Assembly: GCA_903887775.1 (NCBI GenBank)
Contig: CAISRB010000033.1
Location: forward strand, 124,001-188,000
DNA: 64,000 bases
DNA from: an uncultured Bacteroidales bacterium
GTDB lineage: Bacteria; Bacteroidota; Bacteroidia; Bacteroidales; FEN-979
Direction: 5' to 3'
This document shows, piece after piece, positions 1 to 64,000 of the stretch. Every line of letters starts with the position of its first letter. Position 1 is the first letter of the stretch. A program made the position numbers and the translations under genes. A model generated the notes under the pieces. That model worked only from the letters and a program-made list of their open reading frames with translations. It did not search any database and was not told the origin of the DNA.

Positions 1-2
1 CA

Positions 3-1082
3 ACAACTATTAATGCCTCCCATTGTATCGGTCACGGCGCTTGTTTTCATGCCTGTCCCACACAGGCAATCACACTTTGTATTGGAACGGAAAAACGAGG
101 CGTTGAACTGCCACATATTGACCAGAATTTCGAAACCAATATTCCTGGGATATATATTGCCGGTGAACTTGGAGGAATGGGGCTCATAAAGAATGCTGTA
201 GAACAGGGCAAACAAGCCGTCGAAAATATTATAAAGGCCGGGAAAAAGCATCATGCCGCGGCTTACGATCTGATTGTTGTCGGAGCTGGTCCAGCGGGTA
301 TATCAGCTTCCCTCACTGCAAAAAAACACAATCTCAGATGCCTGACTCTTGAACAGGATACACTTGGGGGAACAGTTTTCTCTTTCCCAAGAGCCAAGAT
401 TGTAATGACTTCACCCATGGATCTCCCGCTGCATGGGAAGCTCAGACTTTATGAGACCAGCAAATCAGAACTTCTGGAATTATGGAAGAGCGTTCTTCAG
501 AAAAACAATATCACGATTAAAGAAAATGCGAAAGTAGAGGCCATTATCCCTGAGAACGGGCATTTCAGTGTTGAAACACTGAGTGGGGAAAAATTTACTT
601 CCCGTTTCGTATTGCTGTCCATCGGAAGGCGGGGATCACCCAGAAAACTGAATATTCCGGGAGAGGGACTTGAAAAAGTAGCATACCGCTTACTGGAGCC
701 TGATCTGGTAAAAGGGCAAGATGTCCTGGTTGTAGGAGGAGGAGATTCAGCGATAGAATCGGCCATACTGCTCTCCTGTGAGAACAAAGTCATACTTTCA
801 TACAGGGGGGATACCTTAAGCCGTATAAAACCCAGGAACAGGGAAAAGATTGACGGGGTTGTTAAGGCCGGACTTATTGATTTAAGGCTAAACACCAATC
901 TTGTTTCAATTGAAAAGGAAGAAATCGTTCTTACAGTTGCAGGAGAAGGGGAGGAGAAGGTCAGAATTAAAAACGACCTTGTATATATTTTTGCAGGAGG
1001 AGAATTGCCAACGCAATTCCTTGTGAAGATTGGATTACAGATTACAAAGAAATTCGGCGAGGCGTTACTCAAGCACCATTAG
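3..1082 (+). CDS. Fe-S/FAD pyridine-nucleotide oxidoreductase, two flavoprotein domains (5' end outside window)
   Basis: The reading frame is open from the first bases, so the N-terminus lies upstream; 359 codons are visible. They begin with a ferredoxin-type 4Fe-4S motif (CIGHGACFHACP, C-x5-C-x3-C-P) and then the end of a first thioredoxin-reductase-like FAD domain (GIYIAGELGG). A second complete-looking flavoprotein unit follows, with FAD site VVGAGPAGIS and NAD(P) site VVGGGDSAIES. I see no redox-active CxxC in this second unit, so a simple thioredoxin reductase is unlikely. Family knowledge: such fusions move electrons between NAD(P)H, flavin and Fe-S centres in the cytoplasm. It is followed 48 bp later by two multihaem cytochromes on the same strand, so I infer it feeds or drains that electron chain. 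The ATG at 177 is internal and not the true start. Confidence 0.8.
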   Translation, partial: TTINASHCIGHGACFHACPTQAITLCIGTEKRGVELPHIDQNFETNIPGIYIAGELGGMGLIKNAVEQGKQAVENIIKAGKKHHAAAYDLIVVGAGPAGISASLTAKKHNLRCLTLEQDTLGGTVFSFPRAKIVMTSPMDLPLHGKLRLYETSKSELLELWKSVLQKNNITIKENAKVEAIIPENGHFSVETLSGEKFTSRFVLLSIGRRGSPRKLNIPGEGLEKVAYRLLEPDLVKGQDVLVVGGGDSAIESAILLSCENKVILSYRGDTLSRIKPRNREKIDGVVKAGLIDLRLNTNLVSIEKEEIVLTVAGEGEEKVRIKNDLVYIFAGGELPTQFLVKIGLQITKKFGEALLKHH

Positions 1083-1130
1083 ACTTTGCTCAGGCACCAG
1101 ACCAGATATTCGATATAAACATCACTATTT

Positions 1131-2720
1131 ATGAGGAGAATATTTTTTATAAATATTTTCTTGCTGATCCTGCTTTTTGCTATCCCTGCGATCGCCCAGA
1201 TCTCACCTGGTAAGCTGGTATCGGTACATTCCCATCTTGAAGGTATTTCAAACTGCACGCATTGTCATACCCTGGGTGACAAGGTCACAAATGACAAATG
1301 CCTGACCTGCCACGCTGAGCTGAAGGCCCGGATTGACCTTCGCAAGGGGTACCATTCATCCGCAGAAGTTAAAAATAAAAACTGTACATCCTGCCATAGC
1401 GATCACCATGGCGTAACATTCCAGATCGTTCGCTTTGACAGAGAGAAATTCAATCACCAGCTGTCGGGGTTTCCATTGACTGGCGCTCACGCAAAGAAAA
1501 AATGCAAGGATTGCCACAAGGCTGAGTTTATCACGAATATCAAGGTAAAAAACAAAAAGTTCACCTATCTCGGGCTCACAGCTTCCTGCCTGCCCTGCCA
1601 TACCGACTATCACCAGAAAACTATCACTGCTCCTTGCCTGAATTGCCACGGAGACAATGCCTTCAAACCTGCATCAAAATTCTCTCATGCCTCTACTAAA
1701 TTCCCACTCCTGGGGATGCACCAGACAGTCCCATGTGTGAAATGCCACCCGGTGACAGTTTCAAACAATGTTAATTTTCAGAAATTTGCAGGTGTACAAT
1801 TCAAGGAGTGTTCAAACTGTCATACCGACCCGCATAAGGGACAGTTTGGCTTAAACTGCACTTCGTGCCATTCGGAAGCCTCCTTCCATACAGTTAAAGG
1901 GATCAGCAACTTTGATCATTCCAAAACAAGGTACGCTCTCGAAAACAAGCATCTCGCGGTTCCATGCAAGTCCTGCCATAAAAATAATGTAACTGACCCT
2001 GTCAGGCACGAACGTTGCATTGACTGCCATACCGATTACCATCAGGGACAATTAACAAAGCAGGGGGTTATGCCTGACTGTTCAGCTTGTCATTCTACAA
2101 AAGGCTTCACCGGGGCTGCATTTACGATTGAACAGCATAATGCTGCAAACTTTATTTTACAGGGAGCTCATCTGGCAACTCCTTGCTTTGCCTGCCATAA
2201 GAAGCAAGAGAAATGGAGTTTCAGACAAATCGGGATACGCTGTGCCGACTGCCATAAGGATATTCATGAAGCATATATCAACCAAAAATTTTACCCCGAC
2301 AATAATTGTTCTGCCTGTCATAACCCTTACAGCTGGGGCGATATAAGCTTTGATCATTCACAGACCCGGTTTTCTGTTACAGGAGCCCATACAACCATTA
2401 GCTGTCGTTCTTGTCATTTTAAGAAAGACAGCACAGGAACAGAACATCAGAAATTTGCCAATTTGCCTGCCAACTGCTCAAACTGCCATAAGGATAACCA
2501 TAACAGGCAGTTTGAATCTGACGGGATGACCGATTGTTTCCGCTGTCATGATGCCGGTCTTTGGAAGATAATAAATTTTGATCATAATAAAACATCATTC
2601 AAACTTGACGGGAAACACCAGAATGTTGCCTGTGCAAAATGTCATAAAACAGTTACAGAACAAAATATCACTTATGTACTTTATAAAATAAAGGATACAA
2701 AATGCACAAGTTGTCATTGA
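1131..2720 (+). CDS. 20-haem periplasmic c-type cytochrome (CxxCH family)
   Basis: The 529-residue protein has a clear signal peptide (residues 1-23, ending AIAQ) and 20 CxxCH haem-attachment motifs spread over its whole length, with no other recognisable domain. Many motifs sit in a recurring unit of the form F-D-H-x-x-T-x-F-x-L-x-G-x-H followed by C-x-x-C-H, where the extra histidines are likely distal haem ligands. The final motif, CTSCH, is the very C-terminus, with the stop codon directly after the histidine. The protein should be exported by Sec and receive haem in the periplasm. It shares 19 bp with the next cytochrome gene, so the two are probably translationally coupled. Role inferred: periplasmic electron wire between the upstream flavoprotein (or the quinone pool) and the outer-membrane protein encoded downstream. 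Confidence 0.9.
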   Translation: MRRIFFINIFLLILLFAIPAIAQISPGKLVSVHSHLEGISNCTHCHTLGDKVTNDKCLTCHAELKARIDLRKGYHSSAEVKNKNCTSCHSDHHGVTFQIVRFDREKFNHQLSGFPLTGAHAKKKCKDCHKAEFITNIKVKNKKFTYLGLTASCLPCHTDYHQKTITAPCLNCHGDNAFKPASKFSHASTKFPLLGMHQTVPCVKCHPVTVSNNVNFQKFAGVQFKECSNCHTDPHKGQFGLNCTSCHSEASFHTVKGISNFDHSKTRYALENKHLAVPCKSCHKNNVTDPVRHERCIDCHTDYHQGQLTKQGVMPDCSACHSTKGFTGAAFTIEQHNAANFILQGAHLATPCFACHKKQEKWSFRQIGIRCADCHKDIHEAYINQKFYPDNNCSACHNPYSWGDISFDHSQTRFSVTGAHTTISCRSCHFKKDSTGTEHQKFANLPANCSNCHKDNHNRQFESDGMTDCFRCHDAGLWKIINFDHNKTSFKLDGKHQNVACAKCHKTVTEQNITYVLYKIKDTKCTSCH

Positions 2721-4900
2721 TCATCCTGCTGGTGTTGGTATTCCCGCTCATATCTGTACGACTAATGGCGGATTCGCCTCATGGCAAAGATTTTAAGCTC
2801 AACTGTGATCTTTGTCATAGTTCGAAAGGATGGACCTTCGATAAGTCGGTTTACGCTTTCGATCATAATAAAACACTCATGCCCCTGACAGGCCAGCACC
2901 AGGTGATCGATTGCAGGCAATGCCATAAAAGCCTTGTATTCTCTGAAGCGAAAACCACCTGCATAGACTGCCATACCGATATGCATAATCAGACAGTTGG
3001 CCCAGACTGTGGCAGATGCCATACCTCGAAATCATGGATCGTTGAGAATATTACCGAGATGCATCAGAGAAGCAGGTTCCCGCTCACAGGTCCGCATTAT
3101 ACCACCGACTGTTCACGCTGTCATCCTTCTGCATCACAACTCAGGTTTGAACCTCAGGGGGTGGAATGTTACGACTGCCATTCTGCCAATTATCTTGCTA
3201 CAACAAAACCCAACCATGTTCAGGGCGGATATTCAAAGAACTGCCAGGAATGCCATTCCATGAACAGTATTACATGGACCAGTACGAATATAAAGCATGA
3301 CTTTTTCCCGCTTACAAACGGCCATGCGATTGGTGATTGCAGCCAGTGCCATGTAAACGGCACCTATTCGAACCTTTCAAAAGAATGTGTTTCATGTCAC
3401 CAGGTAAATTATAATGCCACAACAAATCCAAATCATATAACAGCCAGCTTCCCTACGAGCTGCAGCGATTGTCATACAACCGTTGCCGGATGGAAACCTG
3501 CAACTTACACTTCTCATGATGCACAGTTTTTTCCTGTCTATTCTGGAAAACATGCAGGGACCTGGAATGCCTGTTCAGATTGTCATACAACACCGGGCAG
3601 CCTGAAATCATTCAGTTGCATTGACTGTCATGACCATAATCAGCCGGCGATGGACAGCAAGCATAATGGAGTCGGAGGATACACCTTTGCAAGCCTGCCA
3701 TGCTATGAATGCCATCCCACAGGAAGTGTGCAGGGAGCATTTAACCATAATAGCGGGAAATTCCCACTCACAGGGGCTCATATCACAACTCCTTGCGGCC
3801 AGTGCCATACCAGTGGATTCCAGGGGACCCCGACTGACTGTTTAGCCTGCCATCAGGCAAATTACAATGCAACCACGAATCCAAATCATCAGGCGGCCAA
3901 CATTCCAACGACCTGTGGAACCTGCCATACAACTAATCCGGGCTGGAAACCGGCAACTTATATGCAGCACGATGCTCAATACTTCCCTGTCTATTCAGGA
4001 AAACATGCCGGGACATGGACCACCTGCGCCGAATGTCATACAACATCAGGCAGTTATAAATCCTTTAGCTGTATTGACTGCCATGCCCACAACCAGGCGG
4101 ATATGGACAGCAAGCATAACGGAGTAGGAGGGTACACCTATGCCAGCCTCCCATGTTATGAATGTCATCCGACTGGCAGTGTCCAGGGCAGTTTCAACCA
4201 TAATAACGGAAGCTTCCCATTGACCGGGGTTCACATAACCACTCCATGCGGCAGCTGTCACAGCAATGGGTTCGCAGGTACGCCAACAGATTGTTTCGCC
4301 TGCCATCAGACAAATTTCAATGCAACTACAAATCCAAACCACACGGCTAAAAACATTCCGAACACATGTGCAACCTGCCATACCACCGCTGCCGGATGGA
4401 AACCGGCTGCGTTCCCGACCCACAGCAGCTATTACCCACTCACAGGGGCTCATGCCAGCATTGCCAATAACTGTGTCCAATGTCATAATGGCAATTACAT
4501 CAACCCTCCCAATACCTGCGTCGGCTGCCATCAGGCAAACTATAACTCAACAACGAACCCGAACCATGCCAGTGCAGGCTTCCCTACCGATTGTGCCTCC
4601 TGTCATTCTCAAACTGCATGGACACCTTCTACTTTCAATCATGACCCCCAGTATTTTCCGATCTATTCCGGACATCATAAAAATAGATGGAACCTTTGTT
4701 CCGACTGCCACCCGACTGCCAGCAATTTCCTGACGTTTACATGTACAACATCCTGCCATTCGCAAAACACAACGGATAACCATCATCAGGGTGTTTCAGG
4801 GTACCAGTACAACAGCAATGCATGTTATAACTGCCACCCGACGGGCAGCAGTGGAGGAAAGCTGATAAAGATCCCGGGTGATTTTATGAGAAAAGAATAG
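2702..4900 (+). CDS. Giant multihaem c-type cytochrome (27 CxxCH plus one CxxxCH)
   Basis: The 732-residue exported protein (signal peptide about 1-23, ending LMADS) has 27 CxxCH motifs and one longer-spaced CTTSCH near residue 681. The N-terminal third resembles the preceding cytochrome; the centre consists of 151-residue repeats with markers NATTNPNH, GWKPATY, YSGKHAGTW and GVGGYT, each carrying six haem motifs. Haem density is about one per 26 residues, typical of extracellular or periplasmic electron-conducting cytochromes. Its start codon lies inside the last haem codons of the upstream gene, and the beta-barrel gene follows after 6 bp, so all belong to one operon. Whether it stays in the periplasm or reaches the outside cannot be read from sequence: no lipobox and no type IX sorting domain is visible. 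The last 17 residues lack haem motifs. Confidence 0.9.
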   Translation: MHKLSLIILLVLVFPLISVRLMADSPHGKDFKLNCDLCHSSKGWTFDKSVYAFDHNKTLMPLTGQHQVIDCRQCHKSLVFSEAKTTCIDCHTDMHNQTVGPDCGRCHTSKSWIVENITEMHQRSRFPLTGPHYTTDCSRCHPSASQLRFEPQGVECYDCHSANYLATTKPNHVQGGYSKNCQECHSMNSITWTSTNIKHDFFPLTNGHAIGDCSQCHVNGTYSNLSKECVSCHQVNYNATTNPNHITASFPTSCSDCHTTVAGWKPATYTSHDAQFFPVYSGKHAGTWNACSDCHTTPGSLKSFSCIDCHDHNQPAMDSKHNGVGGYTFASLPCYECHPTGSVQGAFNHNSGKFPLTGAHITTPCGQCHTSGFQGTPTDCLACHQANYNATTNPNHQAANIPTTCGTCHTTNPGWKPATYMQHDAQYFPVYSGKHAGTWTTCAECHTTSGSYKSFSCIDCHAHNQADMDSKHNGVGGYTYASLPCYECHPTGSVQGSFNHNNGSFPLTGVHITTPCGSCHSNGFAGTPTDCFACHQTNFNATTNPNHTAKNIPNTCATCHTTAAGWKPAAFPTHSSYYPLTGAHASIANNCVQCHNGNYINPPNTCVGCHQANYNSTTNPNHASAGFPTDCASCHSQTAWTPSTFNHDPQYFPIYSGHHKNRWNLCSDCHPTASNFLTFTCTTSCHSQNTTDNHHQGVSGYQYNSNACYNCHPTGSSGGKLIKIPGDFMRKE
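3401..4412 (+). repeat. Coding tandem repeat, 453-bp period, in giant cytochrome
   Basis: Marker codons for Q-x-N-[YF]-N-A-T-T-N-P-N-H recur at 3401, 3854 and 4307, an exact 453-bp (151-residue) spacing. The first two copies are complete; the third diverges after GWKPA near 4412, and a shorter 225-bp step leads to another NSTTNPNH marker at 4538. The copies differ mainly at third codon positions and a few residues, so the duplication is not recent but the protein is conserved. Each unit adds six haems, so haem number grows by whole units. Confidence 0.9.
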
Positions 4901-4906
4901 ACCACA

Positions 4907-6562
4907 ATGAGATACCTGTTGCCATTCCTTCTTTTAGCCTTTTCAGGATTTGTCCTGAGAGGCCAGACGTCAGGTGCGACGGAAGAAGGAACGGTGTCCT
5001 TTATCAGCTCCCAGAATGTTTATGTGAAGTTTCTTTCGACGGGCAGGATAAAGTCCGGGGACACTCTGTTTGTCATGAAGGGACAAAAATTCATCCCTTC
5101 CCTGGTCGTAAAGGACCGTTCGTCCATTTCATGTGTTTGTTTCCCTGTCTCGTCAATAATTCCTGTTGTGTCAGACAAGGTATACAGCAGGCAGCAGCCT
5201 GCAGCCATACCTAAAACAATTGAATCAACTCATCCATCTGCAGGAAATGAAGCTGAGAAGAAACCTGATTCGATGGCTGTGGCCCCATTTAAAACAGCAA
5301 AACCTGTTGTTGAAAGTCAGAAGGCCAAGGCAAAGAAGCAGCAGATCCACGGTTTTTTTCAGCTAGCATCCTACACTGATTTTTCGAACAATTCATCCAC
5401 CAATTCGCAACAGATGAAATATACATTCTCGCTTTCGGCTATGAATATCGGAAATACTAACCTGTCGGCGGAATGTTATACTTCCTTTTCACACAGCAAC
5501 CGGGACTGGGGCGAGATCCAGTCGGATATTTTTAATGGCCTGAAGGTATACAGCTTAAACCTGAATTATAATTTCGGGAGCAAGGCAAGCCTTTTGCTGG
5601 GGCGCAAGATCAATCCCAAGCTGTCGAATATGGGAGCTAACGACGGCCTTATGTTCGAACTGAAATTCAAACCCGTGAGCATTGGAATTATTGCAGGTTT
5701 CAGACCCGATTATTATGATTACAGCTTTAATGCGAAACTGTTTCAGTTCGGAGCATACGTCTATAATGAATACAGGTCAAAAAAGGGCAACACAATGCAG
5801 ACAACACTTGCCTTTATCGACCAGACAAATAATTGGAGCACCGACCGCAGGTTTCTTTATCTTCAGCATGTAAACTCCCTGATAAAAAACCTGACGTTTT
5901 TCGGAACGGCCGAGATGGATCTTTATAAACTGACATTTAATCAGTCTGACAGCACTTATACTTCAGGCAATACATTCAACCTGACAAATCTTTATCTGTC
6001 ACTGAACTACAGGGTCATCAAACAATTGTCGCTTTCATTCTCATACAGTGCGAGGCAGAATGTCACCTATTATCAAACCTATAAAAATCTTCTTGATAAG
6101 CTCACCGATCCCCAGACCCTGCAAGGGTATTCATTACAGGCTGTGATAAGGCCGGTAAACATGCTTGCTATTGGTCTGACTGCCGGGTACCGAAATGAAC
6201 CATCAGATCCCAAGCCAAGCAAAAATTTTTACGGATATATTACCTATGCCCAGATACCCGGCATTAAAATTGCAGCAACAGCAACCGTGACAATACTTCA
6301 AACAAGTTATATTAACGGTAATATATATGGAATAGGGATTTCGAGAGACCTCGTGGCGGGCAAGCTATTTGCCGAACTCGCATACAGGTATACCGATTAC
6401 AAGTATTACAACAATGAGTTCTCGGCCATTCAGAATGTTGGTGAGCTTAGCCTCAGCTGGAGGATCTGGAAGAAATTCTCGGTTTCGGCTTACTACGAAG
6501 GAACCTTTGAAGGATCGGATCAGTACAACCGTATTTATGCCCAGTTGAACCTGGGGTTCTAA
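4907..6562 (+). CDS. Outer-membrane beta-barrel (porin-like) protein of the cytochrome operon
   Basis: The 551-residue protein has a signal peptide (1-20), a small beta-rich N-terminal domain (about 22-97, containing IKSGDTLFVMKG and a C-x-C pair in ISCVCF), a Lys/Pro/Ala-rich linker (about 100-147), and then alternating amphipathic strands up to a C-terminal phenylalanine (AQLNLGF), the usual signature of an outer-membrane barrel recognised by BamA. Family knowledge: in porin-cytochrome complexes such as MtrCAB a large barrel encloses a multihaem cytochrome. There is no visible sequence match to MtrB, so the role as an electron-conduit porin rests on operon context (6 bp after a 28-motif cytochrome) and size. 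Alternatively it is a substrate porin or a barrel of unknown job. Confidence 0.7.
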   Translation: MRYLLPFLLLAFSGFVLRGQTSGATEEGTVSFISSQNVYVKFLSTGRIKSGDTLFVMKGQKFIPSLVVKDRSSISCVCFPVSSIIPVVSDKVYSRQQPAAIPKTIESTHPSAGNEAEKKPDSMAVAPFKTAKPVVESQKAKAKKQQIHGFFQLASYTDFSNNSSTNSQQMKYTFSLSAMNIGNTNLSAECYTSFSHSNRDWGEIQSDIFNGLKVYSLNLNYNFGSKASLLLGRKINPKLSNMGANDGLMFELKFKPVSIGIIAGFRPDYYDYSFNAKLFQFGAYVYNEYRSKKGNTMQTTLAFIDQTNNWSTDRRFLYLQHVNSLIKNLTFFGTAEMDLYKLTFNQSDSTYTSGNTFNLTNLYLSLNYRVIKQLSLSFSYSARQNVTYYQTYKNLLDKLTDPQTLQGYSLQAVIRPVNMLAIGLTAGYRNEPSDPKPSKNFYGYITYAQIPGIKIAATATVTILQTSYINGNIYGIGISRDLVAGKLFAELAYRYTDYKYYNNEFSAIQNVGELSLSWRIWKKFSVSAYYEGTFEGSDQYNRIYAQLNLGF

Positions 6563-6575
6563 ACGCTTTCCGGGA

Positions 6576-7190
6576 TCATTCTGCCATAAGCGGTCGATTC
6601 CCAAAGAGATTAAAAGACATATAGATCCCGAACATGTTTGCGAATTTACCGTATGACCAATCCCATAAACCGCTGTAAAAGATAGTTATGGGATGAGATT
6701 TTATAAATGAAAATTCTACACGCGGGCCGGCTGCATACATCTGGTAATAGCGTATGAATTCGGCCCCGAATTTCAGGGATTTCCAGGAATAAAATCCCAT
6801 GGCATCCCAGCGGTAACGTTTTCCGCCAAATTCAAAAGCCCCCATAAAAGAGAACTGTTTTTTTACCAGCATGATGATGGGTGAAACACGCCACAGTTCT
6901 GTCTCGTTTGACTGGAACCCGCCCAGAAAACCTATAGTGATCCCCTTCACCGGCGTGTAGCTTGCCCCGACAAGCCCTTCCCCCCAGCTGTTTTTCGGAT
7001 AGGCAGAAACATAAAAATAAGAAGTAAAAGCGAAATGTTTATTAAACTGGTAATTCCCCAGGAAAGTGATTATGGGCATAAATTCCCCATCGTAAACTAT
7101 ATTGTACTGGTTTATCTTAAAAAAATCCTGGCCGTTGGCGGATGCAGTCAGTAAAATGAACAAAGCAAAGTGCAAACAAATTTTTTTCAT
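6576..7190 (-). CDS. Small secreted beta-barrel-like protein, function unknown
   Basis: The 204-residue protein has a signal peptide (1-20, ending ANGQ) and short alternating aromatic strands throughout (for example HFAFTSYFYV, RVEFSFIKS), which suggests an 8-10-stranded outer-membrane barrel. I do not recognise a family. It begins 20 bp after the stop of the sensor kinase gene on the same strand and so is probably the last gene of the long operon running from 20642. Its 3' end faces the cytochrome-operon porin with only 13 bp between the stop codons. It does not end in a classical terminal Phe/Trp, so the barrel assignment is tentative. Confidence 0.65.
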   Translation of the reverse strand: MKKICLHFALFILLTASANGQDFFKINQYNIVYDGEFMPIITFLGNYQFNKHFAFTSYFYVSAYPKNSWGEGLVGASYTPVKGITIGFLGGFQSNETELWRVSPIIMLVKKQFSFMGAFEFGGKRYRWDAMGFYSWKSLKFGAEFIRYYQMYAAGPRVEFSFIKSHPITIFYSGLWDWSYGKFANMFGIYMSFNLFGNRPLMAE

Positions 7191-7210
7191 CCGGGCAAAT
7201 AGCTGAACGG

Positions 7211-10200
7211 CTATTGTTTTTCAGGTATAACTATAATAAACTCAGTGAATTCACCCGCTTTTGATTTCACTTCAAGTTTCCCCTTATGGATCTGGGTAAC
7301 AATATCAAAACTCATCGATAATCCCAAGCCTGTTCCTTTGCCTGTAGGTTTAGTTGTAAAGAAGGGATTGAAGATCTTTTCTAGCACATGATCAGGGATC
7401 CCTGTCCCGTTATCACGGATGCGGATTTCAATTTTATCTTTAAGTTTCTTTGTGCTGATAACCACTTCGGGACTGAAACCCGCGATCTTTTCTTTTGTCT
7501 TCTCATCCAGGGCGTAGCATGCATTATTTACGATATTCAGGATCACGCGGCTGAGGTCTTGTGGAATGATGTCTGCTTTTCCAACCGCCGGATCCAGGTT
7601 GGTCTTAATGCTGGTGTTAAAACTCTTGTCTTTTGCGCGCATACCATGGTAAGCCAGGTTGACATATTCGGCCACCATGTTGTTGATTTCGATCGATTCA
7701 TACTCGCCTGTCCGTCCTCTTGAATGCTGCAACATCCCTTTTACAATACTTTCGGCCCGTTTGCCATGGTCATGGATCTTCTCAACGTTACCCTTTATCA
7801 TTCCTATAACTTCACTTACATCATCAATTTGATCCTTAGTGAGTTTATCCTTTATCCCATTAAAAAACTCCGAAAGTTCGTCGGCGAGGTCGGCCGAAAG
7901 GCTTGAGAAATTATTTACGAAATTAAGAGGATTCTGTATTTCGTGGGCAATCCCGGCGGTGAGCTGGCCAAGAGATGCCAGTTTTTCCGACTGGATCAGC
8001 TGGTCCTGCGTTTCCTTCAGGTACTGCAAAGTTGATTGAAGGTCTTCAAGAATCCGGGTCTTGATAAAGGCTGAAATGATATGTTCTTTTGAATTCCTGA
8101 TGAAACTGAGGTCCCGGTTTTCAAATGCATTTTCATGAGTCATGTTTTCAAGGATCAGGAAAGCTTCCACCTTGTTCTCTACTTTGATCACCAGGACAAG
8201 CATCGACTTCGGCGTCTCAAGTTCGTTGAGCAGGGGAATATCTTCCAGAGATCTGCAATCGGTTTTCAGAAAGATATCTTCGAAGATCTCTTCTGCATTT
8301 TTAAGATATCTTTTTTCTGCCTGACTGAGGGTCAGCTTCACGGGATCAAGAGCCTGGATATCCCAACCGAAACTGGCTTTAAATTTGAATGCGTTCAGGT
8401 TTTTATCAAAGACAAGGGCTGTCGATTTTTCAACAGATTTGATCATCTTCGTCTTTTCAAGAAGCGATTGCAGCAGGTTTGAGAAGTTGATTTCCGAATT
8501 AATGGCTTTTACGACGATGTTGATCTTTTCAAGTTCATCGTTCTTAGCAGCCAATTCTTCAGATTGTTTCTCGATCTCCTCTTTCTGCTGAACGACTTCC
8601 GCAGTCCGGTCCGCAATTTTCTGCTCAAGGACTCTTTTTTCCTTGATTAGTTGCCGGTTACGGTAAACAACGATCAGGTAAATCAACCCACCCGCACAAA
8701 GGAAATAAAAAAGATAGGCCCACCATTTGGCGTACCAGGGAGCGAGGATCCTGAAGGTGAATGCAGCTTCAGGGCCGCTCCTCTCGTAAATATTTTTCAC
8801 CCTGACATGAAACACAAAGTTGCCTTTGGGCAGGTTCGTATATTCCTTATGGGTCTGGGTTGTCCAGTCACTCCAGGTATCTTCAAACCCTTCAAGGAAA
8901 TACTGGTACAGGTTGTCACCCTCGGCGGCATAGAACGGCGCGGCAAATTCGAACCGCATTGAATTGTCCTCGAAAGGAAGCACTGAATTCGCCTGGTCCC
9001 CGGACTGCTTAATACCCGTTTTTTCACCGTAAAATACAACCGAATCATTATGAGTTATCACCCGGCAGATGAGCGTTGGATAAGGATCCAGGCGGGTCAT
9101 TATCACCTTTGGATCATATTTGATGAGTCCGTCAGGGCCTCCGAACCATGTAACCCCGTTTGCTTCAGGATAGACAGCCCACACAACTTTATCGGCAATC
9201 GGGAGGAAAGGAGCCTCCACAGTCTGATAAGTACTGCCTTTCTTCCTGAGCAGGCTCACATGGGTTTCATCGCCTGAAGTCACCCAAAGATCTCCGTTGC
9301 CAGCCTCAGTTATCATCGAGTACCATTGTCCCATTTTACTGGTATCCTGGTTGAGCAGGTTGATTTTACCGAAAGACCCTGAAGCCTTGTTAAATGCAAA
9401 AACTCCCGAACGTGTCGACACACTTACACTCCCATTGATCAGAGTGATGGATGTTCCTTCAGTTTCCGGCAGTCCCGACGCAGTACCAAAAAAATCGATT
9501 GAACCTTTCTTCCAGGAATACCTGAATACTCCCTTTGTCAGGGTCGCTCCCCATATATTTCCTTCAGTATCCTCGAGCAGGTCGTTGATCTGCTCCTCCG
9601 GCCCTCCCGGAATCTTCTGAATTTTCACTTGCCCTGTCAGGTTCTGAATACAATACAAACCGCCCATTTCCCCCACATAAACGTCATCCGGATTAATACC
9701 TGAACAAACAAGCGACATCGCGAATCCTTCTTTTATCAGCCGGGCCCTGCTGCCTGAGACCAGGTAAATGCCCTGGGAAGTTGCAGCAATCAAATTATTT
9801 TTATAGGTGCCCACCGACCAGCATGCGGTAATAATTTCAGGAACGGAATTGAAACCGAATGTTTTTTTATCATATATAAACAACCCCTGGTAAGTTGAAA
9901 CATAGAGCTGGTCCTTATACCTGAAAACGTGGTTAACTGCACCGTTCAAACCTGAGCGATCATTAAAATAAGTGAGGGGTGATGGCAGTTCGGCCATGAC
10001 AATGCCGTTATTAAGCGCAGCCCACAGTATATTGTTATCATCGGCAAACAATGCCTGTATGTTTTCATTCTGAAGGTTTGCCCGTTTATCAAGGATCTGT
10101 ATGATTTTACCAGCCCGGTCAAGTAAAATAATCCCTTTACGATTTGTTCCGAAGGCAAGGTTTCCGTCGCTAAGTATTGTGGCTGCGGAAACCAGGTTCT

Positions 10201-10948
10201 TCTGGAACAATACATCCGCTTCTGTTTTGAATGCTCTGATCCCTTCCCTGTTCATCAGGTACAGCCCCTGCGTGCCGCTTGCAATCATGATCTCATCAGT
10301 GTGAACCGGCAGGAGAGCTTTGATTTCAATAGCTCCTGAAAAAATTTCCCCGCCTTTCACCTGGCTTGTTTCCTTCAGGTTGAAGGCAACCAATCCCTTT
10401 GTCCGCAGTTGCAGGTAAATGACCTTGTTACAATAAAACCCGGCCATGATCTCATCCTTTGACTCCCAGGTTGAAATGTTTCCGTCCTGAAGGATAAATA
10501 CACAATTTCCTGTAATAAATAATATTTCCCTGCTGGTCATGCATATCTCGGTCACATCTGAAAACTGGGGCAGCTTCATCCCGGGTTTCAGAAGGCTTTT
10601 AAAAGTAAGCTGGCCCTGCTTGTCAGATTCCAGTTTACCTATCTCGCCTCTTGCACCAACATAAATGGTCCCAGTGGAATCTGCCAAAAGGGATGATATC
10701 CTGGAGATATTTGTCGTAGGAATGAGTTTCCAGAACTCCCCGTCATATTGAAGGATGCCTGCGAAATTGCCGAAATACATAATGCCGTTCCTGTCGCGTG
10801 TGACTGCAAAATTCTGTGCATGAGCTTTATACTGGGCGGCTGTAAAATTCTTAACGAACGGATATCCCTTTTCCACGTCGGCCTGCGCCTGGGCCAGGCT
10901 ATATCCGAACCCGAAAATAATTAGGAAGGCAATGAGCAGTTTATTCAT
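7211..10948 (-). CDS. Periplasmic beta-propeller sensor histidine kinase
   Basis: The 1245-residue protein has a signal peptide or first membrane segment (1-20), a long Reg_prop-type beta-propeller region (about 25-650), a Y_Y_Y Ig-like domain (about 665-730), one membrane helix (about 740-762), a coiled coil (765-815), a GAF-like region (815-965), a HisKA dimerisation domain with the phospho-acceptor in AGIAHEIQNPLNF (His about 1002), and a C-terminal HATPase with N-box ILNIVNNACYAL and G-boxes RDNGTGIPD and GKGTGLGLSM. The architecture matches Bacteroidota hybrid two-component sensors but stops after the ATPase: there is no receiver and no AraC-type DNA-binding domain. No response regulator gene is nearby. 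It probably senses a periplasmic ligand; its partner must be encoded elsewhere. It starts 14 bp after the transporter-like gene. Confidence 0.9.
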   Translation of the reverse strand: MNKLLIAFLIIFGFGYSLAQAQADVEKGYPFVKNFTAAQYKAHAQNFAVTRDRNGIMYFGNFAGILQYDGEFWKLIPTTNISRISSLLADSTGTIYVGARGEIGKLESDKQGQLTFKSLLKPGMKLPQFSDVTEICMTSREILFITGNCVFILQDGNISTWESKDEIMAGFYCNKVIYLQLRTKGLVAFNLKETSQVKGGEIFSGAIEIKALLPVHTDEIMIASGTQGLYLMNREGIRAFKTEADVLFQKNLVSAATILSDGNLAFGTNRKGIILLDRAGKIIQILDKRANLQNENIQALFADDNNILWAALNNGIVMAELPSPLTYFNDRSGLNGAVNHVFRYKDQLYVSTYQGLFIYDKKTFGFNSVPEIITACWSVGTYKNNLIAATSQGIYLVSGSRARLIKEGFAMSLVCSGINPDDVYVGEMGGLYCIQNLTGQVKIQKIPGGPEEQINDLLEDTEGNIWGATLTKGVFRYSWKKGSIDFFGTASGLPETEGTSITLINGSVSVSTRSGVFAFNKASGSFGKINLLNQDTSKMGQWYSMITEAGNGDLWVTSGDETHVSLLRKKGSTYQTVEAPFLPIADKVVWAVYPEANGVTWFGGPDGLIKYDPKVIMTRLDPYPTLICRVITHNDSVVFYGEKTGIKQSGDQANSVLPFEDNSMRFEFAAPFYAAEGDNLYQYFLEGFEDTWSDWTTQTHKEYTNLPKGNFVFHVRVKNIYERSGPEAAFTFRILAPWYAKWWAYLFYFLCAGGLIYLIVVYRNRQLIKEKRVLEQKIADRTAEVVQQKEEIEKQSEELAAKNDELEKINIVVKAINSEINFSNLLQSLLEKTKMIKSVEKSTALVFDKNLNAFKFKASFGWDIQALDPVKLTLSQAEKRYLKNAEEIFEDIFLKTDCRSLEDIPLLNELETPKSMLVLVIKVENKVEAFLILENMTHENAFENRDLSFIRNSKEHIISAFIKTRILEDLQSTLQYLKETQDQLIQSEKLASLGQLTAGIAHEIQNPLNFVNNFSSLSADLADELSEFFNGIKDKLTKDQIDDVSEVIGMIKGNVEKIHDHGKRAESIVKGMLQHSRGRTGEYESIEINNMVAEYVNLAYHGMRAKDKSFNTSIKTNLDPAVGKADIIPQDLSRVILNIVNNACYALDEKTKEKIAGFSPEVVISTKKLKDKIEIRIRDNGTGIPDHVLEKIFNPFFTTKPTGKGTGLGLSMSFDIVTQIHKGKLEVKSKAGEFTEFIIVIPEKQ

Positions 10949-10962
10949 AATCCTTCATTTGT

Positions 10963-13900
10963 TTATTGTTTCTTATTATAGTACAGCCTGATATAACGGT
11001 CTGTAAGTACAGTGTTCCCCGCGAGCATCTCCAAGAGCCGTTCAAGGGGAATTGAAACCGGCATCAAGTCTCCCGGGCCAATTATCAAACAAGTCTCATC
11101 AGGAGCCGGCTTTTCCGGGACTGTTTCACTATCCCCCCCGTTTCCGGGCCGCGAGCCCATAAGGAAATTTACAATTTCTACCTCGGGTACAGGGTTAAAA
11201 AGATCAGAATCTTTCAAGGTGTTGACTTTTTCAAAGACAAGTCCTTCAGTTTCTTTCTCTCGTGCTTTTATACTGCTTACAGTGCCGGATATTTTCCATG
11301 AATCTTTTTTATTAAACCTGATCAGGGTGTCAAAATAATAATCCCTGCTAAGGTTGAACAGTTTCCAGCCTGCAAGCTCAGAGAGCATGGGATCAGGGTT
11401 TATGATATTCGCTGCCAGAATCTTTTCCAATTCTTCCGTACTGCTTTCCCTGATCTTGTCGAGCAGGTCTATTGCGCATGCTTTTACCCAACGGTTGATT
11501 TTTGAATAATCCTTGTTTATTATGTCACAGAGGCGGTCAAATAAAAGCAGCTTTTCCTGGGGAAAACGAAGGCTGAACCGGTTGAGGCGTTCATTCATCG
11601 TGATGTCTTCAAACAATGGGAAAAACAATTCCTTGATCTCTTCTGAAATCATCATGTCGCCGATTTCAAGGGCATAAATTTTTGCATTGGTGTCGGGGCT
11701 TTCAATGTGTTCGCGGATATGCCTGATGGTCTTTGTTTCGTAAAGCAGCGATAACAGCAGGAATACATGTTCTTTCTTATCTTCGATCTCCTGGAGAAGG
11801 GCTGTGCGCAAGTTTAACGTTTCAGGAAACGTTGAAATGTCAAGCAGGGAGGCCATCAGCCAGACCATTGTTTCGACTGATTCCTCTAAGGTTTGCTTGA
11901 TATATGGAACTTCCGAAACGGCTGCATGGTATTCAAGATTACTTAGCGAGAGGAGGACCTGGAAACGTATGTCTTTATCGGGATACATGATCTTATCGCG
12001 AAGTATCCTGATTGCAATTTTCCCTCCAATGGCTTCGTATATCTGGAGAATCTTCAGCTGGACCGTTTTATATTCCCCTATTTTATCAAAGAAACGGTCA
12101 ACATCAGGCAGTATCGGTTCTCCGATTATCCCAACAGCGAGGTTCGCCGCTGAGGAATATTCAGGAATAATCAGGTTTTCGATAATGAAAGGCCAAAGCT
12201 CATAACGCTTGATCTTGCCGCATGATATGATGGCTGCTTTCCTGACCGCCCTGTCCGGATCTTTTAAGAGCGTTATTAAAAGTTTAGACGTATTATATCG
12301 TCCCGATGAGCCCAGCATCCTGGCAACACGAAGTCTTATCCCGGTATCAGGCGAAGATGCGTATTCAACAAGTGTATCAAACGGCATGTCTTCGGCAGTC
12401 CTGAGTATTTCAGCTGTATCCTCGATAAGGTCCTCCAGTTCATTATCCAGTTCACCTTCCTGAAGTCTGTTGATAAATGCCAGGCCCGGAACAAATTGCC
12501 GTTCCTGGATTATTTTCAGAATGACCTTTTTTACAGGAACCGGGGACCTCATCCAGACCTCCTCCAGCGAGTTTTCCAGACCAGAGGGATCAACCTTCTC
12601 AAACAACTCATATAAGGCCCTGAATTGTTCGATGCCGCTGCCGGCGAGGGTGTTCACCAGAAGGGATGTAATGACCCCTGAATCCTGTTTCTCGATATGC
12701 CGGGCTTCCGCAAGTTTTGACTTGATCATGTTCCGGTATTCGAGGTACATTTTAAAAGCAATCCAGATCCAGAAGCCAAGGATCAGGAGAAACACATAAT
12801 TGAACTCAACGATGTTAAATACGGGGATACTTGACAGAAGAAGTATAACCACACCGGTCAGCACGGTCCCAAGTGCTTTTGGAATTCCTTCTATCTGATT
12901 CTGAAAAGGCAGTCTTTGTTCGGCCGGAACAGGCTGGTATAAAAGCTGGAACGCAGGTTCATACACAGCGCCCCTGACCGAACGTTCAAACAGCCTGGCC
13001 ATCGAGATGAAAGCAAAGAACAGGCCCACAGTTCCGTATACCGATCCAAAGAAAGCTGCAAGGAAGATCGAGAACATCAGTATGAGCGGAAGTGAAAGAA
13101 GGCTTGGCTTAAGGCCGTATTTGTTGAGGAACCTCCCGGAGACAAATTTAAATGCAAGTTCAACGATGGCAACAACTCCAAGGAAAATACCGAAGAAGCT
13201 GGCAATAGTTTCAGGGTTGTTTGCAAATTCACGTTTCGTTTGGGCGAGGAACAGGAAATCGACGAAGAGATAACCGAAAATGGGAAGCAATGCCATCAGT
13301 GAAATAAGCAGGAAATAAGGTTTCTTCAGCAGGTTCCAGTAGTTCCATTCCGATTTGACCGGGATTTTCACTGTTCCGGCGGGGATTTTCACTGTCTGGA
13401 GCTGTTCTTTGAATGTTCTGAAAATGAGGAATACCATCAACAGGCATATAAACAGTGAACCCGAGGCAAGGAAGAGCAAATCAGGCGCTTTTAAAAAATG
13501 AAGGATCAGGGGTATCGAAAAATACCCGATGATAATGGATATCACTTCACCTACGCTGATCAGTCCGAAGATCCTTTTACCCTGCCTGATATTAAACAGC
13601 TTCCCTGCTACCCCCCAGAAATTGACCAGGGTGATATACACCACGACCCTGACCCAGGTATACATTATGAATGCGAGCCAGCCGGTATCGAAAGCCCACA
13701 CACCGATGCTAATCGCAAGGACCGTAACAAAAACAAAGAGAAATTTAAGGGCCACCTGGCTGAAAAAGCCCGATTTCTTGTCGATACGGGAAAAGGACCA
13801 CCATGCAGAACATACAATGATCCCCGAAGCAATAAAAGAGACAGGGATCATTTTCGGCGGGAAATGTTTCAGGAAAATTGCATTCGAAGCTGTGAAATAG

Positions 13901-14010
13901 AAAGAAAGCGAAAGCCCGATAAAGAAGGAGAATAACATCAGCAGGAATACAGGCTTAAATTCCTCGCTGCGGATATTCAGTAATTTCGTGAACCACTCTT
14001 TCTTTAACAT
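10963..14010 (-). CDS. Npt1/ADP-ATP-carrier-like membrane protein fused to HEAT repeats
   Basis: The 1015-residue protein starts with about 12 hydrophobic segments (residues 15-430), including WVRVVVYITLVNFWG and an RQGKRIFGLISVGE stretch that resemble the TLC/Npt1 nucleotide-transporter fold. A soluble helical region of HEAT-like repeats follows (about 440-920; for example SPDTGIRLRVARMLGSSG and DPDRAVRKAAIISCG). The last hundred residues look like a degenerate cyclic-nucleotide-binding segment. Family knowledge: Npt1-like proteins of obligate intracellular bacteria exchange ATP and ADP, but HEAT-fused relatives occur in free-living Bacteroidota and their substrates are, to my knowledge, unknown. 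It lies 10 bp after the formyltransferase gene and 14 bp before the sensor kinase, so it is an integral operon member. Confidence 0.8.
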   Translation of the reverse strand: MLKKEWFTKLLNIRSEEFKPVFLLMLFSFFIGLSLSFYFTASNAIFLKHFPPKMIPVSFIASGIIVCSAWWSFSRIDKKSGFFSQVALKFLFVFVTVLAISIGVWAFDTGWLAFIMYTWVRVVVYITLVNFWGVAGKLFNIRQGKRIFGLISVGEVISIIIGYFSIPLILHFLKAPDLLFLASGSLFICLLMVFLIFRTFKEQLQTVKIPAGTVKIPVKSEWNYWNLLKKPYFLLISLMALLPIFGYLFVDFLFLAQTKREFANNPETIASFFGIFLGVVAIVELAFKFVSGRFLNKYGLKPSLLSLPLILMFSIFLAAFFGSVYGTVGLFFAFISMARLFERSVRGAVYEPAFQLLYQPVPAEQRLPFQNQIEGIPKALGTVLTGVVILLLSSIPVFNIVEFNYVFLLILGFWIWIAFKMYLEYRNMIKSKLAEARHIEKQDSGVITSLLVNTLAGSGIEQFRALYELFEKVDPSGLENSLEEVWMRSPVPVKKVILKIIQERQFVPGLAFINRLQEGELDNELEDLIEDTAEILRTAEDMPFDTLVEYASSPDTGIRLRVARMLGSSGRYNTSKLLITLLKDPDRAVRKAAIISCGKIKRYELWPFIIENLIIPEYSSAANLAVGIIGEPILPDVDRFFDKIGEYKTVQLKILQIYEAIGGKIAIRILRDKIMYPDKDIRFQVLLSLSNLEYHAAVSEVPYIKQTLEESVETMVWLMASLLDISTFPETLNLRTALLQEIEDKKEHVFLLLSLLYETKTIRHIREHIESPDTNAKIYALEIGDMMISEEIKELFFPLFEDITMNERLNRFSLRFPQEKLLLFDRLCDIINKDYSKINRWVKACAIDLLDKIRESSTEELEKILAANIINPDPMLSELAGWKLFNLSRDYYFDTLIRFNKKDSWKISGTVSSIKAREKETEGLVFEKVNTLKDSDLFNPVPEVEIVNFLMGSRPGNGGDSETVPEKPAPDETCLIIGPGDLMPVSIPLERLLEMLAGNTVLTDRYIRLYYNKKQ

Positions 14011-14020
14011 AATTCAGCTG

Positions 14021-14920
14021 TCATTTCAGAAGCAGGGGATGAAGCGGCGCCTCGTACATTTCAGTGAGGTCATCGGTGGCCGGTGTCATCAGGAATTGTT
14101 TGATATTTTCGGGGAGGACTTTTTCAAAGTCAATCCATTCAACCGTTCCCGTTTCACCCTTCGCCTTGAGCTGTAAAAGTTCTGACACCAGCTGTATGCA
14201 CATCCAGCCTCCGATACTTGTTATTTTTTCAAGAAGGGTTAACAGGCTTTTCGGATATGTCCCATCATGCAGGCAAATGTTAACTGGACTTGAAACCCCC
14301 GTAATCGGTCCCATATCGATGAGCTCTGTAACCTGGTGGATGACCATAGGCGAGGTCTTTAAGCCGTTGCGGATGGCATTCTGAAAAGGCTGGGTGCCTG
14401 CACCCATCTTCTTCGGCAGGTCGGAAGGGTGAAAATTATACGACCCCATGGCTGGAAATTCGTATAGAAACTCATCCAGTTTCTGTCCGAAACAAAACAT
14501 AATAAGTACTTCGGGGCTCCATGCCCTGTATATGGATCTGAAATATTCTGTTTTCACCGCCCCTGTATAGCAAGGGATCCCGATATTGATGCATGAATCG
14601 ATGATACTGTTCTTCAGTTCGATTCTCTTCTCCGGAGTATACTGTGACCAGATCCTCTTTTTCAGTGATATTTTGGCATGAGGGTCAACCGGATCATCGG
14701 TAACGACCCCCATCACATTCAGCAAGCCGGGATTCTTTTTTTCGAACACAGAAAGCTGGTTCAGGACCCTGTTTCCACAATTACAACTCACGAACAGGAC
14801 TATTCTGAGGCCCTTCCCCTGATTTATTTTAGGGTTTAAAGGTTCATAATACTCTCCCCAGAGTGATTCTTTATTCAAGATTTTCTTGTATTCCATTATA
14901 TAGTCTTCATTAGAGATCAT
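14021..14920 (-). CDS. Formyltransferase-family enzyme (PurN/Fmt-like fold), substrate unknown
   Basis: The 299-residue cytoplasmic protein carries the formyltransferase catalytic signature: NFHPSDLP (Asn162, His164) and LIDMGPI (Asp202), the Asn-His-Asp set used with 10-formyltetrahydrofolate by PurN, Fmt and ArnA-type enzymes. It lacks the C-terminal domain expected of Met-tRNA formyltransferase, and neither purine nor initiator-tRNA genes are near. The N-terminal Rossmann half (LRIVLFVSCNCGNRVLNQL) is consistent with a folate-binding transferase. Its start overlaps the end of the TonB receptor gene by 11 bp; a second ATG at 14895 is possible, giving 291 residues. Inference: it formylates a small metabolite, perhaps an amino sugar or hydroxylamine, linked to the receptor's ligand. 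All key residues seem intact. Confidence 0.75.
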   Translation of the reverse strand: MISNEDYIMEYKKILNKESLWGEYYEPLNPKINQGKGLRIVLFVSCNCGNRVLNQLSVFEKKNPGLLNVMGVVTDDPVDPHAKISLKKRIWSQYTPEKRIELKNSIIDSCINIGIPCYTGAVKTEYFRSIYRAWSPEVLIMFCFGQKLDEFLYEFPAMGSYNFHPSDLPKKMGAGTQPFQNAIRNGLKTSPMVIHQVTELIDMGPITGVSSPVNICLHDGTYPKSLLTLLEKITSIGGWMCIQLVSELLQLKAKGETGTVEWIDFEKVLPENIKQFLMTPATDDLTEMYEAPLHPLLLK

Positions 14921-17504
14921 AGGTTAGTTTAAGTAGAAAATGTCTTCCTCTCTGGAGTATGCCTGTGGGGCTGTTAATACCGTCAGCTGCCTTCGTCCCC
15001 GGATCGTAATAGCTGGTGTTTAAAATATTATTGCATACCAGCTGGGCAGCAAGCCCGGGTACGAGCTTTTTATTTGAATAGCTTATGGTTCCGTTCAGAA
15101 TGGCGGTGGCAGGAAACACCTGGGTGTTCAGGGGTACTGTTGTGCCATCCCCGGTAAGCCGGTTACCGACGAAATTCAGGCGAAGGTTGACGTCAAGCTG
15201 GTGAAAAAACACCTTGTCAGCCCCGATGTTGAACTGGTGGCTTGAAATGTCCCCCACGCGGTTGTCGACATCTCCCGTTTCGGAATAGGTTTGCTTCGGG
15301 TCACAAAAAGTATAGTTGAAATATGCAGAGAATGATTCAATCTGGTAGACCGCATTGGCCTGGACGCCGGTAATACGGAATTTCCCGATATTCTGGTTCT
15401 GTACTTTCCCCCCGTCAACGTTTACCGTACCGACAACGTTGTTGATAAAGTCCTGGTATATCTCAATATCTGCATGAAATGCCTTGTTTAGCCGGAACCC
15501 GGCACTGACTTCGACATTCTGCATATTTTCCGTTTTCAGGGCAGGGTTTGCAATCCTGTTTCCTGCGGCAGAATATTTCGTCCAGTTCGACACATTCATG
15601 ATACCACGGGAGTAAATGGCTTTAAATGTGAACTTTCCGGGTGAATAAACGAGTGCTACCCTGGGGCTTAGTTCACTTCCGAAGCCGTCCTGGTCGCGTA
15701 CCCGGTTGAAGTCGTACCTCAGGCCGAGTGTGATCTTGAAGTTCCTGAATGCCTGGAAAGTTCCCTGGCTGTAAACCCCCAGGTCCCAAACATTAAAATC
15801 ATTCCCTCCTTTCGGAGAAGGCGTGATCACTGCCGAATCCTGGGGCGTTGGCGTGAGGCTGGTATAGTAGGCTCCCTGGAGAGAACTGTTCCTCAGTTCA
15901 AGGCCAGAAACCAGGTCAAACCTTGAAACAGGCCTGTATATCACCTTAAATTCGGTACGCAGTTGTTTTGACAGCTCGTACATGTACAAAGTGGTCCAGT
16001 AGGGCGCCTTGTTGTTGACCAGGTCGGTGAGTTTTTCATTGCCCCGGGCATAGTTGGAAACCGAAACAAACCTTGTTTCATCCGTGACTGCATGAATACG
16101 GTAAGTCGTAAGGTTGGAAAAGAATACTTTTTCACTGATCTGGTTCTCATATTTGGCGAAAAAATAAGAAAGCTGCGGGACCCAGTTAAACCCGTTGTCG
16201 GAGCCTGCAACATAAGTGTCGGTATATTGGGTAGTCCCTCCCCGGCTGTATTTCCAGGTCTGGAACCCGACTGTAAAGTTCCCTATCTTAACTTTTGCAT
16301 TAACCAGCCAGCTGTTGGTTGGATTGGTGAACCCGATCTTATGGCCATTTACGATCTGGTCATAAGCTGATTTATCGAGGTTCCTCGCCGTCTCTGCACC
16401 TAAAGGGGTCAGGGTAAGCTTGCTTGAATCGGGTGAAAGTTGGTAGTAAGGATTTGAGAAAGGAAGCTTATTAGCTATCAGGTATTGTTTTGCACCAGAC
16501 GAAATATCCATGAGCTTGTTATAATCCACCCCGTTGTATACATCCGGATTGTAATCGAAAAATTGCTGGCTCGAGAGATCCATCTCATCGGAATGATAGA
16601 GCCTGCCTGTTACCGTAAAAGAGATATTGCGCCGTTTTCCTGAAACACTCAGATCAACAGTACCCGTGTTATAGGTGCCGTAATCAACACTGGCACTGAC
16701 CCCTATGCTCTTGCCGGGTTTGATGGCATCCACAGAGTTCCTCATGATCACATTAATAACCCCGGCAAATGCATTCGGGCCATACATCGTAGATGCGGGT
16801 CCGTAAATGATTTCCACCCTTTCGATGTTCGAAAGCGGGTATTGACGGTCGATATAGGCCCAGTTCGTCCATAGGTCATTTTCCTCGATCCCGTCAAAAA
16901 GCAGCAGGGTCTTCTCGGTGTTGTTCTGCCTGAAACCTCTCTGGTACACGTTTGCATATTCAGGGCCATAAAAAAGGGTCAGGTCAAAACCCGGCACATC
17001 CTTCAGCAACTCTACCAGGTCATTATAACCACGTTTGACAATGTCATCACGGCTAATCACCACAATGGTGGCCGGTGCCTCATAGATAGATTCGGCCTTC
17101 TTCGAAACGGAGGTTACAACCTGGGCTCCTCCGGCCAGCCTGGTCGAATTCACAAGTCGTATGAATGCCGGGGGGTCAAAAAGATTGGCTTCATACGTAG
17201 GACTTATCTGAAGAAGAAATCCTGTTTCAACAGCTGCCCGGTCATTGGAATCAATTGCAATGTACGTCATCGCAAGCAAGCGGAATGCTTCAACTTTTTG
17301 TTTTTCATTAAACCCTTTATCAAGGCAGGGATTAAGCATCCTGATCACCTCATTGAACTTCCCGTTTTCGTATAATTTTTTTGCGTCACCAAGGGTGACA
17401 TCACTACACTGCTGTGCCATCACGAACGCAGGGAACAGCATACCCACAACGGCCATGAAGCTGATCAGTAAGATAAAAACAAGAGGTAAATGTCGTGTAT
17501 GCAT
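14910..17504 (-). CDS. TonB-dependent receptor with TPR-like N-terminal domain
   Basis: The 864-residue outer-membrane receptor has a signal peptide (1-30, ending FVMAQ), a short helical TPR-like domain (about 35-125; LGDAKKLYENGKFNEVIRML), a plug domain (about 135-245; PATIVVISRDDIV, VEIIYGPASTMYGPNAFAGV) and a 22-strand-type barrel to the C-terminus (LLKLTYDL). Most Bacteroidota SusC-like receptors begin with a carboxypeptidase-regulatory-like domain; this one has the TPR-like segment instead and no SusD partner follows, so glycan uptake of the Sus type is unlikely. It uses TonB energy to import a ligand, perhaps a siderophore, cofactor or oligopeptide. The gene follows the STAND NTPase gene by 45 bp and overlaps the formyltransferase gene, so supply of the ligand and its processing may be coupled. 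Confidence 0.9.
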   Translation of the reverse strand: MHTRHLPLVFILLISFMAVVGMLFPAFVMAQQCSDVTLGDAKKLYENGKFNEVIRMLNPCLDKGFNEKQKVEAFRLLAMTYIAIDSNDRAAVETGFLLQISPTYEANLFDPPAFIRLVNSTRLAGGAQVVTSVSKKAESIYEAPATIVVISRDDIVKRGYNDLVELLKDVPGFDLTLFYGPEYANVYQRGFRQNNTEKTLLLFDGIEENDLWTNWAYIDRQYPLSNIERVEIIYGPASTMYGPNAFAGVINVIMRNSVDAIKPGKSIGVSASVDYGTYNTGTVDLSVSGKRRNISFTVTGRLYHSDEMDLSSQQFFDYNPDVYNGVDYNKLMDISSGAKQYLIANKLPFSNPYYQLSPDSSKLTLTPLGAETARNLDKSAYDQIVNGHKIGFTNPTNSWLVNAKVKIGNFTVGFQTWKYSRGGTTQYTDTYVAGSDNGFNWVPQLSYFFAKYENQISEKVFFSNLTTYRIHAVTDETRFVSVSNYARGNEKLTDLVNNKAPYWTTLYMYELSKQLRTEFKVIYRPVSRFDLVSGLELRNSSLQGAYYTSLTPTPQDSAVITPSPKGGNDFNVWDLGVYSQGTFQAFRNFKITLGLRYDFNRVRDQDGFGSELSPRVALVYSPGKFTFKAIYSRGIMNVSNWTKYSAAGNRIANPALKTENMQNVEVSAGFRLNKAFHADIEIYQDFINNVVGTVNVDGGKVQNQNIGKFRITGVQANAVYQIESFSAYFNYTFCDPKQTYSETGDVDNRVGDISSHQFNIGADKVFFHQLDVNLRLNFVGNRLTGDGTTVPLNTQVFPATAILNGTISYSNKKLVPGLAAQLVCNNILNTSYYDPGTKAADGINSPTGILQRGRHFLLKLTYDL

Positions 17505-17549
17505 AATTCTATTTTTATCCTTTCAATACGAATGCAGACCCTGTTCTTT

Positions 17550-20500
17550 TCAGGGAAGATCGGGTCGTATTTTTTTATACGGGATATCGGCCCCAACATA
17601 CTTGTTCCATTCATCAGGAGACATATTCCGTTTTACTTCTTTATTGAGTTTTTCTGCCATGCCGGAGCATTCAGTGGAGAAGATCCTTACTGTTTTATCT
17701 GCGCTGCAGGAAATGAGGTGTTTGCCATCGGGAGCATATGCAATATCGTACACCCATAGGTCGTGTTTTTCAATTGACACAGGTTTCCCTTCCCCTGACT
17801 GCCTGCTGCCCATCTTTATAGAACGGTCGTAACCCGAAGAAGCGAGGAATACTCCGTTCCGGCTGAAGGCCAGGGCCGTCACCCCTGAAGAATGCCGTCC
17901 GATCAGTTCCAGGGGATGTTCGTCAAAGTTAAGGGCATTCCAGATCCTTATAGAACCGCTTGAGAATCCTGCGGCCAGTGATTTGCCGTCTCCGCTGAAA
18001 GCGAGGGAAATAACAGGATCCCTCGATGAATAGATAGAAAGCGGGCCCTGATTCCTGTTTCCCGGGTCGATCCGGATTATGCTGCCATTGTTTCGGCCGG
18101 CGATAAGAATCCTGCCTCCGGGATCGAAAACCACTGCATTCACCACTAAATTAGATGAATCAACAACTGTCCTGATGAAATTTTCATTTTGACAGTTCCA
18201 GATGAGCACTTTCCCATCGGCACTGCAACTGGCAAATTGATTATTCGATGGGTTGCAGGCGAGATCAGAAATAACCGCAGAATGTGCCTGTATTATTTTT
18301 GGAGGGGAGTCCAGGCTTCCCGTTTTCCATATATAAAGTTTCCCGCTGAAGGTGCCTGCAATTACGTATCTGGAATCGGTGGTGATGATCACTGACCGGA
18401 AGCTCTCATGCATTGACCTGGGTACGTTCAGCTGGATGGGTGCAGCATTCCTGTCGACCGGCTTCCACTGGAAAAGATTACCGTCATCGCCGCATGAAAC
18501 CAGCATATTTCCGTCTTTCGTAAGTGCGAATGCACGGACGCCATCCTCATGGGCCCGAAGAATCACCTGATCTTCAGCGATCGCTGAGAGCGCTGAATAG
18601 ATGTCAGCATCGTTTTCCTTCCCGTTGTTTTCAAGGTTAAACTGATAAGCCTGTAAAGCAAGCAAAGCCGGCAGATCGTCTTTGACTGAACCGGCCAGCT
18701 GGCCGGCCTGTATTGCCATCGTCCTGGCTATCGAAAGCAGCCTGAGACGCTGGGTGTTCTTTTCCGATTCCGTCGCTCTCTCCCTTTCCTGATCTGCAAT
18801 TTGTTTCTGGGAGACTGCCACCTGCCTCTGCGTCTGCGCCTCATCTCTGGCTACTACCGCTTCCCGCCTTGAGACATCCGCTCTCCGCTCCTGATCGATG
18901 GCAACAGCTGTCTGTTCCTGCGCAATGATCTGCTGTTTGACCGCATACTGCCGCTGTTGTTCTGTAATAATCTTTTGTTGTTCGGCAATCTGCTGCTGCT
19001 GTTCGGAGATCTTCTTCTGCAATATAGCTTCCTTGCGCTGTTCTTCAGTTTTCTTTCGTTCAAAGATGGCAAGTTTTTCTTTTTCAAGCGCCTGTTTCCG
19101 GCTTGCCTCTGCACGGAAACGGAGGTTCAGCGATATGATCAGGAAAAGGATGGATACCACGGCTGCGAACCCAAGGATAATTGCGAAATTGCGGGCCTGC
19201 TTCAGACTGCGTTTTTGCAGTTTCTCCTTCTTCGATAATTCGAGCTCATTCTGTCTCATGCTGTAGTCAAGGAAAGTCATGGCCCTGTCGAAAGCCGGGT
19301 CGTATCGCATTGCCCAGGTCGCATTGGGTTTTGTTTGTTCTTTCCATTTAAGGGCCAGCTGAAGTTCGGGATTTACCCATAAACCGGATTGCCCCATCTG
19401 GTAAAGCTCTGCGGTTTTCGACAACCTTAAATAAAGTTCGGCAGACTGGCTTTCTTCTTCGACCCATTTTCTCAAACGGGTCCAGACCCGCATGATACTT
19501 TCATGAGAGATGTCAATGATGGAATCGGCATTCAGTGCAACGGAGGACGGGGGCATCAGGAAAGCCCGGCCGGGATCCCTGAAACTGTCGATAACATGGA
19601 GGATCTCTTCCTCTTTGGCATTGGCAAGTGTGCAGATCTCGCTGAGTTGTGTTGGCCTCCGGGTGCCCCGGCTCTCCTTGCTCACATCCGTGAGCGCCTT
19701 GAAAAGCTTCTCCGCGGAGTATTTGAACCTGGGTTCTTTCAATTCAGTGTAAATCTCTTCCAGGTGAACCGAAAGCGCTTCTTTCATCGTGCCGATCGCA
19801 GTGTAATGGTCGATCCCTATCGGTTGGCCACTTATGCGATTAAGGCTCCAGTAATCCCAGGTCCGCATCAATGCATGCTGCATAATAGGCAACTGGTCCG
19901 GATCGTCACCCACATCATCCAGAAGCCGGTCTACCAGTTCACCGCTTATCATGCTTTCCCGTTTTTGGACCGGGCCAGTAATGGCAAGACGGCATTCTTC
20001 ACGGTTCATACGGGGTACCAGGTAATATCCCCTGTTCATCTCTTCGCTGAGGCCTCTGAATTCAGTACAGTCATCCAGGAAGTCAGTACGCATCGAAAGC
20101 ACGATATACACTGGTATTTCCCTCTGGCGGATAACATGGAGTATCATCTCCACAAAGGCATTTGCTTCAGTGATTGTCTGGAAGCTCGTCCTGTTTTGTT
20201 TGAACCGGAACAACTCCTCAAACTGGTCGATTACGATGAGCCTGTATTTTTCCTGAGATGTCCCCAGCTCTTTGAGTATCTTTAACAGTGCATCAGGATC
20301 TGATCTTAATTCAACGGCAATCTTTTCGGCGCTTAATGTTTTTGTCGAAAGTGATTGGGCAAGATTACCTATCGGGTCATCGGCAGGCCGGAAGATACTT
20401 AACTCCCAGCTGGCGGCAAGCATTTTCGTTTTGTTCTTGATCAGTGTGGGAACCAGGCCGGCTTTAATAAGGGATGATTTGCCGCAGCCTGATGATCCGA

Positions 20501-20642
20501 CAATAGCAAGAAAGTGCGTGGCTGATAGTTTTTCAACGAGTTCCCTGACCTGCAGTTCACGGCCGAAAAACAATTCGTCTTCCTGGATCTCGTAGCTCCT
20601 GATCCCCGGGAATGGATTTAAATGAAATCTGGATGCTGCCAT
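17550..20642 (-). CDS. Membrane-anchored nSTAND1-type NTPase with coiled coil and WD40 propeller
   Basis: The 1030-residue protein begins with the nSTAND1 hallmark (NPFPGIRSYEIQEDELFFGR), Walker A GSSGCGKSS (49-57) and Walker B RLIVIDQFEELF (Asp139), followed by winged-helix-like segments to about 470. A membrane helix lies at about 484-505, then a long Gln/Glu/Lys-rich coiled coil (505-640, repeated EQQ/QQI units) and seven WD40 repeats (about 690-990). STAND proteins are ligand-gated switches: a sensor propeller holds the NTPase off until it is engaged. With one helix between NTPase and propeller the two halves may sit on opposite sides of the inner membrane, which would let a periplasmic signal act on a cytoplasmic ATPase (inference). 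No toxin, protease or nuclease effector domain is visible. It is the first gene of the operon. Confidence 0.85.
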   Translation of the reverse strand: MAASRFHLNPFPGIRSYEIQEDELFFGRELQVRELVEKLSATHFLAIVGSSGCGKSSLIKAGLVPTLIKNKTKMLAASWELSIFRPADDPIGNLAQSLSTKTLSAEKIAVELRSDPDALLKILKELGTSQEKYRLIVIDQFEELFRFKQNRTSFQTITEANAFVEMILHVIRQREIPVYIVLSMRTDFLDDCTEFRGLSEEMNRGYYLVPRMNREECRLAITGPVQKRESMISGELVDRLLDDVGDDPDQLPIMQHALMRTWDYWSLNRISGQPIGIDHYTAIGTMKEALSVHLEEIYTELKEPRFKYSAEKLFKALTDVSKESRGTRRPTQLSEICTLANAKEEEILHVIDSFRDPGRAFLMPPSSVALNADSIIDISHESIMRVWTRLRKWVEEESQSAELYLRLSKTAELYQMGQSGLWVNPELQLALKWKEQTKPNATWAMRYDPAFDRAMTFLDYSMRQNELELSKKEKLQKRSLKQARNFAIILGFAAVVSILFLIISLNLRFRAEASRKQALEKEKLAIFERKKTEEQRKEAILQKKISEQQQQIAEQQKIITEQQRQYAVKQQIIAQEQTAVAIDQERRADVSRREAVVARDEAQTQRQVAVSQKQIADQERERATESEKNTQRLRLLSIARTMAIQAGQLAGSVKDDLPALLALQAYQFNLENNGKENDADIYSALSAIAEDQVILRAHEDGVRAFALTKDGNMLVSCGDDGNLFQWKPVDRNAAPIQLNVPRSMHESFRSVIITTDSRYVIAGTFSGKLYIWKTGSLDSPPKIIQAHSAVISDLACNPSNNQFASCSADGKVLIWNCQNENFIRTVVDSSNLVVNAVVFDPGGRILIAGRNNGSIIRIDPGNRNQGPLSIYSSRDPVISLAFSGDGKSLAAGFSSGSIRIWNALNFDEHPLELIGRHSSGVTALAFSRNGVFLASSGYDRSIKMGSRQSGEGKPVSIEKHDLWVYDIAYAPDGKHLISCSADKTVRIFSTECSGMAEKLNKEVKRNMSPDEWNKYVGADIPYKKIRPDLP

Positions 20643-20664
20643 GAAATAACTTTATTTCTTTGAC

Positions 20665-20672
20665 CAAATATA
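20665..20672 (-). promoter_or_regulatory. -7 box (TATATTTG) of the STAND-TonB operon
   Basis: The minus strand reads TATATTTG, a full match to the Bacteroidota -7 consensus TAnnTTTG, 23 bp before the ATG at 20642. No clear TTG is present 19-21 bp upstream. It is the only good promoter match I noticed for the whole six-gene run to 6576. Confidence 0.6.
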
Positions 20673-20725
20673 GAAAAATATGAAATGAGAATGGTAATTT
20701 TTATAAAAAGCGATGTTTTTGGAAT

Positions 20726-20772
20726 ACCAGAAGAAATCTCTTTCGTCTCTGACGAAAGAGATTTCTTCTGGT
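20726..20772. repeat. Perfect 22-bp inverted repeat (hairpin, 3-nt loop)
   Basis: The arms 20726-20747 and 20751-20772 are perfectly complementary, separated only by TCT. The hairpin lies between tRNA-Pro and the promoter of the STAND operon. As a terminator for the tRNA it is over-long, and no U-tract follows directly on the minus strand. Alternatives are a palindromic repeat of the genome or a protein-binding site. Confidence 0.9.
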
Positions 20773-20887
20773 CAGGATCCGGTCAGGATAGTTTATGATT
20801 TCAGGGGTATAAAGGTGATAAAACAAAAAATCCAGGCTTCATAACACGGTAAATGTTAATCAGTCTGGATTTTCAGGCTTTATTTCG

Positions 20888-20961
20888 TCGGGGCGAGAAG
20901 ACTCGAACTTCCGACCCCTTGCACCCCATGCAAGTACGCTAGCCAACTGCGCCACGCCCCG
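20888..20961 (-). tRNA. tRNA-Pro (anticodon GGG)
   Basis: Read on the minus strand the 74-nt sequence folds as a full cloverleaf: acceptor CGGGGCG/CGCCCCG with C1-G72, D-arm GCGC-loop-GCGT, anticodon stem CTTGC/GCAAG with loop ATGGGGT (anticodon GGG), T-arm GGAAG-TTCGAGT-CTTCT, discriminator A. C1-G72 and discriminator A fit proline tRNA. The 3' CCA is not encoded (TCG follows on the plus strand complement), so CCA must be added by nucleotidyltransferase. Confidence 0.96.
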
Positions 20962-20979
20962 ATACCCGAATTGGGAGTG

Positions 20980-21009
20980 CAAAGATAGAAAAGATTATTG
21001 ATATTTCAA
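20980..21009 (-). promoter_or_regulatory. Promoter of tRNA-Pro (-33 TTG, -7 TATCTTTG)
   Basis: On the minus strand TTG (21009-21007) is followed after 19 bp by TATCTTTG (20987-20980), both elements and spacing fitting the Bacteroidota sigma factor consensus. Transcription would start about 15 nt before the mature tRNA. Confidence 0.8.
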
Positions 21010-21113
21010 GTCTAAATTTCAGCAGGCTAATTGCATCCGGCCGCATGAATGCCACCCCCGCAATTCACAGGACAATGTTCACAAGTCCCTGCCCGGAACT
21101 TCCTTATTTTCCA

Positions 21114-21121
21114 TAACTTTG
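21114..21121 (+). promoter_or_regulatory. -7 box (TAACTTTG) of trxB
   Basis: TAACTTTG matches TAnnTTTG and ends 23 bp before the ATG at 21145. Its position decides the start of trxB: the earlier in-frame ATG at 21049 lies upstream of any transcript from this promoter. Confidence 0.65.
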
Positions 21122-21144
21122 CCGAAAGAAAAATTACCGGAACT

Positions 21145-22080
21145 ATGAGTGAAACAATTGAAGCTGTAAGGTGCCTGATCATTGGTTCAGGACCTGCAGG
21201 ATATACGGCAGCCATTTATGCCGCAAGGGCCGATCTTAAACCGGTCATATACCAGGGAATGCAGCCGGGCGGACAGCTTACCATAACGACTGAGGTTGAG
21301 AATTTTCCCGGCTATCCGAAAGGAATTACAGGCCCCGAAATGATGGAAGAGTTCAGGCAGCAGGCCGAACGTTTCGGAACGGAAATCCGTTTCGGGGTCG
21401 TAACTTCAGTGGACCTTTCGAATCGTCCTTTTATTGTGACTGCGGATGACGGAAAAACGGTCAGGGCAGATACCCTTGTTATTGCCACCGGTGCATCGGC
21501 CAAATGGCTGGGTATTGAATCGGAAAAGAAATTCATGGGAATGGGCGTTTCGGGTTGTGCAACCTGTGACGGATTTTTTTATCGGGGGAAAGATGTCGCT
21601 ATCGTAGGAGGAGGGGACACAGCCGCCGAAGAAGCCACTTATCTTGCCAAACTCTGCAAGAAAGTTTACATGATCCACAGGCGCAACGAACTGCGTGCTT
21701 CGAAGGCCATGCAGCATAAGGTTTTGAACACTGCAAATATCGAGATGGTGTGGGACAGCATCCCCGAGGAAGTTCTTGGTGACGATAGCGGGGTTACCGG
21801 TGTCCGCGTACGGAATATGAAATCGGGTGAAAGTATGGATATCACCGTTCACGGCTTCTTTGTCGCCATCGGCCACAAACCAAATACCGAAATTTTCGAG
21901 GGGAAGCTTGAACTGGATGATATGCATTATATAAAGACCATCCCGGGTTCAACAAGAACCAGTGTTGAAGGGGTTTTTGCAGCAGGCGACGTGCAGGATC
22001 ATTATTATCGTCAGGCTGTCACTGCAGCAGGAACCGGATGCATGGCAGCGATTGAAGCAGAGAGATTTTTAACATCATAA
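21145..22080 (+). CDS. trxB: Thioredoxin-disulfide reductase
   Basis: The 311-residue flavoprotein reduces oxidised thioredoxin with NADPH in the cytoplasm. It has the FAD site IIGSGPAGYTAA (12-23), the redox-active disulfide CATC (138-141) in GCATCDGFF, the NADPH site VAIVGGGDTAAEEA (about 151) and the C-terminal FAD motif GVFAAGDVQDHYYRQ. Length is normal for bacterial low-molecular-weight TrxB. I chose ATG 21145 rather than 21049 because the frame upstream is out of homology and lies before the -7 box. It stands alone, with tRNA-Pro divergently upstream and purL 94 bp downstream. Confidence 0.96.
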   Translation: MSETIEAVRCLIIGSGPAGYTAAIYAARADLKPVIYQGMQPGGQLTITTEVENFPGYPKGITGPEMMEEFRQQAERFGTEIRFGVVTSVDLSNRPFIVTADDGKTVRADTLVIATGASAKWLGIESEKKFMGMGVSGCATCDGFFYRGKDVAIVGGGDTAAEEATYLAKLCKKVYMIHRRNELRASKAMQHKVLNTANIEMVWDSIPEEVLGDDSGVTGVRVRNMKSGESMDITVHGFFVAIGHKPNTEIFEGKLELDDMHYIKTIPGSTRTSVEGVFAAGDVQDHYYRQAVTAAGTGCMAAIEAERFLTS

Positions 22081-22174
22081 TGAATATCGAATATCGACTG
22101 TTGAATCTTGAATTACGAATAAATATATAATATTCATCACGCCTTCACCCTCATCACGCAATCACGAAAAATAC

Positions 22175-25100
22175 ATGCTGACTTTCTTCAGGAACATCGA
22201 TAAATATTTTGCAGTGGAGCACCAAAACCCACTGCCGGCAATGGATATTGAAAAACTAAACTGGCTGTTCGGCGATGCGGAATGTATCGCCGAACCTGCT
22301 TTACAGGGGACTTTCGTAGGGCCCAGGAAGGAAATGATAACACCCTGGAGTACCAATGCTGTTGAAATAACCCAGAACATGGGTATCAGCGGAATTATAA
22401 GGATTGAGGAGTTTACGCTGGTGAACACTTCACAAGCCCCCAACCCCCAATCCCCAATCCCCAGTCCCCAATCCCAATCCTCAATCCCCAATCCCCAGCC
22501 CCCAACCTCCAGCCCCGGCTTCGACCCCATGCTCCAACATATTTACCTCGGCCTGGATCAGCTTAGTTTTCACATCTTCCATGAGCCGGAACCCATCCTT
22601 TTCATTGATGATATAGCAGCATACAACCTTTCTGAAGGCCTTGCGCTTAGCGGTGAGGAAATTGAATATCTGAAGGGTTTAAGCAAAAAGATCGGCCGGA
22701 AACTTACCGACAGCGAAGTCTTTGGCTTTTCACAGGTCAACTCCGAACATTGCCGTCATAAGATCTTTAACGGTACATTTATCATCGATGGTAAAGAGAT
22801 GACTGAATCCCTCTTTGCCCTCATCAAAAAGACGTCTGGTAAAAATCCAAACTTTCTTGTTTCAGCGTACAAGGATAATGTTGCATTCATCAGTGGTCCG
22901 CTCATTGAACAGTTCGCCCCGGGCAATCCTCAACATGCCGATTTTTTTACAATCCGCGATATCAGCTCGGTGATTTCTCTGAAAGCCGAAACACATAATT
23001 TCCCTACAACGGTAGAACCTTTCAACGGCGCTGCCACCGGCAGCGGGGGGGAAATTCGTGACCGTATGGCCGGCGGAAAGGGAAGTATTCCCCTGGCAGG
23101 TACAGCGGTTTATATGACTTCATATCCAAGGCTGGACGGAGGGCGTGAATGGGAAAAAGCTTTTCCAGCCCGTAAATGGTTGTATAAAAATCCGGAAGAT
23201 CTGCTGATAAAAGCTTCCAACGGGGCAAGCGATTTCGGAAACAAATTCGGGCAAGCTCTCATATGCGGTTCAGTCCTGACTTTTGAACATGCCGAAAACA
23301 ACAAGGTCTTTGGTTATGATAAAGTGATCATGATGGCCGGCGGCATTGGGTTTGGAAAGAGCGAAGACAGCCTGAAGGAAATACCCGAAGGCGGAGAGGA
23401 TGTAATCATCCTGGGGGGTGATAACTACCGTATAGGCATGGGCGGGGGAGCCGTTTCATCGGTTGCCACAGGTGAATACGGAAACACGATCGAACTGAAT
23501 GCAGTTCAGCGTTCGAATCCCGAAATGCAGAAAAGGGTCTTCAATGCCATACGGGCCATGGTTGAAATGGAGAAAAACCCCATCGTTTCAATTCATGACC
23601 ACGGAGCCGGCGGGCATTTGAATTCGATATCCGAACTGGTCGAAGCCACGGGAGGTGAGATCCATATTGATGCTTTACCGCTTGGAGACCCTACACTTTC
23701 CGATAAGGAGATCATCGGCAATGAGTCCCAGGAAAGAATGGGGCTGCTGATAAGGGAAAAGGATATCAGTCTGCTCAGGGAAGTTGCAAAACGTGAACGG
23801 GCGCCATTGTATGTTGCCGGCAAAGCCACAGGCGACCACCAGCTTACGTTTACCGACCGCCGCAGCGGCATCAGCCCCATCGACCTGAATGTGGATGATT
23901 TCTTCGGACAACCGCCTAAGACTATCATGAAGGATATCACGGATTTCAATAAGTTCGCTCCTGTAATTCAGGATTCAGGATCAAACATCCTGCATCCTTC
24001 ATCAGGCACCCCGGCCGATGACCTTCAGGGCATTCTTACGAAAGTGCTGCAGCTCGAAGCCGTCGCCTGCAAGGACTGGCTCACCAACAAGGTTGACCGT
24101 GCTGTTTCAGGTAAAATTGCCATGCAGCAAACCTGCGGCCCCGTTCAGCTTCCGTTAAACAACACCGGAGTGGTAGCCCTTGATTACCAGGGCAAAAAAG
24201 GGATCGCAACATCTCTCGGACATGCTCCCGCTATTGCCCTGATCGACCCCGCCGCCGGCTCCAGGATCTCAATTGCCGAAGCCCTCACCAATATACTATG
24301 GGCTCCCCTGACCCACGGACTGAAAGGTGTCTCACTGAGCGCAAACTGGATGTGGCCCTGCAAAAATGCAGGCGAGGATGCCCGGCTTTACACTGCGGTG
24401 CAGGCGGTAAGCGAATTTGCCATCAGCCTCGGGATCAATATCCCTACCGGGAAAGACAGTCTTTCGATGACTCAGAAATACCCCGACGGCAAGGTGGTTT
24501 ATTCCCCCGGCACCGTCATCATTTCAGCCGTGGGCGAGGTCTCGGAGGTGCGGAAAGTGGTTAGCCCCCTGCTTTCAGATCAGAAGGGCACAGTCTTATT
24601 ATATATTAATTTATCTGCGGATGAATACTCCCTGGGCGGCAGCAGTTTTGCCCAGGTAATTAACCGTCTTGGCGACTCTGCCCCGGATATAAAGAACCCA
24701 CGGGCATTTGCTGCTTCCTTTGCCGTCATCCAGGAATGGATCAACAAGGGCAGGGTGCTTGCAGGGCATGATATTTCAGCCGGCGGACTCATCACTACTT
24801 TACTGGAAATGACGTTTGCCCATACCGGCCTGGGCCTTGATATCGACCTGGGAGGCATTGGCGAAACAGATCTGGTAAAGCTCCTGTTCTCTGAAAATCC
24901 GGGCCTGGTTTTACAGGTAAAGAAAAATGAAGCAGGGAATTTGATGTCGATAATGGAAACATCCTCAGGCCTGAAAGTTCACAACATTGGCCGCCCGGCG
25001 GATGAACGGAAATTACTCATCCGCCTTCATGAACAGTTTTATTCACTTGATATAGATCATTTCAGGGATACCTGGTTTAAAACCTCTTACCTCCTTGACC

Positions 25101-25996
25101 GAAAACAATGCGGTGAAAAACTGGCCCTTGAACGCTACACCAATTACAAGAACCAGCCGTTGAAATTCCGCTTCCCTGAAAAATTCCAGGGAAATGCTCA
25201 TCAGTACGGCATTGACCTTGAACGCCGCAAGCCCACCGGCGTGAAAACCGCCATAATCCGCGAGCAGGGAGTGAACCGTGACCGCGACATGGCTTGGGCT
25301 ATGTATATGGCCGGGATGGATGTCAGGGATATTCATATGACCGACCTGATTTCGGGAAGGGAGACGCTGGAAGATGTAAATATGATCGCCTTTGTGGGAG
25401 GTTTCAGCAATTCAGATGTACTTGGCTCGGCGAAAGGCTGGGCGGGTTCTTTCCTGTACAATGAAAAAGCCAGGAAAGCGCTCGGCAATTTCTTTGCCCG
25501 CAAAGACACCCTGAGCCTGGGTGTTTGCAACGGCTGCCAGCTGCTGGTCGAGCTTGGCCTGATCTACCCTGAACATCAGCTGCACCCAAAGATGTCGTGG
25601 AACGATTCCCATAAATACGAATGCGCGTTTATCAACCTCAGCGTACAGGAAAATCATTCGGTAATGCTTCATTCACTTGCCGGGACAAGGCTTGGAGTGT
25701 GGACTGCACACGGTGAAGGAAAGTTCAACTTCCCTCTCACCGAAGAAAATTACCATATCCCTGCCAAATTCAGCTATCACGGGTATCCTGCAAATCCTAA
25801 CGGTTCGCAATATGATGCAGCCTGCATTTCTTCGGATGATGGCCGCCACCTTGCTATCATGCCTCATATAGAAGATGCTGTTCTGCCATGGCAATGGGCT
25901 TATTATCCTGAAGACCGCAAGGCGGATGAGGTTGCCCCCTGGATCGAGGCCTTTGTGAATGCAACAAAATGGATAGAAAATAAAATGGACAGGTAG
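22175..25996 (+). CDS. purL: Phosphoribosylformylglycinamidine synthase, single-chain
   Basis: The 1273-residue enzyme makes FGAM from FGAR, ATP and glutamine, step four of purine synthesis. It starts with the PurS-like domain (REMITPWSTNAVEITQNMG type residues near 50-65), then the linker and two AIRS-like synthase halves (for example GAATGSGGEIRDRMAGG), and a C-terminal class I glutaminase with nucleophile Cys1118 (GVCNGCQLL) and a His-Glu pair in MPHIEDAV. Length matches the large eukaryote/E. coli-type PurL, so no separate PurQ or PurS is needed. Unusual: about 30 Pro/Ser/Gln-rich residues at 88-114 (APNPQSPIPSPQSQS) between the PurS-like domain and the linker are encoded by a heptamer repeat tract. 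The frame is intact, so the gene is probably functional. Confidence 0.96.
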   Translation: MLTFFRNIDKYFAVEHQNPLPAMDIEKLNWLFGDAECIAEPALQGTFVGPRKEMITPWSTNAVEITQNMGISGIIRIEEFTLVNTSQAPNPQSPIPSPQSQSSIPNPQPPTSSPGFDPMLQHIYLGLDQLSFHIFHEPEPILFIDDIAAYNLSEGLALSGEEIEYLKGLSKKIGRKLTDSEVFGFSQVNSEHCRHKIFNGTFIIDGKEMTESLFALIKKTSGKNPNFLVSAYKDNVAFISGPLIEQFAPGNPQHADFFTIRDISSVISLKAETHNFPTTVEPFNGAATGSGGEIRDRMAGGKGSIPLAGTAVYMTSYPRLDGGREWEKAFPARKWLYKNPEDLLIKASNGASDFGNKFGQALICGSVLTFEHAENNKVFGYDKVIMMAGGIGFGKSEDSLKEIPEGGEDVIILGGDNYRIGMGGGAVSSVATGEYGNTIELNAVQRSNPEMQKRVFNAIRAMVEMEKNPIVSIHDHGAGGHLNSISELVEATGGEIHIDALPLGDPTLSDKEIIGNESQERMGLLIREKDISLLREVAKRERAPLYVAGKATGDHQLTFTDRRSGISPIDLNVDDFFGQPPKTIMKDITDFNKFAPVIQDSGSNILHPSSGTPADDLQGILTKVLQLEAVACKDWLTNKVDRAVSGKIAMQQTCGPVQLPLNNTGVVALDYQGKKGIATSLGHAPAIALIDPAAGSRISIAEALTNILWAPLTHGLKGVSLSANWMWPCKNAGEDARLYTAVQAVSEFAISLGINIPTGKDSLSMTQKYPDGKVVYSPGTVIISAVGEVSEVRKVVSPLLSDQKGTVLLYINLSADEYSLGGSSFAQVINRLGDSAPDIKNPRAFAASFAVIQEWINKGRVLAGHDISAGGLITTLLEMTFAHTGLGLDIDLGGIGETDLVKLLFSENPGLVLQVKKNEAGNLMSIMETSSGLKVHNIGRPADERKLLIRLHEQFYSLDIDHFRDTWFKTSYLLDRKQCGEKLALERYTNYKNQPLKFRFPEKFQGNAHQYGIDLERRKPTGVKTAIIREQGVNRDRDMAWAMYMAGMDVRDIHMTDLISGRETLEDVNMIAFVGGFSNSDVLGSAKGWAGSFLYNEKARKALGNFFARKDTLSLGVCNGCQLLVELGLIYPEHQLHPKMSWNDSHKYECAFINLSVQENHSVMLHSLAGTRLGVWTAHGEGKFNFPLTEENYHIPAKFSYHGYPANPNGSQYDAACISSDDGRHLAIMPHIEDAVLPWQWAYYPEDRKADEVAPWIEAFVNATKWIENKMDR
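22437..22516. repeat. TCCCCAR heptamer repeat tract inside purL
   Basis: About eleven imperfect copies of TCCCCAA/TCCCCAG run through the coding sequence. The opposite strand has runs of GGGG separated by short spacers and could form a G-quadruplex. Seven is not a multiple of three, so each three copies add seven residues. Confidence 0.9.
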
Positions 25997-26052
25997 CTCG
26001 TCGCCCACTTTTTCCGGAAAAATATTCCTTAACTTTACACAAATGTTGGCAT

Positions 26053-26994
26053 ATGGAAAAGAAAACGTTGCTCTTGGGTTGTCTTATCGCCCTTGGATGT
26101 TCTCAGATATCCCTGGCCCAATCATATGAGGGCTATATTTCAGGAAATTTACCTGTTTGGGCCGATTTAAACATCCCGGCAAATGACGGATCTTTTTCCG
26201 GCACATACTTCTATAAAAAAGACGGAGGGATCATTCCATTATCGGGAACATTAAGTGGTAACAGGATAATACTCAATGAAACGAACAAAGACGGGATATG
26301 TACGGGCATCTTTACCTGTACTAATTTCGGAGACAGTATTACCGGGAACTGGAATAAACCAAACAGCACGAAATTGTCATCCGTGAAATTGTACAAAACA
26401 GATGTTTCCTTTAAAACCTATGCGAGGATACCGGATGCCGCCAAGCTTATTTTATTAAACGGCAAGTCACTGAACGATGAACTGACAGAATATACAACTG
26501 AGGGCAGCAAAAAACCAAAACTGGTTTACCTCCTTGCCGAAAAGAATATTCTGAGCACTTCGTTTGAATGGGAGTATATGGGCCCTTATTTGTCTACAGG
26601 GAAGGTTTATCACACATTTGATTTAACGAAAAATAAGGAAATTTCGCTGTTGAATGAAATTGATCCTTCCAAACTCCCGGCATTGAAAAGCAAAATGAAA
26701 ATCGTGGTTGGGCAAAAATTAAATGAACACAAAAAAACGTATACCGAAAACGAATGGATTGATGCATTCGGGGATAAGGAGACTTATGAAAATTCATTTA
26801 AACTATCGGAAGTAAAAGATAGTTTGTTGGGAAACTATTATTTAAAAAGCGGAATGCTAAATGTTGTAATTGATGATTACTTCGCATTTCCGCATGTAAT
26901 CCAGGTTATGGACTTCTCTTTTGCCTGGAAACTGCCTTTCCGGGAAATGGATTTGTATTTGAAAGACGGTTCTGTTCTGAATAACCTGAAATAA
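26053..26994 (+). CDS. Secreted protein of unknown function
   Basis: The 313-residue protein has a signal peptide (1-22, ending SLAQ; LGC at 14-16 is not a good lipobox). The first half looks like beta-strand repeats with Gly turns (SFSGTYFYKKDGGIIPLSGTLSGNRI), of the kind seen in surface or periplasmic proteins with MORN-like strands; the second half (IDPSKLPALKSKM onward) is mixed. I do not recognise a family. Codon use is more AT-rich than in purL. A near -7 box TAACTTTA lies at 26030-26037. It faces the GH94 gene convergently with 68 bp between. Confidence 0.7.
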   Translation: MEKKTLLLGCLIALGCSQISLAQSYEGYISGNLPVWADLNIPANDGSFSGTYFYKKDGGIIPLSGTLSGNRIILNETNKDGICTGIFTCTNFGDSITGNWNKPNSTKLSSVKLYKTDVSFKTYARIPDAAKLILLNGKSLNDELTEYTTEGSKKPKLVYLLAEKNILSTSFEWEYMGPYLSTGKVYHTFDLTKNKEISLLNEIDPSKLPALKSKMKIVVGQKLNEHKKTYTENEWIDAFGDKETYENSFKLSEVKDSLLGNYYLKSGMLNVVIDDYFAFPHVIQVMDFSFAWKLPFREMDLYLKDGSVLNNLK

Positions 26995-27062
26995 AGCAAG
27001 TTCCCGCAAAGCAGATTTCCGAAGGGAAACATCAGGTCGTCAGGTTCCCTGGCTTCTCTCCT

Positions 27063-30000
27063 CTATAGTTCAATTTCTGCAATATTCTCCTTCAGGTCCA
27101 GCAAAGCCAAAAATACTGCCATGGGTATAACAGCCCCGCCCTGGCGGTATTTGTTGTCTTCATAAGTAAACTGAACCGGTTTACCGTTAACTGAAACAGC
27201 TTTAGGAGCAAAATTGTTTTCCTTTACTGCATACCTGAGTGTTAAAGGATGGCCCATAAAATCCAGTGAAGCCGATAAGCCATCCATCGAACGGGAAATT
27301 ACAGGATCAAGAATTACATTTCCCGATTCAACACGCAAACCAAGCAGTCGTGAAACTACAAGGCCGATGTAAATGCCCGGGCCGCTGGAATAAATCCTCC
27401 AACCCCCTTTAAGGGTAATCTTTCCTGTTTTAATTTCTTCGTAAAGTTCATCCGCTTCATAACGATTCCTGAATGTGACATCCGAGCTGCTGTAATAACA
27501 ATTCGATTGCCTTATATCCCCGCAGGGCACAATATCCCTGTAATCCACCGGGATCGCCTGCCGAAGGGCTTTGATAAAAGCATCGGCCCTTCCGGTACGG
27601 GCCTGTGATTCGGCATAACGGATATGTTCGTGCACATACATCAGGCCGATTTCCCGGCCAAAGAAGGTACTGCTTTCGGCTCTCTGGAACAGAGTTTGAA
27701 CTCCGCCTCTGTATTTAAGCGGACGGTCCATCAAACGTGCGCCATCAGGGCCTTTCAGCTGCTGCTCAATCAGGTCAAGGTGCTGCAGGGCCTGTTCTTT
27801 ATTGAAAATTCCACTGATGATGCCGCGGTTCATCGGCAGTATGCTGTAACGGATGCCGGTTCTGCGATCACCGGGGTGAAGCAGTAAACTGATGCGGCGG
27901 TCTTCTTCAAGCAATCCGTACCCTGCAACAACCCCATCCCTGACGAGGTGCCTGTTGAAATCTGCTTTGATCTTCTCACAGATCCCTTTTAATTCTGCAG
28001 CTCTTTTTGCATCGGTTTGCTCATATACCAGGCGGTACTGATCAAAAGCCTGGTAATTCATTTCAACGGTCCAGCTCGATATCATTCGTTGCGCGAGCTC
28101 CCTGCTGACAGGCTGAAGGGAATCATTCCAGTCACCGCCTCCAAACGGGACCAGGGCTGTGCCAGGGATAAATGAATTAATGATCATTTTTATCAGCCTG
28201 TCCACATGTTCGCTCAGCGAAGTCTTTTCGGCATCACCGGCATCATTATCATGATAGTAGGGGAGGATCTCATCCAGGATCTTCAGGTCGCCTGTAACCC
28301 TGATATAGTTGCTGAGGGCAATGATACACCAGTAAAAAACATCTCCATGGGAACTGTCGGCCCGTATGTTGGAATAACTGTCGAACATCCACCATTGAGG
28401 CCAGCCACCGTCGGCATTCTGATTTGAGAAAATGACGCACAGCACCAGACGGGCTTCTGCATATTTTTCCATGCACAGCAGCAGGTCAAACGGGCCCTGT
28501 GCAATGTCGCGGGTTCCCCAGGCGGCTCCGCTGAATTGTTCCAACCCGTAAGGCGTTAAAAAATGGGTGAGCGCATTCATTCCATACCAGGGCAGGATCT
28601 CCCCGATTGCCGCAGTATCTTCCTGCTCCCCTTTCAGTGAGAGGTTTAAGCAAAGGTCCTGCCAGGCATGCTGTGCATCCCGGCAATCGGAGATCCACTG
28701 ATCATCTGCGTTCTCAATTTTAACAACCTTTACAGCAGAACAAACCTCAGCGATGAAGCTCATGCAGAAATCGGATGTCTCCTTGACGCTAAGAACAAAA
28801 AAAGAATCCTGATGGCTTGTATTGTCGATGTAAAGCGCTTCATCTCCGTGTGCTTTATGTTCACCATCACTGCTGTTGACAAGCATCCTGAATTGTGCCT
28901 GGGGAAATTTGCCTGCGATCATGCTGGCTGCTTCAGGCCTGCCTGTATATTCACCCTGACTGGTTCCCGGGATGACTGTCCAACCGTTAAGCCGGTCAAA
29001 ATGATGAGTAATCAAAAGGTCGACATCTCCGCCTTGAAGAACCTTGAAGTCCATATTGACCCGGGGGCTTGTTTTGGATGTCCAGCTGCGGACCTGGAAA
29101 CAATGGTCTTCGTGTTTATAGATCCAGCGGCAGTGGTTTAACCCCATCTCAAAAGCCGAAGGAACCCCGAGCAGAAATTGACGTCCGTTGATACCGACAA
29201 AGATTCTCTGCCCGGTTTCAGGGGCCTGGTTGAATGCTGTCGTACATACCGAAAGGAAGATGTTGAAATTTGTATTGCCCTGGGTGAGGTGGGAATTAAA
29301 AACACCAAAGGCAAAAGATGTAGTGGAAACGATATTTTCATCGGGGGCATAACCTGCCTTCGCCTGCATGATATGGGCATGCGGACGGTCGGCCAGTACT
29401 TCTTTCGCACGCATCACAACGTGCTCGTTGTCTCCGCAGAAAAATGAAAGCAGCCTTCCGTTCTTATATTCGGCATGCCGTCTTTCCCTTCCGAAAAAGC
29501 CATCAAGATCATCCCCGTTCAGGTCATCAACAGGTAAAAAAGCAGAGGTGTTGAAAATATTTCTTTGAGCATTATGCAAGCCGGGTGAAACCCCGGATAG
29601 AACTTCATCATCAAATTCAGCTATCAGACCGGGCAGGGGTTTCAGGTCATCGTCTGAAGTTGCCCCGGCATGGTCAGCAAGATAGGTGGAAACAAAAACA
29701 CTTTGATGATGCTTACCGGAAGGCAGTTCAAATGGTTTCTCCTGCAAGGCAAGCACAGAGGATTCACCGGAATATTCACCCCCAAGCTTATCTGCCAGAA
29801 GGCCTTCCGGGATTCCTGTTTCACGGTATGTTTTACCATAAAACTGCATGCCGTCGACACTAGCGGCTATTGCAGCGTTTTTGCAAGCCATCATAAGCCA
29901 TGGATTGCCTGCCGGTTCTTTCATATTCTGCCGGCAGCATACCACTGAACCATAGTTCGGGTCTTCAAGGATCCTGCGTTCAAGATACTGGCTTACATAA

Positions 30001-30497
30001 TACTCGTTGATGAGACCATCGGTTGCCTGTTTGAGCCCTGCATCCTGCACACAGATCAGATCAAGTTCAACTGTATCCTCAGATGAATTTGTAATATCAA
30101 TGCTCCAGGCCCAGCTCAGGCTTGTTTTTGAAAGCTTCAGTACACACGTATAATCCAGCCCGGCCCAGCTGCCTTCAGTAATAAAGGCATCCTCTCTTAT
30201 ATTGAAACGGCTGTCGCTTTCAGGGCCTGAAAGAGCAGTAAATTCAAAGGGTTCTGTCCTTTTTCTGAGGTACAGGTTTGAACCTGGTCCTGAAAATGCC
30301 GTTGCAGCTTTCAGGCTGATCCTTATCGGACCGGCTTCAATGCACTTAACAGAGCCATTTCCGAGGAAACCAATCGAAAGCCCTTGCGAATTTCTGATCT
30401 CTCCCGGTAAATTCCCTTCAGCCTGACTTGGAACATCAGGCAGGGGCTTAGCCGGAGGGTCATCCCTGTGATTATCCTTTGTATTGTTTACTGCCAT
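27063..30497 (-). CDS. GH94-family disaccharide/oligoglucan phosphorylase, probably 1,2-beta-oligoglucan phosphorylase
   Basis: The 1144-residue protein lacks a signal peptide and so is cytoplasmic. It has the GH94 organisation: an N-terminal beta-sandwich (about 40-590), an (alpha/alpha)6 barrel with SGAAWGTRDIAQGPFD and the catalytic GGDWNDS motif (Asp789-Trp-Asn-Asp792), and a C-terminal beta segment. GH94 enzymes split beta-glucosides with phosphate to give glucose 1-phosphate. Length is that of the 1,2-beta-oligoglucan phosphorylases (about 1,100 residues) rather than of cellobiose phosphorylase (about 800), and a GH144-type gene is in the same operon, so beta-1,2-glucan oligomers are the likely substrate (inference). 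It is the last gene of the operon, 24 bp after the GH35 gene. Confidence 0.85.
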   Translation of the reverse strand: MAVNNTKDNHRDDPPAKPLPDVPSQAEGNLPGEIRNSQGLSIGFLGNGSVKCIEAGPIRISLKAATAFSGPGSNLYLRKRTEPFEFTALSGPESDSRFNIREDAFITEGSWAGLDYTCVLKLSKTSLSWAWSIDITNSSEDTVELDLICVQDAGLKQATDGLINEYYVSQYLERRILEDPNYGSVVCCRQNMKEPAGNPWLMMACKNAAIAASVDGMQFYGKTYRETGIPEGLLADKLGGEYSGESSVLALQEKPFELPSGKHHQSVFVSTYLADHAGATSDDDLKPLPGLIAEFDDEVLSGVSPGLHNAQRNIFNTSAFLPVDDLNGDDLDGFFGRERRHAEYKNGRLLSFFCGDNEHVVMRAKEVLADRPHAHIMQAKAGYAPDENIVSTTSFAFGVFNSHLTQGNTNFNIFLSVCTTAFNQAPETGQRIFVGINGRQFLLGVPSAFEMGLNHCRWIYKHEDHCFQVRSWTSKTSPRVNMDFKVLQGGDVDLLITHHFDRLNGWTVIPGTSQGEYTGRPEAASMIAGKFPQAQFRMLVNSSDGEHKAHGDEALYIDNTSHQDSFFVLSVKETSDFCMSFIAEVCSAVKVVKIENADDQWISDCRDAQHAWQDLCLNLSLKGEQEDTAAIGEILPWYGMNALTHFLTPYGLEQFSGAAWGTRDIAQGPFDLLLCMEKYAEARLVLCVIFSNQNADGGWPQWWMFDSYSNIRADSSHGDVFYWCIIALSNYIRVTGDLKILDEILPYYHDNDAGDAEKTSLSEHVDRLIKMIINSFIPGTALVPFGGGDWNDSLQPVSRELAQRMISSWTVEMNYQAFDQYRLVYEQTDAKRAAELKGICEKIKADFNRHLVRDGVVAGYGLLEEDRRISLLLHPGDRRTGIRYSILPMNRGIISGIFNKEQALQHLDLIEQQLKGPDGARLMDRPLKYRGGVQTLFQRAESSTFFGREIGLMYVHEHIRYAESQARTGRADAFIKALRQAIPVDYRDIVPCGDIRQSNCYYSSSDVTFRNRYEADELYEEIKTGKITLKGGWRIYSSGPGIYIGLVVSRLLGLRVESGNVILDPVISRSMDGLSASLDFMGHPLTLRYAVKENNFAPKAVSVNGKPVQFTYEDNKYRQGGAVIPMAVFLALLDLKENIAEIEL

Positions 30498-30521
30498 CTT
30501 TATCGAATTGATTCAGGTAAT

Positions 30522-32951
30522 TCAGCTTATTACAATATTAAGAACCATTTCACTTTTGTGTTTATGGCTGAATAAAAATGAGATACGTTTTTCGTCACGG
30601 ACCATTTTAACGGTTTTACCCCTCAGGGTAGCGGATATGATTTTATTCACATTTGCTCCTTCAAATACTATCTCCCCGGCAAGGTCGCGGTTGCCGTACA
30701 AAGTGATCTCTATCTGGCCGTAAATCTCTTCAATCCCCAGAATATCGGAAGTGCTGTGCAGTATCTTTATCCCGTCAGAAATTTCCAGGCACACAGGAGT
30801 AAGGATACCATACAAGGCCGGCCATGTAATCTCATCCTTCGAGTAAGGAATAGCGATGGCTTCCCCACTCAGGGGATGGGTATAGCTTACTTTCCCGGCC
30901 TGCTCTTCATTGTAGTAATTTCCTATGAAAAGCACTGCAGAACCTGCTGTGAATCTTTCTCTCACGGCTAAATTGGTATTCCCGCATGAGGCCAGCCTGA
31001 GCCTGGCACCTGACTTCTTCAGGATCGCTTCATACACGGGTTTATGCCCTTCCGTATCAAACCCGATCCAGGTTCCCAGGTGAAGCAGGGATCCGTTTTG
31101 AACCGGTTTTAGAAATCCACAGACAGTCCCATTAATGGTCCTGGCGATAACCTCGGCTCCTGAAAGCGATCCTTCTGAATAAATGATCTGAGGATTCGAG
31201 CACTTGATATCTTTAAATTCAAAAATGTCAACCAGGGGGGAATCAATATTCTCAACTCCCGATGGCGTCACTTCAATTGCATCGCGAATGATCGTACAGG
31301 GTTTTTGCGACATCTCCCGGTCGGGCAGGTATGGGAAAAGAACAATGTTGCCTCCGGCTTGTGTATAATCAACGATGGTTTGCTGGTCCCTTGCATTCAT
31401 CTCATCAGTGCTGAAGCACCATACCTGTTTATACTGAAGGAGCTCATCGGCCGAAGCCTGGCTGAGATCAAGCATATCATAATCGATATTGAGGATCAGC
31501 AGGGCTTTAAGCAATCCGTCAAAGTATGCTGGTCTGCGGATGGCCGAAGGGGTAAATTTAAGTTCACAACTCGCGTCAAGTGGCCTTTCCAGCTCGGTGG
31601 CGTAATACGGCGGGTAGAAAAGGATACAGATCTCAGCTTTACGCTTTGCATTGACGATAAGGTTTTCGGATGTTTTAATGATTTTACTCATTCGTTTGAC
31701 CAATGGGAAAGCGCTGCCGCGCTCGGCTTCGGCATTGAGTGGGCTGAACCAGTAAAAACTTTCCCCTGAATAGCCTTTGCGTGCGGGGTTGCGGCCCTGC
31801 GAGAACATATAGTAGTTCCAACCGGTTAAACCGTTGGCAATGCTTGCCTTGTAGAAGAGTTCCATCTCGCGGGGGTTAGTCACCACGTGATATTCGCGGG
31901 AGCCGCACTGGAACTCGGCAGCAAACATCGGTTTGTGGCCCTGCATTGCAAAAGTGATGTCATTGATAATGCGGTCATCATGCAAATTGCGGTAAGACAG
32001 GAATTCAGGAATATGATCGACACCGAATATGATCTCGCTCTTTTCGCCGAAAAGATCTTCGTACATGGTGATGTTGACCGGGAATTCATAACCGTTCCCA
32101 TAGATCCAGCCGGGAAGATTGTGATACAGGGGGACTTTTACGCCCCTTTCCCTCGCCATCCCGCTGAGCATCCTGAGGTAGTCTCCGTAATAAGTTCTCC
32201 AGAAACAATGCCATTCATAATCACGGCCGCGGTCACCCTTTGATGCATAGGGAAGTTTATCGTCGGGAGGAAGCTCAACATCAGAGAAGTCTTTATATTC
32301 AGTTCCCCACAAATGATTTATTTCTGCAATACCTGTGAATTTCCCGGCTAAGTATGAAATGAAGCGTTCTTTCACCGCATTCCCGTAATCCCCCTGTTTT
32401 GCCAGCCAGGAAAAAACTCCGATCTCATTGCAAACCTGCATCATGATGATCGGACCGCCAGCCGATAGTTCACGTTCAGCTATGAAGGGCATGATCTGGT
32501 CATACCACAGGGCTGTCTTTTCCAGGTATTTCTCATTAAACAGGCTCACTCCGTCGCTTGGAAAAATTTCGCCTCTTCGGTTGCGCATTTTGACTTCATC
32601 GCGATATTGCTCCAGGAACCAATCGGGCAGCCCGGCTCCCCTGAACTCAGCCAGGATGAATGGTCCGGGTTTTACTATGCAATTCAAATTGTGGTCCTGG
32701 CATCGCTGAAGCCAGCCTTTGAGATCACGTTCGGGACATGTTGAGCCGTCAAAATCAAAAACCGATTCCTCCGGTTCATGCCATGCCCAGGGAATATATG
32801 TGCTCACTGTTGTTAAACCGGCCTCTTTTGCTTCGTCGAGATGCTTGTCCCATAAGCCGCGCTTGATCCTGAAATAATGGATCTCTCCTGAATTGAGAAA
32901 TACCTTTTTGTTATCGAGATAAAAATTGTTTCCTTTAATGCTGAAGTTCAT
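30522..32951 (-). CDS. GH35-family enzyme, possibly a beta-1,2-glucosyltransferase rather than beta-galactosidase
   Basis: The 809-residue protein has a GH35 TIM barrel at its N-terminus (GEIHYFRIKRGLWDKHLDEA), acid/base Glu176 in QVCNEIG and nucleophile Glu346 in AAEFQCGS, followed by beta-sandwich domains. There is no signal peptide, so it acts in the cytoplasm. Most GH35 enzymes are beta-galactosidases, but a GH35 protein from an Ignavibacterium beta-1,2-glucan gene cluster was shown to transfer glucose among beta-1,2-gluco-oligosaccharides; the same neighbourhood here suggests that role (inference). Both catalytic motifs deviate from the common QVENEYG/TEFW forms, which supports a different specificity. 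It lies 24 bp before GH94 and 42 bp after the transporter. Confidence 0.85.
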   Translation of the reverse strand: MNFSIKGNNFYLDNKKVFLNSGEIHYFRIKRGLWDKHLDEAKEAGLTTVSTYIPWAWHEPEESVFDFDGSTCPERDLKGWLQRCQDHNLNCIVKPGPFILAEFRGAGLPDWFLEQYRDEVKMRNRRGEIFPSDGVSLFNEKYLEKTALWYDQIMPFIAERELSAGGPIIMMQVCNEIGVFSWLAKQGDYGNAVKERFISYLAGKFTGIAEINHLWGTEYKDFSDVELPPDDKLPYASKGDRGRDYEWHCFWRTYYGDYLRMLSGMARERGVKVPLYHNLPGWIYGNGYEFPVNITMYEDLFGEKSEIIFGVDHIPEFLSYRNLHDDRIINDITFAMQGHKPMFAAEFQCGSREYHVVTNPREMELFYKASIANGLTGWNYYMFSQGRNPARKGYSGESFYWFSPLNAEAERGSAFPLVKRMSKIIKTSENLIVNAKRKAEICILFYPPYYATELERPLDASCELKFTPSAIRRPAYFDGLLKALLILNIDYDMLDLSQASADELLQYKQVWCFSTDEMNARDQQTIVDYTQAGGNIVLFPYLPDREMSQKPCTIIRDAIEVTPSGVENIDSPLVDIFEFKDIKCSNPQIIYSEGSLSGAEVIARTINGTVCGFLKPVQNGSLLHLGTWIGFDTEGHKPVYEAILKKSGARLRLASCGNTNLAVRERFTAGSAVLFIGNYYNEEQAGKVSYTHPLSGEAIAIPYSKDEITWPALYGILTPVCLEISDGIKILHSTSDILGIEEIYGQIEITLYGNRDLAGEIVFEGANVNKIISATLRGKTVKMVRDEKRISFLFSHKHKSEMVLNIVIS

Positions 32952-32963
32952 TTACTCTTTTTT

Positions 32964-32980
32964 GGTGACTGGTGACTGGT
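32964..32980. repeat. GGTGACT heptamer repeat between transporter and GH35 genes
   Basis: Two and a third copies of GGTGACT fill most of the 42-bp gap between the two genes. It is too short to be more than a trace of the heptamer-type repeats seen elsewhere in the window. Confidence 0.7.
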
Positions 32981-32993
32981 TAGCAGTGACAAT

Positions 32994-35054
32994 TCACAGT
33001 TCACTATTCAGTGCTCTTTTTTTAAGAAGCTCCTTGATCTCATGGCTTCGTTTTTCGGTGAGGGAGTAACGAAGGACAAAGAAAATTGAAAAAATGCTTA
33101 ACAGCAATGGAAGCCCGATCTCAACAACCCGCATCATTAAAAGCGTATAAGGTGTTTGCTGGGTGAGCGGCCTGATGCTGCTTTCGATTGAGCCGAGCTC
33201 TTTTTCGAGAGAATCGGGTGATGATTTTGTGTTCAGGTTTACAAGGCGGTTATTAACGCCTGTTACCTCCTCCATAAGCTTCTTATAGTGTTCTTTGCTG
33301 TTCTTTGTTCCCAGGGATTTATCTTCCAGCCGCGACCGAAGCTCAAATGAGTTCATCCTTGCTTTTACGATCTTCGTCTGGAGTGTAAGCGGGATTGCTT
33401 GTTTTATGAGGCTGTCAATCCTGGAGGATTGGGCGACTGCCCCTGGTTTTTCAAAACAAGATTGCAGCTGTTCCAGCGAACCAATGGTTGCTTTTGTAGT
33501 GGAGATGGCGTTTAACAATTCATTTTTCTTCTGGTTCGGATATTCATGCATATTCAGGTTCGTCTCATCCTGGTTTTTAAGAGATTCTTTTCCAAGGTAA
33601 GTGAGATAGTCTTTCGACTCATTGAGTGCTTCAGCGTTACGGGTTTTAGTGTTTTCAAGCCACTCCTTATTTGCGCTGGCAATGCCATGGTAGCCTTTCC
33701 AGAACTGAACGGTGCTGCGCATTTCCCTTACACTGCCCTGTATTTTATCGACTTTTGTGACCTGGGTTTCGTCAAACATGGTAAATACGATCAACACACC
33801 AGTTACAAAGCTGGCCAGGGCAGATCCCATTTTGATGAACCACCAGAATACCGAGTAATAACTGCCCTCTGAACGATACCCGGTCTTTAATTCATCTTCA
33901 TCACAGATATCGCCCACCATGGAAGATCCAAGTGTGAAGAAAAACAGCATTCCGGCAGAAAGCAGAACCGTGGGGATGATGATCAGGTAGGGATGTGTAG
34001 GGTTATAGCATATAATTTTAGATAGTTGTGCAAGACACATGAGTAAAATAGAAATGGTCAGGGTATTTCTTTTACCCAGTTTCGGGCTGATCCAGTTGAG
34101 GGGAAATACTGCCAGCACCCCGGTGATAGCCCAGATCATCCCATTTATCGCGAGCAGGTAAGCTCCGGCAACCTTATCTCCTCCGAAAACATAAAAAATA
34201 GGGATATATGACCCTATCAGCTGGACGAAATTAAAGCCCATAGCCAGCGTGAAGATCGTCAGCGTCAGCATGATAAAGTTCCTGTTGGTGGTTGTATGCT
34301 TCATGTCTTGCCAGAAGGGTGTTTTTTCATGCTTTGCAGCTTTTACAAAACCCGGTTCACGTAATTTGAAAAACCACCAGACTGAAAGCGGGATGAGGAA
34401 AGCAGCGATCATCAGGGAAACATAACGCATGCCATCGGCTTCATTTCCTCCGGGACCTTTGAAAATTTCCATGCTGGCGAGGGCAAAAAGCCAGGGTGTG
34501 CCCATGGCAAAAAGATTGCCGACAAAGCTCTTCGCGCTGAACAGCCGGGTACGTTCGTGGTAATCGGTGGTCATCTCCATGCCAAGGGCGCCGTGAGGGA
34601 TCTCGAAAAGATTAACGGCTGTAAAAAACAGGAGAAGGGAAAAAAGAATATAGCAAAGCTGAAACCACTGAAAACCCGTATCCGAAGGGAACCACGTTCG
34701 CACCATATCCCCTTTTGGGATCCACCAGATGACCACAAAAAAAACTGCAACGAGTATTCCGCCAACCAGCAAATAGGGTCGCCGGCGTCCCCAGCGGGTC
34801 CTGGTATTATCAGAAAGATGGCCGATAAAAGGATCAGAAAGGGCATCCCATAAACGAGGGACAATCAAAATGGCACCCAGCCAGAACGCACTCAGCCCCA
34901 GGCTTATATTGCCCATCAATCCCACAAGTATCCCCGCTATATTGAAGAGGGCAATAGGGATAATGCCCCCGGCACCATATGCGGCTAATTGTGAAAAGTG
35001 AATCTGGTGTTCCGGTTTTGCATTCTGGTCCTTTACTGTTTCTTGCCCCATCAT
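32994..35054 (-). CDS. GPH-family sugar:cation symporter with large extra loop
   Basis: The 686-residue membrane protein shows the glycoside-pentoside-hexuronide signature (IVPRLWDALSDPFIGHLSDNTRTRWGRR) and about 12 membrane helices. It should import oligosaccharides from periplasm to cytoplasm with Na+ or H+. Normal family members have 450-500 residues; the excess is a hydrophilic, coiled-coil-like stretch at about 430-632 between the last two helices (MFDETQVTKVDKIQG onward), which by normal topology lies in the periplasm. The N-terminus has tandem ATGs (35052 and 35049). It sits between the secreted glycan enzymes and the cytoplasmic ones, exactly where an importer is needed in this operon, which has no SusC/SusD genes. 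Confidence 0.9.
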   Translation of the reverse strand: MMGQETVKDQNAKPEHQIHFSQLAAYGAGGIIPIALFNIAGILVGLMGNISLGLSAFWLGAILIVPRLWDALSDPFIGHLSDNTRTRWGRRRPYLLVGGILVAVFFVVIWWIPKGDMVRTWFPSDTGFQWFQLCYILFSLLLFFTAVNLFEIPHGALGMEMTTDYHERTRLFSAKSFVGNLFAMGTPWLFALASMEIFKGPGGNEADGMRYVSLMIAAFLIPLSVWWFFKLREPGFVKAAKHEKTPFWQDMKHTTTNRNFIMLTLTIFTLAMGFNFVQLIGSYIPIFYVFGGDKVAGAYLLAINGMIWAITGVLAVFPLNWISPKLGKRNTLTISILLMCLAQLSKIICYNPTHPYLIIIPTVLLSAGMLFFFTLGSSMVGDICDEDELKTGYRSEGSYYSVFWWFIKMGSALASFVTGVLIVFTMFDETQVTKVDKIQGSVREMRSTVQFWKGYHGIASANKEWLENTKTRNAEALNESKDYLTYLGKESLKNQDETNLNMHEYPNQKKNELLNAISTTKATIGSLEQLQSCFEKPGAVAQSSRIDSLIKQAIPLTLQTKIVKARMNSFELRSRLEDKSLGTKNSKEHYKKLMEEVTGVNNRLVNLNTKSSPDSLEKELGSIESSIRPLTQQTPYTLLMMRVVEIGLPLLLSIFSIFFVLRYSLTEKRSHEIKELLKKRALNSEL

Positions 35055-35098
35055 AGATATCCCTTAAGGTTAATGTATTTCAATACGGTACTACTCAT

Positions 35099-38000
35099 TT
35101 AATAATAAATCACCACCTCTGCAGGACAAGATTTTACTGAAATCTCCTTCTCCGTAAAACCATTCTGCCCTTTACCGTTCACTGTCACTCTGAGAGGCAG
35201 TTTCGAAGAGTTAAAATTTTTAATCCTGATTCCGTTGGGAGGAAGTTTCAGATCACCGGAAATGGAAAAGATGTACCTGTCTTTGTCTTTTTTTATTGAA
35301 TAGGAGATTTCCCCGTAATAAGTCGGAAGATGTTCTACCGACATTCCCGCCGGTGAATCGATCCAGTCCTGGTAAAGCGCCGCGGCTAAAACAAGAGATT
35401 GGTCATACTCATTCTCATAAACAAACATAGCTCTGATTGCATTGATAAAATCGCTACCAACCCAGGTGTGGGGCATGTCGCCTATATACCGTGGAGCACG
35501 GTAGTCTTTCCACACGACTTCCGCCCAGTCATTCCATCCGGGAGGGCGCTGGTCATGCAGGAAAAATGCAATCAACTCATGCGCTCTTTCAGGTTGGTCT
35601 AAAAGTATAAATGAACCGATCAAACGATTTTCATAAGGAGTGTAATTGATCCAGTCATTCTTTCCGTCCCTGCGGTTTTTGAAGAATTCAAAATACTTAT
35701 CAAACGTGTTAAAAACCTGGGGTTTTGGTAAATTGATCAGTTCATTGCAGGGTGTTAAGGCGATAGTGGTTGATGTGGCATCAAAATCACCAAGCTCGGC
35801 ACAACCGGGGATGTAATTTATTTTCTTTGTTTTCATTGCAAGCTGCAATGAGTTGTACAGGTTTTCCTTAAACGCATCGCGAACTTTTGAAATTCTTTCA
35901 AAGGATTCCTTTTCGCCAAGAATCTTCTGGATCTCAGCAGCATCTTTCAATCCTTTCATCGTAAAGAAATCATCCCAGTAAGAGTGCATTGGTTTTGCCG
36001 AATATCCTTCGTGGCTGATCGATTCGGTTACAAGTCCGTAGCAGGCACGCACACTGTCGCTGCCGTTTTTAAAGTGGTCAGTTGATTGTTCTGCGATCAG
36101 GGATTCGATATAATCAACAGCCTTGAGTACATTTTTATTCTTTGACCTGAGAAAAACTGTATCCTGTGTAAAGTTGAAATATTCGCGGATCAGGTAGATC
36201 ATCTCCCCGTGACTGTCGTTTTCGGGAACCGGATCAGGCCCCCTGAAGTCTACAACACAGGGGACTTTCCCGTTCCCGAACTGGTGGGAAGTGTACCATT
36301 CAATAAAATCTTTTACTTCATTTACAATACCTGATTTTAACAGTGCAGATGAGGTCAATGCTCCGTCGCGTATCCAGCTCCGTTCATATGAACGAGATCC
36401 GGGCTGAATGCCTGCTTTATCCCTGTTGATGAGTATGTATGCAAGGTTTGATTTGTAAGTATTTACAATCCTGTTTGCTGATGGAGGTAAATTAAATTTA
36501 ATATGCCCGACTTTCGCTTTCCAGAATTCAGTTGATGCGTTGGATTCTTTGAAAACATCTTCCGGGCTGAGTTTTTCATTTCCTGTTTGATTACCATAAA
36601 ACGGAACTACTACAAAGAATCCGGTTTGTTCACCAGGATTTAAGTGAAGTGAATATTTTATTACTCCATTGGCCATCCCGCCGGGATCAACGGCAGATTT
36701 TTTCAGAGGAATATTTCCTTTACGCAGAAGGTCAACAATATTTCCTTCATCAAAACTTCCTGCCCCGAAAGAGTCATACTTTTTCAGAGGAAGAACTGCT
36801 TTATTACCGATGATTAAAAACCTGCCATCTTCTTCTGTTATTGAATTTATTTTGCCACCACCACCGGTCAGATTCAGGAACTGGTAATATGGATTTACCT
36901 GGTAAGGGCGGATCAGCAGATAAAATTCAAAATCTTTTGGCTTACCCGACAGATTTTGAAATGAATAGCTGATGTTGAGCCTGGAATTTTTATTCGGCTC
37001 TCCGCTTGCAGTTACCCCGCAAACGAATTTCAGATCCCTGCAGTTCCAGCTGACAGATGGTACAAAACTAAATTCGCTTTTATCTTCAGAAGACCCTAAT
37101 GACTGAACTGATTTAACATTGCTCCAGTTATAAAGTGAATCACCGACTTTTATCATGGGTTCTATTGAAAATGCAGCCTTGTCAACTTCAACCATTCCGT
37201 CTTCGTTGATCAGGGCTTCCTTTACATCATTATTAACACCGGTAATTGTCCAGTATGAAGCCTGCTTTGAAAAGTATCGCGGATAATTTCCTGAAGGTGA
37301 ATTTTCAGCTGCGTAAATCAGGAAGTCATTCGGGGTCATCGAATTTCGAATATCAAGGAATTTTACTTCAGATATACCGAATCCTTTTTCTGAATTGCTG
37401 CTTGCGAGATCTATCTTAAGATATTTTGCTTCTGCTTCAGGCAATCTTATAAAACTGACATCGTTCTGATTTGACTGGACTGAATAAACTTTCTCCCATT
37501 TTTTTTGATCCTCCGATAAAAGAATATCATAACTTTTTGCAGAATTATTTTTCAGCCAGTTGATCTGCAATCCTCCGAATTCCCGGCGGGTCTTAAAATC
37601 AAAGATTACATTCTGATTTTTTACTCCCTCGCATTGCCAGGATGTTTCCTTTGAATTATCGACAATAAGATCCGGTGAATGATTTTTCAAAGAGGCAGAA
37701 GCCGTCACTGTTGGTGTCGGGTATGAATGCGATTCAGGAGGAAGTGGTTCAAACTTAAGATCATCGATCCAGACAGTTCCTTTACCGCCAACAAAAGATG
37801 AAATTGTAAATTCAATCCTGTCGATGCGTTTTAAATTTTGATCGGTTGTAGGGCCCCATGCAAAGTTGATATGTCTTTTCCTAATCCGGATTTTTTTCCA
37901 TTCAGCGGGAAAATCGTAATTGTGGTTATTAACCCACCAGACATTATTTCCCGTACTGTCAATAAATTTTATTTCAAAATTATTGGAAGGGGATTCAGCT

Positions 38001-38284
38001 TTAACGAAAAATGTAAATTCGTAGTTCTCGGGGAGATCGATCGGGAACAATTTCTGTATTCCGCCGTAACCGGTTCCATTTGGAAAATCATAATCCAACC
38101 GGATTGCATTGCCTGTTAATCCTTTGTCATTGGATAATTTAAGATTAACGCCATCGGATCGGATGAAACTCCAGCCATCTTTGTTTTCAAACGCATCAAG
38201 CGATTTGACCTGTGCAATTACAAATGTTGTTGAAATAACAAACAAGACGGCTAAGGCAATTCTATTTATACTTAAATGTTTCAT
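35099..38284 (-). CDS. Secreted CBM- and discoidin-containing (alpha/alpha)6 glycosidase-like protein
   Basis: The 1061-residue protein has a signal peptide (1-24, ending VIAQ), a jelly-roll carbohydrate-binding domain (about 25-180; GYGGIQKLFPIDLPENYEFTF), an F5/8 discoidin (CBM32-like) domain (about 190-310; SWQCEGVKNQNVIFDF), a beta-sandwich (about 320-600), an (alpha/alpha)6 barrel (about 610-970) with SWIRDGALTSSALL, and a short C-terminal beta domain. The barrel recalls glycogen-debranching and GH15/63-type enzymes, but I cannot place it in a GH family. Candidate catalytic acids include the Asp in WIRDG and Glu in NDWAEVVW. It is second in the operon after the endo-glucanase, so it probably binds and trims the same glycan in the periplasm or outside. 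Sequence is visibly more AT-rich than its downstream neighbours. Confidence 0.75.
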   Translation of the reverse strand: MKHLSINRIALAVLFVISTTFVIAQVKSLDAFENKDGWSFIRSDGVNLKLSNDKGLTGNAIRLDYDFPNGTGYGGIQKLFPIDLPENYEFTFFVKAESPSNNFEIKFIDSTGNNVWWVNNHNYDFPAEWKKIRIRKRHINFAWGPTTDQNLKRIDRIEFTISSFVGGKGTVWIDDLKFEPLPPESHSYPTPTVTASASLKNHSPDLIVDNSKETSWQCEGVKNQNVIFDFKTRREFGGLQINWLKNNSAKSYDILLSEDQKKWEKVYSVQSNQNDVSFIRLPEAEAKYLKIDLASSNSEKGFGISEVKFLDIRNSMTPNDFLIYAAENSPSGNYPRYFSKQASYWTITGVNNDVKEALINEDGMVEVDKAAFSIEPMIKVGDSLYNWSNVKSVQSLGSSEDKSEFSFVPSVSWNCRDLKFVCGVTASGEPNKNSRLNISYSFQNLSGKPKDFEFYLLIRPYQVNPYYQFLNLTGGGGKINSITEEDGRFLIIGNKAVLPLKKYDSFGAGSFDEGNIVDLLRKGNIPLKKSAVDPGGMANGVIKYSLHLNPGEQTGFFVVVPFYGNQTGNEKLSPEDVFKESNASTEFWKAKVGHIKFNLPPSANRIVNTYKSNLAYILINRDKAGIQPGSRSYERSWIRDGALTSSALLKSGIVNEVKDFIEWYTSHQFGNGKVPCVVDFRGPDPVPENDSHGEMIYLIREYFNFTQDTVFLRSKNKNVLKAVDYIESLIAEQSTDHFKNGSDSVRACYGLVTESISHEGYSAKPMHSYWDDFFTMKGLKDAAEIQKILGEKESFERISKVRDAFKENLYNSLQLAMKTKKINYIPGCAELGDFDATSTTIALTPCNELINLPKPQVFNTFDKYFEFFKNRRDGKNDWINYTPYENRLIGSFILLDQPERAHELIAFFLHDQRPPGWNDWAEVVWKDYRAPRYIGDMPHTWVGSDFINAIRAMFVYENEYDQSLVLAAALYQDWIDSPAGMSVEHLPTYYGEISYSIKKDKDRYIFSISGDLKLPPNGIRIKNFNSSKLPLRVTVNGKGQNGFTEKEISVKSCPAEVVIYY

Positions 38285-38297
38285 AAAATAAAATTTT

Positions 38298-39683
38298 TTA
38301 TTTCACATATGCGAAGCCCAGCCTGTTTAAACCTTTTTGGATTATCGGATCTTTCATTACATAATTCCAGACCAGGCCAGTCCTGAAATTTTCAATCATG
38401 ATCAGCATCGGGCCCTCATCAATGCCTAAAAAATCATCATCAAACCATTTGGCTGTTAAATTGAATGCATCATAATATCCGTATTTCCCCCAAAGTTTTT
38501 TTCCTAACTTTTTATTTAAAGATTTTATCGTCGGCAGAACTATCTCAGGGGCAAAAGGTAATGAAGAAAGGGAAGCGTAAGGGGCTATGGTCCCATCGTC
38601 AAAATAGTTGTATTCAGGGCCACTGGTTCCCCTCCCGGCATAACCTAAAAACTTTTTACCATCAAAATTATATTTGTCAGGAGGCCCGTCACTTGCTGTT
38701 ACACCCCAGCAAAGCGAGTCATAACCTGTCCAGCCTTTGGGGTTTTCTGTTGCATATTGCCGCTGAACATATGTTGCACGCCGGGAATTTTCAAAATAAT
38801 CAATCCCTTTTTCCTTCATGTATTTATCAGCTATACCCCGGAAATCTAAAAATGCCTGGGAAAACTGATGACCAAACAACGGAGGGAAAGCAACATGCGA
38901 CAGACCTTTGTACGGAGTATCCCATTGATAGGTTTTTAGCCATGAATTGTAACTTTGTTCAGCATTATTCATTCCGCTGCCGGCTGCTAAGATATATAAG
39001 AAGAGAGCTTCATTATACCCGAACCAGCCATAATCTTCCAATCCTTTCTCGGGAGACCAGGCCATCGAAATCGTAAAAGCATATTTGCTCGAAGCCGGTA
39101 ATACCATAAAATTCCAGTCAATTCTGTCAAGTAGCTTTGCCGCGAGCAGACGTATCTGTTTTTCAGATTCATTTTCCTTGTTGTAATAGTTCCGGGCAAA
39201 AATGATCCCCATCATCAGCAAGCCGGTATCGACGGAAGAAAGTTCACAGTTCCACTCGCGTGTGCCGGAATCCATTTTCAGGAAATGGTAATAAAACCCC
39301 TTATAACCTGTAACATCTTTGGCTGTACTTTGAACAGAGCTGAGAAAAAACCTCATGATTTTGAGGGTGATACCGGCAGCCTGTTCACGGCTTATCCAGT
39401 TCCTTTCAGCCCCGATTGCAAAACATGGGATTCCAAAACCGGTCGCTGCTATGCTGCAAGGCGCCTTGCTTAAAGTGCGGTCTTTTACAATTCCCTTTAC
39501 CGGATGTTGTTCATTCAGGAAAAAAAGAAGCGTTTTATGCTGAATCGAATCGAGCATCCGCTCTTCAGAGGAAGTCAGATTATAAATTACTTTCCCATGA
39601 GAACTGAATACAGTGTTCTGCGGATGAGCTGCAATTGCTGCCAGCGTAAGAACTGCGGATATTAATAGGTTACTGATTTTCAT
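38298..39683 (-). CDS. Secreted GH144-type endo-beta-1,2-glucanase (glucoamylase-like fold)
   Basis: The 461-residue protein has a signal peptide (1-22) and the PF10091 glucoamylase-like (alpha/alpha)6 fold with the conserved words SIAATGFGIPCFAIG, GYKGFYYHFLKMDSG, ELSSVDTGLLMMG, GYNEALFLYILA, HQFSQAFLDFRGIAD, YFENSRRATYVQRQY, DDGTIAPYASLSSLPFAPE and GIDEGPMLIMIENFR. Enzymes of GH144 with this pattern cut beta-1,2-glucan internally to sophoro-oligosaccharides. It has no lipobox, so it is periplasmic or secreted. First gene of the five-gene operon; the next starts 13 bp after its stop. The family also contains relatives of untested activity, so the exact linkage cut is an inference supported by the GH94 and GH35 neighbours. 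Confidence 0.85.
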   Translation of the reverse strand: MKISNLLISAVLTLAAIAAHPQNTVFSSHGKVIYNLTSSEERMLDSIQHKTLLFFLNEQHPVKGIVKDRTLSKAPCSIAATGFGIPCFAIGAERNWISREQAAGITLKIMRFFLSSVQSTAKDVTGYKGFYYHFLKMDSGTREWNCELSSVDTGLLMMGIIFARNYYNKENESEKQIRLLAAKLLDRIDWNFMVLPASSKYAFTISMAWSPEKGLEDYGWFGYNEALFLYILAAGSGMNNAEQSYNSWLKTYQWDTPYKGLSHVAFPPLFGHQFSQAFLDFRGIADKYMKEKGIDYFENSRRATYVQRQYATENPKGWTGYDSLCWGVTASDGPPDKYNFDGKKFLGYAGRGTSGPEYNYFDDGTIAPYASLSSLPFAPEIVLPTIKSLNKKLGKKLWGKYGYYDAFNLTAKWFDDDFLGIDEGPMLIMIENFRTGLVWNYVMKDPIIQKGLNRLGFAYVK

Positions 39684-40379
39684 ACAATTAGTTTTAAAGG
39701 CTTTTATTCATAGCTGAAATAATGCAGAATCCACATCTGCCGTTTCTGATGCGTCCATTCATTGTATATCCCTATCTGTATACTCTGGCAGAGATATGAT
39801 AAGTGGTTGAGGTCGCTGTAAAGATATACGTGATCAGGGTCTCGTTATAACCTCTCCCAATTTATCGGATTCTTTCTTTTTACATGTTGTAAAATAGTAA
39901 AGATTACTCCCTGCAAGGATTATTACCAGCAGTAAGAAAGGTACTAAAGTTGCGAAAACCCATACAATTAAACGATGTTTTGAAATATAACAGCAAGATA
40001 CAATGCATTAAAAAAATAAGCATATAAACTGTTCGCACAAATACATCATCAAAATGATTTGGGTTCAGGTGCTAAGTCAATGCTAATTCAATCTATAAAT
40101 AAAACGTTTAAAATATTGACAATCAAAAGTAATATTTTTTTATTTTTTTTGAAAAAAATCTTTTTGAAGTGTTCCGACGAAAGTTCAAAATTGCATTATA
40201 AACTCCACCAGGTTGTTGTCGCATTCAAGATCCAGTCTTTTTCGTAACAATCAGAATAGCTATAAGACAGCTGTGCAGGGTTTTCTTCATTGGATCAGTT
40301 CATCAAAACGGAAGTCGAAAATACTAAAAATTCATAACTTTGACGGATCAGCCATTACCTGACCTGACAAACATTCAAC
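39684..40379. other. AT-rich intergenic region between glycan operon and SDR gene
   Basis: This 696-bp gap separates two divergent transcripts. It holds a -7 box for the SDR gene (40335-40342), a 7-of-8 match TATCTTTA on the minus strand at 39826-39819 that could serve the glycan operon with a leader of about 135 nt, and homopolymer T/A runs near 40130-40155. On the minus strand an open frame ending at 39834 encodes about 40 residues with one hydrophobic helix (VFATLVPFLLLVIILAG) and a basic tail, but it has no ATG, GTG or TTG start; it may be a gene remnant. No regulator gene for the operon is present. Confidence 0.6.
40335..40342 (+). promoter_or_regulatory. -7 box (TAACTTTG) of the SDR gene
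   Basis: TAACTTTG is a full consensus match, 37 bp before the ATG at 40380; no clear -33 TTG is seen. Confidence 0.6.
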
Positions 40380-41144
40380 ATGATTATGAAGAAGATCGTA
40401 CTTGTAACCGGAGCCACTTCGGGCTTCGGAAAAGCCATTGCAATAAAGTTTGCCGTCAACGGCTGCAAATTGATAATTACCGGCCGGAGAAACGATAGGT
40501 TGAAGGATTTAAAAATGAAACTGGAGCAGGAATATAAAACGGAAGTTCTGGCGCTTTGCTTTGATGTTAGAAATTCCGCTGAGGTTGAAAAAAACATACA
40601 CTCCCTGCCTGAAAACTGGAAAGTCATAGATGTGCTGGTTAATAATGCCGGGCTTGCAGTTGGAATGCATCCGGTGCATGAAGGTATACTGGAAGACTGG
40701 GAACGAATGATAGATACAAATATGAAAGGATTACTTTACATGACCCGTTTTGTAGCCCCTTCAATGGTTGCCCGAAGGAAAGGACATATCATCAATATTG
40801 GTTCCATTGCCGGGAAGGAGGTATACCCTAATGGAAATGTCTACTGCGGCTCAAAATTCGGGGTGGATGCCATAACCAGGGGTACCCGTATTGACCTTGT
40901 CCCTTATAACATCAAAGTAACCCAGATTTTGCCCGGGGCTGTAAATACCGAGTTCTCGATTGTCAGGTTTAAAGGTGATAAGGAAAAGGCTGATAGTATG
41001 TACAAGGGATTCATTCCTTTAACGGCCGAAGATGTTGCGGATGCAGTTTACTATGTGGCTTCTTTACCAGATCACGTGAATGTCAATGAACTGATATTAA
41101 TGCCCACCGCCCAGGCGTCATCCATGCATTTCCATAAGGTTTAA
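40380..41144 (+). CDS. Short-chain dehydrogenase, YdfG-like 3-hydroxy acid dehydrogenase
   Basis: The 254-residue cytoplasmic enzyme has the classical SDR features: cofactor motif TGATSGFGKA (about 10-19) with an Arg pair after strand beta-2 (TGRRNDR) typical of NADP(H) preference, NNAG (about 90), and the catalytic Ser-Tyr-Lys set in INIGSIAGKEVYPNGNVYCGSKFGVD. The C-terminal ELILMPTAQ tail resembles YdfG, which oxidises serine, L-allo-threonine and 3-hydroxy acids with NADP+. A second ATG at 40386 would drop two residues. It precedes two acyl-CoA ligases, but the 136-bp gap with its own promoter-like sequence argues against one operon. Confidence 0.9.
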   Translation: MIMKKIVLVTGATSGFGKAIAIKFAVNGCKLIITGRRNDRLKDLKMKLEQEYKTEVLALCFDVRNSAEVEKNIHSLPENWKVIDVLVNNAGLAVGMHPVHEGILEDWERMIDTNMKGLLYMTRFVAPSMVARRKGHIINIGSIAGKEVYPNGNVYCGSKFGVDAITRGTRIDLVPYNIKVTQILPGAVNTEFSIVRFKGDKEKADSMYKGFIPLTAEDVADAVYYVASLPDHVNVNELILMPTAQASSMHFHKV

Positions 41145-41280
41145 TCTGTAAACCGTTTATCAGGTTCATCCGGCGTAGTTTATGTATTCCACACCCCGAA
41201 TGCGAATAAATATATTGTGATATCATTTTTCATTAACATTGCAATTCAATAAAATATACCCAAATCTAATATTTGCAATC

Positions 41281-43047
41281 ATGGAAGTAACCCGGATTTT
41301 TGACCTTCTTCCTTATTATGAGGAGAAATACAAAGCCAAGGATGATGTCATCGCTTCGAAGGAGAATGGTGAATGGGTAAAATTCAGTATCAGGCAGTAC
41401 CGGGAAATGGCTGATAGCATCAGTTATGGCTTTCTCTCCCTGGGTGTCGAACCTGGCGACAAGATTGCACAGATAAGCCCCAACAGGGTTGAATGGAATA
41501 TTGTGGACATGGCCATTTTACAGGTAGGTGCAGTTCATATACCGATCTATCCTACCATCAGCGAGTCAGATTACAAGTATATCCTCAACCATGCAGAGGT
41601 AAAATATGTTTTTGTTTCAGGGATGGAACTTCTGCGCAAGATCCAGCACATATTGCCGGAAGTACCTACTTTACAAGGTGTATACACCTATAAAGACCAT
41701 CACGAACTGAAACATCTCAGTGAGCTGGTTGACCTTGGAAAAGCCAATCCGGTCCCTGAACTACTTGAAAAACGAAAAGCAGCCATTGAACCGGATGGGA
41801 TAGCGACTATCATCTATACTTCCGGAACTACGGGCAATCCGAAAGGTGTCATGCTTTCACATAATAACCTTATTTCTAATTTCAAAGCCTGCGCACATAT
41901 TCCGCCATTCGGAGAAGAAGCAAGGGCAATCAGTTATCTCCCCTTATGCCATGTGTATGAACGTATGCTGAATTACGTCTATCAATATGATGGGATATCA
42001 ATATATTATGCAGAGAACATCGGGACTATAACTGACAACATGAAAGATGTCCATCCCCGGATCCTGAGCACTGTCCCCCGTTTACTTGAAAAGATCTACG
42101 ACAGGCTTGTCGCAACCGGTCGTAAGCTCAAAGGTCCTAAAAGCTGGATTTTCTGGTGGGCTTTCCATTTGGCTCTCCGATATGAACTCGATGGTGCAAA
42201 CGGTTGGTTTTATGAATTGAAACGAAGGTTTTATGACCGTTTGGTATACAGTAAATGGAGGGAAATTATGGGTCGGGATATTGAAATCATCGTTTCGGGG
42301 GGAGCGGCGCTGCAACCCAGGCTTGGACGGATGTTCACCTGCGCGGGCATTCATGTTCTGGAAGGATACGGGCTTACAGAGACCTCCCCGGTAATCTCGG
42401 TAAACGATTTCAGCGAAAACGGAATAAAATTCGGAACTGTGGGGCCGGTGCTTAAGAATACAAAAGTTAGGATAGTGGAAGACGGCGAGATTTGTGTTAA
42501 AGGACCCGGGGTCATGATAGGTTATTATAAAGAACCGGAAATGACGAGGGAAGCGATTGACTCAGATGGATGGTTTCATACCGGTGACCTTGGTCATATT
42601 GAACCGGAAGGGCAATTGGCAATCACTGGCCGGAAAAAAGAACTGTTTAAAACCTCATTTGGAAAGTATGTCAGCCCCCAGCCTATTGAAGATAAATTCA
42701 AGGAATCACTTTTTATTGACCAGATGATTGTAGTCGGGGAGAACCAGAAGTTTGCAGGAGCTCTTATTGTTCCTGATTTTGCATTTCTGAAAGAATACTG
42801 TAAGTTAAAGGAAATAGAATTCACTACGCCAGCAGGGATGATAGCCAATGACAGGATCAGGAAACGTTTTCAGTCTGAAATAAAAAAGTATAATAAACTT
42901 TTCGGTGAAACGGAACAGGTCAAATCCTGGGAGCTTCTTGACCATGAATGGACGCTGGAATCAGGAGAGATTACACCTACCCTGAAACTGAAACGTAAAT
43001 TCATTCATTTAAAATATAAGGAACAGATCGACCGTTTATTCAAATAA
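41281..43047 (+). CDS. Long-chain acyl-CoA synthetase (AMP-forming), copy 1
   Basis: The 588-residue protein activates fatty acids to acyl-CoA through an acyl-AMP intermediate. Visible motifs: P-loop IIYTSGTTGNPKGVML, gate YLPLCHVYERM, A5 motif EGYGLTETSPVIS, and A8/A10 region DGWFHTGDLGHIEPEGQLAITGRKKE. Length matches long-chain FadD15-type ligases. I chose ATG 41281, which opens EVTRIFDLLPYY, equivalent to the start of its paralogue; the frame extends to 41239 but a near -7 box TAACATTG (41234-41241) lies there. The paralogous gene follows after 15 bp. Confidence 0.93.
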   Translation: MEVTRIFDLLPYYEEKYKAKDDVIASKENGEWVKFSIRQYREMADSISYGFLSLGVEPGDKIAQISPNRVEWNIVDMAILQVGAVHIPIYPTISESDYKYILNHAEVKYVFVSGMELLRKIQHILPEVPTLQGVYTYKDHHELKHLSELVDLGKANPVPELLEKRKAAIEPDGIATIIYTSGTTGNPKGVMLSHNNLISNFKACAHIPPFGEEARAISYLPLCHVYERMLNYVYQYDGISIYYAENIGTITDNMKDVHPRILSTVPRLLEKIYDRLVATGRKLKGPKSWIFWWAFHLALRYELDGANGWFYELKRRFYDRLVYSKWREIMGRDIEIIVSGGAALQPRLGRMFTCAGIHVLEGYGLTETSPVISVNDFSENGIKFGTVGPVLKNTKVRIVEDGEICVKGPGVMIGYYKEPEMTREAIDSDGWFHTGDLGHIEPEGQLAITGRKKELFKTSFGKYVSPQPIEDKFKESLFIDQMIVVGENQKFAGALIVPDFAFLKEYCKLKEIEFTTPAGMIANDRIRKRFQSEIKKYNKLFGETEQVKSWELLDHEWTLESGEITPTLKLKRKFIHLKYKEQIDRLFK

Positions 43048-43062
43048 CAAATTTGCTGTAAA

Positions 43063-44871
43063 ATGCGCACCCAACCGGTGACCCGTCTTTTTGACCTGCT
43101 GGATGTGTACCAGGAAAACTATCCATCGAAGGCCAATGCCCTGCTTAAACGAAAGGCCGGGAAATGGCATGCATATTCCTCGGCCGATTATATAGGATAT
43201 TCAAGGGCTGTGAGCCTTGGCCTGCTTGCCCTCGGGGTGAAAAAGGGCGTGAATATCGCCACCGTCATGGTCAATAGCCCCGAATGGAATTTCTTCGATA
43301 TGGGAATCATGCAGATCGGCGCTGTGCAGGTTCCTATTTATTCTACGGTGAGTTATGATAATTATTGCTATATCCTAAATGATTCCAACGCTGAATACCT
43401 TATCGTCGCAAACAATGAGATTTACCAGAGAGTTAAAACTATTTGCCCCAACGTCGCCAGCCTTAAAGGGATCTTCAGCATTGAAAGGGTAAAAGGAATA
43501 AGGCACTGGAAAGAGTTATTGGAACTTGGCCTTAAACATCCGCATCCTGAAGAACTGGATGATATAAAATCAGAAATCAAACCTGATGACCTGGCTACCA
43601 TCATCTATACTTCAGGAACAACGGGCAAGCCGAAAGGGGTTATGCTTTCGCACAACAATTTTGTAAGTAATTTCAAAGCCTGTGCCGCAATTCCAGACTA
43701 TACAAGTAACGATAAAGTTCTGAGTTTTCTCCCCTTATGTCATGTTTATGAGCGAATGCTGAATTACGTGTTCCAGTCACACGGGATGTCAATTTATTAT
43801 TGCGAAAACATTGAAAAGGTTGGAGACCATCTTCGGGAGGTCAGGCCTGATACATTTGCAGCAGTTCCGCGGATATTGGAGAAAATATATGACCGGATTT
43901 TAATCAGGGGAAGGAATCTGAAAGGAATCAGGAAAACAATCTTCTTCTGGGCTTTGCATCAGGGCCATAAATTTGAACTTCATCATGAACTCGGATTGTA
44001 TTATGACATCAAACTTTGTATCGCCAGGCTTCTTGTCTTCAATAAATGGAAAAAAGCTCTTGGAGGCAGGGTAAGACTCATAATTTCAGGAGGAGCTGCA
44101 CTTCATCCCCGTCTGACGAGAATCTTCTGGGCAGCCGGGATTCCATTAATGGAAGGCTACGGCCTTACAGAAACTTCGCCGGTTATTGCAGTGTCAACAT
44201 TTGAACAAGGAGGGATAAAGTTTGGTACCGTCGGCCCTGTGCTTCCCGGCGTAGAGGTGAAGATTGCCGAAGACCAGGAAATCCTCTGCAAAGGGCCTAA
44301 TGTGATGATCGGGTATTATAACCGGCCTGAACGAACCAGGGAAGTGATCGATGACGAAGGATGGTTCCATACCGGTGATCTTGGTGTTCTTGAAGACGGA
44401 AAATATCTCAGGATCACAGACCGCAAAAAGGAAATCTTTAAAACCTCGACGGGTAAATACATCGCCCCCCAGGTGATAGAACAGAAATTCAGGGAATCAC
44501 CCTTCGTTGAGCATATCATGGTGATTGGCGAGAATCGGAAATACACGGCAGCTCTTATTGTTCCTGATATGGAACATTTGCTGGGATGGTGCAAGGTAAA
44601 GGGGATACACTTCATCAGCCCGGAAAAAGCGGTCAGGAACGCTAAAATCATCAAACGTTTCCGGGAAGAAGTTGAACGTATCAACCTCGAACTGGGAAAA
44701 ACTGAGAAAATCAAGAAGTTCAGACTACTTTCAGCTGAATGGACCATTGCTTCAGGAGAGCTTTCGCCAACCCTTAAACTGAGAAGAAAGTTCATCCAGG
44801 AGAAATACACGGAAATTATTGAAGACACCTACCGCTCACAGGAATATAACTATAAAGTCGGGGAAGAATAA
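43063..44871 (+). CDS. Long-chain acyl-CoA synthetase (AMP-forming), copy 2
   Basis: The 602-residue protein is a paralogue of the upstream ligase, alike in order and motif (IIYTSGTTGKPKGVML, FLPLCHVYERMLNYVF, EGYGLTETSPVIAV, DEGWFHTGDLGVLEDG, TDRKKEIFKTSTGKYI), by eye about half identical. It should also form acyl-CoA from long-chain fatty acids, likely with different chain preference. The two are an old tandem duplication in one transcript. It ends 11 bp from the stop of the oppositely oriented holA gene. Confidence 0.93.
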   Translation: MRTQPVTRLFDLLDVYQENYPSKANALLKRKAGKWHAYSSADYIGYSRAVSLGLLALGVKKGVNIATVMVNSPEWNFFDMGIMQIGAVQVPIYSTVSYDNYCYILNDSNAEYLIVANNEIYQRVKTICPNVASLKGIFSIERVKGIRHWKELLELGLKHPHPEELDDIKSEIKPDDLATIIYTSGTTGKPKGVMLSHNNFVSNFKACAAIPDYTSNDKVLSFLPLCHVYERMLNYVFQSHGMSIYYCENIEKVGDHLREVRPDTFAAVPRILEKIYDRILIRGRNLKGIRKTIFFWALHQGHKFELHHELGLYYDIKLCIARLLVFNKWKKALGGRVRLIISGGAALHPRLTRIFWAAGIPLMEGYGLTETSPVIAVSTFEQGGIKFGTVGPVLPGVEVKIAEDQEILCKGPNVMIGYYNRPERTREVIDDEGWFHTGDLGVLEDGKYLRITDRKKEIFKTSTGKYIAPQVIEQKFRESPFVEHIMVIGENRKYTAALIVPDMEHLLGWCKVKGIHFISPEKAVRNAKIIKRFREEVERINLELGKTEKIKKFRLLSAEWTIASGELSPTLKLRRKFIQEKYTEIIEDTYRSQEYNYKVGEE

Positions 44872-44882
44872 ACCTTCCCTGT

Positions 44883-45893
44883 TCAATGCATAATCTTAAA
44901 TAAAAGTTCTTTCATCAGCTCACCATCGGTAGCAGAAACATTATCCAGTCCCTTTGCTTTCAGATCATACTCTCTCAGGAATGAGATCACGCTTACCAGG
45001 CGAGGTACAGGGTAATTTTTTGCCGCCGTCTCATAATCCTGCACGAAAAAAGGATTGACCGACAAGGCTGCGGCTGCATTATTTCGCGACTTGTCAGGCA
45101 GGTAATGATATGCAAGTACCTTTGAAAAATAGGAATACAGGTTCGGAATGACTTTCACGAGTGGATTATCTTTCGGGTTTGCAGCAAAATACCGGATGAT
45201 CATATTGGCCTTGTAAACATCTTTCCTTCCTATTGCCTTTTGTAATTCGAAGACATTGAAATCCTTGCTGATACCAATATTCCTCTCAATAATGTCCTCA
45301 TTTATTTCCGAGCCTTTGGGAAGGTTAATGAAAAGTTTCGTAAGCTCGTTTACGATCTTCGAAAGCTCATTCCCCACAAATTCCTGAAGCAGCACGGCAG
45401 CTTTAGGGGAAATTGAGAACCCCCTTTCTTTGATGTAATTGCTGATCCAGTCGGGGATCTTATAGTCTTGAAAGAAAGCTGACTCCATTACAACGCCCGT
45501 CTTCTCGGCAGCCTTATACAATGATTTCCGTTTGTCAACCTTTTTGTACTTATAACATAAAACCAGGATGGTTGAACTTACCGGGTTTTGCACATACGGC
45601 ACAAAGGTTTCAGGATCATCGAGGTCCTGAGCCTCTTTTACGATCAGAACCTGGTAATTGGCCATCATCGGATATCGCTTCGCGTAACTGACAATCGTAG
45701 CAACGTCGACATCCTTCCCGTAAACGATAGTCTGGTTGAATTCCTTCTCCTGCGCATTCAAAACATGTTCCTCAATAAAATCCGAAATCATATCGATGAA
45801 ATATGATTCCTCCCCGAATAAAAGGTATACCGGGTAATAAATTTTATTTTTCAGGTCTGAAAGAATATTCTCGTAACCGCTATCCCTGGCCAT
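44883..45893 (-). CDS. holA: DNA polymerase III delta subunit
   Basis: The 336-residue protein is the clamp-loader delta subunit, which opens the beta clamp on DNA. It has the AAA+-like N-terminal domain without a functional Walker A, beginning with the typical YPVYLLFGEESYFIDMI, the YAKRYPMM region, the middle domain LLQEFVGNELSKIVNELTKL, and the C-terminal collar helices (FFVQDYETAAKNYPVPRLVSVI). Length is normal. It is transcribed from a divergent promoter region shared with the HsdR_N gene. Confidence 0.92.
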   Translation of the reverse strand: MARDSGYENILSDLKNKIYYPVYLLFGEESYFIDMISDFIEEHVLNAQEKEFNQTIVYGKDVDVATIVSYAKRYPMMANYQVLIVKEAQDLDDPETFVPYVQNPVSSTILVLCYKYKKVDKRKSLYKAAEKTGVVMESAFFQDYKIPDWISNYIKERGFSISPKAAVLLQEFVGNELSKIVNELTKLFINLPKGSEINEDIIERNIGISKDFNVFELQKAIGRKDVYKANMIIRYFAANPKDNPLVKVIPNLYSYFSKVLAYHYLPDKSRNNAAAALSVNPFFVQDYETAAKNYPVPRLVSVISFLREYDLKAKGLDNVSATDGELMKELLFKIMH

Positions 45894-45928
45894 GTTTCAA
45901 AGCAGGCTTTACAGATATTCCTGCATTG

Positions 45929-45936
45929 CAAAGATA
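45929..45936 (-). promoter_or_regulatory. -7 box (TATCTTTG) of holA
   Basis: TATCTTTG on the minus strand, 35 bp before the holA ATG; full match to TAnnTTTG. Confidence 0.65.
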
Positions 45937-45957
45937 GCCATTTATCATCTTTTTCAT

Positions 45958-45965
45958 TAACTTTG
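45958..45965 (+). promoter_or_regulatory. -7 box (TAACTTTG) of the HsdR_N gene
   Basis: TAACTTTG ends 7 bp before the ATG at 45973, so the transcript from it would be almost leaderless unless the second ATG (45976) or a later start is used. It is arranged back-to-back with the holA box 21 bp away. Confidence 0.6.
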
Positions 45966-45972
45966 TTGTAAG

Positions 45973-46446
45973 ATGATGCCCAAGCTCAACCTTCCCGAAT
46001 ATCATGTCAGGGTCCGCACCAAAAATGACGGAAAAGAGGAAATCCATGATCCCGTACGCCGGAAATTTGTCCGCCTCACACCTGAGGAATGGGTAAGGCA
46101 GCATTTCCTTAATTTTCTTGTGCATCACCACAGCTATCCTGCTTCCCTGATTCATGTAGAGGCCCCGCTCACCTATAACCACCTTTCAAAACGCAGTGAC
46201 ATAGTCGTTTACTCACCCCATGGAAAACCGCTGATGGCAGTCGAATGCAAAGCCCCGTCAGTTGAGATCACTCAAAAGGTTTTTGACCAGCTGGCAATGT
46301 ATAACTTTACCCTGAAGGTATCTTATCTTGCCCTGACCAATGGGATACAGCATTATATCTGCCGCATGGTACCTGAAAACGGCAGCTATTCGTTTCTTGA
46401 AGACTTTCCTGCTTACAATGAACTCCATGAAGTGTTTCACGATTAA
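45973..46446 (+). CDS. Lone type I restriction HsdR N-terminal domain protein
   Basis: The 157-residue protein matches the nuclease-like N-terminal domain of type I restriction R subunits: PVRRKFVRLTPEEWVRQHFLNFL followed by the PD-(D/E)xK core S-D-I-V-V-Y and MAVECKAPSV. No helicase, methylase or specificity subunit is present, so it is not a restriction system. Small relatives lie next to holA in many Bacteroidota, which suggests a conserved housekeeping role, perhaps in replication or repair (inference). It reads in the same direction as the MgtC-like gene 12 bp downstream. Confidence 0.85.
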   Translation: MMPKLNLPEYHVRVRTKNDGKEEIHDPVRRKFVRLTPEEWVRQHFLNFLVHHHSYPASLIHVEAPLTYNHLSKRSDIVVYSPHGKPLMAVECKAPSVEITQKVFDQLAMYNFTLKVSYLALTNGIQHYICRMVPENGSYSFLEDFPAYNELHEVFHD

Positions 46447-46458
46447 ATCCTGAATGCT

Positions 46459-47727
46459 ATGGACTATTTGAAAAACATTCCGCAACCGATGATCGATTTC
46501 CTGATCATCACGGTTTTCTCTCTGCTGATAGGTCTTTCCCAGCGACAGATCCATCATCAGAAAAATGATGAGAATCGGACCTTCGGAACCGACCGGACCT
46601 TTACATTTATAGGAATCCTCGGTTACGTGCTTGCGCTTCTCGACCCTGCCGGGTTCAGGTTGTTCATAGGCGGCGGACTGGCCCTGGTAACACTGCTGGC
46701 AATAGATTATTACTTCCATATTAAAGACCTGAAGGATTATGGGATCACAACGATACTTATTGCCCTGATCACATTCAGCCTGGGACCTGTCATCATCCTG
46801 CAGCCAAAATGGATAGTCCTGCTTATCGTTGTAACTGTTCTGATATTCTCCGAGCTGAAAGAGCTTTTCATTAACATTTCGATGAAATTCAACCGTAACG
46901 AATTTCTGACGTTAGGCAAATTCCTGATCATTGCCGGGGTCATCCTGCCGATGGTGCCCGATCAGCCTTTTATCCCGGATCTCAGTCTTACACCTTATAA
47001 GATATGGCTCGCAGTGGTCGTGATTTCAACCATATCCTATATCTCATATCTTCTTAAGAAGTTCGTATTCAAAGAGGGGAGTATCGTTATTTCGGGCATT
47101 CTCGGAGGGTTGTACAGCAGCACTGCAACTACAATAATCCTTGCCAGGAAAAGCCGTGAGGATGAGGTGCACATGAAACAATACATGGCAGCCATTGTCT
47201 TTGCTACAGCCATGATGTACCTGAGAATTCTGCTGATCATCCTGATTTTTAATCATGAGTTGTTCCTGAAGGTATGGATGTTATTTGTAATACTTGCCCT
47301 GGCTTCCTCGGCAGTAGCTCTCTTTATTATCTTCAGAAATAAAGAAAAAAATGTTATAAATGAAGGGCTTGCAGAGGATAAGAACCCTCTGGAATTCAAA
47401 GTTGCACTTATTTTTACCGCCTTATATATTGCATTCTCTTTTATAACATATGCTGTTGTTAACCGCTTCGGTACGACCGGTTTGAATATACTTTCTTTCG
47501 TTGTAGGCCTTACGGATATCGATCCATTCCTGATCAACCTCTTCCAGGGCAAATTCAGCGTTGGCATAGACGTTGTCGCGATAGCCACACTTCAGGCCAT
47601 CATCAGCAATAACATACTTAAACTCTTTTACGGCTGTTTCTTTGCCGGTCGCAAGGCATCAATAATCCTGGTTTCAGGATTTATAATTATAATTGCAGTC
47701 AATATCGTTTTTGTACTGATCGTCTGA
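46459..47727 (+). CDS. MgtC/SapB-DUF4010 membrane protein
   Basis: The 422-residue protein is almost wholly hydrophobic with about 12 membrane helices. The first part resembles MgtC/SapB (LLIGLSQRQ...GTDRTFTFIGILGYVLALL), the second the DUF4010 domain (GSIVISGILGGLYSSTATTIILARKS and LTDIDPFLINLFQG). The function of the fused family is unknown; MgtC proteins in pathogens modulate ATP synthase and growth at low Mg2+. It begins 12 bp after the HsdR_N gene and ends 4 bp before the DUF3822 gene, so the four genes 45973-49146 form one transcript. Confidence 0.88.
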   Translation: MDYLKNIPQPMIDFLIITVFSLLIGLSQRQIHHQKNDENRTFGTDRTFTFIGILGYVLALLDPAGFRLFIGGGLALVTLLAIDYYFHIKDLKDYGITTILIALITFSLGPVIILQPKWIVLLIVVTVLIFSELKELFINISMKFNRNEFLTLGKFLIIAGVILPMVPDQPFIPDLSLTPYKIWLAVVVISTISYISYLLKKFVFKEGSIVISGILGGLYSSTATTIILARKSREDEVHMKQYMAAIVFATAMMYLRILLIILIFNHELFLKVWMLFVILALASSAVALFIIFRNKEKNVINEGLAEDKNPLEFKVALIFTALYIAFSFITYAVVNRFGTTGLNILSFVVGLTDIDPFLINLFQGKFSVGIDVVAIATLQAIISNNILKLFYGCFFAGRKASIILVSGFIIIIAVNIVFVLIV

Positions 47728-47731
47728 TCAT

Positions 47732-48622
47732 ATGCCTGAATTTTATACAGTCGTTGCGAACCGAGTTGATGCTGCTTTTACCACCCAGGAAACGCGGAAT
47801 TTTGGTCTGTCGTTACAGTTCAATGATTTCCATATTGCCTATTGTGTCATGGATTACCGTCTGAACAAATATATTCTGCTTCATGAATTCAGGCGTAATG
47901 ATTTTATCCCGAGAGCCAAGCCCGGGTTTAAATTATCTTTTGAGGATTTTCTCAGGAGTGTTCTGACAGCCAATCCGTGGCTTAAGAATCCATTCAAATC
48001 GGTCCGCATAGCGTATGAAGGGAAAAAAAGCACACTGATCCCGGGACCTCTGTTCGATGCCCAGGAAGCTGAGAATTTCCTGAAACTTACTTATCCTGTG
48101 CCTGCCGATGAACATGTCCTTGCCGACCATATTCAGCAATTTGATAATTATAACGTATACTCAATCCCGAAAAGTCTTGAGGAATCACTTATGAGGCTGT
48201 TCCCTTCGGCAAGGATCTCAAGCCTTTCGACTATCCTTTTACAGACCGTATGGATGAATTTTAAAACCCGTATCAATGCGAACCGGATCTTCCTTCATAT
48301 CAAAGAAAAGAGTTTTGACATACTGATCTATAACGGGAAACAGATAAAATATCTGAACACCTTCACCTGGATGGTTGCCGAAGATGTAGCGTATTTCCTG
48401 ATCTTTGTTCTGGAGCAGCTGGGGATGAACCCAGAACAGTCTTCAGTCGTTCTCCTGGGAAATATTGACAGGGGCTCAAACCTGTTTGAGCTGATCTACC
48501 GGTATGTGAAAAATATGGAATTTGGCAGGAGGAACGAAACATACAAGTACAGCCCCGTTTTTGACATTGTCGCGCCTCAGTCATATTATCCGTTGCTTAA
48601 TTTTAATTCATGCGAATCATAA
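47732..48622 (+). CDS. DUF3822 family protein
   Basis: The 296-residue protein has the two-lobed actin/FtsA-like look of DUF3822 (start LSLQFNDFHIAYCVMDYR; later INANRIFLHIKEKSFDILIYN and EDVAYFLIFVLEQLGM). This family is almost confined to Bacteroidota and regularly precedes rsmD, as here; the two coding regions overlap by 13 bp. No catalytic motif is visible. A role in ribosome assembly is guessed from the neighbour only. Confidence 0.85.
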   Translation: MPEFYTVVANRVDAAFTTQETRNFGLSLQFNDFHIAYCVMDYRLNKYILLHEFRRNDFIPRAKPGFKLSFEDFLRSVLTANPWLKNPFKSVRIAYEGKKSTLIPGPLFDAQEAENFLKLTYPVPADEHVLADHIQQFDNYNVYSIPKSLEESLMRLFPSARISSLSTILLQTVWMNFKTRINANRIFLHIKEKSFDILIYNGKQIKYLNTFTWMVAEDVAYFLIFVLEQLGMNPEQSSVVLLGNIDRGSNLFELIYRYVKNMEFGRRNETYKYSPVFDIVAPQSYYPLLNFNSCES

Positions 48623-49146
48623 GCGGGACATATAAAGGCAGGCGACTTCAACCGCCAGGCAACCTGCCTGTAAGGCCCACCACCGATTTTGCAAAGGAAG
48701 CCCTGTTCAACGTTCTGAATAACCTGATCGACTACGATTCAACCAGGGTCCTGGACCTGTTTGCCGGCACCGGGAACATTTCGTATGAGTTCATTTCGAG
48801 GGGCTGTAAAAGTGTCACTTCGCTTGACAATCACCCCCGATGTGTGAGTTTTATCCATAAAACCGCCCTGGAATTGAAAATGATGAACCTTTATCCCTTG
48901 AAATCAAATGCGATGACTTTCATCGGGCAGACCTATGATTCCTGGGAACTGATCTTTGCCGACCCGCCCTATGACTTACCGCGGCTTCCCGATATCCCCG
49001 GGCTGGTGCTTGAAGGCAATATTCTTGCCCCCGGGGGAATATTCATCCTCGAACACCCCAAGAAATATAGTTTTACTGATATTCCCGGCTTTGAACAGCA
49101 CAGGAAGTACGGAGAGGTCAACTTTTCATTTTTCCGGAAACCATAA
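48610..49146 (+). CDS. rsmD: 16S rRNA (guanine966-N2)-methyltransferase
   Basis: The 178-residue enzyme methylates G966 of 16S rRNA in the 30S assembly intermediate, with S-adenosylmethionine. Motifs: MRIISGTYKGRRLQPP and RPTTDFAKEALFNVL at the start, SAM site DLFAGTGNISYEFISRG, and catalytic DPPYDLP near residue 120. Length is normal. The first codons overlap the end of the DUF3822 gene. Confidence 0.95.
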   Translation: MRIISGTYKGRRLQPPGNLPVRPTTDFAKEALFNVLNNLIDYDSTRVLDLFAGTGNISYEFISRGCKSVTSLDNHPRCVSFIHKTALELKMMNLYPLKSNAMTFIGQTYDSWELIFADPPYDLPRLPDIPGLVLEGNILAPGGIFILEHPKKYSFTDIPGFEQHRKYGEVNFSFFRKP

Positions 49147-49152
49147 GAAAAT

Positions 49153-49187
49153 AGCGAGAAGCGAGAAGCGAAAAGCGAGAAGCGAAA
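49153..49187. repeat. AGCGARA heptamer array (5 copies)
   Basis: Five head-to-tail heptamers (AGCGAGA or AGCGAAA) start 7 bp after the rsmD stop. Part of the array (49180-49188) can pair with 49215-49223 to form a stem, so it may act as a two-way terminator for rsmD and the opposing DUF2795 gene. The same unit recurs at 62029-62056. Confidence 0.85.
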
Positions 49188-49245
49188 TAAAGAGAAGAGA
49201 CCAGGAAAAGTTAAATTTCGCTTTTCACGATTTCACCTTTCGCTT

Positions 49246-49467
49246 TTAGTATTCGTCTTCGTGAAAGAAGAAATCGTCTTTCGTGGGGTAATCGGGCCAG
49301 ATATCTTCAATACGCTCATAGGTCTCCCCTTCATCTTCAATCTCTCTCAGGTTTTCTACCACTTCCTGTGGCGCACCTGATCGGATAGCCCAATCGATCA
49401 GCTCATCCTTCGTGGCAGGCCAGGGAGCGTCTTCAAGTTTGGAGGCCAGTTCAAGTGTCCAATACAT
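49246..49467 (-). CDS. DUF2795 family small acidic protein
   Basis: The 73-residue protein matches the short DUF2795 family (ELASKLEDAPWPATKDELIDWAIRSGAPQEVVENL), with an acidic C-terminal tail ending FFFHEDEY. Function unknown; the helical fold and charge suggest a regulator or adaptor. Its reality is supported by a consensus promoter directly upstream. Confidence 0.85.
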   Translation of the reverse strand: MYWTLELASKLEDAPWPATKDELIDWAIRSGAPQEVVENLREIEDEGETYERIEDIWPDYPTKDDFFFHEDEY

Positions 49468-49492
49468 TTCTTTAAGCGTTTGAAAATTGCTG

Positions 49493-49524
49493 CAAAAGTA
49501 TAAAAAATAAAATCAGAAAAACAA
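49493..49524 (-). promoter_or_regulatory. Promoter of the DUF2795 gene (-33 TTG, -7 TACTTTTG)
   Basis: On the minus strand TTG (49524-49522) is followed by a 21-bp spacer and TACTTTTG (49500-49493), 25 bp before the ATG. Confidence 0.7.
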
Positions 49525-49536
49525 GTACAATCTTTT

Positions 49537-50097
49537 TTACTTCGGAGTTATCCAGGACCTTTCTTCCGCACCGAGGTCTTTACCCGTTTTTCGTGCAAGC
49601 ACAAACAGGTAATCCGATAAACGGTTAACGAAGCGAATTATTATTTCATCAAGCTTGCGTGTTTGGCTAAGGCGGATGAGTGATCGCTCAGCCCTCCGGC
49701 AAACAGTCCTTGCGATATGGCAGTATGAAGTGACGGTATGGCCACCCGGAAGAATGAAATTTTTCAATTCGGGAAGCTCTTCGTTCATAGCATCTATTTC
49801 TTTCTCAAGTAAGTGGATGTCGTCATCGCCAAATTGAGGCAGCTTCACCGTTTCTTTATCCGGGTCTCGGGCAACAAGCGCCTCTGAAATAAAGAGGACT
49901 TCCTGTATCCGGCCAAGTATTTCCCTGTAATGAGGATTGATATCCTGGTCACGGATCAGACCTATAAAACTGTTTAGTTCATCCAGGTTGCCATATGCTT
50001 CCACCCTTTCATGGCTTTTGGGAACACGAGTGCCGCCGAGAAGGGAAGTCTCGCCTTTATCTCCGCCTTTCGTATAAATTTTGTTTCCGCCTGTCAT
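49537..50097 (-). CDS. PduO-type cob(I)alamin adenosyltransferase
   Basis: The 186-residue enzyme adenosylates cob(I)alamin or cob(I)yrinic acid a,c-diamide with ATP. The PduO-type motifs are intact: KIYTKGGDKGETSLLGGTRVPKSHERVEAYGNLDELNSFIG (ATP-binding N-terminus), and RTVCRRAERSL, FVNRLSDYLFVLAR in the helical core. No other cobalamin genes or riboswitch lie near, so it probably serves vitamin salvage for enzymes such as methylmalonyl-CoA mutase (inference). It starts 15 bp after the pckG stop, same strand. Confidence 0.94.
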   Translation of the reverse strand: MTGGNKIYTKGGDKGETSLLGGTRVPKSHERVEAYGNLDELNSFIGLIRDQDINPHYREILGRIQEVLFISEALVARDPDKETVKLPQFGDDDIHLLEKEIDAMNEELPELKNFILPGGHTVTSYCHIARTVCRRAERSLIRLSQTRKLDEIIIRFVNRLSDYLFVLARKTGKDLGAEERSWITPK

Positions 50098-50112
50098 CTG
50101 GCAAATTTTATT

Positions 50113-51906
50113 TCAGGCCTTGAGAAGCCTTGCTTTCAGCTTCCCGAATTCATTTGCCATTTCTTTTGGGAGCCTGTCGCCGAAGATAGCCTGGTGCTCT
50201 GCGATCAGATCGCATTCGGCCAGCCATTCCACGGGGTTCACTTCCAGGATCTTTTCCATTTTTGCAGCAAGATCAGGTAAGCCGCTGACATCAATTGCGG
50301 TTTTACCCGGCACCAGGCCGATAGGCGTCTCTACGACATCTGCATCTCCTTCCAGAGTTTCGAAGATCCACTTCAAAACACGGATATTATCGCCGTATCC
50401 CGGCCAGAGGAATTTATTATCGGGGCCTTTTCTGAACCAATTTACGTTAAAGATTTTTGGAAGTTTCGTGGGATCCGGAGCATTTCTGCCGATATTGACC
50501 CAATGGCCGAAATAATCCCCCATATGATATCCGCAGAAAGGAAGCATGGCAAAAGGATCACGGCGTACGCCTGCCTTAAGCCCGATAGCAGCGGCAGTCA
50601 CCTCGGAGCCTACGATGGAGCCAAGAAATACACCATGATTCCAGTCGAAACTCTGGTAAACCAAAGGAACGGTACCAGGACGGCGGCCCCCGAAGAGGAA
50701 GGCTGAAATGGGTACGCCTTTTGGGTTTTCCCAGTCGGGGTCAATAGCCGGGCACTGTTTTGCAGGTGCCGTAAAACGTGCATTTGGATGGGCAGCCGGG
50801 GTATTGACCGACGAATCCCATACCTTGTTATCCCAGGTAATCGAGCCGGCGGGAATATCAGTGCCAATACCTTCCCACCAGATATCGCCGTCGGGGGTAA
50901 GGGCCGTGTTTGTAAAGATAGTGTTGGAAGCGCATGAAAGCATGGCATTCGGGTTGGTTTCCATGGATGTAAATGGAGCGACGCCGAAGAAACCAGCTTC
51001 AGGATTTATGGCATACAGCCTGCCATCATCGCCAAATTTCATCCATGCAATATCGTCACCCACGGTTTCAACCTTCCAGCCTGGAATTGTAGGAATAAGC
51101 ATGGCGAGGTTGGTTTTCCCGCAGGCTGAGGGGAATGCAGCAGCAAAATATTTCTTTACTCCCTTCGGATTAGTGATGCCGAGGATGAGCATATGTTCGG
51201 CCAGCCATCCCTGCCTCCGGGCCATATTCGTTGCTATTCTCAAAGCGAAGCATTTTTTGCCGAGCAGGGCATTCCCGCCGTAACCGCTTCCAAATGACCA
51301 GATCTCATTGGTTGAAGGGAAGTGGGAGATGTATTTTTTCTCAATAGGGGCACAGGGCCATTTCACGTCTTTCTCTCCTGGCTGCAAGGGTGCGCCAACA
51401 GAATGGAGACAGGGAACAAAATCACCATCGCGAAGAATGTCGAGCACCGCTGATCCCATCCGGGTCATTGTCCGCATGTTCACGACTACATATGGTGAGT
51501 CGGTGATCTGGATCCCGATATGTGCGATCTTTGAACCCAGGGGGCCCATACTGAAAGGTATGACATACATGGTACGTCCCTTCATGCAACCGGTGTACAT
51601 TCCGGTCAGTATCTTTTTCATTTCAGCAGGCGCCATCCAGTTGTTCGTTGGGCCTGCGTCTTCCTGCTTGTCAGAGCAAATGAAAGTGCGGTTCTCAACC
51701 CTGGCCACATCACTGGGATCGCTCTGGAAATAATATGAATTCGGCCTTTTCTTTTCATTCAGTTTGACGGCCATGCCTGTGCCTACCATCAGGTCAAGCA
51801 GGCGCTGGTTTTCTTCCTCGGAACCATCGCACCAGTATACGTTATCAGGCTGACATATTTTCGCCCAGTCTTCAACCCAGGTCTTAACTTTGCTGTTCAT
51901 TGTCAT
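50113..51906 (-). CDS. pckG: GTP-dependent phosphoenolpyruvate carboxykinase
   Basis: The 597-residue enzyme interconverts oxaloacetate and PEP with GTP/GDP and CO2. GTP-class features: CDGS near 26, the P-loop [12 protein letters not shown] (about residue 260), [28 protein letters not shown] region, and [16 protein letters not shown]. Length is normal for the GTP form rather than the ATP form (about 530). In anaerobic Bacteroidota PEPCK often runs in the CO2-fixing direction during fermentation to succinate or propionate, which would pair with the downstream cobalamin adenosyltransferase (inference). A second ATG at 51900 is possible. Confidence 0.95.
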
Positions 51907-51941
51907 ATCGCGTTTTTTGATTAGGTTAATTATTTTCTGAA

Positions 51942-51973
51942 CTCGCTGCCTCGCTGCCTCGCTACCTCGCTAT
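51942..51973. repeat. CTCGCTRY octamer array (4 copies) between pckG and aminotransferase genes
   Basis: Four copies of CTCGCTGC, CTCGCTAC or CTCGCTAT fill half of the 63-bp gap; the array includes the aminotransferase stop codon (51970-51972). It resembles the AGCGARA arrays on the other strand. Confidence 0.8.
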
Positions 51974-53169
51974 TTAAGCTGTCCCAGCGCTTCTTTTATT
52001 CTCCTCACTGCCTCAATAAGTTTCTCCTTTGATGTTGCATAGCTGAACCGTATGCAGTTCGGATCGCCAAAGGCATCACCGGGTACAAGCGCCACGAATA
52101 CCTTATTCAGCAGGTACATACAAAGATCGTTTGAATTATTTACCTTTATGGTTTGATCCGACTTCCCGAAATAATACGAAATGTCAGGGAAAATGTAGAA
52201 AGCTCCGTCGGGATGATTGAGTTTCATTCCCGGAACCTCTGCCAGCATTTTCAGCATCAGGTCACGGCGTTCGCGAAAAGCATTCTGCATTTCACGGATT
52301 TCAGGCGTGTCGGGAGGTGTTATCTCTGCCATTAAAGCTGCCCTCTGCGCAATTGAACTGGCCCCCGACGTAAATTGTCCCTGCAGTTTGTCACATGCCT
52401 TCGCAATATCCAAAGGAGCCGCAATATATCCTATACGCCAGCCGGTCATTGCAAAGGCTTTCGAAACACCATTTACAAGGATGACCCGGTCCCTGATAAA
52501 ATCAAACTGGGCAATACTTTCATGCTTACCGATAAAGTTGATATGTTCGTAAATCTCATCGGCAAGAATATAAATACCGGGATGTTTTGCAAGAACCCTT
52601 GCTATGCCTTCAAGCTCGTCTTTCGAGTAAACCGACCCAGTAGGATTACAAGGGGAACTGAACATCAGGAGTTTTGTTTTCGGGCTGATGGCCGCTTCAA
52701 TCTGTTCAGGTTTTACTTTAAATTCATTTTCAATCCCGGCCGGAATGAACACCGCTTTGCCTTCAGCTACTTTGATGATCTCTTTATAGGAAACCCAGTA
52801 AGGGGATGGCACAAGTACCTCATCGCCGGGGTTTACCAGGCTCAGAACAACGTTGGCAATAGACTGCTTGGCTCCGGTGCTTACAACGATCTGGGCCGGT
52901 TCGTAATTCAGGTTGTTATCCCTTTTCAGTTTTGTGCAGACTGCCTTACGCAGGTCTTCATAACCAGGAACGGGAGAATAGAATGTAAAATTCTGATCTA
53001 TTGCATCCTTGGCGGCGTTTTTTATGTATTCGGGGGTGTTGAAATCGGGTTCCCCCAGGCTAAGGTTAATAACATCTTTGCCCTCTGCCCGCAATTCGCG
53101 GCTTTTACGCGACATGGCCAATGTCTCTGATTCAGCCAGATAGTTGATCCTGTTGGCAAGTGTTGTCAT
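51970..53169 (-). CDS. PLP-dependent class I aminotransferase (aspartate aminotransferase-like)
   Basis: The 399-residue enzyme has fold-type I motifs: the N-terminal INLSLGEPDFNTPEYIK, VSTGAKQSIANV, SPCNPTGSVYSK, LADEIYEH, the Schiff-base lysine in GVSKAFAMTGWRIGYIAAP (Lys about 237) and C-terminal CIRFSYATS with the carboxylate-binding Arg. It belongs to the AspB/AspC type 1-beta group, so aspartate and related amino acids are likely substrates. It lies upstream of pckG on the same strand with 63 bp between, linking oxaloacetate metabolism. Confidence 0.92.
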   Translation of the reverse strand: MTTLANRINYLAESETLAMSRKSRELRAEGKDVINLSLGEPDFNTPEYIKNAAKDAIDQNFTFYSPVPGYEDLRKAVCTKLKRDNNLNYEPAQIVVSTGAKQSIANVVLSLVNPGDEVLVPSPYWVSYKEIIKVAEGKAVFIPAGIENEFKVKPEQIEAAISPKTKLLMFSSPCNPTGSVYSKDELEGIARVLAKHPGIYILADEIYEHINFIGKHESIAQFDFIRDRVILVNGVSKAFAMTGWRIGYIAAPLDIAKACDKLQGQFTSGASSIAQRAALMAEITPPDTPEIREMQNAFRERRDLMLKMLAEVPGMKLNHPDGAFYIFPDISYYFGKSDQTIKVNNSNDLCMYLLNKVFVALVPGDAFGDPNCIRFSYATSKEKLIEAVRRIKEALGQLK

Positions 53170-53198
53170 AAGGAAGGAATTATGAAATTTTGGGAAAG

Positions 53199-53206
53199 CA
53201 AAAGTA
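53199..53206 (-). promoter_or_regulatory. -7 box (TACTTTTG) of the aminotransferase gene
   Basis: TACTTTTG on the minus strand, 29 bp before the ATG; matches TAnnTTTG. No clear -33 element. Confidence 0.55.
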
Positions 53207-53305
53207 ATAAAAATTACAATTGTTAAGCACCTTTAATTAGCGATCGGCGATTAATGATAAGCCATGAGAAAAGTCGATCATTCATTCAGTCAACCTCAAA
53301 TTCTA

Positions 53306-53313
53306 TATCTTTG
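53306..53313 (+). promoter_or_regulatory. -7 box (TATCTTTG) deciding the start of the 53330 gene
   Basis: TATCTTTG ends 16 bp before the ATG at 53330 and lies downstream of an earlier in-frame ATG (53264), which therefore cannot be the start for this promoter. Confidence 0.65.
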
Positions 53314-53329
53314 TAAAAACGACAGCACC

Positions 53330-53884
53330 ATGGACAATTTCTTCTGGACTACGCTCATTATCGATATTATACATGCTTTTATGATCATATGCCTGGGCTC
53401 GCTGGCTTCCTGGCTGCTGATCACTTATTATTTCAGTCAGAAAAACCGTTACCGGAAAGCCGCGACACCGGTCAGTACTGACATTAGCGAGTCAAAAAGA
53501 ATCATTCTTCCTTTAAGGCTGCAGGCTTACGAAAGGATTGTACTCTATCTTGAACGAATCCAGCCGGTGAATCTTGTACTTCGCATCCAGAGATCTGAAA
53601 TGAACTCCCAGGAACTTCAGCTGGCGTTAGTACGTACAATCAGGGAGGAATTCGACTATAATCTCAGCCAGCAGGTTTACATGTCTTCAACTGCCTGGGA
53701 AATGATAAAAAATGCCCGTGAAGAATCCGTCTCCATCATCAACCGCGCCTCTGCGCAATCAGACCCCCGGGAATCCTCGTCGGTACTGGTAAGAGCTATT
53801 TTCGATATCAGCCTCGAAAATGAAAACATGGCGACTGCAGCAGCCCTGAATTACGTAAAAGACGAGGCACGGCTTCTCATGTAA
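53330..53884 (+). CDS. Membrane-anchored protein of unknown function (DUF7935-like)
   Basis: The 184-residue protein has one N-terminal membrane helix (about 10-30, LIIDIIHAFMIICLGSLASWLLITYYF) and a soluble helical domain with LPLRLQAYERIVLYLERI, LRIQRSEMNSQELQLALVRTIREEFDYNLSQQVYMS and ENMATAAALNYVKDEARLLM. This is a small family I associate with Bacteroidota (tentatively DUF7935). Function unknown. Start chosen by the -7 box at 53306. It faces the repair gene with 14 bp between stops. Confidence 0.75.
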   Translation: MDNFFWTTLIIDIIHAFMIICLGSLASWLLITYYFSQKNRYRKAATPVSTDISESKRIILPLRLQAYERIVLYLERIQPVNLVLRIQRSEMNSQELQLALVRTIREEFDYNLSQQVYMSSTAWEMIKNAREESVSIINRASAQSDPRESSSVLVRAIFDISLENENMATAAALNYVKDEARLLM

Positions 53885-53898
53885 AACAAGCGTGACGG

Positions 53899-54621
53899 CT
53901 ATTTCAATTTATTTTTTCTGAATTTTAGCTTCTGACCGGGTTCCATCTTTTCTGTCGCATACTGGAAAATCAGACGGGCTGCGGAATCCTTCCACTTCAG
54001 AAGGAATCCTTCAGTGGGTTCGGATTGTTTTTTCCAGGCCTCCCTCAGGAACCATCCCAGCCCCTGGTGAACCACCCGTTCATTATCCATCATCATGATT
54101 TCAATAAATTCAAAATACGGTTCGAAATCAGACGCTTTCTTCATGGGTTTGATAAGCCCTACAACAGCAGCCCTTCTCTGAAACCTGTTTATTGCCTTTC
54201 TCCAGGATTTCAGCGAATCCATCGTCATCAGTTGACTTTTGATCATATCGGGGATTATCTCCCCGCATATCCAATCGGTATGGGCCCAGTTGTTAATCCC
54301 GACCCTGAACATTTGTTCCAGTGTCACGACAGTGCTTTCGTCCCACTGCTTCTGAATCTTTTTTAAAAGAAGCATCGCGATGGATGTCATTTCATACCTG
54401 GGTGATTGAACAAGGCGAATGCAGATTTTTTCGATGGATTCAGTGGTCATCCCGGGAACAGCGAGTATATCTTCGACCCTTTTGTTCAGGTTCTCAGAAC
54501 TCACTCCCCAGGCTTCATAGCCTTCCTTAAAATATTTGGAATATTTAAGAACGATCAGGGGATCTGCATTGGCTTCGCAGAAAGCTTCCGTTTCAGTGTA
54601 AATTTTTTCGGCGGAGATCAT
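53899..54621 (-). CDS. DNA alkylation repair protein, AlkD-like HEAT fold
   Basis: The 240-residue all-helical protein matches the AlkC/AlkD glycosylase group: YSKYFKEGYEAWGVSSENLNKRVEDI near the N-terminus, NNWAHTDWICGEIIPDM in the middle with the conserved Trp-Asp pair, and QGLGWFLREAWKKQ. AlkD-type enzymes remove positively charged alkylpurines without base flipping. The frame opens at 54675, but ATG 54621 (MISAEKIYTETEAF) fits the family start better. The Asp in TDWICGE is the expected catalytic acid. Confidence 0.85.
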   Translation of the reverse strand: MISAEKIYTETEAFCEANADPLIVLKYSKYFKEGYEAWGVSSENLNKRVEDILAVPGMTTESIEKICIRLVQSPRYEMTSIAMLLLKKIQKQWDESTVVTLEQMFRVGINNWAHTDWICGEIIPDMIKSQLMTMDSLKSWRKAINRFQRRAAVVGLIKPMKKASDFEPYFEFIEIMMMDNERVVHQGLGWFLREAWKKQSEPTEGFLLKWKDSAARLIFQYATEKMEPGQKLKFRKNKLK

Positions 54622-54750
54622 AATGTTGTTGCTTTTTCCTGAGAAATTCAGAATAAAATTATTGAGAAAAACCAATGATGTTTATGTTATTCAGATGACT
54701 GCGGATGAGGGAGCGTCGGCTGTCTGCCGCTGCATGGCCTTCACTGGTGT

Positions 54751-57393
54751 TCATCGGACTAGAGTTACTGTTCCCTGAATTTTTAATGTATTACCTGGTG
54801 AATCGGATAATTCATAAGTCGCTATATAAATATATGTTCCGGCAGGGCAGGGTGAACCTTTGCTGGTCCCGTCCCACCCGGTTTCCATATTATCGGTAAT
54901 AAAAACCTGTTGTCCCCAGCGGTCAAAAATACGCATAGTGAATTGTGACATCGCAGGTCCGAGGGGGTGGAAATATTTGTTCCCAACCAAGCTGCCGGGG
55001 GCAAAAGCGGTCGGAAAATAAATGCCCCCTGCACAGTAGTTTACGGTTGAAGTATCCAGCACGGCACAACTATCGTGGCTCACGCGAACCCAGTAAGTTC
55101 CCGGTTGCGTCACGGTAAACAGGGAATCCTTTGAACCGTCCTGCCACAGATAGGCAGCACCGGGAAAAGTGGCATGCAGCACAATGGAGGAACCTGCACA
55201 TAGTGAGGTATCCCTGGCAAGATGTATATTTATTGCCGGTTTCATGGCTATTCTTACTGTGTCCCCACCGGGGCAGTTGTTAACATCAACAGTATGCACC
55301 CAGTAACTGCCTGCCGTAGTGATCATAATGGTTTTTGAAGTTTCACCGGTACTCCACAGGAACGACGTGAAATTTTGCCCTGGATTCAGGATATACGATT
55401 GCCCTTCGCAGACTGCCGTATCGGGCTTCAGTTTCGTTGGGATTAATGGAAGAACCACAAGGTCAACAGTATCGTTCGCGGTACAACCTCTTTGCCCCAC
55501 CCGCACCCAGTATTTTCCTGATTGTTTGGCTGAAATACTGCGTGTGGTTTCATTGGTAGACCAAAGATAGGCACTATACCCGGGTCCTGCATCCAGGATT
55601 GCCTGGGGCCCTGGGCATACAGTCCGGTCGGGACCCAGGTCGGGGGGGGTAACAGGGGCAGAGATGGTAACAGGAAGGCTGACAATCGGGCTGGGGCTAC
55701 TGCTGCAATTAGTATTGGATCCGTAAACGGTGATGTTGCCCGGAGTGGCTGTGAGAGAAAAATTCAATGTGACTGTAGGAACGGTTGTGGTTTCAGAGGG
55801 CAGAAAGGTTACGCCCATGCCGGTATATCCCCAATGATATTCATCGGTGTTGGGATCTGCATTGACGGAAATGACAATTCCAGATGTGCCGGTGCAGGCT
55901 GTAAGAGGCCCGTCAACAAATGCCAGAAGCTTTGGACTCCGCCATTCAGCAACAGAGGGATAAGTGGAGCTGGAAGTCACGGTATACCACCAGGAATTAA
56001 TTGTATTAAGGTTGCCCCAGCCTCTTCCTGCCGAGGGCCATTTGTGGCAGCCAGGCGGGTAGATGACCGGGTTGGCACAGCCCCCTGTAAGAACGTTGGT
56101 TTTGACATCACCGGTGTTAGGCCCGTGACCTGCCTGGCAACCCACGCAGGTCCCGTCCCAGATGTTTGAATCGTCCCAGTAAACTTTAATCGGATTACCT
56201 GGGGGCGCAACCAGGGAAACAAGAATGCCGTAATCGCTGCCTTCAACATCATACAAAGGCAGATTTGTCAGCCCGTTAATATACGTGACTTCCAGCGCTA
56301 CTACCACATTATTGGGCACCTCAATCCCGCTGCCGTCCTTCCCGTCCCAGTGAATCGTATTGGGCCCCGGACTTACGGCCTGGTCCAGATTGCGGGAAAT
56401 ATAGGCAGATGGAGTAAAATCCAGCCGGATCTGGACATTGCCCGCTTTGTTGACATTTACTATGTAATCAATTGCCCCGTCACAGTTCCTGATGCCGGTG
56501 GGATCAGGCGGGATGATCTGCCCTAGAGTTGTGGCAATGGGAAAAACATTAGGGTCGGGAGAGCTCAGGAATATTTTATACTGGGGAAACAGGGCCTGTT
56601 GGTTGAACAGTGATTTCCTGTCGTCCACCCAGTTGGTGTTTCCACAGCCGGTCTGGTTGGCATACTGTATCCATCCGCCTCCATTCATACCGGCAAACTC
56701 CACAGAAGTAACAATGCCATCATCAGACAAAATATAATTTATGCTCGTAAAATCGCCGGAAGCGAACTGCCAGCCTTTCGAGAATAATCTTCCCGCTTTG
56801 ACCGAGGATGTTGTATTATCATAAATTGTTATGTCAAATAAAAAGAGCCAAAACCTGCTGTAATAGAATGAGCCATAATATTTCTGGGAAAACTCAATAT
56901 AATAGGTTCCTGCTTTTGGAGGCGTCCATTCTATCGCGTCGTAACCGTTTCCTGTGGACGATAACTGTTTAGGCCCGTCACAGGCCTCGTATAATCCCGG
57001 AATGAAGCCCGTTGTGCCTGCAGCTTTCGGAAGGTAATCCTCGGAATATACAACTGTCCCTGTGCTGTCACATATACGATATACGATATCCAACCCGGTA
57101 AGGGTATCTGAAGGAGAACCGTTAAACCCCATATAAACGATCTCATTTGTCCGCGCTCTAAAATAGAGTTTTGAATTGTCAGCTGCGCTATGGGTGGTAT
57201 CATATGCAGCAAACTGGGAACGTATACCATTTGTATCAGTGCAGTGATTGGTGAAATCGTTACACAAATAGAGGTAGGTTGACAAAAACTGGCAGTTTTT
57301 ATTCAGCTCCTTCGAACCTTCACAATAGCCCCCCGTTGAAATGAAAACCAGGAATATAATAAAGGCTGATATGAATAATCGAAACTGTTTCAT
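54751..57393 (-). CDS. Secreted Ig-like protein with type IX (type B) sorting domain
   Basis: The 880-residue protein (ATG 57393; a GTG at 57408 is also in frame) has a signal peptide, a long N-terminal beta-rich region with a FlgD-like segment (NVQIRLDFTPSAYIS ... GPNTIHWDGKDGSG), three Ig/PKD-like repeats each opening near DLGPDRTVCPG, KLKPDTAVCEG and HLARDTSLCAG, and a C-terminal domain YFPTAFAPGSLVGNKYFHPLG ending QGTVTLVR. That last domain is the gliding-motility-associated, type B signal read by the type IX secretion machine. The protein is therefore secreted to the cell surface or outside. Its function, perhaps adhesion, is not visible. Confidence 0.9.
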   Translation of the reverse strand: MKQFRLFISAFIIFLVFISTGGYCEGSKELNKNCQFLSTYLYLCNDFTNHCTDTNGIRSQFAAYDTTHSAADNSKLYFRARTNEIVYMGFNGSPSDTLTGLDIVYRICDSTGTVVYSEDYLPKAAGTTGFIPGLYEACDGPKQLSSTGNGYDAIEWTPPKAGTYYIEFSQKYYGSFYYSRFWLFLFDITIYDNTTSSVKAGRLFSKGWQFASGDFTSINYILSDDGIVTSVEFAGMNGGGWIQYANQTGCGNTNWVDDRKSLFNQQALFPQYKIFLSSPDPNVFPIATTLGQIIPPDPTGIRNCDGAIDYIVNVNKAGNVQIRLDFTPSAYISRNLDQAVSPGPNTIHWDGKDGSGIEVPNNVVVALEVTYINGLTNLPLYDVEGSDYGILVSLVAPPGNPIKVYWDDSNIWDGTCVGCQAGHGPNTGDVKTNVLTGGCANPVIYPPGCHKWPSAGRGWGNLNTINSWWYTVTSSSTYPSVAEWRSPKLLAFVDGPLTACTGTSGIVISVNADPNTDEYHWGYTGMGVTFLPSETTTVPTVTLNFSLTATPGNITVYGSNTNCSSSPSPIVSLPVTISAPVTPPDLGPDRTVCPGPQAILDAGPGYSAYLWSTNETTRSISAKQSGKYWVRVGQRGCTANDTVDLVVLPLIPTKLKPDTAVCEGQSYILNPGQNFTSFLWSTGETSKTIMITTAGSYWVHTVDVNNCPGGDTVRIAMKPAINIHLARDTSLCAGSSIVLHATFPGAAYLWQDGSKDSLFTVTQPGTYWVRVSHDSCAVLDTSTVNYCAGGIYFPTAFAPGSLVGNKYFHPLGPAMSQFTMRIFDRWGQQVFITDNMETGWDGTSKGSPCPAGTYIYIATYELSDSPGNTLKIQGTVTLVR

Positions 57394-57462
57394 GCAAAGC
57401 CCTAACACATTATATTATAAATTGCAGAATGACTGTCACATAACCATATGCTTCTCTCGCTT

Positions 57463-57515
57463 TTATTCGCACCAATTGTTTATTTCTATTGTGTGCTCAT
57501 TTCGGCTTCGCCGAA
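57463..57515. repeat. 53-bp hairpin repeat, intergenic copy
   Basis: This copy lies between alaS and the type IX-secreted gene. It shares 48 of 53 bases with a copy inside alaS (59020-59072) and ends in the hairpin TTCGGC-TTC-GCCGAA. Confidence 0.9.
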
Positions 57516-57539
57516 CGCTTTTAGCTTTTTATCTACTCT

Positions 57540-60236
57540 TTATACCGACATCACTATTTCCCTTGCTTTTTCCAGGGCTTTCAGAATACCGTCGGGGTTT
57601 TTGCCACCAGCAGTGGCGATATGTGGCTGCCCGCCACCTCCGCCCTGCACTTCTTTCGCAATGTTGCGGATAATATTACCGGCATTGAATTTGCCCTCCT
57701 TCACAAGCTCATCAGAAACGGCAACTGTAAGCCCGGCTTTGCCATCTGTTTCGTTGGCCAGAACAAGAAAAACCCGGTCTGTTGCAGTGCGTAATTCAAA
57801 AGCCAGGTTTTTAATGACTTCCGAGTCGGCATCCAGCTTTGCTGAAATAAAAGTGATGCCATTAATAAGTTCAGCTTTTTTAAGAAGTTCTTCCTTCAAC
57901 TGCCCGCCTTTGATTTTTCCCAGCTCGGCAGAGTCCTTTTTCAGGATCTGATTTTCTTCCACCAGGTTTTTCAGTCCTTTCATGAGATCTTTTGGATTCT
58001 TCAGGGTATCCGACAGCTCATCGAGCAGATGAAGCTTCTCATAGAACCAGTTTTCGGCTTTGCCGGCCGTGATGGCTTCAATTCTTCTTACTCCTGCAGC
58101 GATGGCGCTTTCCGAAATTATCCTGAACTGGCCGATCTGCCCGCTGGCGGAAACATGAGTGCCTCCGCAGAATTCAACTGAAAACGAAGGGTCGAATGTG
58201 ACTACCCTTACAAATTCTCCGTATTTTTCACCAAAAAGGGCCATTGCACCAAGTTTTTTTGCCTGTTCAATCGGCATTGCCCTTTCCTCATCAAGGGAGA
58301 TGTTTTCCCTGATCTTTGCATTGACTAATTTTTCCACGGCCTCGATCTCATCCCTGCTCATCCTTGCAAAGTGGGTAAAGTCGAATCTCAGGTGCTCCTC
58401 ATCCACCAATGATCCCTTTTGTTCAACATGGGTTCCAAGCACCCTGCGCAATGCAGCATGCATGAGATGTGTTGCCGAATGATTGTTAGCTGTATCCCTG
58501 CGCTTCACGGCATCCACCTCTGCTGTCACCGGCTCTGAAGGGTTCGCAGGAAGCATGGCAGAGATATGAATAATGAGATTGTTTTCTTTCAGTGTGTCGA
58601 GAATATCGATCTTAACTCCTTCCGAAATCAACCAGCCTTTGTCGCCAGCCTGTCCGCCCGATTCGGCGTAAAATGGTGTTTGTTGCAGAACAATCTGGTA
58701 AAGTTCCTGACCTTTGAATGTTACTTTCCTGTACTTTGTTATCTCTGTTTCAATTTTCAGGCTGTCATATCCTACAAATTCGGGCTCCTCAGCATCCTCA
58801 ACAAGAATAACCCAGTCTGACGTCTGCACGCTCGCAGCCTGCCTGGATCTTAATTTCTGCTGTTCAAGTCCTTTCTGGAAACCTTCCATATCGACAGTCC
58901 ATCCCGACTCACGGGCCATAAGCTGGGTTAAGTCAACCGGAAATCCGTAAGTATCGAATAACTCAAAAGCAAACGCCCCATCAATTTTATGCTCTGAATT
59001 CAATATTCCCTGTTCAGTATTATTCGCACCAATTGTTAATTTCATATGTGTGCTCATTTCGGCTGCGCCGAATGATTGTTCAATATGAGCATTAAACTTC
59101 TGTATCCCCATCGCCAGCGTCCTGAGAAACGCCGTCTCCTCTTCTTTCATCACATTGATGATTAATTCTTTCTGCGAAACAAGTTCAGGAAAGAAAGTTC
59201 CCATCTGGTTGATCAGCACAGGTACGAGGGAGTACAAAAATGGCTCCTTGAACCCAAGGAAGGTATAACCGTATCTAACAGCTCGTCTGAGTATTCGCCG
59301 TATCACATAACCGGCTTTGACATTTGAAGGCAACTGACCGTCTGCAATTGCAAATGAAATTGCACGAACATGGTCCGCGATCACTCTCATCGCAATATCG
59401 GCTTTGAGATCCTCTCCATATTCCTTTTCTGAAAGCTGCGCTATATGATGGATCAGCGGTTGAAAAACGTCGGTATCGTAATTGGATTTTTTATGTTGCA
59501 GGACCATGCACAAACGTTCAAACCCCATGCCGGTGTCAACATGCCGGGCAGGGAGCTCATTAAGCTTTCCGCCAGACTGCCTGTCATACTGAATGAATAC
59601 CAGGTTCCAGATCTCGATAACCAGCGGATCTCCTGAATTCACAAGCTGATGACCGGGTATCCTCCTGCGTTCCTCATCATCCCTGAGGTCAACATGAATT
59701 TCGCTGCAGGGTCCGCAGGGGCCTGTATCTCCCATTTCCCAGAAGTTATCCTTCTTCGAACCCATCAGGATGCGATCAACAGGGATATGAGCTTTCCAGT
59801 GATCATAAGCCTCAGAATCTTTGGCCAGCCCCTCTTTGAGATCGCCCTCAAAAACAGTTACATACATCCTGTCTTTCTGAATCTTCATGACTTCAGTCAG
59901 GAATTCCCATCCCCATTCAATGGCTTCCTTTTTAAAGTAATCACCGAACGACCAGTTCCCCAGCATCTCAAACATAGTATGATGGTATGTGTCGATGCCA
60001 ACTTCTTCAAGGTCGTTATGCTTGCCTGAAACCCTCAGGCATTTCTGGGTGTCGGCAACCCTTTTGAAAGCAGCTTCCCTGTTGCCGAGAAAAAGGTCTT
60101 TAAACTGGTTCATCCCGGCATTGGTGAACATCAATGTAGGGTCATTTTTAATGACCATAGGGGCAGATGGCACGATCTGGTGTTCTTTCGTTCTGAAGAA
60201 ATCAAGAAAGGCTTGACGTATGGCAGCTGAATTCAT
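57540..60236 (-). CDS. alaS: Alanyl-tRNA synthetase
   Basis: The 898-residue enzyme charges tRNA-Ala. It has the class II core (SAPMVIKNDPTLMFTNAGMNQFKDLFLG, GDTGPCGPCSEIH), the tRNA-binding helices, the editing domain with zinc ligands in NHSATHLMHAALR and CGGTHVSASGQIG, and the C-terminal GGGGGQPHIATAGG domain. Unusual: about 30 extra residues (approximately 386-415, FGAAEMSTHMKLTIGANN) just before FELFDTYGFPVDLT, encoded by a 53-bp repeat element and flanks. The reading frame and all known active-site motifs are intact. Transcribed from a promoter overlapping that of the M23 gene. Confidence 0.96.
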   Translation of the reverse strand: MNSAAIRQAFLDFFRTKEHQIVPSAPMVIKNDPTLMFTNAGMNQFKDLFLGNREAAFKRVADTQKCLRVSGKHNDLEEVGIDTYHHTMFEMLGNWSFGDYFKKEAIEWGWEFLTEVMKIQKDRMYVTVFEGDLKEGLAKDSEAYDHWKAHIPVDRILMGSKKDNFWEMGDTGPCGPCSEIHVDLRDDEERRRIPGHQLVNSGDPLVIEIWNLVFIQYDRQSGGKLNELPARHVDTGMGFERLCMVLQHKKSNYDTDVFQPLIHHIAQLSEKEYGEDLKADIAMRVIADHVRAISFAIADGQLPSNVKAGYVIRRILRRAVRYGYTFLGFKEPFLYSLVPVLINQMGTFFPELVSQKELIINVMKEEETAFLRTLAMGIQKFNAHIEQSFGAAEMSTHMKLTIGANNTEQGILNSEHKIDGAFAFELFDTYGFPVDLTQLMARESGWTVDMEGFQKGLEQQKLRSRQAASVQTSDWVILVEDAEEPEFVGYDSLKIETEITKYRKVTFKGQELYQIVLQQTPFYAESGGQAGDKGWLISEGVKIDILDTLKENNLIIHISAMLPANPSEPVTAEVDAVKRRDTANNHSATHLMHAALRRVLGTHVEQKGSLVDEEHLRFDFTHFARMSRDEIEAVEKLVNAKIRENISLDEERAMPIEQAKKLGAMALFGEKYGEFVRVVTFDPSFSVEFCGGTHVSASGQIGQFRIISESAIAAGVRRIEAITAGKAENWFYEKLHLLDELSDTLKNPKDLMKGLKNLVEENQILKKDSAELGKIKGGQLKEELLKKAELINGITFISAKLDADSEVIKNLAFELRTATDRVFLVLANETDGKAGLTVAVSDELVKEGKFNAGNIIRNIAKEVQGGGGGQPHIATAGGKNPDGILKALEKAREIVMSV
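59020..59072. repeat. 53-bp hairpin repeat, copy inside alaS
   Basis: Same element as 57463-57515, in the same orientation, here in frame within alaS. Its hairpin loop differs (TGC instead of TTC) but the TTCGGC/GCCGAA stem is preserved. Confidence 0.9.
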
Positions 60237-60300
60237 TTAAAATGAAGATTAACAATTCGTTAACAGGCTTTAACAATTTTTGTGAAATTGGAATCAACTG

Positions 60301-60308
60301 CAAAGTTA
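60301..60308 (-). promoter_or_regulatory. -7 box (TAACTTTG) of alaS
   Basis: TAACTTTG on the minus strand, 64 bp before the alaS ATG; overlapping divergent promoter region with the M23 gene. Confidence 0.6.
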
Positions 60309-60318
60309 ATTATTTACT

Positions 60319-60326
60319 TAATTTTG
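60319..60326 (+). promoter_or_regulatory. -7 box (TAATTTTG) of the M23 peptidase operon
   Basis: TAATTTTG on the plus strand, 46 bp before the ATG at 60373 and only 10 bp from the alaS box. Confidence 0.6.
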
Positions 60327-60372
60327 CATGAGTTAGCAATCCTATTTTAAGCGATTCTTTATTTCGCTGCGA

Positions 60373-61347
60373 ATGAGCAAGGTAAAATATAAATTCAATA
60401 AGAAATCCCTGACCTTCGACCGGGTGCAAACCACATTCCGGAAGAAGCTGTTGTATTTTTTTACCCATCTGTCGACGGGTGTGGTGTTTGCCGTTGCCAT
60501 GCTGCTGCTTGCATATAATTTCGTCGATTCGCCAAAGATGAAAGCCCAGAAAAGAGAAATTGAGCAGATGGCTTTTCAGTTCAGGATGCTGAACGACCAG
60601 CTTGACCGTGTTACAAAGGTTATAAAAGACCTCCAGGACAGGGATGACAATATTTACAGGGTGATTTTTGAAGCTGAACCCATTCCGGGTTCAATAAGGG
60701 AAGCTGGTATTGGCGGAATTGACCGTTATGAGAACCTGAAAGGGTATAATTATGAAGATTTAATGGTTGAGACATCCAAAAAAATGGATAAGATCCTTGG
60801 CCAGTTATATGTTCAGTCCAAATCGTTCGACGAGGTTTTTAAGATGGCTAAGAACAAGGAGCAGATGCTTGCCAGTATACCGGCCATTCAGCCCTTGAAC
60901 AATAAGGATCTCCGCAGGATAGGCTCTTATTTCGGAATGAGGGTTGACCCCTTTTACAAGGTCAGGAAATTTCATGAAGGCATGGATTTTACTGCGGCTG
61001 TCGGAACAGAGGTTTATGCTACAGGCAATGGTACTATTGAGTTTGCTGCAAGGGATGGAGAAGGCGGCTACGGTAATGAAGTTGTTATTGACCACGGCTA
61101 TACCTATAGGACCGTTTATGCGCATCTTTCAAGGATCTTTGTCAAGCCGGGGCAGAAAATACTCAGGGGGCAGATCATAGGGTATGTCGGAAACACAGGT
61201 AAATCGACCTCTCCCCATTTGCATTATGAAGTCCGTAAAAATTTTATTCCCCTCAACCCGGTTTACTTCTTCTTTAATGACATATCTCCTGAGCAGTTCC
61301 AGATGATGCTGAATCTTTCACAGCAGCCTTCCCAAACCATGGATTAA
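60373..61347 (+). CDS. M23 family zinc metallopeptidase, membrane-anchored
   Basis: The 324-residue protein has a membrane helix near residues 33-52 (STGVVFAVAMLLLAYNF), a periplasmic coiled coil (about 56-100), and a C-terminal LytM domain with the zinc set His201-x3-Asp205 (FHEGMDF) and His282-x-His284 (SPHLHYEVR). All four are intact, so it should be an active peptidoglycan endopeptidase rather than an EnvC-type activator. It heads a three-gene transcript with the MerR and alkyltransferase-like genes (gaps 9 and 7 bp). Confidence 0.92.
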   Translation: MSKVKYKFNKKSLTFDRVQTTFRKKLLYFFTHLSTGVVFAVAMLLLAYNFVDSPKMKAQKREIEQMAFQFRMLNDQLDRVTKVIKDLQDRDDNIYRVIFEAEPIPGSIREAGIGGIDRYENLKGYNYEDLMVETSKKMDKILGQLYVQSKSFDEVFKMAKNKEQMLASIPAIQPLNNKDLRRIGSYFGMRVDPFYKVRKFHEGMDFTAAVGTEVYATGNGTIEFAARDGEGGYGNEVVIDHGYTYRTVYAHLSRIFVKPGQKILRGQIIGYVGNTGKSTSPHLHYEVRKNFIPLNPVYFFFNDISPEQFQMMLNLSQQPSQTMD

Positions 61348-61356
61348 TATTCTTTT

Positions 61357-61692
61357 ATGTTGAAACCTGACTACAGAATTGAAAAGATCTATTACACTAT
61401 CGGTGAAGTGGCTGAACTATTTGAAGTGAATCAGTCGCTCATAAGATTCTGGGAGAAGGAATTCGACATCCTCAAACCACAGAAGAATAAGAAAGGGAAC
61501 AGGCTGTTTACAAAATCTGATCTTGAAAACCTGAGGCTTATTTACCACCTGGTCAAAGAAAGGGGATATACACTTCAGGGAGCCAGGGAGAAACTCAGGC
61601 AGAACCGGGAAAACGTTGTTAACACTATCCAGATCATTGATTCCCTGAACCAGGTTAAAGGATTCCTTCTGGAACTTAAAAAGGAATTATAG
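61357..61692 (+). CDS. MerR family transcriptional regulator
   Basis: The 111-residue protein has the MerR winged helix-turn-helix (YYTIGEVAELFEVNQSLIRFWEKEF, residues about 12-36; NRLFTKSDLENLRLIYHLVKERGYTLQGAREKL) and a short coiled coil for dimerisation, with no ligand-binding domain. Small MerR proteins of this type are constitutive DNA benders or respond to partners. Target unknown; its place between a cell-wall peptidase and a repair protein gives little guidance. Confidence 0.88.
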   Translation: MLKPDYRIEKIYYTIGEVAELFEVNQSLIRFWEKEFDILKPQKNKKGNRLFTKSDLENLRLIYHLVKERGYTLQGAREKLRQNRENVVNTIQIIDSLNQVKGFLLELKKEL

Positions 61693-61699
61693 CTCCTGC

Positions 61700-62044
61700 A
61701 TGCCATTAAAGGAATCATTTTTTGATGATGTTTATAAAGTGGTTGAGAAAATACCCTATGGCAGGGTGACGTCCTACGGTGCAATCGCTGAATTCCTTCG
61801 GTTACGCGGCTCTGCCAGGATGGTCGGATGGGCCATGAATGCTTCCCATACAAGCAATAAGAATATTCCCGCTCACCGCGTGGTCAACAGGAATGGACTG
61901 CTTACGGGAAAGCATCATTTCGGAGGTCCAAAGGTAATGCAGCAATTGCTGCAAAGCGAGGGGATCAAGGTGAAAGACAATAAGGTTGTGAAGTTTGACA
62001 AGTTGTTCTGGGACCCGAAAATTGAAATAACGAAAAGCGAGTAG
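61700..62044 (+). CDS. Alkyltransferase-like protein (MGMT fold, catalytic Cys replaced by Ala)
   Basis: The 114-residue protein keeps the DNA-binding half of O6-alkylguanine methyltransferase (GRVTSYGAIAEFLRLRGSARMVGWAMNAS) but reads IPAHRVVNRNG where the enzyme has IPCHRV, so position 58 is Ala. Alkyltransferase-like proteins bind alkylated guanine without removing the group and hand it to nucleotide excision repair. The last residues and stop codon are within a heptamer repeat array. No C-terminal truncation: length is normal for this family. Confidence 0.93.
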   Translation: MPLKESFFDDVYKVVEKIPYGRVTSYGAIAEFLRLRGSARMVGWAMNASHTSNKNIPAHRVVNRNGLLTGKHHFGGPKVMQQLLQSEGIKVKDNKVVKFDKLFWDPKIEITKSE

Positions 62045-62056
62045 CGAAAAGCGAAA
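62029..62056. repeat. AGCGARA heptamer array (4 copies)
   Basis: Four heptamers (AACGAAA, AGCGAGT, AGCGAAA, AGCGAAA) encode the end of the alkyltransferase-like protein, including its stop. Same unit as 49153-49187, 13 kb away. Confidence 0.85.
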
Positions 62057-62068
62057 TATTTCGCTTTT
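62047..62068. terminator. Palindromic terminator candidate after the alkyltransferase-like gene
   Basis: AAAAGCGAAAT is followed directly by its exact reverse complement, then by one further T, giving TTTTT. As a hairpin the centre must open to a loop of four, leaving a stem of about nine pairs. It could terminate the M23 operon before mrp. Confidence 0.55.
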
Positions 62069-62120
62069 TATATTTCGCATTTCGCTTTTAAATAGTAACA
62101 CAAATAATCATTAACCTAAA

Positions 62121-63209
62121 ATGAAAAAAGTAACACAAGATGATATTCTAAAGGCTCTCTCCCACGTGATCGACCCCGATCTTAAAGAAGACCTGGTGAC
62201 CCTGAATATGATCGACGGGATCAGGATAGAGGAAGGCAGGGTAAAATTCAGGCTGGTCCTTACAACCCCTGCCTGCCCGCTCAAGGATTATCTTACACAG
62301 GCCTGTATTGCCGCCATTCACGAACATGTCGGTAAAGACCTTAAAGTAGAAGTCGACCTGTCATCGAGGGTAACAACCAAACGGAAAGAAAATGAGGAAC
62401 TTCTCAAAGATGTCAAGAACATCATTGCTGTTGGTTCCGGCAAGGGAGGAGTGGGAAAATCAACCGTTGCAGTGAACCTGGCAATTGCTCTTGCAAAAAC
62501 CGGGGCAAAAGTCGGATTGCTGGATGCGGATATCTATGGCCCTTCAATTCCAATGATGTTCGGATTGCTTAACGAAAAAGCGAAAGGATTTGACCGCGAC
62601 GGGAAAACATATGTTTACCCTTTCGAGAAGTTCGGCATTAAAATGATATCAATAGGTTTTTTTGTCGACCAGTCGAAAGCTCTTGTGTGGAGAGGCCCTA
62701 TGGCTTCTTCTGCGCTTAAGCAGCTATTTACCGACATTGAATGGGGCATCCTGGACTACCTCGTCATTGACCTCCCGCCGGGAACAGGTGATATCCCACT
62801 TACCTTGGTTCAGAGCTTCCCTCTCACCGGTGCCATCATGGTAAGCACTCCCCAGGAGGTTGCCCTTGCTGATGTGAGGAAAGCAGCCGATATGTTCAGG
62901 AACGAGCAGATCAGGATCCCCATCCTTGGGCTGGTTGAGAATATGTCGTATTTTGCACCTCCTGATATGCCTGATAAAAAGTATTTTATCTTCGGAAAAA
63001 GCGGTTGCCTGAAATTTGCAGATGAATTAAACATTCCTATTCTCGGGCAGATACCAATCGAAGCTGTTATCACTGAGTCAGGAGACTCAGGGAAGCCGGT
63101 TACTGTCGGACCGAATAGTCCTGCAAACGAGGCATTTACGAAACTTGCCGAAGCCTTGGCACAACAAGTGGCGATTTCGAATGCAATCAAGGAAACCTTT
63201 GGGAAATAG
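62121..63209 (+). CDS. mrp: Mrp/ApbC-type Fe-S carrier P-loop ATPase
   Basis: The 362-residue protein has an N-terminal MIP18/DUF59 domain (1-90, with TTPACPLKDY) and a ParA/MinD-like ATPase with deviant Walker A VGSGKGGVGKSTVAV (about 104-118), DADIYGPSIPMMFG, and LPPGTGDIPLTLVQ. It carries Fe-S clusters to apoproteins. In ApbC and Nbp35 a CxxC pair near the end binds the cluster at the dimer interface; here ENMSYFAPPDMPDKKYFIFG has no such pair, a variant I recall from other Bacteroidota. A NifU-like scaffold gene follows 96 bp later with its own promoter. Confidence 0.93.
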   Translation: MKKVTQDDILKALSHVIDPDLKEDLVTLNMIDGIRIEEGRVKFRLVLTTPACPLKDYLTQACIAAIHEHVGKDLKVEVDLSSRVTTKRKENEELLKDVKNIIAVGSGKGGVGKSTVAVNLAIALAKTGAKVGLLDADIYGPSIPMMFGLLNEKAKGFDRDGKTYVYPFEKFGIKMISIGFFVDQSKALVWRGPMASSALKQLFTDIEWGILDYLVIDLPPGTGDIPLTLVQSFPLTGAIMVSTPQEVALADVRKAADMFRNEQIRIPILGLVENMSYFAPPDMPDKKYFIFGKSGCLKFADELNIPILGQIPIEAVITESGDSGKPVTVGPNSPANEAFTKLAEALAQQVAISNAIKETFGK

Positions 63210-63276
63210 CGAAGAATGTGATTTCGCTCGCAATCTTGCAACGCCGCTAAATTGTCACTTTCATCACGAATTTTCC

Positions 63277-63284
63277 TATATTTG
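63277..63284 (+). promoter_or_regulatory. -7 box (TATATTTG) of the NifU-like gene
   Basis: TATATTTG, 21 bp before ATG 63306, with TTG at 63252-63254 (22-bp spacer). It lies downstream of an earlier in-frame ATG (63252), so the shorter start is correct. Confidence 0.7.
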
Positions 63285-63305
63285 CACCCTCAAACATTGC
63301 ATGAC

Positions 63306-63551
63306 ATGATAGATATTGAACTGGAGAAAAAAGTTAAGAATGTAATAGAACAAATCCGTCCCTACCTTCAGGCCGACGGTGGTGATGTTGAATATATTGA
63401 AACGACCGATGATCACATCGTCAACCTCAGGCTTCTCGGAATGTGCGGCAACTGCCCGCATTCACAGATGACTTTGAAAAACGGTATCGAAGCAGCTGTG
63501 ATCCGTGCCATACCAGAGATAAAGGGAGTGGAATCGGTCCAGACCGTTTAA
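63306..63551 (+). CDS. NifU-like Fe-S scaffold protein
   Basis: The 81-residue protein is the NifU C-terminal/Nfu domain: LQADGGDVEYIE and the cluster-binding CGNC motif (Cys47, Cys50) in LLGMCGNCPHSQMTL. It assembles or carries 4Fe-4S clusters in the cytoplasm, in keeping with the Mrp gene just upstream. Start at 63306 follows from the promoter. Its stop is directly adjacent to the stop of the convergent nadE gene. Confidence 0.94.
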   Translation: MIDIELEKKVKNVIEQIRPYLQADGGDVEYIETTDDHIVNLRLLGMCGNCPHSQMTLKNGIEAAVIRAIPEIKGVESVQTV

Positions 63552-64000
63552 TCAGGACAGGTATTTCCCCACGATAGGCATACGGCGGCCCATTCCGAAG
63601 GCTTTTGGAGAAACCCTGAGTATCGGGGGTGTCTGATAACGTTTGTATTCACTGGTATTGACCAGGCGGAGGACAAGTTTCACAGTGGCTTCTTCAAAGC
63701 CTTCTTCAAGCAACTCTTTCGGCCCTTTCCGTTTCTCTATATATTGATATAATATCTTGTCCAGTATATCGTATTCGGGCAATGAATCCGAATCTTTCTG
63801 GCCGGGACGAAGCTCTGCAGAAGGAGGTTTTATAATTGAATTCCGGGGGATGACCTCCCGGCCGGAGTTGATGTAGCCGGCGAGTTCATAAACCTGGGTT
63901 TTATATACATCCCCAAGGACCGACAACCCTCCGCACATATCACCATATAATGTGCCATAACCCACTGCAGCCTCACTTTTGTTCGAGGTATTCAGTAATA
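63552..64000 (-). CDS. nadE: Glutamine-dependent or ammonia-dependent NAD+ synthetase, C-terminal part
   Basis: Only the last 149 codons are in the window; the frame is open to the window edge. It reads LLNTSNKSEAAVGYGTLYGDM, the NadE motif around the deamido-NAD/ATP site, then GGLSVLGDVYKTQVYELAGYIN and RNSIIKPPSAELRPGQKDSDSLP. The enzyme makes NAD+ from nicotinate adenine dinucleotide. Whether an N-terminal glutaminase domain is present cannot be told here. The apparent start near 63965 is an internal GTG. Confidence 0.93.
   Translation of the reverse strand, partial: LLNTSNKSEAAVGYGTLYGDMCGGLSVLGDVYKTQVYELAGYINSGREVIPRNSIIKPPSAELRPGQKDSDSLPEYDILDKILYQYIEKRKGPKELLEEGFEEATVKLVLRLVNTSEYKRYQTPPILRVSPKAFGMGRRMPIVGKYLS

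What the first reader, a model, noticed from the sequence alone, without database searches (positions are those of the whole stretch)
27063..39683. Probable beta-1,2-glucan operon without SusC/SusD
GH144-type endo-glucanase, a CBM protein, GPH importer, GH35 and GH94 are in order from outside to inside of the cell. Bacteroidota normally use SusC/SusD for glycans; here none is present, so the substrate may be small or made in the periplasm, such as osmoregulated or cyclic beta-1,2-glucans.
Basis: partly seen in the sequence, partly recalled or inferred. Interest (0 to 1): 0.62.

Follow-up and report, generated by a model that had tools for sequence, protein, structure and literature searches.

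The report
Half of a split sugar-eating gene cluster
This is the inner (periplasm-to-cytoplasm) half of a standard gene cluster with which Bacteroidales bacteria eat beta-1,2-glucan; in this genome its outer-membrane half was deleted in place, leaving readable scars, while another contig of the same genome carries a complementary outer half.

Summary
The five genes are real and correctly named: GH144 beta-1,2-glucanase, a 1061-aa CBM32 protein ("P4"), GPH symporter, GH35 and GH94. The GH35 is an Ignavibacterium-type sophorose-using glucosyltransferase (all checked catalytic and recognition residues kept). The GH94 is a 1,2-beta-oligoglucan phosphorylase. So "beta-1,2-glucan operon" holds. The absence of SusC/SusD is a local deletion and no evidence for a small or periplasmic substrate. 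Three congeneric genomes have, between the same flanking genes, regulator-SusC-SusD-surface lectin-outer GH144-GH3 in front of the same five genes. In G007 that gap is 13.6 kb; here it is 0.7 kb, made of collinear remnants: regulator 3' end plus susC promoter region, and a stop-ridden piece of the outer GH144. The same genome carries, on another contig, GH144-T9SS, SusC, SusD, lectin, GH43/CBM32 and GH3, absent from that site in four congeners. No GH94 exists elsewhere in the genome, so the two loci look complementary. P4 is not merely a CBM protein: it is predicted as carbohydrate-binding domains plus a GH15/GH94-like (alpha/alpha)6 enzyme with invariant acidic residues and no assigned catalytic family. 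It is the most novel part. Function in trans is inferred, not shown.

The parts
38298..39683 (-). GH144 beta-1,2-glucanase, first gene of the operon; N-terminal hydrophobic (signal-like) stretch by eye, no lipobox seen
   Evidence: PF10091 1.2e-73; best solved relative XcSGL 8xul 359 bits, also CpSGL 5gzh; candidate base E147 and general acid E225 motifs kept (roles from PMC12102758)
35099..38284 (-). P4: N-terminal CBM4/11-like domain, CBM32 (about 193-303), beta-sandwich, (alpha/alpha)6 barrel with invariant acidic residues; putative glycoside hydrolase of unassigned family, signal-like N-terminus
   Evidence: Pfam F5_F8 only; AlphaFold pLDDT 82.5, pTM 0.81; Foldseek to GH94/GH116/GH15 at 9-12% identity; invariant columns
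32994..35054 (-). GPH-type cation symporter with a roughly 200-aa helical insertion between TM11 and TM12
   Evidence: PF13347 1.5e-66; insertion present in full-length orthologs, shorter in three; AlphaFold pLDDT 73.8
30522..32951 (-). GH35 of the IaSGT type: cytosolic sophorose-donor beta-1,2-glucosyltransferase
   Evidence: 7vkx/7vkw 509 bits; E102, N175, E176, E346 (=E343) and R352 (=R349) kept
27063..30497 (-). [quoted passage not shown]
   Evidence: 5h3z 567 bits; SOGP_N, SOGP_2nd and SOGP_4th domains; only GH94 found in the genome
39703..39855 (-). decayed remnant of the outer-membrane GH144 gene that precedes the intact GH144 gene in relatives; a stop codon splits it
   Evidence: tblastn up to 1.5e-12, 52-65% aa over 39-52 residues; 51 bits vs 25 maximum in 100 shuffles; translation
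39961..40246 (-). remnant: 3' end of the lost 952-aa Y_Y_Y regulator gene plus the regulator-susC intergenic (promoter) region
   Evidence: blastn 6.7e-18 to G005 and 4.7e-20 to G006; gene order
39994..40050 (-). conserved block in the former susC promoter region (TGATGTATTtGTGCG ... TTGTATcTTG), candidate regulatory site
   Evidence: four-genome alignment; pattern search
40285..40460 (.). former junction between the SDR gene start and the lost regulator's 5' region, still collinear with congeners
   Evidence: 80% nt to G005

Best explanation
The operon is the inner module of a beta-1,2-glucan polysaccharide utilization locus. Its outer module (Y_Y_Y regulator, SusC, SusD, LamG surface protein, outer-membrane GH144, GH3) was removed in place by at least three deletions. 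SHOWN by sequence: gene identities, the orthologous complete loci, collinear remnants, intact ORFs with low dN/dS, and a second GH144-SusC-SusD-GH3 locus on contig C11 of the same genome. INFERRED: outer enzymes and SusC/SusD from C11 bring beta-1,2-glucan oligosaccharides into the periplasm. There GH144 (and P4) shorten or trim them. The GPH symporter imports short sophoro-oligosaccharides. GH94 phosphorolyses them to glucose-1-phosphate and sophorose, and GH35 uses sophorose as a glucosyl donor.
For: Complete orthologous loci in 36 Bacteroidota loci (Ignavibacteria excluded). Same flanks in G005-G007: SDR and AMP-ligase genes on the 5' side; purL-like gene on the 3' side, with the 313-aa gene too in G007. 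Gap between SDR and GH144 genes 13.6 kb in G007 vs 0.7 kb here, filled by three collinear remnants. Window nested among SusCD-bearing loci, SH-aLRT 84-94. dN/dS 0.05-0.18. C11 locus; its SusC/SusD are 65-68% identical to those beside the P4 cluster in L053, and its SusD 66% in L045. Site lacks this locus in four congeners. One GH94 in genome.
Against: Cooperation between C11 and this operon is not demonstrated; C11 lacks the conserved block found here. dN/dS covers the whole divergence from congeners, not only the time since the deletion. C11 carries an extra GH43/CBM32 gene whose role is unclear. Nesting support is moderate. Twelve other loci lack SusC/SusD nearby and show no remnants of SusC, SusD or outer GH144, so the inner module may also work without a linked pair.
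Confidence: 0.8

Rival explanations
1. A SusC/SusD-independent operon specialised on small or periplasm-generated beta-1,2-glucans. GH144 and P4 work in the periplasm on the cell's own or porin-diffusing glucans.
For: Several lineages carry the inner module without a linked SusC/SusD and without remnants; GH144 and P4 have signal-like N-termini.
Against: In this genome the absence is a deletion scar and SusC/SusD with GH144 exist elsewhere. No cyclic-glucan synthase found by PF10091/PF17167. OpgGH-type synthesis was not tested.
Confidence: 0.12
2. A dying operon: after losing regulator and uptake genes, the five remaining genes are no longer used and are on the way out.
For: Regulator, SusC, SusD, LamG, outer GH144 and GH3 at this locus are all gone.
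Against: All five ORFs intact, pairwise dN/dS 0.05-0.18 as in complete loci; promoter-region block retained; recent-looking exchange in GPH and GH94; second locus supplies the missing functions.
Confidence: 0.06
3. Assembly or binning artefact: a SusC/SusD half was dropped or the contig mis-joined.
For: The genome is a 33-contig assembly.
Against: The 0.7-kb gap holds diverged, collinear remnants with stop codons in the expected order; a mis-join would not make these. Flanks keep synteny on both sides. C11's neighbouring genes are 83-87% identical to congeners, so C11 belongs to the genome.
Confidence: 0.02

Closest known systems
Ignavibacterium album IaSGT/SGL gene cluster (Kobayashi et al. 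2022, PMC8861115)
   Same: GH144, GH94 and GH35 (IaSGT) together in a beta-1,2-glucan cluster; IaSGT key residues identical; related Ignavibacteria loci also carry P4
   Different: The published cluster has an ABC importer, a TonB receptor and a second GH144; here a GPH symporter, no outer-membrane parts and P4. Figure S1 of that paper was not available, so P4 in I. album itself was not checked
GH144 polysaccharide utilization loci of Bacteroidetes (Lapebie et al. 2019, PMC6499787)
   Same: Orthologous loci are SusC/SusD-GH144-GH3 PULs
   Different: Here the outer half is deleted; that paper suggested most susC/D-less loci are fragments of PULs, and this is a case where the scar can be read
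XcSGL/CpSGL endo-beta-1,2-glucanases (GH144)
   Same: Whole-length similarity and catalytic motifs
   Different: Endo or exo mode untested; GH144 also includes a sophorose-releasing exo-enzyme (PMC8861115)
LpSOGP (5h3z), 1,2-beta-oligoglucan phosphorylase
   Same: 567 bits over nearly the whole length, SOGP-specific domains
   Different: Activity untested
GH15/GH94/GH116 (alpha/alpha)6 enzymes, for P4
   Same: Predicted fold and the SWIRDG motif seen in GH15
   Different: 9-12% identity in Foldseek; no Pfam catalytic family in the window copy, only weak hits in some orthologs

Membership tests
GH144 (SGL clan) | Clan general acid (CpSGL E211 / XcSGL E239) | tested here: met
   GYNE motif, E225, aligned with 8xul; numbering of the 8xul chain not reconciled
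GH144 (SGL clan) | Candidate base (CpSGL E142) | tested here: met
   E147 in ELSSVDT, aligned with 8xul
GH144 (SGL clan) | Activity on beta-1,2-glucan | not testable with these tools
   needs an enzyme assay
IaSGT-type GH35 | E176 acid/base, E343 nucleophile, N175 in place of the GlmA Asp | tested here: met
   E176, E346, N175
IaSGT-type GH35 | E102 and R349 substrate recognition; no signal peptide | tested here: met
   E102, R352; N-terminus MNFSIKGNNFYLDN
SOGP (GH94) | SOGP_N, SOGP_2nd, SOGP_4th domains and GGDWND motif | tested here: met
SusC/SusD polysaccharide utilization locus | Adjacent susC/susD pair | tested here: not met
   Absent at this locus; lost by deletion with remnants. Pair present on C11
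[quoted passage not shown]
   PF10091 hits only the two GH144 genes; PF17167 only the window gene
GH15 (for P4) | Significant match to the GH15 profile | tested here: not met
   PF00723 not matched by the window copy, weak (best 0.0027) in 5 of 36 orthologs; profile-profile E 0.01, low probability
GH15 (for P4) | Paired acid and base residues | tested here: inconclusive
   Invariant D771 and E922 (D770, E921 numbering) sit in GH15-like positions by eye only

The most novel reading that the evidence does not exclude
P4 founds an uncatalogued (alpha/alpha)6 glycoside hydrolase family dedicated to beta-1,2-glucan use, kept with GH144 whether the importer is GPH (Bacteroidota) or ABC (Ignavibacteria). 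It may act on linkages or ends that GH144 cannot cut, for instance the alpha-1,6 bond that closes Xanthomonas-type cyclic glucohexadecaose.
Probability: 0.3. Interest if true: 0.6.

Novelty: new variant of a known kind. Interest (0 to 1): 0.42.

Why it matters
It is a worked example of why a CAZyme cluster without SusC/SusD should not be read as a different uptake strategy: the pair can be deleted locally while a complementary pair sits elsewhere in the genome. It also gives a clean natural case of a PUL split into two unlinked, apparently complementary halves, and points to P4 as a conserved, uncharacterised enzyme-like protein in beta-1,2-glucan pathways.

Tried and rejected
Considered that the SDR/AMP-ligase neighbours belong to the operon: rejected, they are divergent and are conserved flanks in congeners. 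Considered that other SusC/SusD-less loci are the same kind of scar: no remnants of SusC, SusD or outer GH144 in 2.5 kb upstream. Searched for the retained promoter block at C11: none. Profile comparison of P4 with four GH15 proteins aligned the SWIRDG motif but was too weak to fix catalytic residues. L079 and L086 were first mis-scored or truncated and were set to unknown; Ignavibacteria TonB proteins first scored as SusC were excluded from the SusC/SusD count. A paper search for PUL decay gave nothing relevant.

Full report
OBSERVATION. The five ORFs are present at the stated coordinates, all on the minus strand, 13-44 bp apart. Pfam, NCBIfam and PDB comparisons give, in transcription order: PF10091/GH144 (38298-39683), an F5/8C (CBM32) protein here called P4 (35099-38284), a GPH/MFS_2 symporter (32994-35054), GH35 (30522-32951) and SOGP-type GH94 (27063-30497). 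GH144 and P4 begin with hydrophobic signal-like stretches; GH35 and GH94 do not (sequence read by eye).

SUBSTRATE. GH144 is closest among solved proteins to XcSGL (359 bits) and keeps the general-acid motif (E225) and the candidate base (E147) (roles from PMC12102758). GH35 matches the beta-1,2-glucosyltransferase IaSGT over 670 residues (509 bits) and keeps E102, N175, E176, E346 (=E343) and R352 (=R349); archaeal GlmA and galactosidases score far lower. GH94 matches LpSOGP (567 bits) with SOGP-specific domains; cellobiose-type phosphorylases score under 45 bits. Three independent enzymes thus point to beta-1,2-glucan. Activities were not measured.

WHY THERE IS NO SUSC/SUSD. P4 was used to find 80 genome loci. 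In 36 Bacteroidota loci with enough upstream sequence, SusC, SusD and usually a LamG-type surface protein and a second, Ig-fused GH144 precede the same inner genes. Pfam names for the closest one, L029, are TonB receptor, SusD, LamG/Big_5, Big_5-GH144 and GH3. In three congeneric genomes (G005, G006, G007) this complete locus sits between the same flanks as in the window: SDR and two AMP-ligase genes on the 5' side, the purL-like gene on the 3' side, plus the 313-aa gene in G007. The regulator there is a 952-aa Y_Y_Y protein. In G007 the distance from the SDR gene start to the GH144 gene start is 13,563 bp; in the window it is 696 bp. Those 696 bp align collinearly with three separate pieces of the congeners' interval: 40460-40285 (SDR start and regulator 5' side), 40246-39961 (regulator 3' end and the regulator-susC intergenic region), and 39855-39703 (interior of the outer GH144 gene). 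The last piece reads GYNETLITYIFTATSTTYHISARVYR*GYTMNGRIRNG against GYNETLVTYIMAGASPTHPVSAAVYQQGYAQNGTIKNG in L029 and scores 51 bits against at most 25 in 100 dinucleotide shuffles. So at least three deletions removed the outer half. A tree of P4 nests the window among SusC/SusD-bearing loci with moderate support (SH-aLRT 84-94).

IS THE REST STILL IN USE? All five ORFs are intact; pairwise dN/dS with three congeners is 0.05-0.18, like the comparisons among the complete loci. This spans all divergence, so it cannot date the loss. A block in the former susC promoter region (window 39994-40050) is still recognisable across four genomes, which would fit continued use of that promoter, although the regulator gene beside it is gone.

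A COMPLEMENTARY LOCUS. Contig C11 of the same genome carries, at about 64.0-76.7 kb: GH144 with a type IX secretion tail, SusC, SusD, LamG protein, GH43/CBM32 and GH3. Its SusC and SusD are 65-68% identical to those that stand directly before the P4 cluster in L053, and its SusD 66% to that in L045, which ties them to the same substrate. Its flanking genes lie 14.1 kb apart here but 2.7-5.9 kb apart in four congeners where both are on one contig, so the locus is absent there; the full-length T9SS GH144 was otherwise found only in two genomes of other families. C11 has no importer or phosphorylase; the window has the only GH94 in the genome. The simplest reading is that an acquired outer module took over and the old one was lost. 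The order of events and the cooperation are inferred.

P4. In 36 orthologs its barrel region is the most invariant part. The AlphaFold model (pLDDT 82.5, pTM 0.81) matches GH94, GH116 and GH15 structures at 9-12% identity. No catalytic Pfam family is assigned to the window copy. In Ignavibacteria it stands with GH144, GH35 and an ABC importer instead of GPH. A catalytic role is likely but unproven.

OTHER SUSC/SUSD-LESS LOCI. Twelve further loci lack the pair nearby, by at least seven changes on the tree, without remnants of SusC, SusD or outer GH144 in 2.5 kb upstream. Whether those genomes have the pair elsewhere was not tested. Published work already suspected that most susC/D-less loci are PUL fragments (PMC6499787); this window is a case where that can be read from the DNA.

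VERDICT. An ordinary kind of pathway in an unusual state: the inner half of a split beta-1,2-glucan PUL. New variant of a known kind.

Noticed in passing
window 32994-35054: The GPH symporter and its orthologs carry a roughly 200-aa helical insertion between TM11 and TM12 (about 100 aa in L030, L060, L102); by standard MFS topology this loop would be periplasmic.
   Followed up: partly
window 27063-35054: Mosaic divergence: GPH is 96% identical to L029 (dS 0.20) while GH94 is 89% to L031 (dS 0.34) but 76% to L029 (dS 1.37), which suggests recombination within the operon.
   Followed up: partly
L059, L100 (Ignavibacteria loci): The P4-GH35-GH144 set occurs with an ABC sugar importer instead of GPH.
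   Followed up: partly
G000 contig C11, about 64.0-76.7 kb (L125, L133): PUL present in this genome and missing at the same site in four congeners; contains GH43/CBM32 with unclear role in beta-1,2-glucan use.
   Followed up: partly
window 14910-17504: Lone TonB receptor (864 aa) followed by a formyltransferase-like gene, apparently unrelated to the operon.
   Followed up: no
G000 contig C19:106915-107238 and relatives, e.g. L028: A conserved roughly 1161-aa protein with GH116/GDE/GH78-like barrel, distantly similar to P4, in most genomes of the family.
   Followed up: no
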